DNA of 64,000 nt from Bugulina stolonifera (Eukaryota; Bryozoa; Gymnolaemata; Cheilostomatida; Bugulidae): the NCBI GenBank assembly GCA_935421135.1, contig OW285194.1, positions 11,307,376 through 11,371,375 on the forward strand, written 5' to 3'. Of this stretch, positions 1 through 64,000 are shown piece after piece. Under the pieces are notes generated by a model. That model saw only the letters and a program-made list of their open reading frames with translations, was not told the DNA's origin and did not search any database. Numbering within the stretch: the stretch's first letter is position 1; each line of letters opens with the position of its first letter. Position numbers and translations under genes: made by a program.

Positions 1-41
1 TTATCGACAAACATCACATAATCTACAATACAGTTACATAC

Positions 42-354
42 CAATAGATAAGTAGTAGACACTCTGGCAGTCCGGTTGACTCTTTAAACAATCATTCAAA
101 CACTCAATCTTACTTCGTACCGACGACTTCCTGAATATGAGAGTCGAATCAATAAATGAGATATCAATGTTATTCTGTACTGTATATGTAGTCCAGCCAA
201 CGATTTCTGTGTAAATAAACAGTGCAGAGATTACAAATGTCTTCACACTGGTAATAGCTTCTAGCCTACAAGTTGGAAGATAGTATAATATACATGTAAT
301 TATTGTCTCAACAGACAGCAAATTAAATGTTTCTTGAATACCAATCAATAACAT
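42..354 (-). CDS. Possible first exon of a PAN/apple-domain secreted or membrane protein (partial)
   Basis: A minus-strand reading frame opens with ATG at 354-352 and runs about 104 codons to a good splice donor (TTG|GTATGT) at 42/41, so the gene would continue beyond the left edge of the window. The N-terminal half is hydrophobic with leucine, isoleucine and phenylalanine runs and could be a signal peptide or membrane segment. The last 25 residues contain ECLNDCLKSQPDCQSVYY, a Cys spacing that resembles the core of PAN/apple domains (C-x3-C-x6-C followed by SVYY). No second exon is visible, so the assignment rests on one motif and could be a chance open frame in AT-rich DNA. Confidence 0.35.
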
Positions 355-1649
355 AATTTTATTAATAAAATAAATGCATATTATGTGTATATGTTGTAAA
401 AAGCTGTATCTCCTTATATTACTGATCTCTTCCCAAACTGAAATACTAGCTGTAGTTTATTTTGGTTAGTAGCAGCACATCCTTGTAAGCACTGCTTTCA
501 ACCAATGAAGACATGGGCATACTGCTGTAAAGGCAAAAAACAGAAAGTTTTTATTTGTGACAGAAAATTGAGTAACAGCGAAAACATTTGGCAGCATACG
601 TTCAATTTGCTGACAGTGTAAGGGCCGAACCAAACTAGTGAATACTTTCATTACGTTTTCACCGCATTTCCACCACGTTTTGCCACCCTAACAAATTTTT
701 TCCCACTGGACAGCACACGTTAGCGTTGTTTCCGCCATGGATGTAATTTCTTACCTGAGCATGTGTGCTAAGGCAGGCAATTCTTTATATATACATGTAA
801 TATATCCCCTACATGTACAATCACATTGTGACAGTGACTCAATTTCGAATTTTTGGCTACAGTCAGTAAAAGGTTTGCTGGCAAATCAGAAGCCAGTGTT
901 ATTGTGAGAGAAGCATACCATATTAGACATGCTTGATATTGGGTGAACAGGGCATATTCACTCTGTTTTGTGACGACTTGTCACTCCACCACTTGAAATT
1001 CGCTAGTCTGTTTCTACCTTAATAATCTGACAATCCCAACCAGACAAACAGTCGACATCATACTTAGAGCTTTTTGTTATTCTTCCTTCTAAATAATCCC
1101 AAACCAGTTATTATAACCAATTCTTCATCGAATGAGGACATTTGAAAATAAAAAAGTCTCCAACAGCTTGGTGTGGATGTCATTACCGATATTCAAACCC
1201 TTATAACCTAGAAACACAATTGCTCCGAGTTCAATAATACTAGAATTAAACGCATACCTCTACAGCTGCTGGAAGAGAACCAGACACACGTGAGCAATAG
1301 CTCTAGGCGAAGACAATGTAGAGGAGAAGGTAATATTACCATGATTGAAAGATTACAACTTAGACTTGGTTGCCTTTCTGGTTCGGGTACTTGTCTTCAA
1401 TGACTGGAAGCCTTTCCATGTTGCTCAGTAAATAAACATAAACCATGAAAATACCTTCAAGGTTAGAATTCATTTCCTGAAATGATCATGCGATATAACT
1501 TGCAGCCATATGCTGCAAATATGTAATCGATAATCAAAGGATAAAATTTAGACTGTCGGTTGTGTTCCTGTTTAATTTTTGGAAAAGCTATCATGGTGCA
1601 TCAAATTACAAGGCAGTTTATTGATTTATGGTATGTTTTGTTACCTGCA

Positions 1650-1727
1650 GGCTAGCCTATATACTGACCTATATAGGCTAGCCTATATACTGACCTATAT
1701 AGGCTAGCCTATATACTGACCTATATA
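1650..1727. repeat. 26-bp tandem repeat, three copies
   Basis: Three consecutive, essentially identical 26-bp units (1650-1675, 1676-1701, 1702-1727). Each begins GGCTAGCC and contains two CTATATA blocks. The unit is partly self-complementary (GGCTAGCC, TATATAGG). Confidence 0.95.
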
Positions 1728-3190
1728 TTAGTATGGTCCCAACCATCGCTTTTAAAAACTTTGAAATGTAGAAAATGCTTTGTCATTTGATCATGTATAC
1801 AGACTCAGCCGTAGGATTGTGCTTACTTCTATTTACACAGTATTAAATTACGTTCTCTTGGTCTAAAATAATCTCCAAAGCGAACATTTGCAAAGGGAAA
1901 TACGAAAAGACGCAATAGAACGAAGTATGTAGGCTTTTACGTTAACAGCCAATAGATATACAATAAATATACGCCACTTGATAGAAATAAGGGCTCTGGC
2001 AAATTGCTATTTTGTTAGACAAATATTTTTCAAAAATTAATGGAATTTATGTTGAGACTTTCTGTATATTTATAATTATCATGTTTGATACCTCATGAAA
2101 CAGTTAGTTGTTTCATTACCACTTGGATGTACATGTATATAATATATAATTTAACAACTTTAAAACGACTAATTTCGTAATGAATATATTAAAATATGGG
2201 AATTTGCCAGCTGTATGACTCAGAGTTGAGATGTTTTGGTTTGATGATAGGTCGCGTGTTGGCACATGCAGTTTTGACATTCTACATGTAGGCCTACATG
2301 TAAATTCTAAAGTAGGATTTGCAGTCAATTATTTGTAGCATAGGGTAATTCTTCTGAACAGATGCTAACATAGTAATGATGATTAATACTGGTTTCATTC
2401 GTTTACAACCATTTGGGACGTCTACTAACTTAGAAAATTATGTCTGTGCCTGACCATGTTCATACTTGGTATCCTATGACCTTAGGTCTTGGTATTTTAT
2501 GGCCTTGGGCAGGCGGTACTTTTCCGGTAATAAATCGAAGCCGCGTTATGGTTTGGTGGGCATGACCCATCTACATGTATAGTCATCCATTACTATCTGT
2601 ATGAATGAGTAGATCTTTCCATTAGCAATAATGGGAATTTCCATAATAACTAAACGCAATTAAAGACATGTAATTAGAGCCAGGCATTTACAGTTAGTTG
2701 TACCAAATCTAGTCAAGTATACATATATCACTTACTAGGGCATACAATGTACTGGTACATTTGCAGATTATGCTAGCAATACCAGTTGATTCAAGGAACA
2801 AGTTCAACAGACTGAACAACAGGTAAGACTGCTGATAGTGGAACATAGACATTGAGCTAGTGTGTGGCACATAGGTAAAGTGGGGGGGGGGGGTGTGGGG
2901 GGCAGGCTAATACTAGGTCACATGTTCACAGCTCATTCTTAAAACTCAAACTTTTCAACTACAGTATGACTTTATACATTTTGTAGACCTACATATTATA
3001 ATATGTCGGAACCTGGTCTAACTCACTTCATTCTTTGTCTAATACGTACTCATAGCCTATACATGTACATAACGTGTTGCTAAAGCATGTATGTGTAGAT
3101 CTATGAGATATTTCATGTTTGTATCGAGGATTTCCATTCCATTAGATAACCAAATAATAATAAAAACATTAATAAAAATGTTTCCCTTTT

Positions 3191-3503
3191 CGTGTACATG
3201 TTCGTGTACATGTTCGTGTACATGTTCGTGTACATGTTCGTGTACATGTTCGTGTACATGTTCGTGTACATGTTCGTGTACATGTTCGTGTACATGTTCG
3301 TGTACATGTTCGTGTACATGTTCGTGTACATGTTCGTGTACATGTTCGTGTACATGTTCGTGTACATGTTCGTGTACATGTTCGTGTACATGTTCGTGTA
3401 CATGTTCGTGTACATGTTCGTGTACATGTTCGTGTACATGTTCGTGTACATGTTCGTGTACATGTTCGTGTACATGTTCGTGTACATGTTCGTGTACATG
3501 TAT
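3191..3503. repeat. 12-bp minisatellite (CGTGTACATGTT)n, about 26 copies
   Basis: Near-perfect head-to-tail 12-bp units. Because the unit length is a multiple of three and contains no stop in most frames, it creates long false reading frames on both strands (HVHEHVHE, SCTCSCTC, MYTNMYTN). It contains the TACATGTA-like palindrome core seen in several other repeats of this window. Confidence 0.98.
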
Positions 3504-6500
3504 GGACAATTATTATTTTACTCATGAAATTTTCTGCACTTCTATTTTCTATACCTTGTAGGGGAATACACCAATGCTATGTCACACAGCTAACCTAAAC
3601 TACACTGTGTATAACTACTGCCAAACCATCTATTATTAAAAATTTTTTATATCAATACTTCTTGCACTGCCAATATTACTGCTGCTGGCAGCTACTCTGC
3701 AATGCTGTCAGCACAATGCACTAAACATAAATCCCACTGATTCATTATTTATATTACACAGAAACTGATCTAATTCAATACCAATAATGTACTATTGTTT
3801 CTGGCCAACATTATTACTCTTACATGTATAATTGTAATCTATGATATGTGTTCTTTATGCAAGGAATTTGTCTATTGAGCAGACTGGGATGTGAACCCTG
3901 GGCCTCTATGGTATCTAATTGCCTAGCACAGTGAACAGAACACATTGCCACTTCACCTAAAACCTAAAAGAAGGAAGCTGCCAATAGAGGCCTGTAGAGG
4001 ACCTGAGTTCAAACCCTAGTGACCCAGGTATTTTCATGGATGGGAAACAAGTCTCTATGCTCAAGCATCATATATCCTACACAGACTAGAATTGTTATAC
4101 TGCTACTTGTTATCCCAAATGAGTGTGGGTAATCTATGACATCATGTAGGTCACCTAAAGGCCAAATTGATGAACATTTACATGTATATGTACTTATTAT
4201 AACATATGCAAGTAAGTAACCAGTAAGTAGTATTTACCATTCATAACCATAGATTTACAATGTGTAATATGATACATGATAACAATAATAATATACAATA
4301 TAATATAATACAATAATTATCATATACAAGTATCTGCACTGACAACTTACTAAATCTATCATTCTCATGTGACTTCCTGTGTAAATAGATAACAAATAGT
4401 AGCATACAACGTTGTAGTAGTAGAGTATATTCAATTCATTTCATTCAAATTATATGTGAGTTTGTCACTCGTTAAATTCGCGAACTCGCAAAACTCGAAA
4501 ACAGTATCTGCTTTTAGGAGGTGCAGTAGGTGTACATACATACAGCTGTAAGTAGTCCTAAATGCTCTCAGTAAACAAATAGAAAGAATTTAACTTATCG
4601 CTCATTGAGAAAATATTGGATTGTCTCTACATTATGATATCATGGCTCTCTATTATAATGATCCATACAACCAGCAATAAAGTAGAATTTATTTTTTGTC
4701 TTAAACATTGGCCACTGTGAGCACATGTACATATATAATATCAAATATGTTCCTTTTGGTTCTGTTGATATTAAATCACTTTATGTACGTCTTACAGTCA
4801 GAGGTTCAAGAGAAAGCGGCGCTAGGAACTAGTCAATAATATCATCAGAGCCAACTATAATACTGTCAACCCTCCTACTGGTCGGATTCAACAGGTATTG
4901 TAACATATTAATACACCTCAGATTCCTGGCTGCTGTACTGCACTGTACCATTAGAAGCATGCAGCAGTGAAATTTGGATAGCTTTGTTTTCTTGCTCCTG
5001 GTTATATAAGTACAAGTACATGTAAATACTAGTAGATTGTTTATACAGAGCCATTGTAAGGAAGCGCCTCTGATTGGTCGGAGGGGCACCAATAGTAATA
5101 GGGTATTTTTACACAAGGTAGCACAACTCATTGCTTAATACGGACTGCGTTTGGAGGCGGGAAGGATAGTTTTTGGACCAATATTTTTTTTTACTATCTT
5201 TGCTAGAGCAATAAGAACACCTACATGTACATGTAACTCACGCTAGAGCAGCACATGACATACCAAATCATGTCAAATCAATCCTGATGTAAGAACAAGC
5301 TACAAATCTACCCTTAGAATAAAATCCTAGTAGCTAAGAAAGAAGAGCAGAAAAAATTTATAGAATGTTGGATGACTAAATAGTTGATAAATTAACTACG
5401 TAATGTCCTCATTTTCAGTGAGCAAGTGAAAGTATAACAAAATGTACATGACAATCATATCACTGGATTGTTCGACCATCACTTATCAGAGCTGTCAGAT
5501 AACTCTTGGTAATGGTGTAATTTATCGAACTGTATAAACTGTGAGACAGCAGAGTGCCATAAATGGAAAATAAACTAGAGAAATAGCCTGCCTTTCAAGT
5601 AGTAAACAAAGAAGACAATTGTATTAGCATTGATTTTAACAATGAACAAAGGCTAAACCAATTATTATTGTTCACATTGTGGATCATATAATTCATGAAG
5701 GGTTGTCCTCTCTCTTCTGCTAGGAATAGACTAGAAATAACTAGAAATTTACTAATTTACTACCCAACAGTATAATACAAAACCATATTCAACAGCAAAA
5801 AATTAGGTCACCCTTCATGTGTCAATTTAGTGATACATGTAGGCCTATTATAATAGCTATCAGTTTTACAGCTTCGACTACAATGCCAAGCAACAAATAA
5901 GATAAAAGGCTATTTGTTGCCAAGCAGTTCTCATATGGTATGGCATACTTAGGAAATGGAACAATCATAATACATGTTTGTATAAATTATTAAAATTTTC
6001 CCAGGTTCACTGCATGCTGCATGGTATTGCAATGGGTTCCTACATCAGGCAATCAAGTAAATGTGATATATTGATATAATAATAAGGATATTATACTGTT
6101 TTAAAGTATTCAATTATTGAGGATTTGACCATTCTAGTCAGTTAGGTAACACTTTTAGCTTCAAGATGATATGCAAATTGACTATATTTACTTTATTTAC
6201 TTCAGTGTAATCGGACTGTAAAGTTTATATATTGCCAAAAATGCTCAGCTATTCAACAATAGGTGAATAAGTGACGTCACTTGTTCAGGTTATCACTAGT
6301 GCGATCAAGCGGCACGTTGACTACTAGTTCTATGAGCCGCGCAAACACTGATTGTTCTAATGCAAATTACTATGAATCACCGGTCTATATTTAGTATTCA
6401 TGCAACATGTACATAGCTTAATTCTTCAACTACTAATGTGTAAAGGGGATTCTACTTTTGTCCCGATGATTTGCTGAAATTTGTCAATGAACATGGGCTT

Positions 6501-7499
6501 GCTTACAATTGGTTTTAATCGGTCAACTAGTCATGTGCACTAGTACAATAAACTAAACTATAATATTGTAAACAGCATTATTCCTACAGTAACAATGGTA
6601 ACAATTGACCTATTTATAACTAACACTCTCTCATTGGTTGTCTTTGTTTCTTTGTTCAACTATGTGGATGCTCTTTCATACTAAACAGACAAGTGACATC
6701 AATGAATAGTTGGAAATTCCTGGCAAAATTTCCTGAGCTTTTACAAAATCACTATATTTCAACGATTTTTGGGGTTCAAATACAGCCATTTGTACATGTT
6801 CAACCAAGTCAAGTTGCATATCATTTTGAAGCCCAAAATATGAACTTACTAACTAAAATACCTATATTTTGAATCTTGTACTACTTTAACAATCCTAGAA
6901 ACACATGCTGTAACAGATGTAGCTGTTTGAAAATATTGATAACAATGACCTAGTATCTGACTGAGCCAGTACTTTGCTTAGATAATAATATCTTTATTAA
7001 ATCATAATTCAGAGAAACCAGCTGTATCATTTCTATATTATACATTATACATGCAGGTGCAGTGTTATACAAGTCATGTACTTGGTGCATAATGTACAAT
7101 GTACATGTATATACACTGTACATAGGCTATAAGTGATATAGTACATAAGGTCAACATGCAATCACAACTGCAGTTCATATGATTAAATATAAATGCACAA
7201 CCAACACTCTGCATTTACTAGGCTAATAGGCCTGGTAGCAGGACTCAGCCGACTACATGTATAATGTAGAATTAGTAACTGAAACTAATAGATGACAGGC
7301 AGTGCCAATAGCTACACATTTCAAAGCTCATGTCATGGGCATTAAGTAATATAAGCAAAGTATGCCATTCCATGACATATGATATTATCATGTTCACTAA
7401 CCTGATACATAAATAATAAGGAAAATCATGCTTGACAAGCCATGGGCAGCCAGGCAGAGCCATTGGTGTCTTCGCTACCTCTTAGACTGACCCGGGTTG

Positions 7500-7722
7500 C
7501 AAATAAAAGTCCTAAAATGGCCGTCCAGCCTAGGCCCAAAGGGATATTGACCTGGTATTTTGATTGGTCAAAGAAAACCATCCCTAGTTCATCGGCACAC
7601 TACTTGGGTTTCTCGCATGAAAGGGAGTATTTTGCTTTTGACAAAGGCTGGCATGTTCGCGACTCTGTGACGTAAGTTTTTTAGCAAGTTAGTCTGTGTC
7701 TGAAATTTAGGTCTTGAAGAAG
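7500..7722 (+). repeat. SINE-like dispersed repeat, body segment (family 2)
   Basis: The segment from the AAAATGGCCG block to the CTGTGTCTGAAATTTAGG block aligns by eye, with scattered differences, to 51168-51375 on the same strand. The second copy lies downstream of a tRNA-like head (A box and B box), so this copy is probably a 5'-truncated member of the same tRNA-derived family. A 77-codon reading frame across it is incidental. Confidence 0.7.
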
Positions 7723-8624
7723 CTATCTATCCTGAGTCTAAGTCACTAGGCTATAGAGTACTGCTACTACAATGTGGTAAGTATACAACTCCAACCATAA
7801 TACTAATGGTAATTGTCAGTTGTTGCAGGTGTCCCTTATTTGAGGTTCCCTACTCACATTTAAGAACAACTCTAATGCGCATGTATCTACTTATTATTTT
7901 AGTGTAATGTAAAGCTACGATATTGATTACAAATTGGTTTATTTAAATCCAAGGCACAGCCATGGCAACATCTCACAATACTACGGTTTGAGTCACCCTC
8001 TCTCTCTCTGAAGGGAGCAAGAGAGGACAATCCTTGATGTTCGGTAAACAAGCTGGGGGAATGCATTTTTTCAAAATCTACCCCACGTATTTAACCATGT
8101 CTAAAAGGGCCTGTACAGCTTTCACTTTTAGCGTTAGGTCACATGACCCAAAGTTACAGGGGGTCAAAGACTGAAAACAGTGCTATGAAGTTTGCAATAC
8201 TACATAGGTAATGTAAGGCCAATATTACATGAAGCCTGCTATTCAACATGCTATAATTTTGACTTATATTTTTTATTTGACTTTTTATTAATTGTATCTA
8301 AACTTTAACCTTGAGACCAAGTAGCATTGCAATGCTAACTTTATGACATCACTGAAGCAGTAGCTGAAGAGTGTGGTTGCAGGAAATGCACAAGGGGTTG
8401 CAGTGTTAAATTTATATACAACACTCCATTGAAATATTATCAATATTGTCACTGAGAGCAGACAACTCCTAACTGTGTTGATCGTTGCAACACAGTGAAC
8501 AAGTGCGGTAATTTCCAAAGTGAAATGTTGACAATATTGCTCAGTCTGCTAACTTCTGTTTAATAAATACTCCTCCACAAGACATTATATCCAATAACAA
8601 TATATTCACTGTTACATAAAAACA

Positions 8625-8630
8625 TTTATT
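8625..8630 (-). terminator. Polyadenylation signal AATAAA of eIF3K
   Basis: AATAAA on the minus strand about 84 bases after the eIF3K stop codon, the expected place for the cleavage signal of this gene. Confidence 0.7.
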
Positions 8631-8713
8631 ATGAAACAAAAACCTAACTGGTGTTACATTGCACAGTATAGATTATCATAACCTATTGTCTTGTATTCAC
8701 ATCTTCAGCTCTT

Positions 8714-11700
8714 CTAAGATGAATTCATCGACATGATTTCAGCTACACCTAAAAAATAAAAGAAACCGGGTTACCAGAAAATTAATCCCCTAATTTTAAG
8801 TAAATTGTCTCTAGCAAACCTACATGTAGGTCCAAAAATATTTTAGACCACTATCGCCTGAGTAGAAAATATAATATGTCAGCTGTGGCCTACAGCAAAT
8901 GTAAAACATCCCAATTCGAGTCTAATCATGAAAGAATGAAATTAAAGGGAAATAGTAAATGCATTGTAATTGCCAGTTGGTGAACTAAGAGGTGAAATGA
9001 GGGAGATAAGATTGAGGTGGCTGGGACACGTGTTGAGAAAAGATGAAGAGTAGGTGGGAAAAAGAATAAGACAACTGGAGGTAGGAAAGCAAAAGAGAGG
9101 ACCCCCTAAAAGAAGATGGAAATACTGTTTGAAAGACGATATGGCACCAGCAGGACTGGTAGAGGAAGATGCACAAGACAGGGTTAAATGGAGAAAACTG
9201 ATCCACAATGGCGACCCCACCTGATGGGAAAAGCCAGAAGAAGAAGAAATATTAAATAATTGCCAGAATAGAATAAGTTGAGATATCAGAACTAGACACT
9301 TACTATCAAAGCTGATTTTCTCAGTAATCTTCTTAGTTTTCACCAGTTCTTCTTGATTAGCAATGTACACACTATCTCCATTATCCTGCCAACCGTACTT
9401 AGATATCCATGTCTTCAGGTCTTTATCTGGAGACAAATACCACAGTTAGACCTTACACATCTTAGACCTTACACATCTTAGACCTTACACATCTTAGACC
9501 TTACACATCTTAGACCTTACACATCTTAAACCTTACACATCTTAGACCTTACACATCTTAGACCTTACACATCTTAGACCTTACACATCTTAGACCTTAC
9601 ACAACTTAGACCTTACACATCTTAGACCTTACACATCTTAGACCTTACACATCTTAAACCTTACACATCTTAGACCTTACACGTCTTAGACCTTACACGT
9701 CTTAGACCTTACACGTCTTAGACCTTACACATCTTAGACCTTACACATCTTAGACCTTAGTAGTATAGTCAGTGCACTTCTATACAGACACGCACTCATT
9801 GACCCCTGTTTTCAACCAATCACAAGCCGGTATTTCCGATTTCAACCAATCACAGAAGAGCACAAAAATTTTGCACACGACCTTGCCAAGGTCACCCCAA
9901 AATCCCCCCTTCTGATTGGTCGAAAAAACATTTGCACACTTGACCCAAACCCGGTCACGACCCCTTCCCTCCCTCCTTCCCACCCTCCTCCCCTCCCCCA
10001 CCCCCCACTCCTCCCCCGCCCGCACCACCGCCGCCACCACCACCCTCACCACCGCCGCCACCACCACCACCGCCGCCATCACCGTCATCACCGCCACCCC
10101 TCCTCCACCGCCGCCGCCCACCCTCCCCCGCAACCTCCACTCACCCGAACGACCGATCGTTTGAGGCGGTCAAGCCGCGTCCGCCTACGTTGCGTGCGGC
10201 GCCGACCGTACACATGGAGGCGACGCCGGTGCCCCGTATCCACCGGGCCAAGCGACTAGGCAGCGGCCCGCCGCTTCTCCTGCGCCCTCACTCGAAAAGC
10301 TTGTGATCTAAACGAGCGAATTCCGCTGCACTTCGCTATAGCGATAAGAAGAAGTACTACAGAAGGCTTGGTTTATGATGTGCATTGCATCATTAATAAA
10401 GAAATGTGTAGTAAAGTATTGGCTATAAATATACTGATGGGAAGAAGGGTTGGTTCTATGATATACATTGTATTGACAATAAAGAAACGTGCGCGTGTGT
10501 TAAGTCAGCGTATATAATACATTAAATAAACTCTTCACAATGGTGACAATAGAATAGATGAAAGGTTGTGCGCGTGTCTTAAGCCAGCTTTATGTAGTAC
10601 ATTAGATAAACTTTTCACAATAGTAGCAATAGAATGAATAAAAGATTGTGTACACATGTTAAAACACAATTGAAAGAATAAAAGACACATATTATACATT
10701 AGATAAACTTTTCACAATAGTAGCAATAGAATAAATAAAAGGTTGTGTGTATGTGTTAAGCCAGCATTATGTAATATATTAAATAAACTTTTCACAATAG
10801 TAGCAATAGAACAAATAAAAGATTGAGTGCGTGTGTTAAGTCAGCATTATGTAATACATTAAATACACTTTTACAATACTAGCAATAGAATGAATAAATG
10901 TGTACACATGTATGTAAAGGAGTATTTGTCATAGCTATTATAGCAAGAAACAGCTGTGTGCATGTGTTAAGTCCGCACATATAATACATTAAATAAACTT
11001 TTTACAATAGTAGCAATAGAATGTATAAAAGGATGTGTATAAGTGTTAGAATACCATTATATAATATTTCACAATAGTAGCAATGAAATAAATAAAGATT
11101 GTGTACATATGTATGTAAAGGAGTATTTGTCATAGCTATTATAGCAAGAAACAGCTGTGTGCATGTGTTAAGTCAGCACATATAATACATTAAATAAACT
11201 TTTTACAATAGTAGCAATAGAATGTATAAAAGTATGTGTATAAGTGTTAGAATACCATTATATAATAATTTAGAAAATAATTTAAAAAAATCTTCACTGA
11301 TTTGCCATCACATAAAAGTAAATGCAGAGGGAATGAGACACTACAGAGAGAGTGGGAGAAAGAGAGTGGGAGAAAGAGAGTGGGAGAAAAAAAAAACCTA
11401 AAGAAAAGATGATTAGAGCTTTTCTTCACTGACTCGAAGGTAAGCTTCAGCCTGTGCTATTACCTCTCTGTGATACCCATTCTTCTTGAGATGAAAAATG
11501 GCAGAGCGGTAATACTCAACTGCTCCAGAGAAAAAAGATCGGGGGAGACTGCTTCGATCAACTAGTTCACTGACAGTCTCCTCTTCTATGGGGGTAATAG
11601 TGGTGGGGGTATTAAGATTGAGTTCAGAAGAAGAAGGAGACTGCAAGCTAAGTAGCTCTCTTTCAAAAGAAAGAGAGTGTGAAGCTAAAGAAAAGGAAGA

Positions 11701-14700
11701 AGTGGTAGTAGTAGAAGTAGTAGTAGTAGTAGTGGTAGTAGAAGTAGTAATAAAAATAGGTATTGAAAGACTAGTAATTGTATTATTAGATCTTTCAAGA
11801 GAAAAAGAGGGTAAATCTAAGAAAAAGAGTGGAGCAGGTGAAGAGGTGGGAGTAGAAGTAGGTATCGAAACAGTGGTAACTGTATCATCAGATCTTTCAG
11901 GAGAATGAGAGGGTGAATGTGAAGAAAAGAGTGGAGGAAAAGAAGCAGTAGAAGGAGTAGTAGTAATGTTAGTAGCAATAGTAGTAGTTGTAGGAGAAGA
12001 AGTAGAGGTGGTAGTGTCTCCATTAGTAAGAGAGTTACTGATGGGAGAAGCATCTGAATTAAAATGATGGTGAGAAGGGAGAGGAAATCGTGAAGAGCAC
12101 ACCCCAGACTTTAAAGAGAATGGAGTAGTAGACTTCCCCTTAAAGAAGGGAGGGTATACTACCCCACCAACAGTTGTTGGAGTGTATGCGGGAATGAGTA
12201 TTTTGGAAGGTGGAGAGTGACCAGTGACCCTTTGCAAAAAAGGATATGGTCTTTTTTAATGAGAAGATATCGGTTAGAAAGCGAGTATTGAATGAGATGT
12301 GGCGGTGACAGGGCTTTCCATCAATATGATGATTAGATGGAAAGTTGTAGTGTCTATTCATCCCCTCATCATCTACTGTTATGTGATAACAAAAACAGAT
12401 TTTAAGTGAGAAATGTTGCTGTATATGGGCACCTCGTCGGTGCCCAACATTTTTATTACATAAAAAGCAGGGGCCGTCCGATTCAAATGGCTTTGCTAGT
12501 GACATCTCCAGTCTTCTTTTTGCCTCATCACTAACAAAGACATAGAATCTTAGACCCCCCCCCTTACTTATTGGTTTTGTTCTGAGTCCTAAAAAAGAAA
12601 AAAAAAAACAAGAATAAGTGAGAGAGGACATATGACTTACTTGTAAATCAAAAAAGATTCTAGATAGACAAATAGATAGCAGATCATTCTTACCTATCTC
12701 TATCCCATCTACTCCCCCACATTCCTCAAATAAAGCAAACTCTTCTTCATCTAATTCTGTTTCTTTTTCATTCTATAATGTAAATATATGATTTTTGAGG
12801 AATTTGATGAAAAAACTAGCACTCTAAGTACTAAGCAAGTCTACTAAAGTCTGTCTATTTTCTTGCATAAAGAGAAATATACCATTAACATGAGAAAACC
12901 AGTTGTAATTTGTTTTATTTTTTTACATAAGAAAAAAAAGTGACTTATTGATAGAAATAATACATAAGAAAGAAAGTGCAATACTCATAATAAAAATATA
13001 ACTAATCTCTAACATCTTAGACATGGTAAGAGACTTATAGAATTAGAGAAAATCATACTATGGCTAATTAACATCTGGTTTTAAAAAGGAAGTAGTCTCT
13101 TTTGACATTCTAGACATGGAAAGAGGCTTATAGTATAAAAAAAGTACATTATCATACTATGTGTTACTAACATGTGCTTCTGAAGAAATGTCAGTAATCT
13201 CCTTTGACATCTTAGAAATAATGTGATGAGGTGTAGAAACCCAACACCATAGTGGATGGAAGTTGTAGTGCATGTGTGAACAAATAAGATAATAGACTAA
13301 CCATTTCTGGAGATGGGATTCTTTTCCTCGAAATTCTTTTGTCCTCTGTATCGTAAGTAATCATATATTTGGTGCCTTTTTTTGTTCTTTTTATTTTTCT
13401 TATATATTTCTTTCTTGCTTGCTTAGATGTAGAAGCCTGTAAGTATATGTAGAGTAATAAACATATACCAAAGCATAAGTCAAGTAAACGGAACTACTAA
13501 TGCAACATAGCTACTAAACAAAGAAAATAAGAATGAATAAAGATATATAGGAAACAAGAGCATAGTGGTAGTATACAAGTCAAGTATACAAAAATACTAA
13601 TCCCTATAGTTATTGAGCAAGAAAATAAGAATACTGATAACAACTACTTTTAGAATGAATAGAATAGGCAAGTAAAATAACAAGTAATAATATATACTAA
13701 ACCCTTAACTGTGTGGATAAAACCACCAACTCACCATAGTCACTGGGGAATAGAAACAAGAATAGGTAAGCAGAACATGTATTAGCAAGAATTAATTTTG
13801 AAGTGAATAATCAGTATAAGACAGAAAAAACCAAAAATACCACCCTTACTTTTTATGTGTTTTTTAACCAATCAAGTCTTTCTGATGGTAAGCTCCTCCC
13901 AAACAGAGAGATAAATTACTCTTGTGTTAGTGCAGATCTATTTATTAGAATTAATCAATTAGTCTTTTTAGCATCAAGTTCATCCCAAGTAGTGTAATAA
14001 ATCACTTTGGTGTAGACCTATTTATTAGAATTATTCAGTTAATCTTTTTAGCAACAAGTTCATCCCAAGTAGTGTAATAAATCACTTTAGTGCAGACCTA
14101 TTCATTAGAATTATCCAGTTAATCTTTTTAGCAGCAAGTCCACCCCAAGTATTGTGATAGACCACTTTAGTAGAACATAGTCTTGGATGTAGAGTATAGG
14201 CTACACTTGATAATATACTTCTTTGCTAGGATGTACTAGTATAGTCAGTACAAGTGATAATAAACTGTTTTGATACTTAATACCCTACTAGTGGTATAAC
14301 TACTCATATTGAAAATAAATCTCACCACTTATAAGGTTCCTAAACTATGGTCACACTAATTGTAGTATAGACAGAGCAGATCTCTACACACATGCTTTCA
14401 TGTTGAGAATCAAAACAGTTTAATATATAACCTTACAAAGTTTCTAGGCCCTGGTCATACCAAAGGAGAATTATCTCACTGCTAAAATAGAATTAGTCCC
14501 AATGTTAAATCAAATGAGTGAATTCCTATTAAAATACATATTAAAATAGCTAGGATGAATTAGTATAGCCAGTACAAGTGGAAATAAACTTGTATTGATA
14601 CTTATTACACTACTAGTGATATAACTACTCATATTGAAAATAAATCTCACCACTTATAAAGTTTCTAAGCTATGGTCACACTAATTGTAGTATAGACAGA

Positions 14701-17700
14701 GCAGATCTCTACACACATGCTTTCAGGTTGAGAATCAAAACAGTTTAATATATAAGTTTACAAAGTTTCTAGACCCTGGTCATACCAAAGGAGTATTATA
14801 TCACTACTGAAATAGAATTAGTCCCAATGTTAGCTCAAATGAGTAAATTCATATTAAAATACATATTAAAATTAGTTTACTCACCATATTAATTGTTGAG
14901 TGATGTTTATTCAGAGAAATTAGTAAATATCCAGAGTTGCAAGTCTTTACTAGGTGGATGAGTGGTAATGATAAAAATCCTCTCTCATGCTTGCTTTTAT
15001 GGAAGTCTCTGTCCAATCAGAAGTGATGTGCCTTTTTTAGTCTGATTTATTATATCCCGATGTGATTCGATGTATCCCGATGTAACCCGATGTGTTTCCG
15101 ATGTAACCCGATGTGTTTTCGACCTCCCCCAATGTGATTCGATGTGTTTTTGACCTCCCCCGATGTGATTCGATGTGTTTTCGACCTCCCCCGATGTGAT
15201 TCGATGTGACCCGATGTGTTTTCGACCTCCCCCGATGTGATTCGATGTGTCCCGATGTGTTTTCGACCTCCCCCGATGTGATTCGATGTGTCCCGATGTG
15301 ATTCGATGTCCCCCGATGTGTTTCCGAAGCTCCCCGATGTGTTTCGATGTGCCCCAATGTGTTTTCGACCTCTCCCGATGTGTTTTCGACCTCTCCCGAT
15401 GTGTTTCGATGTTCCCCTATGTGTTTTCAATCTATCCCGATGTGATTCGATGCACTCCTATAAACCAAGAGCTGATGAAGATAACAGTGGAAAGATGTAC
15501 AGAACAAAGTGAGTATGAGAATAAAGACTTATTTGAGGGGGTGTCTGAGCTCTTTCTCCAAAAAAGCTTACTTCTAGAGTGGCAGAAATTGGATCCTGTA
15601 ACCGATATTCGCAATAAGCTTAGCACACAGCTACTAGAAGAAATTCGTTCTATCTTTTGGGAGCAAGATGGAAAAAATGAAGAGTTGTAAGTTATACATA
15701 CTTCCAATTTTTTTTTCGTATTGTCTTTTATGATCAAAATAAAGTATGATAGACAAAACTGAAGTGGTTTAATGCAAATTTCTCATATAACTACCTCTCA
15801 ACTATGTGAAAAACAAATATTATGCTAAATGATGTAGTGAGGTTCTAGAAGCAGCCCGAGATAGAGATGAGAGAGCCGTTGCACTCGCGGTATTTGTTGC
15901 AAGGAGTCACAAACAACTGAATACAAAAAATGCGAATCGGCAGACGTTACTTCACCTAACTGTACAGTCTTATTGTTCGGATTCACTAATTCGCCTCATT
16001 ATCACAAGGGGAGCGGATGGAGCAATAGCCGATGCTTGGGGTTAGTGTTTTATAGCACCAATGTTTGCATGCATTGCTTGTGAAAAAATAAAGTGTTGCA
16101 AAACTCGTAACAATTCGATACTTATCTAGATTGCTAATGTTTATTTGGAAGATGACACCCCCCTTCACATTGTTGCACGTCTGGGTAGAGCTAAGGTTAT
16201 TCATGCTCTAACCACAAGTTTGACCAGAGCAGAAGTAAAGCATCCATACTTCAGAGTTCCTTACAAATCACTTCCCCAAGACAATGTACAGAGCTACAAT
16301 CATGATGGAAGGAGTGTAGTCCACCTCATTGTTGAAACAGCGCATAGCAGCAAGCATAGAGAGGCACTAAAGGTACTAAAAGAAAATACTCGGGCTGACT
16401 TAGATATGAGGGTAAGTGAATACATTACAGTGGAATAAAAGTAGAGTAGATCGAATTGATAAGTTAGATGGGGAGTTTAATTCAATTCCCTTGTTTGATA
16501 TTATAGCGAATGAGAGATGGATACGCCCATCTCACATTGCCATAGAGAATGAAGACTACGAATGTCTACATTCATGTCTAAGATTGGGAGCTGATTCTGA
16601 AGTTCGTAACTACAAAGGTGAAACCCCTCAACAACTAGCTCACCTCTACAAATCACCGGATATGGTAAGGGACCAACAACATAAAGAAGGATAGATTTCT
16701 TGCTTTGACCACCTTGAGTGATATTCGTCTGAGTATAAAACTAAAATCATCTTGTAGGTAAGACTGTGTCAAGAGTTTGGAGCTGGAGCGTATCAATTAG
16801 AGTATGCCGAGACCAAAGTCGTAAACGTTATAGCTCCTACAACTTCTGATGAAGATGAGTAATAAGTACCTAAACTCCTACTCCTACTAAACTCTATTGG
16901 CAGGCAAAATCTAACACTCGCACACAACCTTTTATTCCTTCATCCTTTATCGTCAATACAATGTATATCATAGAACCGATCCTTCCTCGCATTAATACCA
17001 CCATCGGACTAGCTTATCTTTTACAATCCCGCCCCGGTGTAACTCGGGATGGGCGGCGGGCCGCTGCCTAGCCGCTTGGCCCGGTGGATACGGGGCACCG
17101 GCGTCGCCTCCACGTGTACGGTCGGCGCCGCACGCAACGTAGGCGGACGCGGCTTGACCGCCTCAAACGATCGGTCGTTCGGGTGAGTGGGGGTTGCGGG
17201 GGAGGGTGGGCGGCGGCGGTGGAGGAGGGGTGGCGGTGATGGCGGCGGTGGTGGCGGTGGAGAAGGTGGTGCTGGCGGCGGTGGTGCGGGCGGGACGAGG
17301 GAGGAGTGGGGGGGGTGGGGAGGAGGGTGGGAAGGAGGGAGGGAAGGGGTCGTGACCGGGTTTGGGGTCAAGTGTGCAAATGTTTTTTCGACCAATCAGA
17401 AGGGGGGATTTTGGGGTGACCTTGGCAAGGTCGTGTGCAATTTTTGTGCTCTTCTGTGATTGGTTGAAATCGGAAATACCGGCTTGTGATTGGTTGAAAA
17501 CAGGGGTCAATGAGCGCGTGTCTGTATAGAAGTGCACTGACTATACTACTGACCTTACACATCTTAGACCTTACACATCTTAGACCTTACACATCTTAGA
17601 CCTTACACATCTTAGACCCTACACATCTTAGACCCTACACATCTTAGACCCTACACATCTTAGACCTTACACATCTTAGACCTTACACATCTTAGACCTT

Positions 17701-20700
17701 ACACATCTTAGACCTTACACATCTTAGACCTTACACATCTTAGACCTTACACATCTTAGACCTTACACATCTTAGACCTTACACATCTTAGACCTTACAC
17801 ATCTTAGACCTTACACATCTTAGACCTTACACATCTTAGACCTTACACATCTTAGACCTTACACATCTTAGACCTTACACATCTTAGACCTTACACATCT
17901 TAGACCTTACACATCTTAGACCTTACACATCTTAGACCTTACACATCTTAGACCTTACACATCGCAGCTACAAGCATGAAACAGCTTAGAAACAATGCTA
18001 ACCAACAGCTACAGACTAGCTGTACTTCAATAATTAAAAACATAGCATGTCCTACTTAAAATATGCCTTGTATTGTAGAGCTCTAGTTGTGCTTGAGTAA
18101 ATTAGCAGGAGTTGTCCACACTCTTAGTAATCATGAGAAGACAAATCCATTAACTACAGTGCAGCCATGCTCACATGACCTCTTGGTTTCTCAACCAGCT
18201 ACTAAAGAAACTGTACTGTGTTAGTGTACAGTGCAAGGCAGGCAGAATCAGCAGCCTAACATTACAGTTTAGCTATAAATAAAAAAAGTGTAATAGGCCT
18301 ATATATTATCCTACAGTATTAGTTCAATTAAAGGTACAATGATAGTAAAACAGTCTCTATCACATAAAAAAATTAGCTGAAAAAAAATTTACATACAATG
18401 GAAATTTTCTTTGAAAGAATTGGCTTTCATACTATTGAATATTATGTCTATTGAAATAGTAAATTGCTTACTTAATCAAATGACACAGGGCAAAGCTCAC
18501 CAGTAGAAATTAGACTATTGACTTGGCTAGGTATTGGTTCAGCACACACTGCACTGGTAAGTCCTTTTCATATTCATGTTGTGTGAGATATAATTGGCTA
18601 ACCATTATTATTCGTTGATTGTATTGATTATATATTATTATTATAATTCATCAAAGGCGCCCTGAGTGCTAGGGAATTTCCATGGATTATTCCATTGTAT
18701 ACATTTATTTGTTAAAATAATACCAAAAAAAAACAATAGCCTGTCTGCCAATCAACAACTCCAATCATATGATAATATTTGCATAATATAATATAAAGAC
18801 TGCAGAGTTAGAGGAGATCTTGAAAATCAAGTGTCAATTGTTGTGGTACATCTCACATCCCCCAATTGATATGTTGACTATAAGGGTAACACTTCAAACC
18901 TGGCCTGTTCATATTAGGCCATCCTCCCCAAGATTTGATAGCTTCCAAAATATTACTTGATAGAACGTTTTTAAAAATTGGATTTGAAAAAAAATTCCAA
19001 ATTTTCAATAAGTAAAATCTGACCCTGAAATCTTGCCTATGGGCCACCAGGACAATACATTTCAAATAGTACAGTGAGAGGCATAAGCTAAGTACATAAT
19101 ATTATGAAAATGGTCTAGCGAGATCAGTGGGGCACCAAATGGTTGCACAAAATTCAACTTAACTAGGATCACAAGCACAATGGGGGATTTATCTTGGAGT
19201 TCAATCTCTTCTACAAAACCTTCCAGAGTAAACAGGAATAATAATCAATCTGTGACATACTTGTGATTCTATTGCATACTCCGCTTTCTAGTGATTCTGC
19301 ATTTTAACTACAACATTTCAGAGATTAAATCTAGAGATTTTCCATATATAACCTGTGTAATTACTAGTTTGGCATATTGGTAACATCATATGAAACCTAC
19401 TAACTAACAAATCAGCTATATGCATAGCAAAGTGGCTAACTAGGTGTTTGTCATACAGTGTGGGTAGACCAGTAAACTGTAAACCAGTGGTCAGCCCTTT
19501 TGCAATGGCTTGTAGCTGGTTGAATATTGTAGTAGATTACCAAGTCTCTACTATGTACTGCTAGTTGACCTACGCAAGTAAAATAAAACACTGCTGCTGC
19601 CACCACTACCAGGGTAATGGTGCAGATGTGCCTGTAAAAGCTCAAAAGGGTACCTGGGAAAAATTTCGGATTAATTTAATCTAAGTAATGACTTACTCAC
19701 ATTTTGATAATAATACTATACTTTTAAACATAAACTTTAAGTTATGTTTGGTACCTGGACAATAAACACCTACCTGATATATTCCCAAGCTGTTCTGACA
19801 GAGAGTCTCTCTCAATGGTTTGGAAGGAGATTCCGACGACGTGGCAGACAACTAGGAAAAAGGAAAATACTTTAATATAAACTCCTACACTTGTGACCTG
19901 CTTGTGACCTTGTAGTCACAAGCAGAGTCACACAACTTGTACAACTATTATTTGTAAATGCTATTATTAATATTACTACTGTAACTACTGCCGCTGCAAC
20001 TACTGCCGCTGCTGCTGCCACTATTACTTCTACTTCTACTACCCTCCCAACTATTACAATGTACTAGTTAACCCTGCTGCTGCTAACACTACTACTACCA
20101 CCAGATCTGTGACATCTATTTCTCACTGAAGGGGCAAACAAACCTAAAGCAGGGAGCCAAAAGGCCACCTAGGTGTGGCCTGGGGCAGTGCCCTTGCAGC
20201 TGTTACTTCAACAGTGATTTTGTGCAAAATTAAAGCAAATAGGCCTATTGTTGAAAGTACAGAGTGTATGTTTAAAATTGATACAAAAAATTCATTGTGA
20301 CAGCCCAAACATTGAGGATGTCACCTTGCCTCTATTATTTGTAAATGGAGGCATAAAGGTGAAAACACGTCAAATTCGCTCAAAAACGCTCTCATGTGTT
20401 TGCACCTTTAATATTACTCCTACAGCGTTTGCAAGGAAAAATTTTAGGTCTAACACTGTGTCATTAGGTGGTTCAGGGTTGTCCCAGCAATATTATAATA
20501 ATACATATATGTGCATAACATGTGAGGTCTGTAAGTAGAACAAAAAACTATTATAATAAGACATATTTTTTATAAAAATATTATAATGATCCATGTGTAT
20601 TACACAATCACCCTTGACTATACAAAGAAATTACAGCATATTTTAACATAATACTCCCAATGGAACCTCACCAGCCAGACACAATCTCTTATACAATGTA

Positions 20701-23700
20701 CATGTAGATTACATGTACAGTGTATATATCAGACTCAGTTAAAGACTCTCACTCGAGTTAATTCAAGCAACATTTTATGGATTATTATAAAGACTAGTAA
20801 CTTGAATACACAGCTGTCAAAAACTTGTGACTTGAATTGTAATTCAATTATGGCTATGATCAAAGACTCTCAACTTGCACATCATTATATTGAAATATTC
20901 AATAACTGGGCAGCTGTGAATTGTAATAAATAAAAATAACCACAGTTATAACCACCAACCACAACCACAATTAGGCCTATAACACATTTTACACTAAAAC
21001 TGTGACATTTTGCTTTGAAATTTGAACTTCTAACACCATTTCCTAACAAAATTTCACCATAAGCTAAACAATAACCCAATAACTCTATAGAAAGACTGAG
21101 TTAAACAAGAAAAGAATTGAATTGAAACTTGCTTGTAGTCAACTTGGATAACTTGACAAAAACTTGAGTTTCTGGGGATATGTAAATATTTAACTGGTAA
21201 CTTGAAAGTTTTTATCTGTCATTGAAAGAATTGACTTGTAACTTGAAGAGTCACATCTAAGAGTTGGCCATGGAAACTTGAGTTTCCAAAATAAAACTTG
21301 CACACATCTCTGGTATATATACCATTTTAATACAAGGTACATACATGTACATTTAGGACAGGGGTTCCCAACCTTTTTTAGCCGAAGTACCCCTTAGCAG
21401 TCATGTAGCAAATGACGTACCCCTTTGAAACAAACAATGTACCCCTATGTAAAACTATATTTAATCAAGGATATCTTTGGTTTAATTTAATTAATTTTAC
21501 CTAATAAACAATATAACTTTTCAAAATGCGTCACTTAAACAGGTAAATAAATGCAGTATGACCAGCATAAAATCTTTATTTGCCAATTATCTAATGATAA
21601 CTACATAATATAACTTTAATTGATTGTAGTGTTTTATGGCTTTTACCCAGTACTTTTTTGTAAGATCAGTTGAGGGGGCTCCCTACAAATTTCAGGTTCC
21701 CTCCCCTCTCACCTCCTCACATGCTACACAGTAAGTCTATTGCATTCGTTTGACAATTATACAACTTATGGTCAATTTTTGTGCGGATCACTTCTACGTG
21801 TATTATCACTTTGTAATTAAACTACAAACAATGAATTGGGAGTATCTCCGCACAGAACAGTTATGCAGGTATAAAATAAGATATCTTTTCGTATAACTTC
21901 CAGATTGCAAATTTGCAAAGCACAATGTCATAGGGCGTTAGAGGATTTGGCCATTTTGATATGTGATGGATTTTATGTCATAGCATCTTATCACCATAGC
22001 ATCTACACCTGTGACCTTTTAGTAAATCAGATAAGAATACTTACACTTCCTTATGGAATCTTCAAATCCGACAATAGATGATACCAGGTCAACTTCTTCC
22101 TCGAGAGTTGCCTGTAACATATTGATTTGTTACAATAAAGAGTACCAGCACATCACCGAAACAACTCAGTGTGATATGTAGGCCTATGTAATATCACAGG
22201 AAATCTGCACAGTTCTCAATAAATGGTTAAAACAGAACCATGAGCATCAGATCGTGTAATAAATTCAAGCGTCATTTCGCTAATTATTGACATTGGGATC
22301 AGATATAATTAGGCGACAGGCTACTATTGAGTACTATGACAGTATTGGTTTTTTCTAGATGAAGTAAATATCTGAAATTTTTGATGTGAAAAGAAACTAT
22401 TCTTAGACAAGCAGCAATCAATTTCTCTCTCCTGTAGACTGATATTGTTGTTTTACATTTTAGAAAGATGAAGTCGATGATGGCTCCAATAATGCTGAGC
22501 AATGGCTAACTGACAGGTGGAGAGATATCAGTGTAAGTTTAATACATGTATATAACATAACATTGATGTGATAGAATCTATGGCTAAGGTATCAGACTTG
22601 TAGGAATAATCAGTTACAATAATATTATTATAACAATTACATATTATAGTATAAGTTATAGACATATTCATAAAAGGCTATTGTATCAATAAGCTTACAT
22701 CCTATGTGGGATTAGCATACATACACCACACAGTACTACCTTACACAAAGCGAAATAGACATTATAATAATATTCACTTATTATATGTAATATAAACTAC
22801 TTTGCTACTAAGAAGAGGAAGTTCTACAGTGAGGTCTACACAGTACTCACCCAAAATGCTGCAAATTGGCAAGTCTCCAACATATTTGCCAACTGTATTA
22901 CTTTATGTACGCCCTCATCATCTGCCTAAAATATTATCAGAATGTACCATATTTCATAGCTACTTACTTGCCAACATATTTATAAACATAATAACTATAA
23001 AATCTCAAATATTATGATAACATATTTTATAGGCCTATAGTTAAAAGTCATAAAAGTAACACACAGTTGCAATGGCAACTACAATGGCAATATGTACTAA
23101 AAGTGTAATGGGACATTCACACTGCCGTTTATTTCACGCGGCGAGCGGCAGGCGGCCGCCGCGCCTGACGTCACGCGCGCGCGGCGAACCATTCACACTG
23201 CGCGCGGCAATCGCGCGGCCAACTGCAGCTTAGGCCAATCAAATAACACCAGCGCCGTGACATGCGTACAACACAAGGTCAAAGTTGTTTTGGGACTCAT
23301 TTCCCTCAGCCGTTCACAATCAATGGCTCTGTCCTTTCCAGAATAACTTCTATCGTGGATATTTGTGTTTACTGTAATTTTCATTTTGTTATTTGAAACC
23401 GTTATATTAGTGATGATTTTGGAACTCATTCGTATTCAACTTCAGTTATTGTTGTTGGCCAGGGAGGCCGACCGAAGAAACAGAGTAATTAATGCCCCTA
23501 AACGTATGTGGCAGCTGCCATTAATTCGGCAACGCCATTTACATGGCAAGGGTGTTTATGGCCAGCTATACCAAGAACTGCGAGATGGTTCGAACCCAGG
23601 GTACTGTCACAATGACTATTTTAGGATGAGCCGGAATACATTTGACTACATACTTACTCAAGTCAGACATAGGTAATTTATTTATTTTCAATCAAATGAA

Positions 23701-26700
23701 AATAATTGTTGCTATAATTATAATAAAATTTAAATTAGTTAGTACTGTAGTACTATAACTATACTATAATATTAGGCCCTATTAACTATGTTATTAATTA
23801 ATTTTTTCACTTGTTTCAATATTAAGTTGTTTATTTGATTGTTAGTTATATCGCATAACTATGAGAGTTGTTGGTTTATGATAGATAATTTAGCAAGGCA
23901 CATTGTGAGAGTTTTGGATTTTATTCCTGATATTTCGATGCTCATTCAAGCATCATTATCAGAGGAAAAGTTAGTGCTGGAGTTACTCGACATAGGTAAT
24001 TTATTTTCAATCAAATGAAAATAATTAGTGCTATACTACATGTAGACTGGCATCAGACAATTCATTAATAATTTGTTTATTTTATTATAAAAGTATTTAT
24101 TTGATTGTTAGTTATAGTATTGCAGAACTCTGGGATTTGCTGGTTTATGATTAATAATTTAGCAGGCACGAAAGTTTTGGATTTTATTCCTGATATTCCG
24201 ATGCTCATCCAAGCATCATTATCAGAGAAAAAACTGGCGCTAGGTTACTCATTATATACTCACCTAAATACTGCTTTAGAGCACATATCTGGTTTAAGAG
24301 TAGCATTGCTATATTTTCCATCATGATGTTACGTAAATTAGTATTTATTTTCTTGAATTTCTGCTGAGCTACTTTGAATGGTGGACCAAGCATTATAATT
24401 AGCATAGGCCGCTTTGTTGACATAGGTGTTTGCTCACTCCCCCCATCTATTTTCTCAAGCATAATTACCACAGACACATGGGCCAAGTAGTGTTGGATTT
24501 AACTCACAATGGTCCTATTCATCGTAGGTGTTTAGTTTGTTAGCTGTACTAGGTCACATTCACTTCTAGGCAAAATCAACTGCTCTATTTCTTTGTGCTA
24601 TTTGAAGGATGCTACCAAAGACAATGTGTAATCAGCTGTTTGTTAAATTGTCTTGGTTAGACTCTTTATTTACAGTTAGACCAAATTCACTGTTCTATTT
24701 CTATGTGCTTTCACTCACATCCATTTGTCAACATTCTGGTGCAGCTGTGGCCTCCATCTGTATTTACTCAGGTTGTCAGTTGGAGAATTGTAATCTTGTG
24801 AATGCATTAGTACACAAAGCTCTTACAAGTATTATAATTACTCATTGTTACCAGGACAATCTATTTATGATGTTGTTACATAACCTAATAGCAAGGTGAG
24901 ACAGAGTTGCAACCCATTTGCATATATACTGTGTAATATTGTAAGGTAAAGTGTCTTGATTTTTTCACCGTCTATGGTTTTTTCATGTCTATCTAGAATA
25001 CAAAAAAGGACACCCACCTCCGAAAAGCAATACCCGCTGACATGAGGCTGGCAATAACTCTACACCACCTGGCAGAAGGCGCTTCTTTCTCATCTATAAG
25101 GTACCATTGGCGATTGGGTGTGAGCACTATAACAGGTATTGTTTATGAGACATGCCAGGCCATATGGGATGAGATGGCAGGGGAATTTATGAAGCCAGCA
25201 ACCTCTGTTGCGGACTGGAAAGATGTCAGCCAGAAGTTTGCTGAGAGGTGGAACTTCCCTCATTGTTTAGGTAGGAAAAGTTGTCCAAGCTGTGATGATA
25301 GTTAGGTTATACATAGTTGACTACTACTTCTATAGAAGGCATGATTTATTCTAGCTAATAGTAATTTCTGCCATTTTCGTGTGAGGATCAGTTTTCATTG
25401 TTCTATGTATGTGTTGTGTTGAATTTTAGGCGCGATAGATGGTAAGCATGTTCGGATTCGAGCACCCTGCAATGCAGGTTCCGAATTTTTTAACTACAAA
25501 GGGTATCACTCTATTAACCTGTTGGCGATATGTGATGCCGAACTGAAGTTTACGTTCGTAGATGTTGGACAGGCTGGAAGATGGAGTGATTCTGGGGTGT
25601 TTGAAGCATCATCTTTCGGCAATGCCTTGTTGAATGGTTAGTTACATGTAAGTTTAATTTACTCCTAGTACAGTACGTAGTCGGTAAAGTGATTTTCTGC
25701 TATTGATTGAGTTACGCTTGGATTTCTTCTTGAGGTATAATTCATTGCAAGAATTTTTGTAAGTTCTGACAAATCTTTATATTTACTTGTGACAAATGTT
25801 TATATTCACTTAATACAGGTCAGATAGCTTTACCTCCAGATGAAGCGATTGGTGGCAAGATGATGCCATACTGCTTTGTTGCTGATGAGGCGTTCCCACT
25901 GAAAACATGGCTCATGCGGCCATATCCTGGGCGTGGTTTGACTGACCAGCAGAAAATTTACAACTATCGTCTCTCCAGGTGCCGAAGAACAATTGAAAAT
26001 GCATTTGGTGAGTCATTGATTTTTATGTTGGTATGGTGGGTGGCACTACTACTGTAACTCATGCTGTTTGTAACCATTATGCGAGAGACATCCTAGTCGT
26101 GTACAACTGCCACCTCTTGTTTTATCTGCTCTATGATTCCCAAATGCGGCCAGCTTGTTACATTCATCAGTTGACACGTTTTCACTCTATTTTGTGAACT
26201 TGTGAAACAAACACACATCTTCCATCACACATGGAATCTTTCTTGGTCTCTCTCATGCCGACTATAGAATACCATGACCAGCTTTTTTATGCATGTACAA
26301 AATATGAATTCTTAACTCTAACAATGTATTCATTAAACTAGGAGTGCTCACTGCACGATGGCGATTGTTACACCGGCCTATTATCGGCCAAGCAGAAAAC
26401 GTGGTGACGATGGTCAAGGCGATGTGCCTGCTCCACAATATAGTGAAGACTAGAGAGCCGGCTACATATACCCCTCCAGGCTACACAGATCATGGAAATG
26501 AAGACAATGGGCTTTGGCGCAATGATGCACCGAATCTACAAAACATTGTGCACCAAGGTGCAAGGAACGCGGCTGCTGTTGCTGTCAATGTGAGAGACAA
26601 TTTTTGTCTGTACTTCAATTCTCCTGCAGGAAGTGTTAGATGGCAGGATGACCACATTCAGCGTCTTCGCTAATTTCGTATTTATCTTTAATTATCTTTG

Positions 26701-29700
26701 CATATACATGTAAATTACTCATGTTTAAAGCAATGTCACAATGTTTTGTCTGTATCTGTATGGTATTTATCTTTAATTATCTTTGCATATACATGTAAAT
26801 TACTTATGTTTAAAGCAATGTCTAAATGTTTTATCTGTATGGTATGTTAGTCATAGGTCATAAAATATAAAATATCCATTATCTATATTTGTAATATAAA
26901 TATATTTGTGGTATATAGTAATATATTGTGGTACAACATGAGGCATAACATAACTAATATTGGAAACATAAATAAGCTTACATATTACACAACATATAAA
27001 TAATTCATTCCAGAAATTGGTATTGGTATTGGCTGGTATTTGGTGTTGAAAACGATGGTGGTTGCCATGCAGTGTCGATGGGGTGTGGTGGTGGCGACTG
27101 CACTGGTGGTGGTGGTGGCGACTGCACTTGTGGTGGTGGTGGCGACTGCACTTGTGGTGGTGGTGGTGGCGACTGCACTGGTGGTGGTGGTGCCTGTTCA
27201 GTAGTTGGAGTGTAGCTGGTAGATGACTCCAACACCTCAGCCATTGTCATCATTAATCTGGCTTGAGCTCTTAGCCGAGTGTGGAGTGGCAACTGCCGCA
27301 GCTGTACAGCCAGCTGTTGTGCAAAATGGTAACTGTCATCATTGAGAACTGTTGTAGCAGCATCAATATTTCTCTGAATGGCATTAAATTGTTGGTTAAA
27401 ACTGATTTCGCTGCTGTCACTAGCCTGGCGTTTTCTGCCACGACGCTGGGTGGCCGAAGGTGGCGGAGTAGCAGAAGGTGGTGGAGTCGCGGAAGGTGGC
27501 CGAGTCGCAGAAAGTGGCTGAGGGACTGAGTGGCTGGAGGTGGCTGAAGTTGGTTCGGAGTCCTCCCTTGTGAGCGGTGAGGCAACTACCTGACTTGTAG
27601 AAGGTGAATTGGCTGGAGGCGGCGAGTCTACCATCAGCTCAAAGTTACTGGTGGTGCTGAAATAATAATAAAAATTTAATCAGTGAGAAATGTGTACACA
27701 AGACAACACATTTAGAATATAGTCATAGCTCATAGTTACACATAACAATGACACCTGCCTGTAAACGTCTTAGTGCTTACCTTCTTTTTTTGGTATAATC
27801 ACCAAGCCATTGCATATTTTCCCAAAGGTGCCAAGCTATTGGGGCTCCACGTCCAGCTCCACTTCTCACATCACTCTGAGCTGCCTTTACCTTGGTGTAT
27901 GTATCCTTGATGTTTTTCCAACGCTTCTGAACCTCAGCAGCTGTAAATTATAGCAACACATAAACCATCGAGTCTGTTTTAACATGATCATACCCAAACC
28001 ATATTTAATGAATTGTTCGGTTTTAACAAAAAATATGCAACAATAGGGCAACTTTCTCAAAAAGACTGTACAACAAGCTTAACTTTTACATATGTGCAAT
28101 GACATGATTAGAACATGCGAGTTTTGAATCAATCTGAGTTAATGTCTCACCAAAAACAATAGAATGTTGAGAAATCAACCAAGTATTTATATAACACTGC
28201 TGCAAAATACATCAAAGCCCCACCAATTTCAATTTGCTTTTAGAAAACAATTCGGCCTCGAGTGATGTTCAATTTTTGTATTAAAATTAAAAATATATAT
28301 TTAATATTAATAGTTTCCAAACAAAATAGTTACGTATATTTGAATTCGCATAAAAATTCAATTTTAATTTCGTAGCTGATCAACACATTGCAAATATAAC
28401 ATTACCACATTCGTCGGCATATCCCCCAGCTCTCATTTGTTCAGCAACGAGAGCAAAGCAATTCTGACGAACACCTTTAACATCCTTGTAGGCTTTCAGG
28501 TTAACATCATATATAGGAGGCTGCTGTCTAACAAGATTGATTATCAACTCATCTCTAGCGTAATTGTGAGCCATGATGATGGAGAGCAGGTGAGTAAGTC
28601 AAATTTAAAATTAACAGCACAGTTGAGTTGATAGCAACTTGAGAGCACTCGTGAAGAAATGGAAAGGGAAGTGTGTTGCAAGTATTAATATGCGACTCGC
28701 TGTTGTTCACTCGACCAATCATGGTGAGCCACCGCCGCGGTGACCAGGTCAAAGTTCGCACTGTTGAAACGAGGACACGCCCACGGGCGGCGGCGTGGTA
28801 TGACGTAGCACTGTGGCACGTGCCACGCCGCCTGCCGCTCGCCGCGTGAAATAAACGGCAGTGTGAATGTCCCATAAATCTACATGTAGTTGTTATCATA
28901 AAAATGAAGAAATCAGAGACATTGTACATATACATAACATCTTATCTCTATAATAGATATGTCTGGGTACATGTACCAGTACTTCCGATTATATGCATAC
29001 AGACTCTACCGATACACAGTAGGCTATAACATACGTACCCGAGTTCCATCTAGCAGACTCTTACACAAGTTGAAGTCAGTATGTGGGAGGTTAGTGAGAG
29101 CCTTCAGGAGGATCTGTACAGTGACTGGAGATTGGTAGTAGTTTGGGTTAAATTGATAACTGAAACACAATGACAACAGGCTATACAACCATCATAACTT
29201 TGAACTAGCAGACAAAATAAACTTGCATGTCAGCGGTATGCTAAATCATACATACTACAATGTATACCCCTAATGTACCTAGAAGTTGGGAGCGGTAGAA
29301 GCAATCCATGCTACCACTAAAAGATCTAAATTATGCATCTATTCAATTGTTACTGGTAAGATAGAGTTATCCCCTCCCAAAGTGCTATGTAGTCATGAGG
29401 AGGCAACTTCAAAAAGTGTGTATAAAAATTCTCATTCACAACAGTGTGCTAACAAAAGCTACCTGTACAAGAAAGAGATATGCAAACTAAGAATTTCCAA
29501 AATGCCCAAGGTACCTTTAACCATCAGTCAAGGGGTATTTGACAGAAAGCCGGTGACTTGGGCTACGCACCGTTTCACCCATTTAGTACGTAGTGCAACA
29601 GTACAATACAATATTGTGAAACCTTATGAAACCGTCTAACATTTTATCCACTAAACTTACAGTTTCAGCACAGCCAGGTTAGCTTCCAAATCATATGTAT

Positions 29701-30186
29701 TTTCTTCACACTGTATTGCCACATATCGTTCAAGTGTGGTGAGATTTTCTGGGTTGTACCTGAATGAATATAAATATGAACTAAATATGCAATTTTTCCT
29801 CACCACTGAAGCCACTTTAAAAATATCGTAAATTCCATGACGCCTAGTTTCTAAAAAATACCTCTACCATAATCATGTCCTAATAAGTCGAAATTAGGTT
29901 GCACTACTCTGTTGAATCATCCAATTGATCATAAAACGTCAGGTTTCAGTGCTATTTCTTCCAATGACAAAAAACTGAGAACAACAACGAGAAATATTTT
30001 CCAATTATTCCCGTGGAAAAACTTATAACTCAAAATAATTTTGTAGTTGCATTATATTTGGACTGCTTATTCACATCCTCATCAACTTCAACTCAGTCAG
30101 TGGAACTGAGTTCAACACTAACAACTAACTAACCTGTCAATGCCTTTTAGTAGAGAAGCAACTGTAGCTCTCATGGTGTCAGCCAT
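8714..30186 (-). CDS. EIF3K: Eukaryotic translation initiation factor 3 subunit K (eIF3k), 8 exons
   Basis: Encodes a subunit of the eIF3 complex, which helps recruit the 43S pre-initiation complex to mRNA in the cytoplasm. Coding exons on the minus strand are 30186-30134 (ATG), 29759-29661, 29159-29039, 22925-22851, 22111-22045, 19851-19774, 9426-9304 and 8748-8714 (TAG). All introns are GT-AG, the phases agree and the sum is 651 nt, giving 216 residues against 218 in the human protein. Recognisable blocks run in order: [82 protein letters not shown], and a C-terminus DSVAEIM. These correspond to the PCI-type fold of the family. Introns 3 (6.1 kb) and 6 (10.3 kb) are swollen by a Harbinger element and by the 7.8-kb inverted-repeat element, and intron 7 holds a LINE relic. 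The coding sequence looks intact, so the host gene is probably functional. Confidence 0.97.
8988..9224 (+). pseudogene. Relic of a LINE reverse transcriptase C-terminus
   Basis: In intron 7 of eIF3K, antisense to it, a plus-strand frame of 79 codons reads the typical end of non-LTR retrotransposon ORF2: [12 protein letters not shown], then [16 protein letters not shown], then [20 protein letters not shown] and DPT before the stop. An in-frame TAG at 9051 and the missing upstream part show it is a 5'-truncated dead copy, as expected from incomplete reverse transcription. A GA-rich tail (AGAAGAAGAAGAAAT) follows the stop. Confidence 0.88.
9446..9758. repeat. 16-bp minisatellite, left part of an interrupted array
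   Basis: About 19 units of ACATCTTAGACCTTAC with few variants (for example ACGTC or TTAAACC units). The array continues in the same orientation at 17551-17963. The 7.8-kb element sits between the two parts, so one array of about 45 units was split by insertion. Confidence 0.97.
9753..9758. repeat. Target site duplication GACCTT, left copy
   Basis: GACCTT immediately precedes the left terminus AGTAGTATAG and recurs at 17551-17556 right after the other terminus. Removing the element and one copy restores a perfect 16-bp repeat unit, which supports a 6-bp duplication. Because the flanks are tandem repeats the exact length is slightly less certain than usual. Confidence 0.85.
9759..10275 (+). 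repeat. Left terminal inverted repeat of the 7.8-kb element
   Basis: It matches the reverse complement of 17054-17550. Layout from the tip: AT-balanced end, two CCAATCA boxes and one inverted box (TGATTGG) within the first 170 bp, a roughly 170-bp C-rich low-complexity stretch of CCN triplets, then a CpG-rich core ending GCGGCCCGCCGC. Length differences between the two copies are in the low-complexity part. A weaker inverted match continues inward (10431-10505 against about 16905-17005). Reading frames here are artefacts of CCN triplets. Confidence 0.93.
10480..11265 (+). repeat. Degenerate subterminal tandem repeats (about 80-105 bp) rich in AATAAA
   Basis: Seven or more diverged units, each with a version of ACATTAAATAAACTTTTCAC, then AATAGTAGCAATAGAATGAA, then TAAAAGGTTGTGTG and TGTGTTAAGTCAGC. 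Spacing varies because of indels; two units (around 10900 and 11100) share a longer identical block with GGAGTATTTGTCATAGC. The repeated AATAAA could act as plus-strand polyadenylation signals that insulate the element. No coding potential was seen. Confidence 0.85.
11413..13735 (-). CDS. Unrecognised cargo gene with Cys/His cluster and Ser/Thr-rich region (frame break)
   Basis: Minus-strand exons 13436-13302, 12772-12694 and 12588-11413 join in phase through good GT-AG sites. The first usable ATG is a codon directly abutting a donor (ATG|GTGAGT), with two candidates at 13737-13735 and 14887-14885. The product would start with a Lys/Arg-rich segment, followed by an acidic stretch ([14 protein letters not shown]), a region with [20 protein letters not shown] and PCFLCNKN followed by several His (a possible zinc site), a long Ser/Thr/Pro-rich linker and a helical C-terminus ([20 protein letters not shown]). 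A run of six bases (12236-12241) breaks the frame. With five bases the gene would close at 463 residues; as written it stops near residue 220. This may be a dead copy, recoding or an assembly error. I recognise no family. Confidence 0.6.
13912..14158. repeat. 80-bp tandem repeat, three copies, upstream of the minus-strand cargo gene
   Basis: Units beginning TAAATCACTTT and ending CCCAAGTAGTGTAA at roughly 13912-13997, 13998-14077 and 14078-14157. On the minus strand each carries an AT-rich AATAAATAG block. The array lies just upstream of the first ATG|GTGAGT leader candidate (13735), so it may be promoter sequence; no known binding site was recognised. Confidence 0.85.
14225..14872. repeat. 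324-bp direct repeat, two tandem copies
   Basis: Copy 1 (14225-14548) begins GCTAGGATGTACTAGTATAG and copy 2 (14549-14872) begins GCTAGGATGAATTAGTATAG; they are about 95 percent alike by eye. The second copy ends a few bases before the upstream leader candidate ATG|GTGAGT at 14885. The 13-base string TAGTATAGTCAGT, which is part of the element's terminus, occurs in copy 1, and copy 2 has TAGTATAGCCAGT. Confidence 0.9.
15050..15455. repeat. Minisatellite with CCCGATGTG/ATTCGATGTG units between the divergent cargo genes
   Basis: Irregular units of about 20-31 bp combine CCCGATGTG, ATTCGATGTG and TTTTCGACCTCC. The array fills the space directly upstream of the ankyrin gene and could be its promoter. 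The frame of the ankyrin gene stays open back to about 15247 through the array, giving a Cys-rich repetitive peptide, so a longer N-terminus cannot be excluded. Confidence 0.9.
15475..16862 (+). CDS. IkB-like ankyrin-repeat protein carried by the mobile element, 5 exons
   Basis: Exons 15475-15686, 15838-16040, 16152-16411, 16431-16664 and 16758-16862 sum to 1,014 nt, a 337-residue protein ending in acidic TTSDEDE. Residues 1-72 look helical. The rest is a set of ankyrin repeats with [48 protein letters not shown] and a last repeat [18 protein letters not shown]. The order, a TPLH-type repeat followed by long inter-repeat insertions and a closing G-x-TP-x-QL repeat, resembles IkB proteins and the ankyrin half of NF-kB precursors, which hold Rel dimers in the cytoplasm. 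That likeness is judged by eye and the host or foreign origin is not established. The frame is open throughout. Intron 3 is either 19 nt (16412-16430) or uses another donor or acceptor (16373-16430 or 16412-16463). ATG 15475 is the first ATG outside the minisatellite. Confidence 0.82.
17054..17550 (-). repeat. Right terminal inverted repeat of the 7.8-kb element
   Basis: Reverse-complement partner of 9759-10275. On the plus strand it reads as a G-rich stretch (17160-17350, many GGCGG, GGTGG and GGAGG runs with G-quadruplex potential), then one CCAAT box in one orientation and two in the other, and it ends CTATACTACT. Immediately outside is GACCTT and the continuing 16-bp array. Confidence 0.93.
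17551..17963. repeat. 16-bp minisatellite, right part of the interrupted array
   Basis: About 26 units of the same 16-bp repeat as at 9446-9758 and in the same orientation, with three GACCCT variants. It begins with the second copy of the GACCTT duplication. Confidence 0.97.
19975..20060. repeat. Imperfect CTACTG/CCGCTG trinucleotide-type repeat
   Basis: Low-complexity run of ACTACTGCCGCTG and TTCTACT triplets in intron 5 of eIF3K. Nothing suggests it is coding. Confidence 0.7.
20735..21310 (+). repeat. Dispersed repeat rich in ACTTGA/ACTTGT (copy 1)
   Basis: In intron 5 of eIF3K. Long stretches match the reverse complement of about 34880-35170, including ACTCTCACT..GTTAATTC, TAACTTGAA and TTTACACTAAAA..GTGA followed by TTTTGCTTTG. 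The two copies are diverged by many small changes, suggesting an old mobile-element family. No open frame or terminal structure was identified. Confidence 0.65.
21357..21480 (+). mobile_element. Possible hAT-type element end
   Basis: The block CAGGGGTTCCCAACCTTTTT followed by GTACCCC motifs resembles the terminal repeat of widespread non-autonomous hAT elements. No matching opposite end or 8-bp duplication was found nearby, so this is a solitary or decayed end. Confidence 0.4.
23413..26673 (+). CDS. PIF/Harbinger (HARBI1-type) DDE transposase, one-base frame break
   Basis: The catalytic nuclease of the element. Exons are 23413-23672, 24997-25270, 25430-25636, 25819-26007 and 26342-26673. Family signatures in order: [15 protein letters not shown] with [13 protein letters not shown] near the N-terminus, [38 protein letters not shown] (first catalytic Asp), [15 protein letters not shown] (second Asp), [11 protein letters not shown] (catalytic Glu) and CLLHNIV. 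Exon lengths total 1,262 nt, one short of a full frame. The shortfall lies in a run of six A at 25002-25007: the frame before it expects seven. With that base the protein would be 420 residues. Intron 1 (1.3 kb) contains a tandem duplication of the exon 1 donor region. The break could be a mutation or a homopolymer sequencing error. Confidence 0.9.
23664..24255. repeat. Tandem duplication inside transposase intron 1
   Basis: Two copies of roughly 270-320 bp (from about 23664 and about 23987) share GACATAGGTAATTTA..TTTTCAATCAAATG, the GGTTTATGAT block, TTGGATTTTATTCCTGATAT and CATTATCAGAG. The duplicated unit begins within the last bases of exon 1, so it carries an extra copy of the splice donor. 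Confidence 0.8.
26680..26845. repeat. About 83-bp direct repeat after the transposase stop codon
   Basis: Two copies of a block containing TATTTATCTTTAATTATC, TTTGCATATACATGTAAATT and GTTTAAAGCAATGTC, in the space between the two convergent Harbinger genes. Confidence 0.85.
27005..28574 (-). CDS. MADF/Myb-like partner protein of the Harbinger element, 3 exons
   Basis: Exons 28574-28406, 27940-27781 and 27656-27005 total 981 nt, a 326-residue protein. Residues 1-110 form a MADF (SANT-related) DNA-binding domain: an N-terminal [15 protein letters not shown], then [16 protein letters not shown] and [13 protein letters not shown]. The C-terminal half is Pro/Ser/Gln-rich with repeated PPPPPVQSP units and an intervening helical part ([15 protein letters not shown]). 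In known Harbinger elements the Myb-like partner binds the transposon ends and helps import the transposase into the nucleus; that role is inferred here. It is convergent with the transposase. The coding frame is intact. Confidence 0.88.
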
Positions 30187-32529
30187 TACTGCATAAAGTT
30201 CTAGAAAACATCAATAACATCATAAAGATCACACAGCTGCAAAGATATTGTTGTAATTGTATTTTAGAAATGAGCTTTGGGCGGAACCTTATTTAACAAT
30301 TTACAAAATTTACAATTTTATTTGATAGTACATTTAACTGTAAAATTTAAAGTGGACTAGGCCTACATTGTAAACCGAGTGAATTTTGAATAGGCACATC
30401 CAGATTTCAGGTTTTCAACAAACTCTCCATCTTCCTGACAATGATTAAATAGCTTTTGGTCTATTTTCTAAACGATGAAGCAAAATAAGCACCAACTTTG
30501 CTACCAGTTAAAAAATTCAGGCAATAAATAAAAATAATTTTGAGGCAGGTCAAATTTGATCAGACAACTAAATTAAAATTAGAATAGAAAATCCATAGCA
30601 CACTGTGCTAAAAGAGCGCTACCTAGACTTTGTAAGTAAAACAAAGTTAGAATTTCACAAATTATCAAATAAATCCTAGAAGTATTTTGATATACCTAGC
30701 CTAATTGTGAAGAAAATAGAGCTATAAAGTTGCCTGTTTTTATTTTAGCTTTTAGCTACTTTTTTGGTTTATTTCATATTACATTCTAAATAAACCAAGA
30801 ATGTGGCTAAAACCTTGCACAGTAAACTAAAATGCTTAATTCATTAATGACATGCAGAGCGTAAAAATCTCAGAAATGTACTCATAGTACGAGCATTGGC
30901 CTTGGGACAGATTTTAACGTAAAAATTGGCACAATTATTTAACAAGTCTATGTTGCTATAGCTTTCGGACTTTTGAACTTCTAGAAAAAAATATGATAAT
31001 TAGTTCAGAGTTTTGCATTCCAGACTTCATCCAATCAATTATTAGGCCATTTTTACCATAGCCGTTTTAATCCAATTAATTAGGCTAACAAAAAGTATTC
31101 ATCCTTGTCTCAAGCTCGTGAGTTCTTATATCATATCAATTTATCAAAAATCTATTATTTGAAAAAACTAAAGATTAACTATTTTATAAGATTATTACTT
31201 TAGTTCTATAAATCTAAATGAACAATTCTGACTATCATTATGATCATCCTAATCAATGATAAATCATAATAATTTTAATAATCTAATGTAATGAAAAATC
31301 AGTTATGGTATAGACTTAGAGTTGTAATAATTACAATATAAAATTAAAAATTATAATCAATAACATATAAGCCAGGAATAATTAACTTAATATTAATAAA
31401 AAACATGATGAAATCAGAAATGAATATCAAATTTCGAAATGAAATTAATATATATATATATATATTAATATTTATAGTAATAGTTATAGTTCAGTTGCAA
31501 GTAATAAATAAAATTTAATTCAATAACAAACAGCATTTGTGATTTGGCATGCGAAACAAAAACAGTCATAATAGAATGAATACCGTGCATATTGAAAAAT
31601 AATAATTAGCTCATTGCAAACGTAGTAAATGCGGAGATTAAAAAGTTGGTTTCGGTTCTCACAGTACACGGCCACATTTCTTTCTCGTTTTCCATACTAA
31701 GCGAATGCACACCGGAAAAGGAAATTGTACTGTTAGGCAAAGCTTAAACCTAAAGTAGTCGGCATATTCCATTGGATTACGATACATACGGTGTAAAGTA
31801 ATTACGCGCAAAGTAGACATATTTCCTTAGATTATTATGAAATTTATTACTGAAAGAACAACTCCTCACTTGTGTACTCTGAGTCATAGTGCATAGTATG
31901 GTTTTGGCATGGGAAGGCAGCTTCTTCTTTAGTACCAGAGCCGTGTGCACTGTTCAGTAAGCACTAAGCATCGTGTGCAAATGTACACATTGTAGCACAT
32001 ACTCTCAGTCATACTCTGCATGACCATCATACAGGATATCATGCAATCATTGAATCATGCACATACAGCTCCAGCCTGAGACCATGATGTACATAATTGA
32101 TGTTCTTGTAACATATATAAATATAATAAAGGCTAAAGGCAAAGGGTAACAAGCAGAGCCATTAGTTGTGAAGGCCCTGCTATCAAGCATAAGGTGGTTA
32201 ACATTGCATGCCTTTGTCCTGTATTCTAGCTTTGATCAGCATGACTTGGGCGTCTCAGTTTAGAACCAAAGTAAAAGTCCTAAAGCAAATATCTGGAGCC
32301 TCCCAAAGATTATGGCTCTAAAATTCAATAAGGAACCCAATCTAGCACCATCCCTAAAGCTAAGATGCCCTTTTGGTACCATCCAAACATACAGTACATC
32401 TATATCTAAAATTTAAAATTCCCACACTAGGCCACATTATGTGGCCACACATAACATACCATCACCTACATGTAATTACACGTCTGAAGCACATACACAC
32501 ACACACTGCTGTATCCTTCGAACATGTAG

Positions 32530-32580
32530 TACAGAATGAAAATACAATTGCATAATATGCAATTGTATCTTCATTCTGTA
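32530..32580. repeat. Hairpin with 25-bp arms and a 1-nt spacer
   Basis: 32530-32554 pairs with 32556-32580 with one mismatch; the centre is TGCATAATATGCA. It may be a cruciform or a short foldback element. Confidence 0.9.
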
Positions 32581-33831
32581 TATTATACAGATGTAGTTAC
32601 AGGTCAACATGCATGTAGGCCAAATATCAACTAGTGCAAAAATGTCATTTGACTCACTGCACTGAGTAGAAACTATTCTAATAAACATTCAAACAAAAGC
32701 ATATTTCAGTTGCAAAATCTTATCTCAAAAAAGTAATGACATATACATGTACATGTATCACATCACATGTTATATTACATGTCATGATATTAATAATAGC
32801 ACTTTTATTAGTTTGGAGTATTTACTTTTATTCGACTCTTCACTTGAATATATAATATTTTGTCTGCTTAGCAAACGGTGCATAATGGCAGTGTTGGCAA
32901 ACAACAACACTATATTGTATAACAACATTGACCTGTGCAAAGTGCATGACGTATACTATGAAACAAAGTTAGAAGATGGTTTGATATTATTTATACCACA
33001 GTTTTTATTCATGGTTAAAGGTAAGCAATACAATCATGTAACCTATAGCATAGCGCAATATTTACTATGTAGCTGTATAGCCACTATCCCTTATTACAAA
33101 ATTACAATTAATAGCTCTATCTATTATAATACATGTGAGTTATATGTACTTGGTGTATAATCTATAGTCTATACATACAATTGCACATTGAGATGACTAA
33201 TATTTTTTGTGCTATTATTCAGTGTATATTACACATATTGTATTTACCCTAATGATGTAGTTATAATATATGCATATTTAGTTAACCATATATGATTATA
33301 TCTGCAAGAATGCATACATGCGCGCATTCCTTAGAAACTCTTTATGATTGGTTATAATGTGAAGTTATCCTCTCATATACAAGAGCGGACAACTTATATT
33401 ATAACAAATAGCATGCAACTACCCACCACCCAGTCCAGTCATTGCGATGTTTCCGTTAAATCTTTGTAGAAATCACCAGCGCTGTATGATCAATTGCAGA
33501 GGAAGGCATTACATACCATAGAGCTCGGTAGGTATACTGTAGTGTAGTGTTTTAATATAACAATTTATCTACTATATTTATCACTATGTAGGAATATGAA
33601 TGGTGTAAAATTTGTATCATGTGCTTTACTACTCGAAAAACAGTTAAGTCACTAGTTGCCTCTGTTGCACTAGTTTAAATTGCAATATTTGTTTTACATC
33701 TACATGTAGATCTCTAAACTCTGTTATCTGCATCTGTTCAGGCATCATTGAAGAAACTGTCTTTTACACATCTAGACTCTTGGCATAGTTCGAAATAATA
33801 CAGCTGGTGAGTATCAGTTAACATGGAAACG

Positions 33832-34039
33832 GAGCTTGATAGTATCCGTTTCAATGAAGATTGAAACGATTCGTTTCAATCTTGATTGAAATGAATACAA
33901 TCAAGCTCACCCCAACATTCCCCTATTACATGTATGTGAACTTTGTGAACATTGTCATGGCCTGACCCATGAACGAATTTGCCAGCCCTGCAAGGACAGC
34001 ATTCGTTTATGGGTCGGCCCATGACTACGTTCACAAAGT
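33832..34039. repeat. Two adjacent imperfect palindromes
   Basis: Arms 33832-33869 and 33871-33908 (38 bp, about five mismatches, 1-nt spacer), and arms 33940-33978 and 34001-34039 (39 bp, about six mismatches, 22-nt loop). Such foldbacks are typical of MITE or Foldback-type elements. Confidence 0.85.
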
Positions 34040-34879
34040 GTTTCATTTCTACCTGTGCAACGGCGAAGGAATTGGATGGACAGATTTCTGGGGAGGCAAA
34101 TGCCCACCTTGCCCCCTGGTTGTTATGGCCCTGCCCAGATGAAGTAGGAACAAACGTCTACTATATACTTTCACACTACCGTGTAAATCAGCTACTACAC
34201 TGTTAACTGTACATGTTATAATACTACATGTATTAATAATAATATTGTTTTAGTTATGGCAAGGGCAGACAACTTACACGATAAAAAGAAGACAACGAAT
34301 TCCCACTACTATTTACTATTATTGCTTACGGATCTGTTCCCAATACCCATTTGATAGACTTTCCAATACGTAATAATGTGGAAAACTATTTAGTATTGGA
34401 GGAGCGAAACTAAGGCACTCCAAAAGGCCAAAACTGGAGGTTTTTGGGTTGGGCCAAAGAGAGTAAAAGGAAAGAGGGATCACTGTTATTCTAGTAACTT
34501 TTAGTCAACTCTTCTGATTTTTAGCCCACTATGACTGTTCACTGTTTGTGAATCTCACTCAACAGAGTTCTGTTTTATTAATATTTGAATGTATACTATA
34601 CTGCTACTTCGGCTTGGAGAGAGGCAAGGGGTAGATGAAAATATAAATTAAAATTTAAAATAAAAATTAAAATAAGATAAGATTAAAAATTTTCAGTAAT
34701 CAAATGAAGCATTCAAATTCAATTGCTCAAGGTTTACTCTATTTGCTTGCATTGCAAGCCATGTCAGAACGACAGACGTTATGATTTGCCTATTAGGTTG
34801 CTGGAATAGGCTATTCCGAGTTTCAACCAAGTTGTTTTTGTTTTCAATGGGGCCGTTATTAAGTGAAAATTCAATTTTT

Positions 34880-35450
34880 TAGTGACTAATGAATACTTTC
34901 AATTCAAGTTACAAATCTTTACACATCTTCAAAAACTCAAGTTTTTAACGAGTCATCTATGTCAGCTGCAAGTCAAGTTACAATCCAATTCCAAAGCAAA
35001 ATATCACGGCTTTAGTGTAAAAAATATTATTATTTCTGTAATAACACACTTCAAGTTACAAGCTGTTGATAATTATGCATTCAAGTCATGAATCACGACA
35101 TTATAATGAATCAGAAAATGCTGCTCGAATTAACACAAGTGAGAGTTTAACTCCAGTGTAATACCTGTGTGACTAGACTAGACTAGACTTTGACTTAAAC
35201 TCAGTAGGGTAAAAGTTGAATTATGAGTTGCAAAGTTACTCTCAACTGGCTCGCAAACTATCCTGACTGTGGTTACTGTACAGTACTCTTTTACATGGAG
35301 TCTAATATGTTGCATCTGACTACTTATAGGTATTATTGTAACTCTTGTAACTTGTTACACGGCAATAGAATAGTCTTAACTCATTCATACCTGAAGTCAC
35401 ACTCAACGGCCATGGGTTCACTTTCCAGTTATCTCATTGTAGACTGAATT
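34880..35450 (-). repeat. Dispersed repeat rich in ACTTGA/ACTTGT (copy 2)
   Basis: Reverse-orientation relative of 20735-21310, ending just upstream of the TRAF-1 start codon (35454). The TRAF-1 leader or promoter may therefore lie partly in repeat-derived DNA. Confidence 0.6.
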
Positions 35451-35453
35451 AGA

Positions 35454-38400
35454 ATGGCAGCTGCTGGTCCCTCGTCTATGGATATTGATCATTCACAGCA
35501 TCAAAGGTAAGAAGAGTCAGCTGTCTTCACTGCAATTTATTTATGTTGTACATTTGGGCCTATAATATACGTGAATGCTGTCAAGCTACTCTGTGTAAGT
35601 GCAAATATGTACTTGAAATATTATGCAATGGCACCCATGATCATGTGGGCTAACACAATCATCAAACTGCTAGTAGTAGGGCTATAGGCCAACTTGTATA
35701 TTGTAGCATTTCATCGACATCTTTGATGACGGAAGAGTTTACAGAGAGACCCCGATTTATCAATGAATCCAAACTTAAGAAGCTCTATGGTTGCGCAATC
35801 TGCTCCAATATTTTGTTGCAGCCCCACCAGACTTCCTGTGGTAACAGGTAGATGATTCATGTTTCAATGATATACTTATTAACAGATGTATGTAGCTGAA
35901 ACGTAAAGGCTGTGTTAATATTTTGTGTAAATACAAGACCTGTCGATTATTATTTTGTTGTATCATAGTGTACATGTTCAGTGCGATCGACTTCAATAAA
36001 ACTACGGGATTCAACCAGCTATCCTGTTCTCATCAAGGGCAGGTGTATGCCTAATACACTGCCACAACACAATAATTTTGCTTTACCTATGCATCTATAG
36101 AGTATGTAAGAAATGCATAGACCAGAAATTTGGTGAGAGGACTAACATACCGTGTCCACTGCCTCATGATGATCTGGACGAGGAGGAACTGAGGGATGAG
36201 GTTTGCCAGAGAGACGGTCTCAGCAGAGACTTGGTGGTCTCTGACCCTGGCATCCAGAGAATGCTGCTGAGAGAAAAATGTCTATGTGAGAATAATCCTT
36301 ATGGCTGCTGTGAGAACCCTCCTTGGAAGAGGCTCAAGGTAGATTCGTGATTATGATTATTATATAGTGCTTTACTCGTACGACACCAAATCTCTCAGCT
36401 AGTTGAGTGAGACATTCTGATAGCTTTACACTGAATTAGTGCTATGAGTTTGCCGCGACCCATTTAGTTAGCTGATCAATATTGAGGAAGCTATATATCC
36501 ATGACCTCTCAAAGGCTATGAAGACGATGGGACTACTGTACAGCATTGGAGGCATGAGTACCCCCTGGCCAAATGCTCAGTCAGCTGCTACTGTTAAAAA
36601 GGCGGGGTATTAGTACTTGGTGTTCAATAGCTATGTTTTATTTTGTGCTTATTAGTAGCCTAATGGTCGAGAGGCGTCAATTTTCTAATGGCACTGAGTG
36701 ACGCATAAAGTTTTGTTCAGGATGTGTGACAGAAGTTTTTTGTAGGTTTTCTAGTTTGTTTCTGTGACGTGTATAGCTCTGAAAATGGGTGGGTTTACTT
36801 GTAGGAGCATCAGGATGGCTGTTCCTTCAAACCTAAGCAGTGCTCTAACGCAGGATGTTACAAGCTATTTGCTGAGCGGAACCTTGAGCAACATTACGCT
36901 GAATGTGGGTTCGCTATGGTCGAATGTAACTTCTGTAAACAATCGTTTAAGAGGAAAGACATGGAGGTAGGTTCTACTGAACAGTTGGACTTAAGTATGT
37001 AATCAATGATGATCCAATCGGCTCGACCTATTAAGTTGTATGTTGCATTCTGCAGCCAATAACTGCAGCCTCTGTGCTTCAGCCCAAGATAGTACACTGC
37101 AATGTTGAAAATTTATATTAAATTTGATTGCTCAGATCTGCAGGTTGACCTTCTAAAAAGACGGCTCATCTTGGAAAATGTGTTTGCTTATCTATGTAAT
37201 ATAAAAGAGCTGTGCTATCTTTTGAGCGCTAATAATGAATGCATGTTTTTATTGAGTATGGCTCTGGGCTCTACCACTATTACTAAGTTCCCGGTCTATT
37301 GGGGACTCTCCTTACTTGTGTGACTTCCACATTCTTGTCAAAATTAATAGATAGATTAACACTTGAGAACGAGTGGCAGTTTCACTTCTAGATTTTCCTG
37401 AACATCGAATTAGTTGTTAGAAGTTACTAAGTGAGATAGCAGTAGTGTAGACATCGGGTTATATTCTCAAACTAGAATATAGCAAAGGATAAGGAAACAA
37501 TCATTGCATAAGACCATTTACTTGACCAAATAAGTAGACACTGTTCACAACATGTATATACAGTATATGAAAATGTCATATTCTATGTCTATGTGTGTTT
37601 TGTTTATATATTACAATGTCATATTTTATATTTGTGTGTCTAGGAGCATCTCGGGGAATGTGAATATGCAGACTCCCAGTGTTCAAAGTGTGGAACCAAG
37701 TTCGAGAAACGCAAGCAGGTAAAAATTTGCGTCATTAGAAGTCCCTCACAATGTCCTAGAGTAGAGAAATGTATAACACTAGATCGTTGATTTAGATACA
37801 GGCAATATAACAAGTGTTTCATGCCTCTTAGAACAGTATAGTACATTGCCAAGATCACTGCTTGATCTGAGACAAAAGGACTGGTGGCTGGTGGATGAGC
37901 TCCAAGGTGTTTCATACCTCAGAATATTCAGATTTATTAGTTACTATTTTCTTTTGAGTTGCATGTACATGGAGTTGAGTTACTGCCTGCATGGTTATAG
38001 TTAGAGATAGCTTACTTGCTACATATTAATACATGCAGTAACTAGTACTAGTAGGTGGTTGACCTTTACATTTGATTCAAAGCTGTCTGACCTGTATATG
38101 TATTTGACCTTCTGCTGTCTGTTTACTTTCATGTATACAAGATTGGAATGCACTTGTCAGTATTGCTTATTACATGTGTCTTCCTTGCAGTCAGTCACAG
38201 CCTCAGCTATGGAACTAAAGTGGGTTTGACTGAACCTCTCCAAAAGGTTTGGTCATCTGCCAATCGCTTCCAGCCAGGATTCTATTTTTGTTGTTGTTTA
38301 CGAGCTCAGTCTACATGGGATGCTTCTTCCAGCTATATTACTGTGATTTCATGTAGTAATACCTACAGGAACTAACTTTGGTGAAATGTGAATTTGAATG

Positions 38401-41400
38401 TTGCAAGAAAGCTAAACTTTAGAATCATTTCATGACTTGTGTATTGGCACCATATTTTGTTACTGTCCGTTACTATCATTGCTGTATCCCTATAATAGAA
38501 TCTGCCTATTTATTAGGAATATATCTCGGCATCATGTCTCCATCCATTCTGTGTACATGAATATAATATGAAAACAGTAGATAAAAATTTTGTTTTCTAA
38601 GCAGATGGTTCCTGTCTGGACTTGGTGCGCAGAGATTCTGATAGCGCATAGCGCTACCTTTAACTGTCATCACTGCACTCCTGTCTCACTTAGAGCAGGA
38701 CTTTCTATAGTTGTATCTGCCCTTTACTGAATCGTTTTGGAAATGTCTGGTGCTATTCATTTAGCTATCTCTTTACATACCTCTGAAGACAAATCTTGTA
38801 CGACGACTGAGCTGTCTTGTGAGTTGAAGAGCTCAACCGCCATGACAGTATTGTGTGAAATGTACAGTCAACATGTTACCCTACGGCTACTCGGCAACGT
38901 TACTGCAGTACCGTTCCGTCTCTCATACCTCACACCAATACATTCATCTGACATAAATATTATAGATTATTGTACGATTATTATTGTTATTAACAGTTGA
39001 TGGTGCATCAGAAGACCCACCCACCATGCTTGCTCGCTGCAGGTAAATGCTACTACTTTGACTATTGTGGGTTTCAAAGTGAGAAGCTGTTTGAACTTGA
39101 AAAGCATCTAAAGAGCAATTACCAACTCCATCTGGAGGGTCTTACTGTCCGGGTACACGAGCTGGAGAACTCTTCTTCAAAGACCAGAGAGGCGGTGCGT
39201 CACTTTTCTATATACTGTGATATTTAGGAATTGGATTGTATTTATTTTTACTGGCTTCCCATGAATTGTAGTTTTGTAGAGGAGGACCAAATAATTGAGA
39301 TTGAATGTTTCTTAGCCTTGGTTCCAACCCCTCTGTAAGGACGGGTGGTGAATTTGTAATCAACTACAACTTTGACTGTGTATGTAGAAGATTTATAGAT
39401 ACATGTGGTATCACTGTGGTAATTGGTCATGAAATCTGCTCTCCTAATGGGCTATCAAACTCGGGTGTTGGCGCCCTCATACACATCTGAGCTCTATTTC
39501 TTGCCGTCCTTATAATGAATGTAATGTCGTCATATTCTTGTAGTACACCAATGATGTGAAGAAAGCTGTTAACACAAAAGTGAAGCCTTTGGAGGTAAGT
39601 ACGTGTGCACATTTACATTTGAATACTGTTGGTAGCTGGTTTTAGCCCCAACGTAAAGTTTAGTAATATTTATATGTTTAAAGCTGTTAGAACTATCAAC
39701 ACTAGTTTAATGTGAACACAGGCGTGAACATTCATTTAATAGTTGGAACTGTGTGTTGACATGCCGTGTGATGTGTTTTGGCAATCCTCTTGACAATTGT
39801 ATTTCTGTTCATAACTGTTAATGGGTAGAAGTTCATATCTCAAAACTATGGAGTCAATCTTGAGGTAAGCCACTATGCCGTAGGCTATATGCCTAATGTT
39901 TGAGTATGATGTAAAAGCCAATGTGTGAATTTGTTTATCGTTTGGTCTCTGCTACTGTTGACTATTATATAATGTATATGGCTTTTGTTTTCTATGTCTA
40001 CAGAAAGTAACAGCCGAGATTGCTATGAGAGTTAAGAAGCTCACCGACAAAGTGACTCACTCTGAGACAAGTGGAGATCACTTGGTGAACGCAATGAGAA
40101 CTGTATCACACAGTTCACAGCAAATAGAGGCAGTACAGAGCAAAGTGTCGGTGATAGAGAGACAGATTAAAGACTCTGGTCTCGGTGTGTTATCTATGCT
40201 CTTTGGTAACCTGGTTTTCAGACCTCTGCAATTGTAGATTTAGCGAATGAACGGAGAATACGGTGCGCAGGCAAACCATAGATGATATATGGAGGAGATA
40301 TTGGTTCCTTTTTCTATTTCTTCACTCTTACTACAAGATATCTTGTTTGTAAATCTTTGATGTCCTGAGGTGATGATAAATGTAATGACTTGCTACGTCA
40401 TAGTAATTGTGTGGCACCCCCCCCCCCCCCCGAACAACTGAGCACCTGTTGCATGATTCCTGGTCATCCTAGTAATCACATGGAATCCTTATACATGTAA
40501 TAGCAATCTGTGTCATATACTCACCCCACTTCCTGAGTATAAGGTCTACTGTTAGCCGTTATTTACTCCATTAACCTGAAGCTGGGTCTAGTTTATGCGA
40601 TGAGTCTTCTTTCCTTAGCTAACATCAGCTTAGTCAACTCTGGTCGCCCATGTGCCAAATTCAAGTGCTTTGGGATTTCCGAGTGGCACTCTGCTTTGGC
40701 CAATGATCACACTCGAGATGTGTAGGCCTATTGTAACTCCTTTCCATATCATGCCCCACACAGTGACCCATGTGTCTAGTTTATATTTTGCAGATCGTGT
40801 GACAGTGATAGAGTCTCACTCTCAGAACATACGACGGCATAACGACGCTCTCGCAGAGTTGGAGAAACGAATGAAGGTGCGTGTGTACATGTACTATAAT
40901 ATACACCAGTTGGTTCAGCATCTTAAGGTGTCTAAGTTAAGTTAAAAGGGCTCCCACTGGTATATTTTGAGTTAGGTACAGAAGCGGAGATAGTACATGT
41001 ATTCAAGCAACACATACTTTAACATGGATAAGCATAGTGAACGTGAACAATACATTGAGCATTCAGGGGTTGTCTTCTCTTTTCTCTTATTTCATTTAGT
41101 CCCCTCTATGATTTAGCACCCTATACACTATTAATTATTACAAATACATAATATAGACTACAAGTCTACAAGATAGACTACAAGTCAGTAGACTACAAGT
41201 CAGTTGACTACAAGTCAGTAGACTACACATCAGTAGACTACAAGTCAGTAGACTACACGTCAGTAGACTACAAGTCAGTGGACTACATGTCAGTAGACTA
41301 CAAGTCAGCAGACTACATCATGTCAGTAGACTACATCATGTCAGTTGACTACATCATGTCAGTTGACTACAAGTCAGTAGACTACACATCAGTAGACTAC

Positions 41401-44058
41401 AAGTCAGTAGACTACACGTCAGTAGACTACAAGTCAGTAGACTACATGTCAGTAGACTACAAGTCAGTAGACTACATCATGTCAGTAGACTGCATCATGT
41501 CAGTTGACTACATCATGTCAGTTGACTACAAGTCAGTAGATTACAAGTCAGTTGACTACAAGTCAGTAGATTACAAGTCAGTTGACTACAAGTCAGTAGA
41601 TTACAAGTTAGTAGACTACACGTCAGTAGACTACACGTCAGTAGACTAGAAGTCAGTAGACTAGAAGTCAGTAGACTACACGTCAGTAGACTAGAAGTCA
41701 GTAGACTACACGTCAGTAGACTACATCATACTTTTTGCTTACGAGTTTAATCTACACATGTAGATTAATCAATTGATTAATCTACTACATGTAGATTAAT
41801 CAATTGATTAATCTACATGTATAGTGTTGAAAGAAAGGAAATCAAAATAACTGTCTATCTCACAGAATGTGGAGTTGTGCTCCTATGATGGTGTTTTGGT
41901 ATGGAAAATAAATGACTACAAGAGAAGAAAGAGCGATGCTATCAGAGGCAGACAGATGTCAATATACAGTCATCCTTTCTACACTTCGAGATCGGGATAT
42001 AAGATGTGCTGCAGAGTAAGTATAGCCTTAGTTCTTCTCCTGCCGACATGCTCAGATCACAGTCTGTCTGGTCTCAGATAGTGTCCATGTTTGTCCATTA
42101 GTTTCTGTTTTGAAACTGCTTCTTCTGGTTTGAGGTCATTCTGTTTATTGTCTTTCTATCTTCAGATAAGTTAGGTAACACTGTTAATAAAGGTAAGTCA
42201 GCTCTCTTGTTTGTGGTTCAGTGTAGCAACATACAATGACATCTATAATAGACATATCATTATATACATGTATATATTGGTGAGAGCAACAAGACTTCTC
42301 CGGGAGAGCCTATAACAAGGACAGGTGTTTCACAGTTTCTATCATTTTGTAGGTTGCTACATTAAATCATTCTTATGGTATGATTGTATAGTATGGTATG
42401 ACTGGGTGTGTAATGTAAGTGTCAGTTTACATTGCTGTTCTTATTGGCCAATGTCAAAAGTTCTGTTTTGTTGTCATCAGGACATCGAGATTATACTTGC
42501 ATTTGCTTACCTTTCTATGCTTCTTAAAACCCCAAACCGATAATATTCTAATACTGTTCCCAAATGTTGGATAACCCTATGTCTGACTGAATACTACTTG
42601 GAATATTCCGGTGTCCCCCATGACAAAGTCAACTATATACAATATCTGCTCAAAATATCTCCTGAATACCTTAAATATGGTGAAAAAACTCTCTCAATGC
42701 TGAGAGACTGTGGCTATGAACAGATGTGTCATTAACAGCATTATAAATCTACCCAGACTTTGCTCCAGCTGGCCCCATGGATATAATAGTTTATAGTTAT
42801 AGCCATGGCATGAACTCTCATTACCTCTACAGGCTATTGAAACAACATGAACCTTCTTAACCGGGAGTTGCCCTCTCCATGTGAGGTTGCAATACTACTT
42901 GGAAAGCTATATTTACCTAGGAATAATAAAAACTTTTCTTCACTGCATATTATTATTATTTTGTACTCTTCTGGTTAGCTCCATGCAGTTACTGAGATGC
43001 CAAGACCTAGTTATATGATATTTTGGTATTTGCAGAAAACTCTTAGCCAATAGCTAGTGTTTATGACTGTTTCCTACGTCTATTCTGTAGGCGTACCTGA
43101 ATGGAGATGGACTGGGCAGGTCTAAGTGCCTCAGTCTATTCTTCGTGTTGATGAAAGGAGAGTACGATGAACTACTTCGGTTCCCTTTCAAACAGAGAGT
43201 GACCTTTAGTTTGCTGTGTCCTACCAACTCTTCCCTGAGCAAACACGAGACCTTCCTCGTAAGTTTATTCAATCGTACTTTTTTAGTATCCTCTAAGTAA
43301 GTATAGATGTTTTACTTGGGGTTTTTCTCCAACTGTTTTTATTGATAAAAGGGTACAATTCAGTGCAAAAATATTACATTGTGTGGGTGAAGTATTTTAT
43401 CAAAGTGAGTACTTTTATTCATCTTCTGGGTAATATCTAGTTTACCAATAGTAACAGGTGGTTACATGGGCAGCACACTGCTCTAAGGTGCTGTCCATGT
43501 TGTAGCTTTTGACCAGCGATAGTGACTGTAGCTAACCACAGTGTGTCTAGTTTCCCTGCTAGCTACGCAAACACTGCTTGATGAAGAGTACTGGCAGGAA
43601 CTAACTCTTGTAGGCCTATCTGTTGTCACTCCTTTACAACGTTATAAATCTAAATGCATGATCGGGCAACTCTGAAATACTTGGAAATTTTTGCATAATA
43701 TTACGATAACATAATATTATGGCTATGCAGTCTCACTACCTCTATGTTACTATATATGCATTGCTGTAAGTTGTAATTAACATTCACTTGGTGTACACAT
43801 ATGGTAGTTCTATTACTAAACACAATGCACCGGCTCACAATTAAGATTTGTTCAAATGTTTCAGTTAAACTATTCTCTTGCCTATTACAGCCTGACCCAG
43901 ACAGTTCATCATTCAGGAAGCCGCAGACGGAGATGAATATTGCCAGCGGATGTCCTCAATTTGCTCTCCATACTGACGTAGAATCGAGTAATTTTCTGGT
44001 GAATGATTGTATCTATGTAAGAGTACGGGTAGAACCTGGTGGTGATGTTATAGGATAA
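35454..44058 (+). CDS. TRAF-like adaptor 1: RING-like, TRAF zinc fingers, coiled coil, MATH (13 exons)
   Basis: Exons 35454-35506, 35707-35847, 36101-36338, 36805-36966, 37644-37718, 38997-39194, 39544-39594, 39829-39864, 40004-40184, 40794-40876, 41866-42015, 43091-43258 and 43891-44058 total 1,704 nt (567 aa) with matching phases. Residues 47-85 form a RING-like finger (CAIC, TSCGNRVCKKC, PCPLP) in which the usual CGH is CGN. TRAF-type zinc fingers follow (CNFCKQSFKRKDMEEH, CSKCGTKFEKRK), then a Lys/Glu-rich coiled coil (about 250-400) and a MATH/TRAF-C domain (407-567) with VLVWKIND, YLNGDG, FVLMKGEYD, PFKQRVTF and CIYVRVRV. TRAFs link cell-surface receptors to NF-kB and MAP-kinase signalling at the membrane-cytoplasm interface; this role is inferred from the family. 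It is the first of three tandem paralogues. Confidence 0.94.
40418..40432. repeat. Poly-C run
   Basis: About 15 consecutive C in intron 9 of TRAF-1. Similar G runs occur at about 2883-2893, 44545-44555 and 45124-45135. Confidence 0.9.
41155..41725. repeat. 15-bp minisatellite (GACTACAAGTCAGTA) with 18-bp variants, in TRAF-1 intron 10
   Basis: About 36 units with AAGT, ACGT, ATGT or ATCATGT in the centre, forming higher-order patterns. It stays open in one frame (DYKSVDYMSVDY), but lies inside an intron between the coiled-coil and MATH exons. Confidence 0.97.
41750..41822. repeat. Two tandem 31-bp palindromes
   Basis: Each unit combines TACATGTAGATTAATC with AATTGATTAATCTAC and is nearly self-complementary. 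The pair lies about 45 bp upstream of the first MATH exon of TRAF-1, directly after the minisatellite. Confidence 0.88.
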
Positions 44059-45112
44059 GCAGGCGGGGTTGGTGGGTAGCCGGACCGCTCCAAAATAACT
44101 ATCCACTCAAAATTCCATCGTGCTAGTAGCGCCTGTCATTCAACAGGTGATAGTGACCCTGTTAGTTAGTCACTGACCAGATTACCAATATTATGTCAAT
44201 CTCACTGCCAAATTACTTATTTTGTACCAATTTCATTCGACGGTGAACCCTCTATCTGAGCTGCACTGATGAAGGCTCACAGTCCGAAACAGATGTATGC
44301 AGCTGTGCTTAGTGACACTCCACAAGTTAAAGTTTGAATTTTGATATTTCTGCAGTTGATTCCATTTACATTTCGAAATCAACAATCATTCACTTGTTTA
44401 CATATGACCCCGGTGCTACTAGATCTCTAATTTTTGAGTGGAGCGGTACGACTACCCAACCACAATGTTGTTTTTGTGGGAACTTAGACTATTTGTATAA
44501 TTGTATCTGTACTATTCTTTTAATATTGCTGATCATTATTAGAGGGGGGGGGGCAGTTTTCAATAGACTAATGTTCATAAAATTGTAGGTAAATATGTAA
44601 TGAGTTGAATAATTCTCTTATTTAGAACTATTTTCATAATTTTCTTTATACTAATAGTCCAAATTCCCACAATTACAACCCTGCTGCTTGCTATACAGTG
44701 TGTAGTAGAGTGGCTGTCTATGAGAAGGTAACTCCTGCTAGGTCCATTCTTACCTATAATACTGCTAGTAGTTATGCCTATTCATCATATTTACTTGATT
44801 ATGTTAGTTGGACAGTGTCCGCCCTCTTGAATTTATGGGGGTCATGTTATGACTATGTGCTTTTCAATATTTTAAACTCAAATATGACAAATATTATAAA
44901 TGATATGTACGCTTGTACAGTGTGCTTCTACTGTGTACCTGTGGTTGTACCTGTGGATGTACCTGTGGTTGTACCTGTGGATGTACCTGTGGTTGTACCT
45001 GTGGATGTACAGTACCTTCAGCCTATTACTGTACACTGTAACTGTGACTGTTTGACTGCTGGTACAGACCTATTAGTATTGTCTGTTACAGTAACTAAGT
45101 TTATCTGAACAT

Positions 45113-45365
45113 TATTAGCCTTGGGGGGGGGGGGGATGAATGGCTGTGCTAGCTACCCGGTCTCTGCACCATTATTGTTAATCATTTTGTATTTGGTCCA
45201 ATTATGTTATTTTTGTAATTTTCTTTTAACATGTATAAGTTTATTTGAACATTATAGCCTTCAGGGGATGAATGGCTGTGCTAGCTGCCCCTGTCTCAGA
45301 ACCATTATTATTAATCAGTTTATACTATATTGTATGTCCAAATATGGTATTTATAATTTTCTTTA
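45113..45365. repeat. 125-bp tandem duplication
   Basis: Two copies each contain GGGATGAATGGCTGTGCTAG, an ACCATTATT..TTAATCA block and TATTT..TAATTTTCTTT. Copy 1 includes a 13-base G run that is missing from copy 2. A partial third copy may lie near 44620-44660. Confidence 0.8.
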
Positions 45366-45924
45366 TACATGCACAACCTAGGAAGATAAAAAGAAAATCT
45401 TCCAATGTAGAAAACTAATACTTATAAGTAAAAAAATCATCTTTTTATCTGTGCGCCTACTACTTGTAGCTTGCACCTGCAACTATTACATAATCTTATT
45501 TACCTATCTGTCCTATATATCTATTTTAGTAGCTATGCTTTGCTTATTCAGTTAGTAATATGGGAGTTATCTCGTATTGTATCTGCTAGGCTGCACAAAC
45601 AAGACAGAGTTTCCCCACTTCCTGGCTTCAGGTTCTGTGAATGCAATATTATATAAATATACATTGTGCATGGGGTGTACAGATACCATCCCCCCCCCCA
45701 CCAGTGGTCTAGCAGATACAATGCATAGCCAGTCAATACCTACTACACACTGACTATAACTAATATTGTATTTATGAATTTACCATCTATGTAGTTGGTC
45801 ATCCTTCCAAGTTTGTTATACAATACTTGGGGGATAGGAATGGTAATGGGGTAGTTGTACTGCTCCACCAGGTTCTACTTGATTATTCATTTGTTTGTTT
45901 GTTGTTGTTTGGCTATACAATTAC

Positions 45925-46025
45925 AATTACAATTACATTTACAATTACATTTACAATTACTATTACTATTACTATTACTATTACTATTACTATACTATTA
46001 CTATTACTATTACTATTACTATTAC
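45925..46025. repeat. ATTACA/TTACTA microsatellite
   Basis: Hexanucleotide run that changes from CAATTA to TTACTA. It yields spurious repetitive reading frames in three phases. Confidence 0.92.
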
Positions 46026-47184
46026 AATACCTTTGTTGTGTGTTTGTTGTTTGGCTATACGATATAATATTGTCTTACATTTTCCTTACAATAAAGTTTG
46101 GTTCTTTTTGTGACTGAGTCTCTTTATTTTTTGAGGGAAGTGGAGTAGATTAGGCATGGGTAGCCTACCATGAAACCACCATTGATTGCCAGTTCTAACT
46201 CCCCAAGTCTCCTAAACAATAACATATTTTCATTGGTTGCAGTTTGGAGTTGTCCTCCCATCTTATCTTTCCCCTCCATAATATAATCAGCGAATTTTCT
46301 TAGAATTGTACTACAACATGTTGTAGCGAACTGAAGACACTGAATAAAGGTGGCCTGAAATGAGGTGCCTGACTAACCCTACCAAGGTTCTTTCTTCGGC
46401 TAAGATCAGAGCAACTATATGTAGTAGACCCAAAGTATAATAGCAGACATAAAAAATATAGATATAATTATGAAGTCACTACATAGAGTCAAACAGTAGC
46501 AATGGAAATATATTCCTGCAGCAAATGAGATAGGCCAAACTCATAGACTGATCAGTTTTTCACTTGTTTTTACTTGTTAGCAAAGATAGGATGGAACCCA
46601 GCTCACCCTCCTTGACTACCTAAAACATAACTCTACTATTTTGTACTGTGTTTATGCATTCAGAATATTGAGAAGTAGATCCTGTCCCAACTACATAACT
46701 GTGTAGAGCAAGGATGAGTTGTGTCCATCAACATGACAGAATAATACTATAGTATTTATCTCCATGGATTTTTTATTGTACTGTGGATTGAAGTTGCCTC
46801 CTCTTGGAAAATTGTAAGGGCTAAGTGACTTCGCAGTGTCCAAATGGAGGGCATTATGTTGATTGATACATTTATTGTAGCACATTTTGTAAAAAGTTCA
46901 AACAAGTTCAACTCTGTATGTATCCACATTGTGTGCCCTACAGAAGCATTGGAAAGTCACTTGCACTGTACAACACAATGGACATCACAACTTCCTCCTT
47001 ATACCTACAGTGTTTGTATGAAGCCATAATGCTGCCTAAAACTATACGACATCACTGTTGGTATACTATTTCACACTATAGAACAACTTTAGACTATACA
47101 AACATTTGCTATAATAACATCTTTTGTAAGAGAAAGTTTAAACAACTCAAACTACCATGTACATGTAGGTACATGCATACAGAA

Positions 47185-47288
47185 CATGGGCAATAAGCTT
47201 TTGATCATGATTAGAAGTTGTCCTCTCCCAAGAAGAGAAGTTGGGAGAGGACAACTTCTAACTGATCAATAGCTTGTCAGTTCCCATG
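47185..47288. repeat. Foldback with about 47-bp arms
   Basis: The inner arms AGAAGTTGTCCTCTCCCAA and TTGGGAGAGGACAACTTCT are perfect over 19 bp and separated by a short loop; imperfect pairing extends outward to CATGGG/CCCATG. Confidence 0.9.
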
Positions 47289-47952
47289 ATACAGAATCAC
47301 CAAGTATTACATGTACCTAGAACATGTGAGTAAAATATTGTCTACCAACAGTATACTGTTTCCTGAATGCACCCTACGCTTCTGTACAAATTTTGATCTT
47401 CTACAGATTTTTATCATAAAATGTTCAAAATTGCTGGCATTCCAATGGCAGTCTTGAGATTGCTTGTAGATACATTTTGAAATATTTTCATCCAATTACA
47501 CAAACGACACCTAAAAAGTTTTAGTAGCAATTCATCTGCTGGTCAGATAGTTTGTTCAAAAAGATATAAAAAGTGAAAAGCAATTAATAGTTAATCAGTA
47601 AGTTGATCATAAATTAAAATAGTATAAGTAGCATTTTACATTTCCTTACTTTTGAATCACTATTAATACAATAATATGTTTTGCATTATTGTATGCTATG
47701 AGTGCTTGCCTTGTACTCTTTTTACTTTACACAGGGAGATAGATAGTTCAGTAAAATGAGAAATCATATCGGTTCAGCGATTAAGGAAAGACAACTCCAA
47801 AATAATGTTAATGTCACAAAACTAAATGCTAGTCAACTCACTTTATACATTAATTATCAGTACAGCTAAGGGCACTATTCACAGTACAGGGCCTGCTATT
47901 ATTACTATTATTGCCTCAAGTTAAATGAGGATACATCTAATAGGTTACTTAA

Positions 47953-48431
47953 ACCACTACTGTCGCACTATTCAATATTTGCAAAATAGTATTGTTCATC
48001 CTATTTCAGTAAGATTGATGTGTTGCTTGTGTTTGGAAACCTAGCTGCTGCCAAGAAAACCCTCTCCTTCAATTTGTAGCCTACGTATGTATTTTTGGAA
48101 TTTTGGAAGCACTCAAGCGGTTAATATAAACTGTGCCACAGAGATAGCCATAGTGCCTGCAACTCATTGCGGGCTTTGCCTGTAACTTTCTTGTTAATCA
48201 CTGTACACAAGAGCTATTTTATAGAATGACAGTGACTCAGTAAGATTACTTGGCTATTTCATGCTGTAGCCTACCTATGCTCTCAATACTGACTGGAGGT
48301 CATAATAGCCAATATTCAAATGTGTTTATCCTGGCTGCCACTAGGTTTACAAAGACAAACAGCACATCAATCTTAATGAAATAATATGAAAAATATTATT
48401 TGCAAATATTGAATGGTGCGACAGTAGTGGT
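47953..48431. mobile_element. 479-bp MITE with about 110-bp inverted repeats and TTAA flanks
   Basis: The left end (ACCACTACTGTCGCAC, TTCAATATTTGCAAA, AAGATTGATGTG) pairs with the right end as reverse complement over about 110 bp with scattered changes. TTAA is present immediately outside both ends (47949-47952 and 48432-48435), as for piggyBac-type or Kolobok-type insertion. It has no coding capacity. It ends 21 bp before the first TRAF-2 ATG, so it probably supplies the promoter or 5' leader of that gene. Confidence 0.88.
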
Positions 48432-48452
48432 TTAATTATTGCTAATACAGAG

Positions 48453-51400
48453 ATGAGTTGCCAAGGCTCTTACATTTCCTGTCCAACAATAAAGTCTACA
48501 CATTCTCGAGAGTACAATCAACTGCAATGCAATCCCAAGTAAGAGAAATTAGTACTATTATTTTTTGCTGTTTAGAACTGTCGTTTGCAACGCATATACA
48601 TGTAAGCATTGCTAGATATTGTGGCTCATTTTATTATGTGGTTATGAGATTTTAGAATTCTTCAGTTTTTCTACCTGCTAGAGTAGAAGCTAGCTAGTAT
48701 AATTTATCATGTGTTTTCTACCTGCTAGAGTGAAAGCTAGTTAGTATAATTTATCATGTGTTTTCTACCTGCTGGAGGGAAAGCTAGCTAGTATAGCCTG
48801 TGTTTTAGGACCATTATTGAGCCACTACATAGACCAGTGTTCATCAATGCTGGAAAGTTGAAGGCCAAGTTTGGATGTGAGTTATGCAAGGATGTTCTGT
48901 ATAAACCTCAAACAACAATATGCGGTGCCAGGTAAATCAAATACATTGTATATTTACCTTTTCAAACTTGTTATCACATTTTTACTTGACATGCAATCAA
49001 AACTATTGCAAATAACATTTTGAAAAATATACTTGGAATTGGTACAGCACAGATATAGTGGTAAGTCTTTCACTGCTGTTACTGAGAAATGCTTACTGTG
49101 GCTATAAATTCCTATAATCGTTTGTTAGTGGGGCTTTTGCAGAAAGCTTTCTATAGCCAGCTACATTACCTTCATAGTAAAACTAGAGAAACTACTTTTT
49201 CCAAAGAGAATGAGAAAAGATTCAAAACAAATCTAGTCTCAGAATCCCTGGACAAGTACTACAATGTCTAGTGGTTGTACATCGTACATGTCATGTACGA
49301 TGTACAACCACTAGACATAGTTTGGGTGCATAATTTAAATTAAGATCATCTCTGAAAAGTACAAAATTACTAAATTAGTGCCATTTAAAGACTTTCAAAG
49401 TATTTTCTTCAGTTTAAATGACTTATTTAAACTTATTGGGTTTGCTACCATTTTCACCGTAGATAAAAATTCAGCCTGTTGTGCTCTCACAATTTTCTTA
49501 GTTGTAGGAGCGGACAACTTTCAATAATGATCATTGACTTTGTGCTCCATGTACATATTATTATGAGTATATTTACATGTCTGAGAAGCTGCTATATAAC
49601 CTATCATCAGAGTTCACAGCAATTAGTTCACTGTTTGCGGTTACCAGTATGTTAACAAAAGTGCATACACGCGTAGTATTGGTATGCGAGATGCCAATTG
49701 GAGTCTTTTTGTCAAAACTTTCATAACCATAAAATGATGCAACTTCTATCTGTAATTACGCAATAGAGTTGTGGTGGATGGTCCTATCACAACTGACTCT
49801 CCTTAATTCTGACTGTACATTCTTAATACCTAATTGTGTGCTTGTATAGTTGTAAGCAATCATAAGACATAAAGTTGCCGGGCAATCGCTATTTTGCTGT
49901 ACTATAACACTATATTATTTAATATAATACATCAATTTTGTATAACGGGAGCTGTATATTTTATAAGTTCCGGAGGTCGTTTCATTCTCTTTCTTTACTA
50001 GTCATCTATTGGCTCATTGTGCATGTATCTGGTCATTTCAGCACTTATATTATATGCATTCTACGTGTTCTTTGTGCAATACCAAGTTGGTGACTTCTAC
50101 TTCCTGTGGTGTACTGTTAGTGACACATAATCAGTAACTGACCTCAGGAATGCCAGTGAAAGCACTTGGTCTAACATAGGGGTAGCACATGTAGTTGCAA
50201 TATGCCTCAAGGTAGACCGGGTTACTTCATGTAAATAGTCACTGCTAACTAGTTGTACATAGCAAGTAGCATTTTTGGTTTTACTAAAATTCAAATAAAT
50301 TTAGTAGAACTCGGCAGCTACATTTGTAGAACAAATAAACTCTTCTCTCAGAATTAGCGTTTAGCATTTCACTTCCACAGGGCTTGAGCAAAATGTATAT
50401 TTACAGCAATATACTATGTGTGAAACCCGTGTATACTGTGTGTACCCACCTCAATTTTAAAGATTATTTTAATAGCAAGTTCCCCCCACCCATACATTCA
50501 TTGTGTACCTGATAGTGTAATGGTAGAGTGCTTGGCTATCATTCATAAAGACAGGGTTCGAATCTCACATGAGCATGGGTTTTTCATTTTAGTAAATCAC
50601 TAATTTCTTACTGTAGCTGCCATAAAATTACGTGGATAGCTTTACAATACTAATCTGTAAGACTGCATGCACCGTGTACCCACCTCATTTGCTCCACTTC
50701 TAACACTGTACGAAACCTTAATATCCTTAATTACAGGGTGTGTTTGGATTGCATCAGCCCTCAATTTGGCTCTAAGAAGATTATAAAGTGCCCCTCAAGG
50801 CACACAGGCATCACCATGGAAGAGCTGAGAAAGGAGCATTGTCAAAATGGAGGGTTAAAGAAGACGCACGTCGTGACAGACGTTAAAATAAACGACAATT
50901 TTCTAAAAGAGCCATGCCAGTGTGAAAACTATCGCTTTGGGTGCCGAGCTAACCCTACTTGGGATTCACTAAACGTACGTGTAGCAATATGTTATTTACA
51001 AATTGTTTCTTCTATTTACCCTAGCTGCCGTGGCCGAGTGGTTAAAATGCGGGACATTCATGCTGAAGGGTCCAGGGTCGAATCCCGGTCATGGTAGTGT
51101 TAGGAAGAGCATTTAGTGTCTTTGTGACCTCTTGTATGGACCCTGATCACAAACAGAAAACACAAGATGGCCGAGCAGTTTAGGCCAAAGGGGCTATTGA
51201 CCTGGGATTTCGCTTAGTTGGACGAAGCCATCCCTAGCCCATCGGCACAACTGACTTCTTTTCACCAAAATGAGGATTTTGATTTTGGCCCAGGCCGATG
51301 CGTTTGTGACTCTGTGATGAATGTGTGCTGGAAAATATTTTAGCATATTGGCCTGTGTCTGAAATTTAGGTCGGGAAGACACTAGTTAAGACACAATTAC

Positions 51401-53021
51401 TGTGCCTTAACAAAGTCTTTGAGGTCATGCAAGCCAGCCTAAATGCCATACTATCTGGGCCTTTCCCACAGGGAGATTTTCAGCACTGGCACCCGGCAGT
51501 GCAAGTTGTTTGAATTTGGTCACGCCGAGGAGTATAAGCCAGTGAGGTTTTTTTATTCGCCCTAGTTGCAAGATCTTAGAAATCTTGACCCCACTTTTTC
51601 TTACTTTCCATAGTCTGAGATGGGCAGCATGCCCTGCAACGTACCAAACTCAATCGTTGTGTGTCACTTCACTCTATTATCTATATTAACCACCACTCCC
51701 CCTATCCTCATATTATTAAACTGTGCCTAAGCATAGCTGCCTGGGCATTCTTCCCATTTAACTCTCATAAAAATCATCACAGGGATAATGTTTTCCCGCC
51801 AACTTTACTCTTAGATTCAACTGCTTCAAATTTCTTTATCTGATTCTGAATGCATTCTTCTTTGTACCCCAAGTCATCTTAAAAAAGATGACACCTTACC
51901 TGTAGCCTACATGCACCTGTATGTTGTAGCGTTGAATAATTACTTGTAAAGTGTTTCAGTTAAAGCAGCTTACATGTAGTTATTGTACAATGCCTTAGAA
52001 GTTATGTTAAGGCAGCTTATTCTATGTGTAGAAACATGAAGCCATTTGCCAGTACGTGCCACAAACATGCACCAACTCTGGATGCCAACAGAAAGTGTCT
52101 AAACTCTTGCTCAGGAAACATATAGTAGAGGACTGTAAGTTCACCACTGTAGATTGTGAGATTTGTCACAGGATGATAAAGAGGCAAGATCTTCAGGTAT
52201 GGCGTATTTAGAGTAACACTGAACTCAAACGAAACAATTTCTGAAATTTTTCAAAAATCCCAAGCCATCTCTTAGACGTAATATGTGTAACTGCAAACTA
52301 TGAAACACAAACAATATCTGCCATCATGTAATTGGATGACAACTGGGGCTTTTCTCAAAATGCATAAGCTATAAACATATACCGTGGAATATTTTGTTGT
52401 TGAACTGCCCCCTCTTCTGGGTAGGCTGCATACTTGTAATAGAATCAGGACAACATCTATTGTATAATTATGTTGTTAAATCTATAGAAGTTGTCTTATC
52501 TTGCGTTTCATCGAACTTGCAAGGAGTTTATATCGCTAGAGTCACTCACACTTACATGTAGCTTGCTATATGGGTTGCACATTTTTGGCATCATAGAAAA
52601 GCAGAACATTACGATGAAACGTTATTTAATAGTGAAGACTTTTATAAATTGTTGAGATTGTAACAAACCAGATGTACACTGTAACACTCTAGAAGTGAAC
52701 TGCCTATTATATTCATATACCAGCTTTCTATTGAAGCCAAAAGTTGTGTATTGCGTTATGCATGATTATGTTTAGGATCACAAAAGGAAATGCAAGGTTA
52801 ACACCACCTGCTCATCTTGCAATCAAACGCTTCGAAATGCAGAGGAGGTAAGTACAATATGCTACTTTATTCAGTCATTGTAATTAATTTAATAGCCATT
52901 TAATTGTTAGCGCCAACAGATAAGAGTGTTTTAATATTGTAGTTTGCAAGTTTGGTAGAATTCAAACATAAAAATACATTTTACTCTTCTGTATTTGTGG
53001 AGAACCGTGGAATATTTTTGG

Positions 53022-53103
<82 letters not shown>

Positions 53104-56100
53104 GTCATGCACCTCATTCAGGTACAATGTAACTTGTGGTTCATTCAACTTTTCTGTAATATACAGTACAATGGAGTATACTTCAACTACAGTGGAAATA
53201 CTCATTATTCTATCATAAACCAAGCCTATTACATTTTTACTTTTAGTCTTTTTGTGAATATTCATAATTTCCAAAAGCTTTTGAATTAACTTCACATTTC
53301 TACATACACATTCTATCTAGGCAATTATTTTGGTTAATTTCTTGGTGTGTGTGTATGTTTGTAATTCATAAATCATGGAGTGGATCTAGTAGTACTAGTT
53401 GTGCTAACATATCAAAGAGTTAATAAAGATGAATGTTTTATTTTTTTTCTAGTATGATAAGCATATAAGGACAAACATATCATGCATTAACCAAGCAGGA
53501 AAGTGCTTCTACTATGATAAATGCGGATTCTCAACAAACCAAATTTATGCGATGAGAAATCACATTGGCAGTGCAAGAGACATTCATCTATCTCCTATTG
53601 CTCAAAACTCTACAAGTGCACCAAAAATTGTAAATATTTACCTGTCCTTTAGTTTTAGTAAAATATAAGTCTATTACATAGAAATGTATTTAAAACAAAT
53701 AGGTCTATAAAATAGGCTACGTCTACTAGAATAATCCAAAAAGCTGCCATGTGTTTCCAGGATGTAAAGTTAAATCTGTCACCTGGTATTACTTGACACT
53801 TTAAACTATGCTAGTGCAAGATTTCAAAGTTTCTATAGGCAGCATAATTATAATCTACACTGCACTAACCAGTGCACAGGAACATATCCTTATTTAAAGC
53901 TCATTTTGCATTTAATTCCATCGTCCTTGTTTTTAGATGTTTGCTCTTCAAGATGGTGGATGCAGGCAACCATCGTCTCCTGGGCATCAAGGTAATTCTA
54001 CTTTTTAAAACTACTGTTATTTATTGATACTTTATTTATCTAGTGAATATAAGAGTATGTGTTTCAGTGTCAAATAGACTGTGTGCATGAAAAGAACTGT
54101 TAAATTTTAAAAGTTTACATTTGCATGACTTTAAATTGTTTTGGTTGAGAGAATTTGGTTGTGGGTTGTGTAAAAACTGACCAAGAAAAGAAGACTTTAA
54201 CTTCAATTTAGACCAAGGACAAAGGCTATAGATTTCAAAACTATTCAGTCCTGCACCTACATGTACATGTATGTACGGTATAGGCATTACCAAATTCACC
54301 CATAATTTCTGATTACAATATCATAGGTTCTGCCCGCCGAACTGAAGACAACAAAAATTTGATAGGCAGAGCCTAACTAATTATACAATAAAGCTAGTAC
54401 AATTAAATATATATTGTATGTGTGTAAATTTGCTGTAAAACAATCTGCAACTGACACCTCCTATCTAATGACACGGACAATTGAGTAGTTTTCTCTACTT
54501 AGTAGGAGTCTTTACCGTGATACAGTATCTAGGTTTCATTCATATACAGTCATCATTTCAAATTAGTCGCCTGGCTACTTGTTCCTCATGTCTGAGTTGT
54601 TAATGCAGATTAAGTTTTATATTTATATTTTTCCAGATAAGTTAAAAGCACTGCAGGGACACAAGAATACTTTTATCAAGTATGAAAACGAACTCAGAGA
54701 GCTGGAAATGAGAGCTAGAGTGAGATGATAAGATTTCTTTCTTTTTAGAATATTAGTAATGATGACGTAATATTTGTCACCCATGCATCCAAATGCAGGG
54801 ACTAATGAAATTTAAAGTAAAAATATCCATTAGAAGATTTTTGAGTAGGAGGGTGAACTAACTAAAACACTACTAAATATATGACAAGTTACATGACTAG
54901 CCTGTTAGTAGGCGTGATTACTTGTACTGGTAAACTTACTGTTTGATGGAAATATCAGAGCAGTTGGAGGCAGTAGTGATGTGATTAATTGGGTATACAG
55001 CCTTAGAGCCACGTCTGTGGCTGGTGTTGAGGTCAACCAATAGTTGTGGAAGAGAGAATGACTTCTCCTATACATCATATTGCATAAATTATATATTTTT
55101 GAACATATTAAACTAATAATATCAACACTTTACCATCCTCATACTTACAAATATTTATACATGTAAATGTTTATACATGTAAATGTTTAATTGTTTAGTT
55201 CATAAATGTACATGTTTTTTCTGTTTAAACTAATAGAATACGAGTAACGTCACATATGAAGGAAGGATGCTATGGAAGATCACTGGTTATAGCGATAAGA
55301 AAAGTACTGCTGCCAGGGATGACAACTCTAGGGCTATATATAGCCGAGTTTTTTACAGTTCACCCAAAGGCTATAAAATGCGTTGCCGGGTAAGTATCTG
55401 TTTCTAACTCATCAATCTATGCAATAATTGATAGTTTTCATGGAATGAATGATGATTGCAATAAAGTATAATTATTTTACTTTAAAATCCCTTATTTTGT
55501 TGGCATATCTGACACTACTACAGACTTTTTAAAAGGCTATTACCACAGATGCATAGAACATAATGATAGCATTTATTAATAGTAATAGTCTTAATATTTT
55601 TACCCAAAAGTTTGAGAGAATGGGTCTTGTACTTGTGAATTTTACCACAAGCATACCTTACATAAGATGCAAATAATGTAGGACATCAAACTGTATACAT
55701 GTAATTATGTACACTCCTACAGCGCACCTGTGTTTGTACAGTGTACCAGTGTTTGTACAGTGAGTGAACCCATAGAAACTTCAAATTAGTAAATAAGTTT
55801 ATTATCTTCTGAACATTGTACTCTGTAGGTATATTGTATGTACATGTAGGTATAATTATTGTATGCGCATGTAGGTATATTGTATGTACATGTAGGTATA
55901 TTGTATGTACATGTAGGTATATCGTATGTACATATAGGCATATTGCATGTACATGTAGGCATATTGTATGTACATGTAGGTATAATTATTGTATGTACAT
56001 GTAGGTATATTGTATGTACATGTAGGTATATTGTATGTACATGTAAGTATATTGTATGTACATGTAGGTATATTGTATGTACATGTATGTACATTGTATG

Positions 56101-56906
56101 TACATGTAGGTATATTGTATGTACATGTAGGTATATTGTATGTGCATGTAGGTATATTGTATGTACATGTAGGTATATTGTATGTACATGTAGGCATATT
56201 GTATGTATATGTAGGCATATTGTATGTACATGTAGGTATAATTATTGTATGTACATGTAAGTATATTGTATGTACATGTAGGTATATTGTATGTACATGT
56301 ATGTACATTGTATGTACATGTAGGTATATTGTATGTACATGTAGGTATATTGTATGTACATGTAGGTATATTTAAATGGTGATGGACCAGGGAAAGATCA
56401 GTTCCTCAGTGTCTACTTCATATTGATGAAAGGAGAGTTTGACGGCTACCTGGAGTTTCCCTTTCGTCAGAAGATAACATTTAGACTAATCTGCCCGTTT
56501 GACGAGATGAGGAGTAAAAAAGAAACTTTGCAAGTGAACATTACGCATATATAAAACAGCAAACAATCTATTTGCAAATAAAAGAAAAGTAGCGTGACCT
56601 ATTTATGAGTCTGGTACAGATGCCAAGCACTTAGATAACCTTAGTTGCTCTCTCTACTGAGGAGAAAATTAACTGTGTGAAGCCAGAAAGCTATGCACTA
56701 TACATGTACTACTACTATAGTAAAATATAGTTTTACCGAATGTGATATGTTTTAATTCTTAGCTATCAGCGAGCGATAAGGCAGCAAGACGACCTGTCAC
56801 TGTAGAGAATCTGGCAGCAGGTATTCCTCTCTTTGCCTCCCATAAAGAGATAGAGGAAAGATTTCTAGCTAATGACAGCATATTTCTAGACATCAGAGTC
56901 GAGTAA
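48453..56906 (+). CDS. TRAF-like adaptor 2: RING-like, zinc fingers, coiled coil, MATH (11 exons)
   Basis: Exons 48453-48538, 48809-48931, 50737-50974, 52032-52196, 52776-52847, 53453-53629, 53937-53991, 54637-54719, 55237-55389, 56366-56533 and 56763-56906 total 1,464 nt (487 aa). The RING-like finger (CELC, TTICGARVCLDC) has Ala where the CGH histidine should be. Zinc fingers follow (CEICHRMIKRQDLQDH, CSSCNQTLRN, CFYYDKCGFSTNQ), then a coiled coil shorter than in TRAF-1, then MATH from residue 334 (MLWKITGYS, VYLNGDGPG, FILMKGEFD, SIFLDIRVE). Exon lengths 238 and 168 are identical to TRAF-1, showing recent common ancestry. Exon 1 is the least certain: it encodes an unrelated Ser/Cys-rich start (MSCQGSYISCP) next to a MITE. 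The acceptors of exons 2 and 10 are the ends of tandem repeats. Confidence 0.92.
48668..48806. repeat. 46-bp tandem repeat forming the acceptor of TRAF-2 exon 2
   Basis: Three units of TTTTCTACCTGCTAGAG.. GAAAGCTAGCTAGTATA.., the third shortened. After the last unit the recurring GTGTTTTCTACC is changed to GTGTTTTAG|GACC, which is the 3' splice site of exon 2. Confidence 0.9.
49265..49317. repeat. Perfect hairpin with 26-bp arms and a 1-nt spacer
   Basis: 49265-49290 and 49292-49317 are exact reverse complements around a single T, with TACATG..CATGTA at the centre. It lies in intron 2 of TRAF-2. Confidence 0.95.
50438..50670 (+). mobile_element. tRNA-derived SINE, family 1, plus-strand copy
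   Basis: A tRNA-like core has an A-box-like TAGTGTAATGGTAGAGTG and a B box GGTTCGAATC, followed by TTTAGTAAATCACTAATTTC and a tail with GTGGATAGCTTTACAATACT. The same order recurs in reverse orientation at 59475-59690. The cloverleaf does not fold well (weak anticodon stem), so it is a SINE head, not a functional tRNA. Confidence 0.72.
51025..51385 (+). mobile_element. tRNA-derived SINE, family 2
   Basis: The head GCTGCCGTGGCCGAGTGGTT resembles a Ser/Leu-type tRNA (A box TGGCCGAGTGG); a B box (GGGTCGAATCCC) lies about 36 bp downstream. A body shared with 7500-7722 follows (GGCCAAAGGGGCTATTGACC, CATCCCTAG, GACTCTGTGA, GTCTGAAATTTAGG). It lies in intron 3 of TRAF-2. No tRNA fold with matching acceptor ends is present. 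Confidence 0.72.
53024..53103. repeat. (TCTG)20 microsatellite
   Basis: About 20 perfect TCTG units in intron 5 of TRAF-2. Confidence 0.98.
55835..56370. repeat. 21-bp minisatellite whose last unit is the TRAF-2 exon 10 acceptor
   Basis: About 25 units of ACATGTAGGTATATTGTATG plus one base, with a few 24-bp variants (TATAATTATTG). The last unit runs into exon 10 at TACATGTAG|GTATATTTAAA, so nearly every unit contains a copy of the splice acceptor and the first codons. Confidence 0.96.
56577..56582 (+). terminator. Possible intronic polyadenylation signal in TRAF-2
   Basis: AATAAA about 23 bases after an in-frame TAA (56552-56554) that would end exon 10 if intron 10 were retained. Use of it would give a MATH domain lacking its last 48 residues. 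Confidence 0.35.
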
Positions 56907-58523
56907 CCTCTACACAGTCAGAGCATATCCATAGAGAGGTATTATTGTCACCAGATCAATAGGCCATAAAATATTCACTTTTACAGTTCTCTTTCAAGTG
57001 GATACATATTCATACATTGTAAAAAAAACCTTTGTGTGAAAACATCTTTGTGAGTTCTCCAAATAAGCATAATATTAGTAGTAGACTCAAATTATTTGAC
57101 ATAGTTTATGTTTTAGATGATCACTGACCAAGAGAAGCGAGAGCACACTAATTGTTACATTCGAGAGCATTCTAGGTGTGTGGTCATTATTTCTGGTTGC
57201 CACCTTTACCATGTTGAGCAATTATTGTTATTGTTACAATATTCTTATTTACATCAATATTTTACGAATAAATCATTTTGCAGGTGAAACAGTTTGTTAT
57301 CATGCTTATAATTTGCTCTCTGATTATGATGCTTATAATCAGTACTTCAGCATTACTCTTCAGGAACACCTAAACACACCCGCTTTTAAGAGCCTACCAG
57401 TCTAATTATGTTGGCAGGAATCATTTTATTCTAAAAACAACCATTGGTTAGGTAGCACTTTAGCAATTCTTCGGTGGTCTTTGGTCTTCTATCTACATGA
57501 TAAACTCATGCAGACATTATTTGCAAATGGTGTTTAGTACCTAGACGTGCCACAACTGATTTCAAGGCTGGGAGATGGTATGTTCTCTGCTCCAATTCAA
57601 TACATTTATCCTGCTTTCTACAAAATATAGTCAAACATTTTATCAAAATTTTTGATTGACAAGAAGTTTATATTCAATCAGCTCTGTTTCGGACCAAACT
57701 AGCTTGTGCTGCACAGTATAATATTATACATTTGTATATTGGTATAACATGCCACATGCACATACAGCTACATATATAACAGAGTGGTTACATGACATGC
57801 AGTTACCTAGGAGTGGTACCACCTCCTATTTGGATAGAAAACACACAGAAATAATATCATGACTTGTGTGATCTGGACAGCATTTCATTTTTAGTGTAAA
57901 TAAGTAAGAATATTGCATTGGCCATGGCTCAGCCAATTCTTGCATTCATAATTGTATTTTACATGCCTAGTGGGACTTATTTCCCTGTGGAGTGAACACT
58001 ACCCAACTACGTGGCATCAAAACAAAATTGCTGATCAATCTATTTATTACTACCATGCTTTCTGTCTTGTGGTATAAGATGCTTATTGTTAGATTTTCTA
58101 TAGCCGTTAAATCAGGTATGACACAAGTTGCACAATGTAAATTAATAATATTCACATTATTTGAATTATACTATATATAGCCAGTCTAGAACTTGCAACA
58201 TTACATACATGTACAATCCGGGAATTATTTATCCTGACTCATGGAATTCACCCTGACGTTGGGAAATTCACTTTAGAAATCAATAATGTACTGCTCTCAG
58301 GGACCAATCAGATATTAGCACAGTCTACCAGAGACCAATCAGATATCAGTGCAGTCTACCAGTTGTCTGTAGTAGTAGAGGTCATTAGTAATTGCATAAT
58401 AGCAATATTGGATGTTGTATATAATGAGATATTACACAAGTCATAATAGAAGGTGTTAAGAAGGTAACATCTGATTTAGATAAATCATTATTATCATTAA
58501 CCACTAAAACTTTGCTGGGAAAT
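56907..58523. other. Intergenic region between TRAF-2 and TRAF-3
   Basis: No gene was seen. It contains an AATAAA at about 57267 that may end TRAF-2 transcripts, and the CCAAT direct repeat at 58299-58362 upstream of TRAF-3. Confidence 0.55.
58299..58362 (+). promoter_or_regulatory. Two CCAAT-box direct repeats upstream of TRAF-3
   Basis: Two 32-bp copies of GACCAATCAGATAT..AG..CAGTCTACCAG lie 160-225 bp before the TRAF-3 ATG, with a TATA-like TTGTATATAATG at about 58414. Spacing and order suit a CCAAT/TATA promoter, but no transcription start is known. Confidence 0.5.
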
Positions 58524-61500
58524 ATGGATCTAGCAGAACCTATGGACATTGATGACCCTCCAAGGTAGATGTGATAATGTTATAGTTATTATAACTGTTA
58601 TTACTGTAGCATGGATGAACCAACATGCTAACTGTATAATAATATAGTGTGTTATTGTTGGCTGTATCTAAATGTATGATATCAACTAGTGGGTGTCAAG
58701 AATCGAGGTGATATATGAATTCATAAGGCTGTTTTGTCTTAAAATCTATAGACATACATGTACATAAATATAATAATAGTTATTTGTTTATTTATTAATA
58801 GCTGCTTTAACAACCTTCTGATATAATATTTTATCCTGTTTATATATTTTTGGATTTGAATGAAGTGCCATTTATACAATGGATATGCATGAATGTTCAC
58901 TATTACATGCATTTCTGTTTCAAATTGTTTTTTCAAAGGAAGTGGTGATTGAGATTTTTGCTAATCTACTCATGCTCTGTTAATTTAGCAATTACTGTAT
59001 CATCATTCTGTATGGCTAATGTTGATTTATTCAGTCAACTTTAGTTATAGCGGGCAGGAAGTTGGTTTAGAAGGTGATGTGATTGATTACAGAGAAAGAC
59101 CCAAGTTTGTCAGAAGAGAGAAACTACGTGTAAAATATTCCTGCGTACTTTGCTCTGATGTTCTAGTTTCAGCTCACCAAACAATTTGTGGAAATCAGTA
59201 AGAACAAACAATTCATCTATCACAACGTAAAGTGTTGTTATTGAGATATTGTATTGTTGTGTTTGGATTATCCAATTCAGTTCTGGCTGATTACTTACTT
59301 ATTTTTACCAGTGCAAATAATTATGGGAAATTTGATAACTGATGTGAAATTTGTGTCAATTGTACCTGCATGTTTTGCATCTTATATACATGTACAAGCC
59401 TTGCTTCCAGTTAAGGCAGTAAATCTCTTGACACACTAATGGCTGAAAAGCAGTGTTGAGTAGAAAAATTTCAAAATGGAATCTTACGGATTAGTATTGT
59501 ATAGCTATCCACCTAACCTTATGGTAGCTAAGAAATTAGTGAATTACTAAAGTGGAAAAAAGTTATGCTCTGAGGGGATTGAACTCAAAACCTTATGAAT
59601 GAGTGCCAAGCACTCTACCTCTACTTGCTAATAAAGTGAGGGTACACGCCTGCTGGCCGTATAATCACTAAAATTGAGACCGGTACACACCTTTTACTCC
59701 TGTATAACCACACTTCGAACACTGTTAGAAAGAGTTGAAGATTCAAACTGATTCATTTTACTGAGTCCACAGGCTAAGGAAAGTGACACACTGCAATGAA
59801 CCTTGTCGTTTACAACAGTGTGCCACTTTACGTAGCCTGTGGTTAGCTTAAGGTTTGTGCATCAGTCTACTTATTAGAATATTTATGCACTTGGCTGACG
59901 AAGCTTCTGATCTATACCGTCATGTATATATATTAGAAGCTGAATCCAATTGATGGTGTAGGCAGTAAGTTTGCATGACATTTCTACTGCTGGAGCTATA
60001 GGGAATGTTATTAATGTTACCGCTCTTTAAATTTTATACTAATGTCCGCATGAAAAACTTTAGCCTTAGCACATTCAATATAAAATAGTGTGCTTTAACC
60101 TTGCTATTTGTAGAGCGTGTCAGAAATGCATTGCAGAAAAGTTTGGACTGGAATATCGAATATCTTGTCCTCTACCTCATGGTGACAATAACACCTCAGA
60201 GTCTCGAAACTCTCCTCCAGAGTTATGTTTGAAAGCAGGTCTTTCACGGGAACAGGTGGTTCCTGACCACAAAATCCAGCTCATTCTACAAAAAGAGAAA
60301 TGTTTCTGTAGATACAAAGAACTGGGATGTAAGGAGGAAGTTGCTTGGTACAAACTGCAGGTTAGGTTGATGCAATGTTGGATGTTGTCAATGTAGTCTG
60401 AGGGATTGAGACTGGGCTATTTTTTGTACAGTTCTGCAAAGAATTACCATTATTTTAGAAGTTGAATTGTTTGAATTGGAACTCAAACTAAACTTCTTCC
60501 ACATATATGCAATCACATTGGGCATGTGTTTTTTATCCATATTGAGCACACCTCTCACCAAAATTAAGTACGGCATTTTGATTGGTTATGACAAGTGTTG
60601 AGTTCCACCCCTCCCGTTCTTTAGAAAAATCATTTAGAATGTCTAATGTTCTGCTAAACTGTTCATTGCAAACTACAAACTATATTTTACTCAGGAACAT
60701 GAGAACTGCTGCAAATATCAAGAAGTGCGATGCCCCAATAAAGGATGTAATGAAATATTTGGTAAAACAAACCAAAGGCGACACCTTAAGTTATGCAAAT
60801 ATGCACTAGTGCAATGCCAACTGTGTCTCAGCACTGTATCAAGGCAGCACTTTAAGGTGGGTGACTCAAATAGCGTATCGAATAGCAGTTATGAACTTCT
60901 GCTATGTAAAATTGCAGGCCAATTGATAAAACTGACCAATTATATATTATTCATCAAATATGTAGGAAGGTACATGTAGATTTACTTCAGATAAATCACC
61001 ATTCTAGTCAGCAGAATATTGACTTAGTCTGGATTTGTCTTTTGCTTTGAAATGTGAGTATGGTGTGTATTGAAAAGACAACTCGTAGTGTTGCATAAAA
61101 ATGCAATCTCGCCTCATATCACGCCATGTTTGACAAAAGCAATCTCACTGTATCTCCGTTACCACACGAGCAAGCAATCTCACTGTAACTCCGTTACCAC
61201 ACGAGCAAGCAATCAGCTGGCAGTTATTGTAATGCACTATAATTGTACTAATTGTAGGAAGCCAAAGAATACACTTTGAAGCAAGTGAAAACTTTGGGTT
61301 CAAATCTCAATATCAGCAACACCAGCGATTGCAGCCAGAAATTAGTAGACAGTCTGGAAGCTCTATCTGCAGCATCAGAACATATAAAGGTGCTAGAAGA
61401 AAGAATATCTTACATCAAGAAAGGACTGAAGAACTCGGAAATCGGTAGGTTTTGTAGGCAACACCACAAGGTGTATTTATTGCAAAGTGTGCTACAATGT

Positions 61501-62414
61501 CAGCTGACTGACAGACTCACAGATAATTGACTACACAGTTATTCTTTGCTACTAGAACAATCCCTCGCACATAGCCAGAGTTCCGACCCTTCCAAACGGA
61601 TTGGTGGGTAAGTTGGTGATTGACTGAATAATGTAGAATATGGCCTGGTGCTGAGCATTCACAGTTCTACTGTTAATCGCCATCACCCCACCGATTCACA
61701 ACATACATGTAGAAGTTGGATCTTAGGCTAATTTAGTGGTGCAGTGTACCTTTAATTGATAGCGCAAACATATCATTGGTTTTAAAAGATTTGAGTCTTA
61801 ATCTCTGACAGAAAACCTTGGCCAAATTTCTAAACTGATTCACTGACAGATCACCTGGATATCAGGCTAAGACTAAATAAATAATGATGCTGAAATAATA
61901 AGCAGTAGTTTCCTCATATCTCATAAATTTATAAAATATAGAATATTATACATACATTGTACATGTAGGTGAACAATTGAAACAAGTGATATGCAATAAA
62001 GAACTTTACCAAAGAGAAACCAGTACTAGCAGAAAAAGAAAGCCAGTCGAGGCCGATTGCACTGAGGGAAGTAAAAGACGCGCAACACATTGGCCAGACG
62101 GAGCAGGGTACGATAACAGAGACCAAAGTAAACGTGAAGATGTGCGCAGAAGTAGGCGTGAGAGAAGTTCTTCAGAAAGACATAGAATTCAGCACGAAGG
62201 TAGAGATGAGGGAAACACTTCAGGGAGGAGTAGAAATAGGCATGAAAGTAGAAATGGGAAAAGCTCATCAGAAAGATATGAAAAAACGTATGAACGTAGA
62301 AATGGGAGTAACTCCTCAGAAAGGTATGGAAGCAAGCATGAAGAGAAGAGTAGGAGAAGTTCTCTAGAGAGAAATGGAAACCAGTACACACAGAGGGATG
62401 AGAGGCGTACTTGA
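58524..62414 (+). CDS. TRAF-like adaptor 3: RING-like, one zinc-finger exon, coiled coil, RS/ERN-rich tail, no MATH
   Basis: Exons 58524-58564, 59051-59197, 60114-60360, 60695-60856, 61258-61444 and 61969-62414 total 1,230 nt (409 aa) with consistent phases. Exon 1 resembles TRAF-1 (PMDIDDP against SMDIDHS). The RING-like finger (CVLCSDVL, TICGNQACQKC, CPLPHGD) again lacks the CGH histidine. One TRAF-type zinc-finger exon (CPNKGCNEIFGKTNQRRH, CQLCLSTVSRQHF) of 162 nt equals exon 4 of TRAF-1. A coiled coil (QVKTLGSNLN to KKGLKNSEIG) precedes a basic, repetitive tail with SSSER, RRNG and SRRSS motifs, ending in RRT and TGA. No MATH exon is found before the window end, so either the gene lost MATH or further exons lie beyond 64000. 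The tail's acceptor is again GTACATGTAG|GT. Confidence 0.86.
59475..59690 (-). mobile_element. tRNA-derived SINE, family 1, minus-strand copy
   Basis: Read on the minus strand it gives GTAGAGGTAGAGTGCTTGGC, CATTCATAAGG, GAGTTCAATCCC and TTTAGTAATTCACTAATTTC in the same order and spacing as 50438-50670. It lies in intron 2 of TRAF-3. Confidence 0.7.
61139..61208. repeat. 35-bp direct repeat, two copies
   Basis: Two adjacent units beginning GCAATCTCACTGTA and ending CCACACGAGCAA, differing at one base, in TRAF-3 intron 4. Confidence 0.92.
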
Positions 62415-62640
62415 GAGAGACATGGAAAGCAAAATAAAAGCAGGAATGGAGATGGGAGTAACGATGAAGGAGACTGATACAGGTAGGCATATTATGATAC
62501 GCACGGAAACAGAAGTAACACTTGGCATGGAAACAGAATTACATGTATGCTTGGCATGGAAACAGAAGTAATACTTGGCATGAAAACAGAATTATGCTTG
62601 GCATGGAAACAAACTTGGAGGTACAAATATACTGAGAAGC
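62415..62640 (+). repeat. Degenerate continuation of the TRAF-3 tail repeat
   Basis: After the TGA the same frame still encodes RNG, SN and HGNR-like blocks interrupted by further stops. It then passes into tandem ACTTGGCATGGAAACAGAA units of about 24-30 bp (62515-62610). This looks like former tail-coding DNA that decayed after the stop arose. Confidence 0.6.
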
Positions 62641-62937
62641 ATTGATACGGATAATGAAAATATGCAGCGAGAAAAAATCTGACATCACACAAGTGAGGCA
62701 CATAAAGGTAACGATGTATTGAAGTAATGGTGAGGGTAGACATGAAAACATCTATCTGGACAGACAAGGCCAAGCAAGTAATAACGACGATAGACGCAGA
62801 CACAAATGTGGTGGAAGCAGCACAACCATTTTAACCATTTCTATTGCCGTGGAAACAGATAAAATAATGGTAATAAGTCCGGGAAGTGGAAACAGTAGGA
62901 ATTCTGGAAACGATAATTATTGTCTTAGACTAGTCTT

Positions 62938-63885
62938 AGACTAGTATAGACATAACCTACACTGTAGTATAGATATAACCTACACTGGAGTATAGACATA
63001 ACCTACACTGTAGTATAGACATAACCTACACTGTAGTATAGACATAACCTACACTGTAGTATAGACATAACCTACACTGTAGTATAGACATAACCTACAC
63101 TGTAGTATAGACATAACCTACACTGTAGTATAGACATAACCTACACTGTAGTATAGACATAACCTACACTGTAGTATAGACATAACCTACACTGTAGTAT
63201 AGACATAACCTACACTGTCGTATAGACATAACCTACACTGTAGTATTATAGACATAACCTACACTGTGGTATAGACATAACCTACACTGTAGTATTATAG
63301 ACATAACCTACACTGTAGTATAGACATAACCTACACTGTAGTATAGACATAACCTACACTGTAGTATAGACATAACCTACACTGTAGTATAGACATAACC
63401 TACACTGTAGTATAGACATAACCTACACTGTAGTATAGACATAACCTACACTGGAGTATAGACATAACCTACACTGGAGTATAGACATAACCTACACTGT
63501 AGTATTATAGACATAACCTACACTGTAGTATAGACATAACCTACACTGTAGTATAGACATAACCTACACTGTAGTATTATAGACATAACCTACACTGTAG
63601 TATAGACATAACCTACACTGTAGTATAGACATAACCTACACTGTAGTATAGACATAACCTACACTGTAGTATAGACATAACCTACACTGTAGTATAGACA
63701 TAACCTACACTGTAGTATAGACATAACCTACACTGTAGTATAGACATAACCTACACTGTAGTATAGACATAACCTACACTGTAGTATAGACATAACCTAC
63801 ACTGTAGTATTATAGACATAACCTACACTGTAGTATAGACATAACCTACACTGTAGTATAAACATAACCTACACTGTAGTGTTTT
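62938..63885. repeat. 23-bp minisatellite (TATAGACATAACCTACACTG..), about 41 copies
   Basis: Highly homogeneous head-to-tail units with occasional 3-bp insertions (TAGTATTATAG) and single-base variants (TGGAG, TGTCG). It fills the space downstream of TRAF-3. DNA after it (63886-64000) has no visible feature. Confidence 0.98.
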
Positions 63886-64000
63886 ATGGTTTGTAATGTA
63901 GGAAATGGTGACCTACAGTCCCATACTGTTGCACAGATTTACATATATACCTACTATTGCAATGTTTAGCCTCTGTTTTAAACATTATGTTAGCCTGTGA

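Follow-up and report, generated by a model that had tools for sequence, protein, structure and literature searches.

IkB-carrying elements that seem to hitch-hike on a Maverick without recognisable PolB in the bryozoan Bugulina stolonifera

Vertebrate Mavericks/Polintons are 15-20 kb long, have (AGT)2//(ACT)2 ends flanked by 6-bp duplications and, in the parts of the published accounts cited here, carry the integrase, minor capsid, PW, major capsid and protease genes in that order (PMC8097293, PMC4028283). Tlr elements and the pPolB-less polinton-like viruses are described in excerpts of two other accounts as having a capsid module, with or without an rve integrase, together with other replication proteins (PMC4028283, PMC11071308). 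Adintoviruses and other meldviruses are animal-associated and have adenovirus-like virion genes and a chromodomain integrase; adintoviruses are defined by PolB, some related genomes have no recognisable PolB, and the portions of that source on which we draw describe no same-ended satellite for them (PMC11071296). The vankyrins of polydnaviruses are multi-copy IkB homologues in a virus-like system that lack the sequences for regulated degradation (PMC3757122). Virophages and other satellites (PMC11464507, PMC11172284) rely on the machinery of another element. Our search of one open-access library found no description of a non-autonomous polinton, and the word bryozoan was absent among the related matches listed.

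Here, we analyzed a stretch of 64,000 nucleotides from B. stolonifera (the window). It contains an element of 7,792 bp at positions 9759-17550, with the tips AGTAGTATAGTC...GACTATACTACT and GACCTT at each flank, which belongs to a family of two classes, A (the window element) and B. The ends and repeats of the window element are as follows.

9753..9758, no strand: target site duplication GACCTT, left copy (sequence reading)
9759..10274, plus strand: left terminal inverted repeat, tip AGTAGT (inverted-repeat comparison, genome-wide tip matches)
10489..11267, no strand: 80-bp and 201-bp tandem repeats adjoining the left inverted repeat (repeat analysis)
14361..14391, plus strand: internal tip-like sequence (7/31 mismatches)
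14686..14716, plus strand: second internal tip-like sequence (7/31 mismatches)
15056..15461, no strand: tandem array built on the core CCCGATG, as are arrays in the class B elements counted
17053..17550, minus strand: right terminal inverted repeat, tip ACTACT (inverted-repeat comparison)
17551..17556, no strand: target site duplication GACCTT, right copy (sequence reading)

An earlier note, made from the letters of the window, had proposed a mobile element with long AG...CT-tipped inverted repeats, nearly identical ends and a GACCTT duplication, and the assembly bore this out. The two inverted repeats are 99% complementary across the outer 112 bp and 92.7% overall across 522 alignment columns. 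When the genome was searched with the 31-bp tip, 552 + 555 matches with at most three mismatches were found (0 + 0 for the reversed control), and the window element accordingly belongs to a family of roughly 550 with common ends. It should be noted that the insertion is surrounded by a 16-bp minisatellite, and the GACCTT duplication there, taken alone, is therefore weak evidence. Perfect 6-bp duplications flanked all 24 elements that were read at both ends, the window element included, these having been chosen for tips with no more than one mismatch; the duplication extended to 7 bp in none of the 21 elements tested for extension. The AGTAGT/ACTACT tips are the Maverick end motif, (AGT)2//(ACT)2, given in the cited part of a published account (PMC8097293). 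The window had no match in Rfam.

The two classes draw on one pool of ends. Across the outer 200 bp, the difference between A and B elements was 1.80%, compared with 1.78% among B elements (eight elements of each class), and the nine class B elements read all had ends and a 6-bp duplication of the window type. Class A has about 150 copies, its two cargo genes being nearly equal in count (151 and 147), and 198 copies of the class B integrase are present in the genome. The payload of class A consists of an intron-bearing relative of IkB/Cactus and an orphan Cys/His-rich gene, with none of the core genes that vertebrate Mavericks carry. That no core gene could be seen, as the earlier note had remarked, was confirmed by tblastn, in which 12 queries gave no match (E <= 0.01) in three of three class A elements, the window element included; the positive control covered nine of these queries, from class B, which recovered themselves in a class B element, the other three being Polinton queries. 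In Pfam, six frames scanned in the window gave sub-threshold similarity only, to ankyrin and, once, to a DUF. The further proposal that cargo had replaced the core genes is a guess, because no core-gene remnant was seen in class A.

Same-ended copies of class B encode an integrase of the Polinton type, an ATPase for packaging and a capsid protein of the double-jelly-roll kind, which supports the proposal that the window element is a non-autonomous Polinton/Maverick derivative. The autonomous partner envisaged with it was thus found in part: these three genes are there, and a recognisable PolB is not. The integrase has rve (2e-11) and chromo (1.2e-6) domains, each above the Pfam cut-off, and shares 26.5% identity over 324 aligned positions (pairwise E 1e-17) with the integrase of a PolB-bearing Polinton in the same genome. 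The ATPase, of the FtsK/A32 type, scored 28.2 bits for Pox_A32 (cut-off 22.8). The capsid model (pLDDT 82.1) matched the double-jelly-roll capsids of PBCV-1, SGIV, Sputnik and mavirus with E values of 1e-14 to 1e-17; the 461-aa capsid frame was intact in four of the nine class B copies fetched, and many class B copies are damaged. The penton candidate, with no Pfam match, is proposed from its position between integrase and capsid, and the protease candidate, also with none, from position and motif order, together with a single weak sequence match (E 0.31) in PDB, the cysteine protease of a virus. Read in this way, the class B genes would follow the order of vertebrate Mavericks. Class B ORF1 gave nothing above a cut-off, the capsid alignment and integrase had no relative in IMG/VR, the ATPase had none among phage records, and in PHROGs the integrase gave only transposase-type matches and one family of unknown function.

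No PolB was found among the ten frames scanned in a class B element (L055), nor did the class B frames that were profile-scanned contain a recognisable polymerase or helicase. A PolB-bearing copy with ends of the window type was also sought: none of 11 PF03175 matches fell inside a tip pair among the 100 tips listed out of 1,107. A 9.9-kb piece around one such match (L061), the true ends of which were not within view, proved to be a Polinton that encodes PolB as well as an integrase of its own and has no tip of the window type (best match 12-13/31 mismatches). Class B thus appears to be a PolB-less Maverick of about 9.6 kb, shorter than vertebrate Mavericks, and not a complete autonomous Polinton. 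It resembles Tlr elements and pPolB-less polinton-like viruses in its capsid module and integrase, whereas their other replication proteins have no recognised counterpart in it; it also shares the animal association, virion genes and chromodomain integrase of adintoviruses and other meldviruses, but not the PolB by which adintoviruses are defined.

The earlier note had read two spliced cargo genes in the window element. For the first, homology and the intron borders of aligned copies establish this reading.

15475..15686, plus strand: IkB exon 1 as left in the window copy (5' part with MESGYGSS missing; boundaries read from sequence)
15838..16040, plus strand: IkB exon 2, ankyrin repeats (homology, copy alignment)
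16152..16411, plus strand: IkB exon 3, ankyrin repeats (homology, copy alignment)
16507..16664, plus strand: IkB exon 4 (window frame interrupted relative to other copies; open-frame copies exist)
16758..16862, plus strand: IkB exon 5 with stop codon (copy alignment)

The element IkB matched Cact of Bugula neritina (66% over 93% of the query), an NF-kappa-B inhibitor of Watersipora (54%) and four further sequences without a name, and among 130 ankyrin-type PDB sequences it matched IkB-beta (E 6e-8). All four introns are GT..AG in seven of seven aligned copies, and L057 and L058 are identical across the exons. The host genome contains Rel-homology exons, and the element protein may restrain host NF-kB. 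One first-exon candidate for a host IkB was found (C5:15180324-15180725); for exon 3, none distinct from the element type was present among the 104 of 894 candidates that were scored (best 74%), and the other exons of the host gene were therefore not located. The N-terminal degron motif of IkB/Cactus is DSGxxS. A degron-like ESGYGSS occurs in seven of eight element copies and is missing from the window copy. The element IkB is similar to the vankyrins as a multi-copy IkB homologue in a virus-like system and, unlike them, keeps the degron-like motif in most copies, which does not point to a constitutive inhibitor.

For the second gene, the splice model is a reading of the sequence, to which selection on part of the last exon lends support.

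13302..13436, minus strand: gene 2 exon a, proposed; 5'-ward exon not found (open frame, splice signals, third-position bias)
12694..12772, minus strand: gene 2 exon b, proposed (open frame, splice signals)
11413..12588, minus strand: gene 2 exon c, a conserved part rich in Cys/His followed by a tail rich in Ser/Thr/Pro (copy comparison)

The frame of exon c in the window copy is shifted relative to L057. No homologue was found among 8,000 candidates scored and no match in PDB, and the structure model was unusable (pLDDT 32.4).

On the basis of these results, we consider it probable that class A is a cargo-bearing satellite of a Maverick that lacks PolB. Class A would retain the ends recognised by the Maverick integrase together with its two-gene payload; class B, with its integrase and capsid/packaging module, most likely integrates class A DNA in trans, in line with the mobilisation that the earlier note had envisaged, and perhaps packages it. 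The IkB gene, introns included, was most likely captured from a bryozoan host, and its product probably binds host Rel proteins and so dampens defence of the NF-kB type during periods of element activity. As a point against this reading, class B has no recognised polymerase or helicase; DNA synthesis for both classes might come from PolB-bearing Polintons or another source. Class A seems to be a hitch-hiker on class B, and its presumed reliance on the machinery of another element recalls virophages and other satellites. Virophages carry their own capsid genes, whereas class A has none. If true, a DNA transposon satellite has spread a host-type immune regulator together with its introns, and a PolB-less Maverick has grown to about 200 copies in a common marine animal. 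The finding bears on the open question of whether Mavericks are live viruses, as an immune-brake satellite with signs of constraint across copies answers the need of a transmissible element more than that of an intragenomic transposon. A possible, though rather unlikely, extension is a multipartite endogenous Maverick, in which a virion/integrase segment and a separate capsid-less segment, identical in its ends and bearing an immune-suppressing IkB, would be selected since particles form and pass between cells, a third element providing replication.

Class A could also be an ordinary non-autonomous derivative that lost its core, gained host DNA by chance and moves passively with functionless freight. 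The broken IkB of the window copy would fit this, as would the lack of an open frame in two of seven aligned copies, the tail of gene 2, which shows no constraint between copies and looks neutral, and the repeat-only derivatives L041, L046 and L052, which have the same tips and the same kind of duplications. However, the 334-aa IkB frame is open in the other five copies, the two cargo genes are retained in near-equal numbers, and changes between copies show a synonymous excess in both. With the window left out, 20 of 38 IkB changes were synonymous (neutral mean 10.3, P 0.0008), and with it included 29 of 79 (21.4, P 0.04; a weak signal); for the conserved stretch of gene 2 the figures were 27 of 44 (11.7, P < 0.0005), all these P values being optimistic, as the copies are related to each other. 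We therefore regard functionless freight as doubtful.

Considerably less probable is that A and B together make up a single multipartite endogenous virus, in which the B segment supplies virions and integrase and the A segment host manipulation, so that spread needs both. The shared pool of ends, the comparable copy numbers, the complementary gene sets and the constraint on both cargo genes agree with such an arrangement, but a replicase was found in neither class, and there is no sign that B needs A. Another superfamily with 6-bp duplications, which the earlier note had offered as an alternative since IS3EU and Dada use 6-bp sites, or a segmental duplication is very improbable, given the Maverick end motif, the Maverick gene order in class B, six window frames without a transposase match in Pfam, and 6-bp duplications that differ among copies on several chromosomes, unlike the expectation for segmental duplication. 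Finally, the 14.7-kb L059/L060, considered as a possible autonomous element, turned out to be class A with expanded repeats, in which 4.1 kb separates IkB exons 3 and 4.

The element in the window belongs to a class of elements (class A, with an IkB/Cactus relative as gene 1 and an orphan Cys/His-rich gene 2) that is probably a gene-carrying satellite of a Maverick with no recognisable PolB (class B), from which, we infer, integration is supplied in trans. The features of the element and its insertion site are as follows:

Window 9759-17550: the element, 7,792 bp, with tips AGTAGT...ACTACT
Window 9446-9759 and 17551-17963: 16-bp minisatellite (TTAGACCTTACACATC), interrupted by the element
Window 15475-16862, plus strand: gene 1, an IkB by sequence, five exons
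Minus strand: gene 2, with a Cys/His-rich conserved stretch (110 codons) and a Ser/Thr/Pro-rich tail

The inverted repeats of the element were 92.7% identical over 522 alignment columns, and their outer 112 bp were 99% identical. It should be noted that GACCTT, duplicated at the flanks, is a portion of the 16-bp minisatellite unit, and this duplication alone is weak evidence because the element was inserted into that minisatellite. Two internal tip-like sequences (7 mismatches in 31) were found 325 bp apart at window 14361 and 14686, within a duplicated stretch. Other minisatellites of the window (units of 12, 15, 21 and 23 bp) occupy 3189-3501, 41174-41725, 55824-56372 and 62942-63880.

Genome-wide, the 31-bp tip gave 552 + 555 matches with at most 3 mismatches (reversed control, 0 + 0), and thus about 550 elements are present. 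Further insertions with 6-bp duplications, which the earlier note had proposed as a check, were indeed found: the duplication was perfect in all 24 elements with both ends read, which had been selected by tips with 0 or 1 mismatch. The 21 elements fetched or fully read had a mean size of ∼8.5 kb; at that size, the whole set would make up ∼2% of the 235-Mb genome. The main text of the Bugulina stolonifera genome paper (PMC10213821) contains no words beginning with 'transpos' or 'repeat'. Nine of these 21 elements were class A, nine were class B and three (L041, L046 and L052; 3.0-6.9 kb) were mostly repeats; these short or repeat-filled loci kept the tips and 6-bp duplications and had no class A or class B genes. 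Pattern matches with at most 3 mismatches (every reversed control, 0) numbered 151 (79 + 72) for the class A IkB exon, 147 (73 + 74) for gene 2 and 198 (114 + 84) for the class B integrase. One class A element (L059/L060) reached 14.7 kb, with expanded repeats and 4.1 kb between IkB exons 3 and 4.

Class B is a Maverick with no recognisable polymerase of its own and has the following gene order:

First half: ORF1 (function unassigned), small membrane-protein candidate, ATPase, small basic protein, coiled-coil protein
Second half: integrase, penton candidate, pVI-like protein, capsid protein, protease candidate

The names of the small proteins reflect likenesses that we presume. The protease candidate was assigned by its position, its motif order and a weak match (E 0.31). 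The integrase, which has rve and chromo domains, matched that of a PolB-bearing Polinton of the same genome at 26.5% over 324 aligned positions. The capsid model (pLDDT 82.1, pTM 0.82) had structural matches to the PBCV-1, SGIV, Sputnik and mavirus capsids. By E-value, the top match in the viral library was a Cotesia bracovirus-listed protein (25% identity), yet its TM-score was 0.35; adomavirus LO7 came next, then giant-virus, adintovirus and MELD proteins. Unnamed proteins of public assemblies (P0002-P0023) were also related to the capsid (22-51% identity). The full 461-aa capsid frame was present in the 92 best of 272 candidates, a best-picked set, and among nine fetched class B elements it was intact in four, shortened or split in four and absent in one. 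Vertebrate Mavericks as published (PMC8097293) agree with class B in the integrase-to-protease order, in their (AGT)2//(ACT)2 ends and in having a 6-bp duplication.

The same-ended partner sought by the earlier note was found as far as the integrase is concerned, whereas no PolB, nor any other polymerase or helicase, was recognised among the class B frames scanned (Pfam). PolB-bearing Polinton-type elements share the genome with both classes: PF03175 matched at 11 places, with PolB frames of ∼1,200-1,400 aa, and the 9.9-kb locus around one match (L061, C1:12824500-12834400) is such an element, in which the studied tips were not seen.

The absence of core genes, which the earlier note described for the element in the window, was borne out in three class A elements, in which 12 protein queries found no match by tblastn: nine class B proteins, all self-matched in a class B control, and three proteins of a PolB-bearing Polinton, run without a positive control. 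Among the matches listed between them, the window element and class B had the ends and a CCCGATG-core tandem array in common. Over the outer 200 bp of eight class A and eight class B elements, the mean difference was 0.85% within an element, 1.55% within class A, 1.78% within class B and 1.80% between classes. Since the last value is close to those within classes, the ends form one pool rather than separate lineages, as expected from one machinery acting on both or from exchange of ends. In a non-coding stretch from the interior of class A, seven copies differed from the window copy by 2.4-8.4%.

We propose that the equal ends and duplications arose because class A DNA would be inserted by the integrase of class B in the same way as class B DNA itself. 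Both classes could be packaged by the capsid protein, ATPase and protease candidate that class B encodes, and DNA synthesis would have to come from outside them. The element IkB may restrain host Rel proteins while the elements are active, which would benefit helper and satellite alike. A multipartite endogenous Maverick, in which a virion/integrase segment and a capsid-less IkB segment would travel between cells in particles and be replicated by a third element, appears unlikely, and damage in many class B copies makes us hold both this and the satellite reading less firmly.

Constraint on nine of the ten class B genes (all but the protease candidate) was assessed at nine loci against the reference locus L044. 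Synonymous changes were in excess in the capsid (40 of 84; neutral mean 22.8; P < 0.0005), integrase (22 of 47; 12.6; P 0.005), ATPase part (16 of 34; 8.9; P 0.0075), small basic protein (13 of 24; 7.1; P 0.005) and penton candidate (17 of 36; 9.6; P 0.007). ORF1 (P 0.085), the membrane-protein candidate (0.086), the coiled coil (0.43) and the pVI-like protein (0.35) showed no clear excess at these loci. ORF1 had frame-shifting indels in six of the seven loci covering it, and open frames of 450-459 aa were retained in L048, L054 and L055.

In class A, the Cys/His-rich stretch of gene 2 had 27 synonymous changes of 44 (mean 11.7; P < 0.0005), and its tail looks neutral (13 of 62; mean 18.1). 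No relatives of gene 2 were found among 8,000 candidates scored or in PDB. Gene 1 is, judging from its sequence, an IkB: two of six protein matches were named, Bugula neritina Cact (66%) and Watersipora subatra NF-kappa-B inhibitor (54%). In the alignment of seven copies, from which L060 was excluded for its large insertion, all four introns had GT..AG in every copy, and the 334-aa frame was open in five, the window and L058 being the exceptions. When the window copy was left out, synonymous changes made up 20 of 38 (neutral mean 10.3; P 0.0008); with it, 29 of 79 (21.4; P 0.04), its 5' end being poorly aligned, and both P values are optimistic because the copies are related. The IkB degron has the motif DSGxxS, which is resembled by an N-terminal MESGYGSS in seven of eight copies, the window copy lacking it.

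Each of the following is already known: Mavericks, polinton-like viruses that lack pPolB and, in the form of vankyrins (PMC3757122), viral mimics of IkB. No description of a Maverick satellite carrying its own constrained genes was found in the open-access literature searched (one collection).

The host seems to retain its own IkB gene: one locus on scaffold C5 aligns with the Bugula protein over residues 3-137 (44%), including N-terminal residues missing from the element copies. The remaining exons were not recognised among 104 of 894 candidates scored. Rel-homology exons of the host genome were located on scaffolds C8 and C1.
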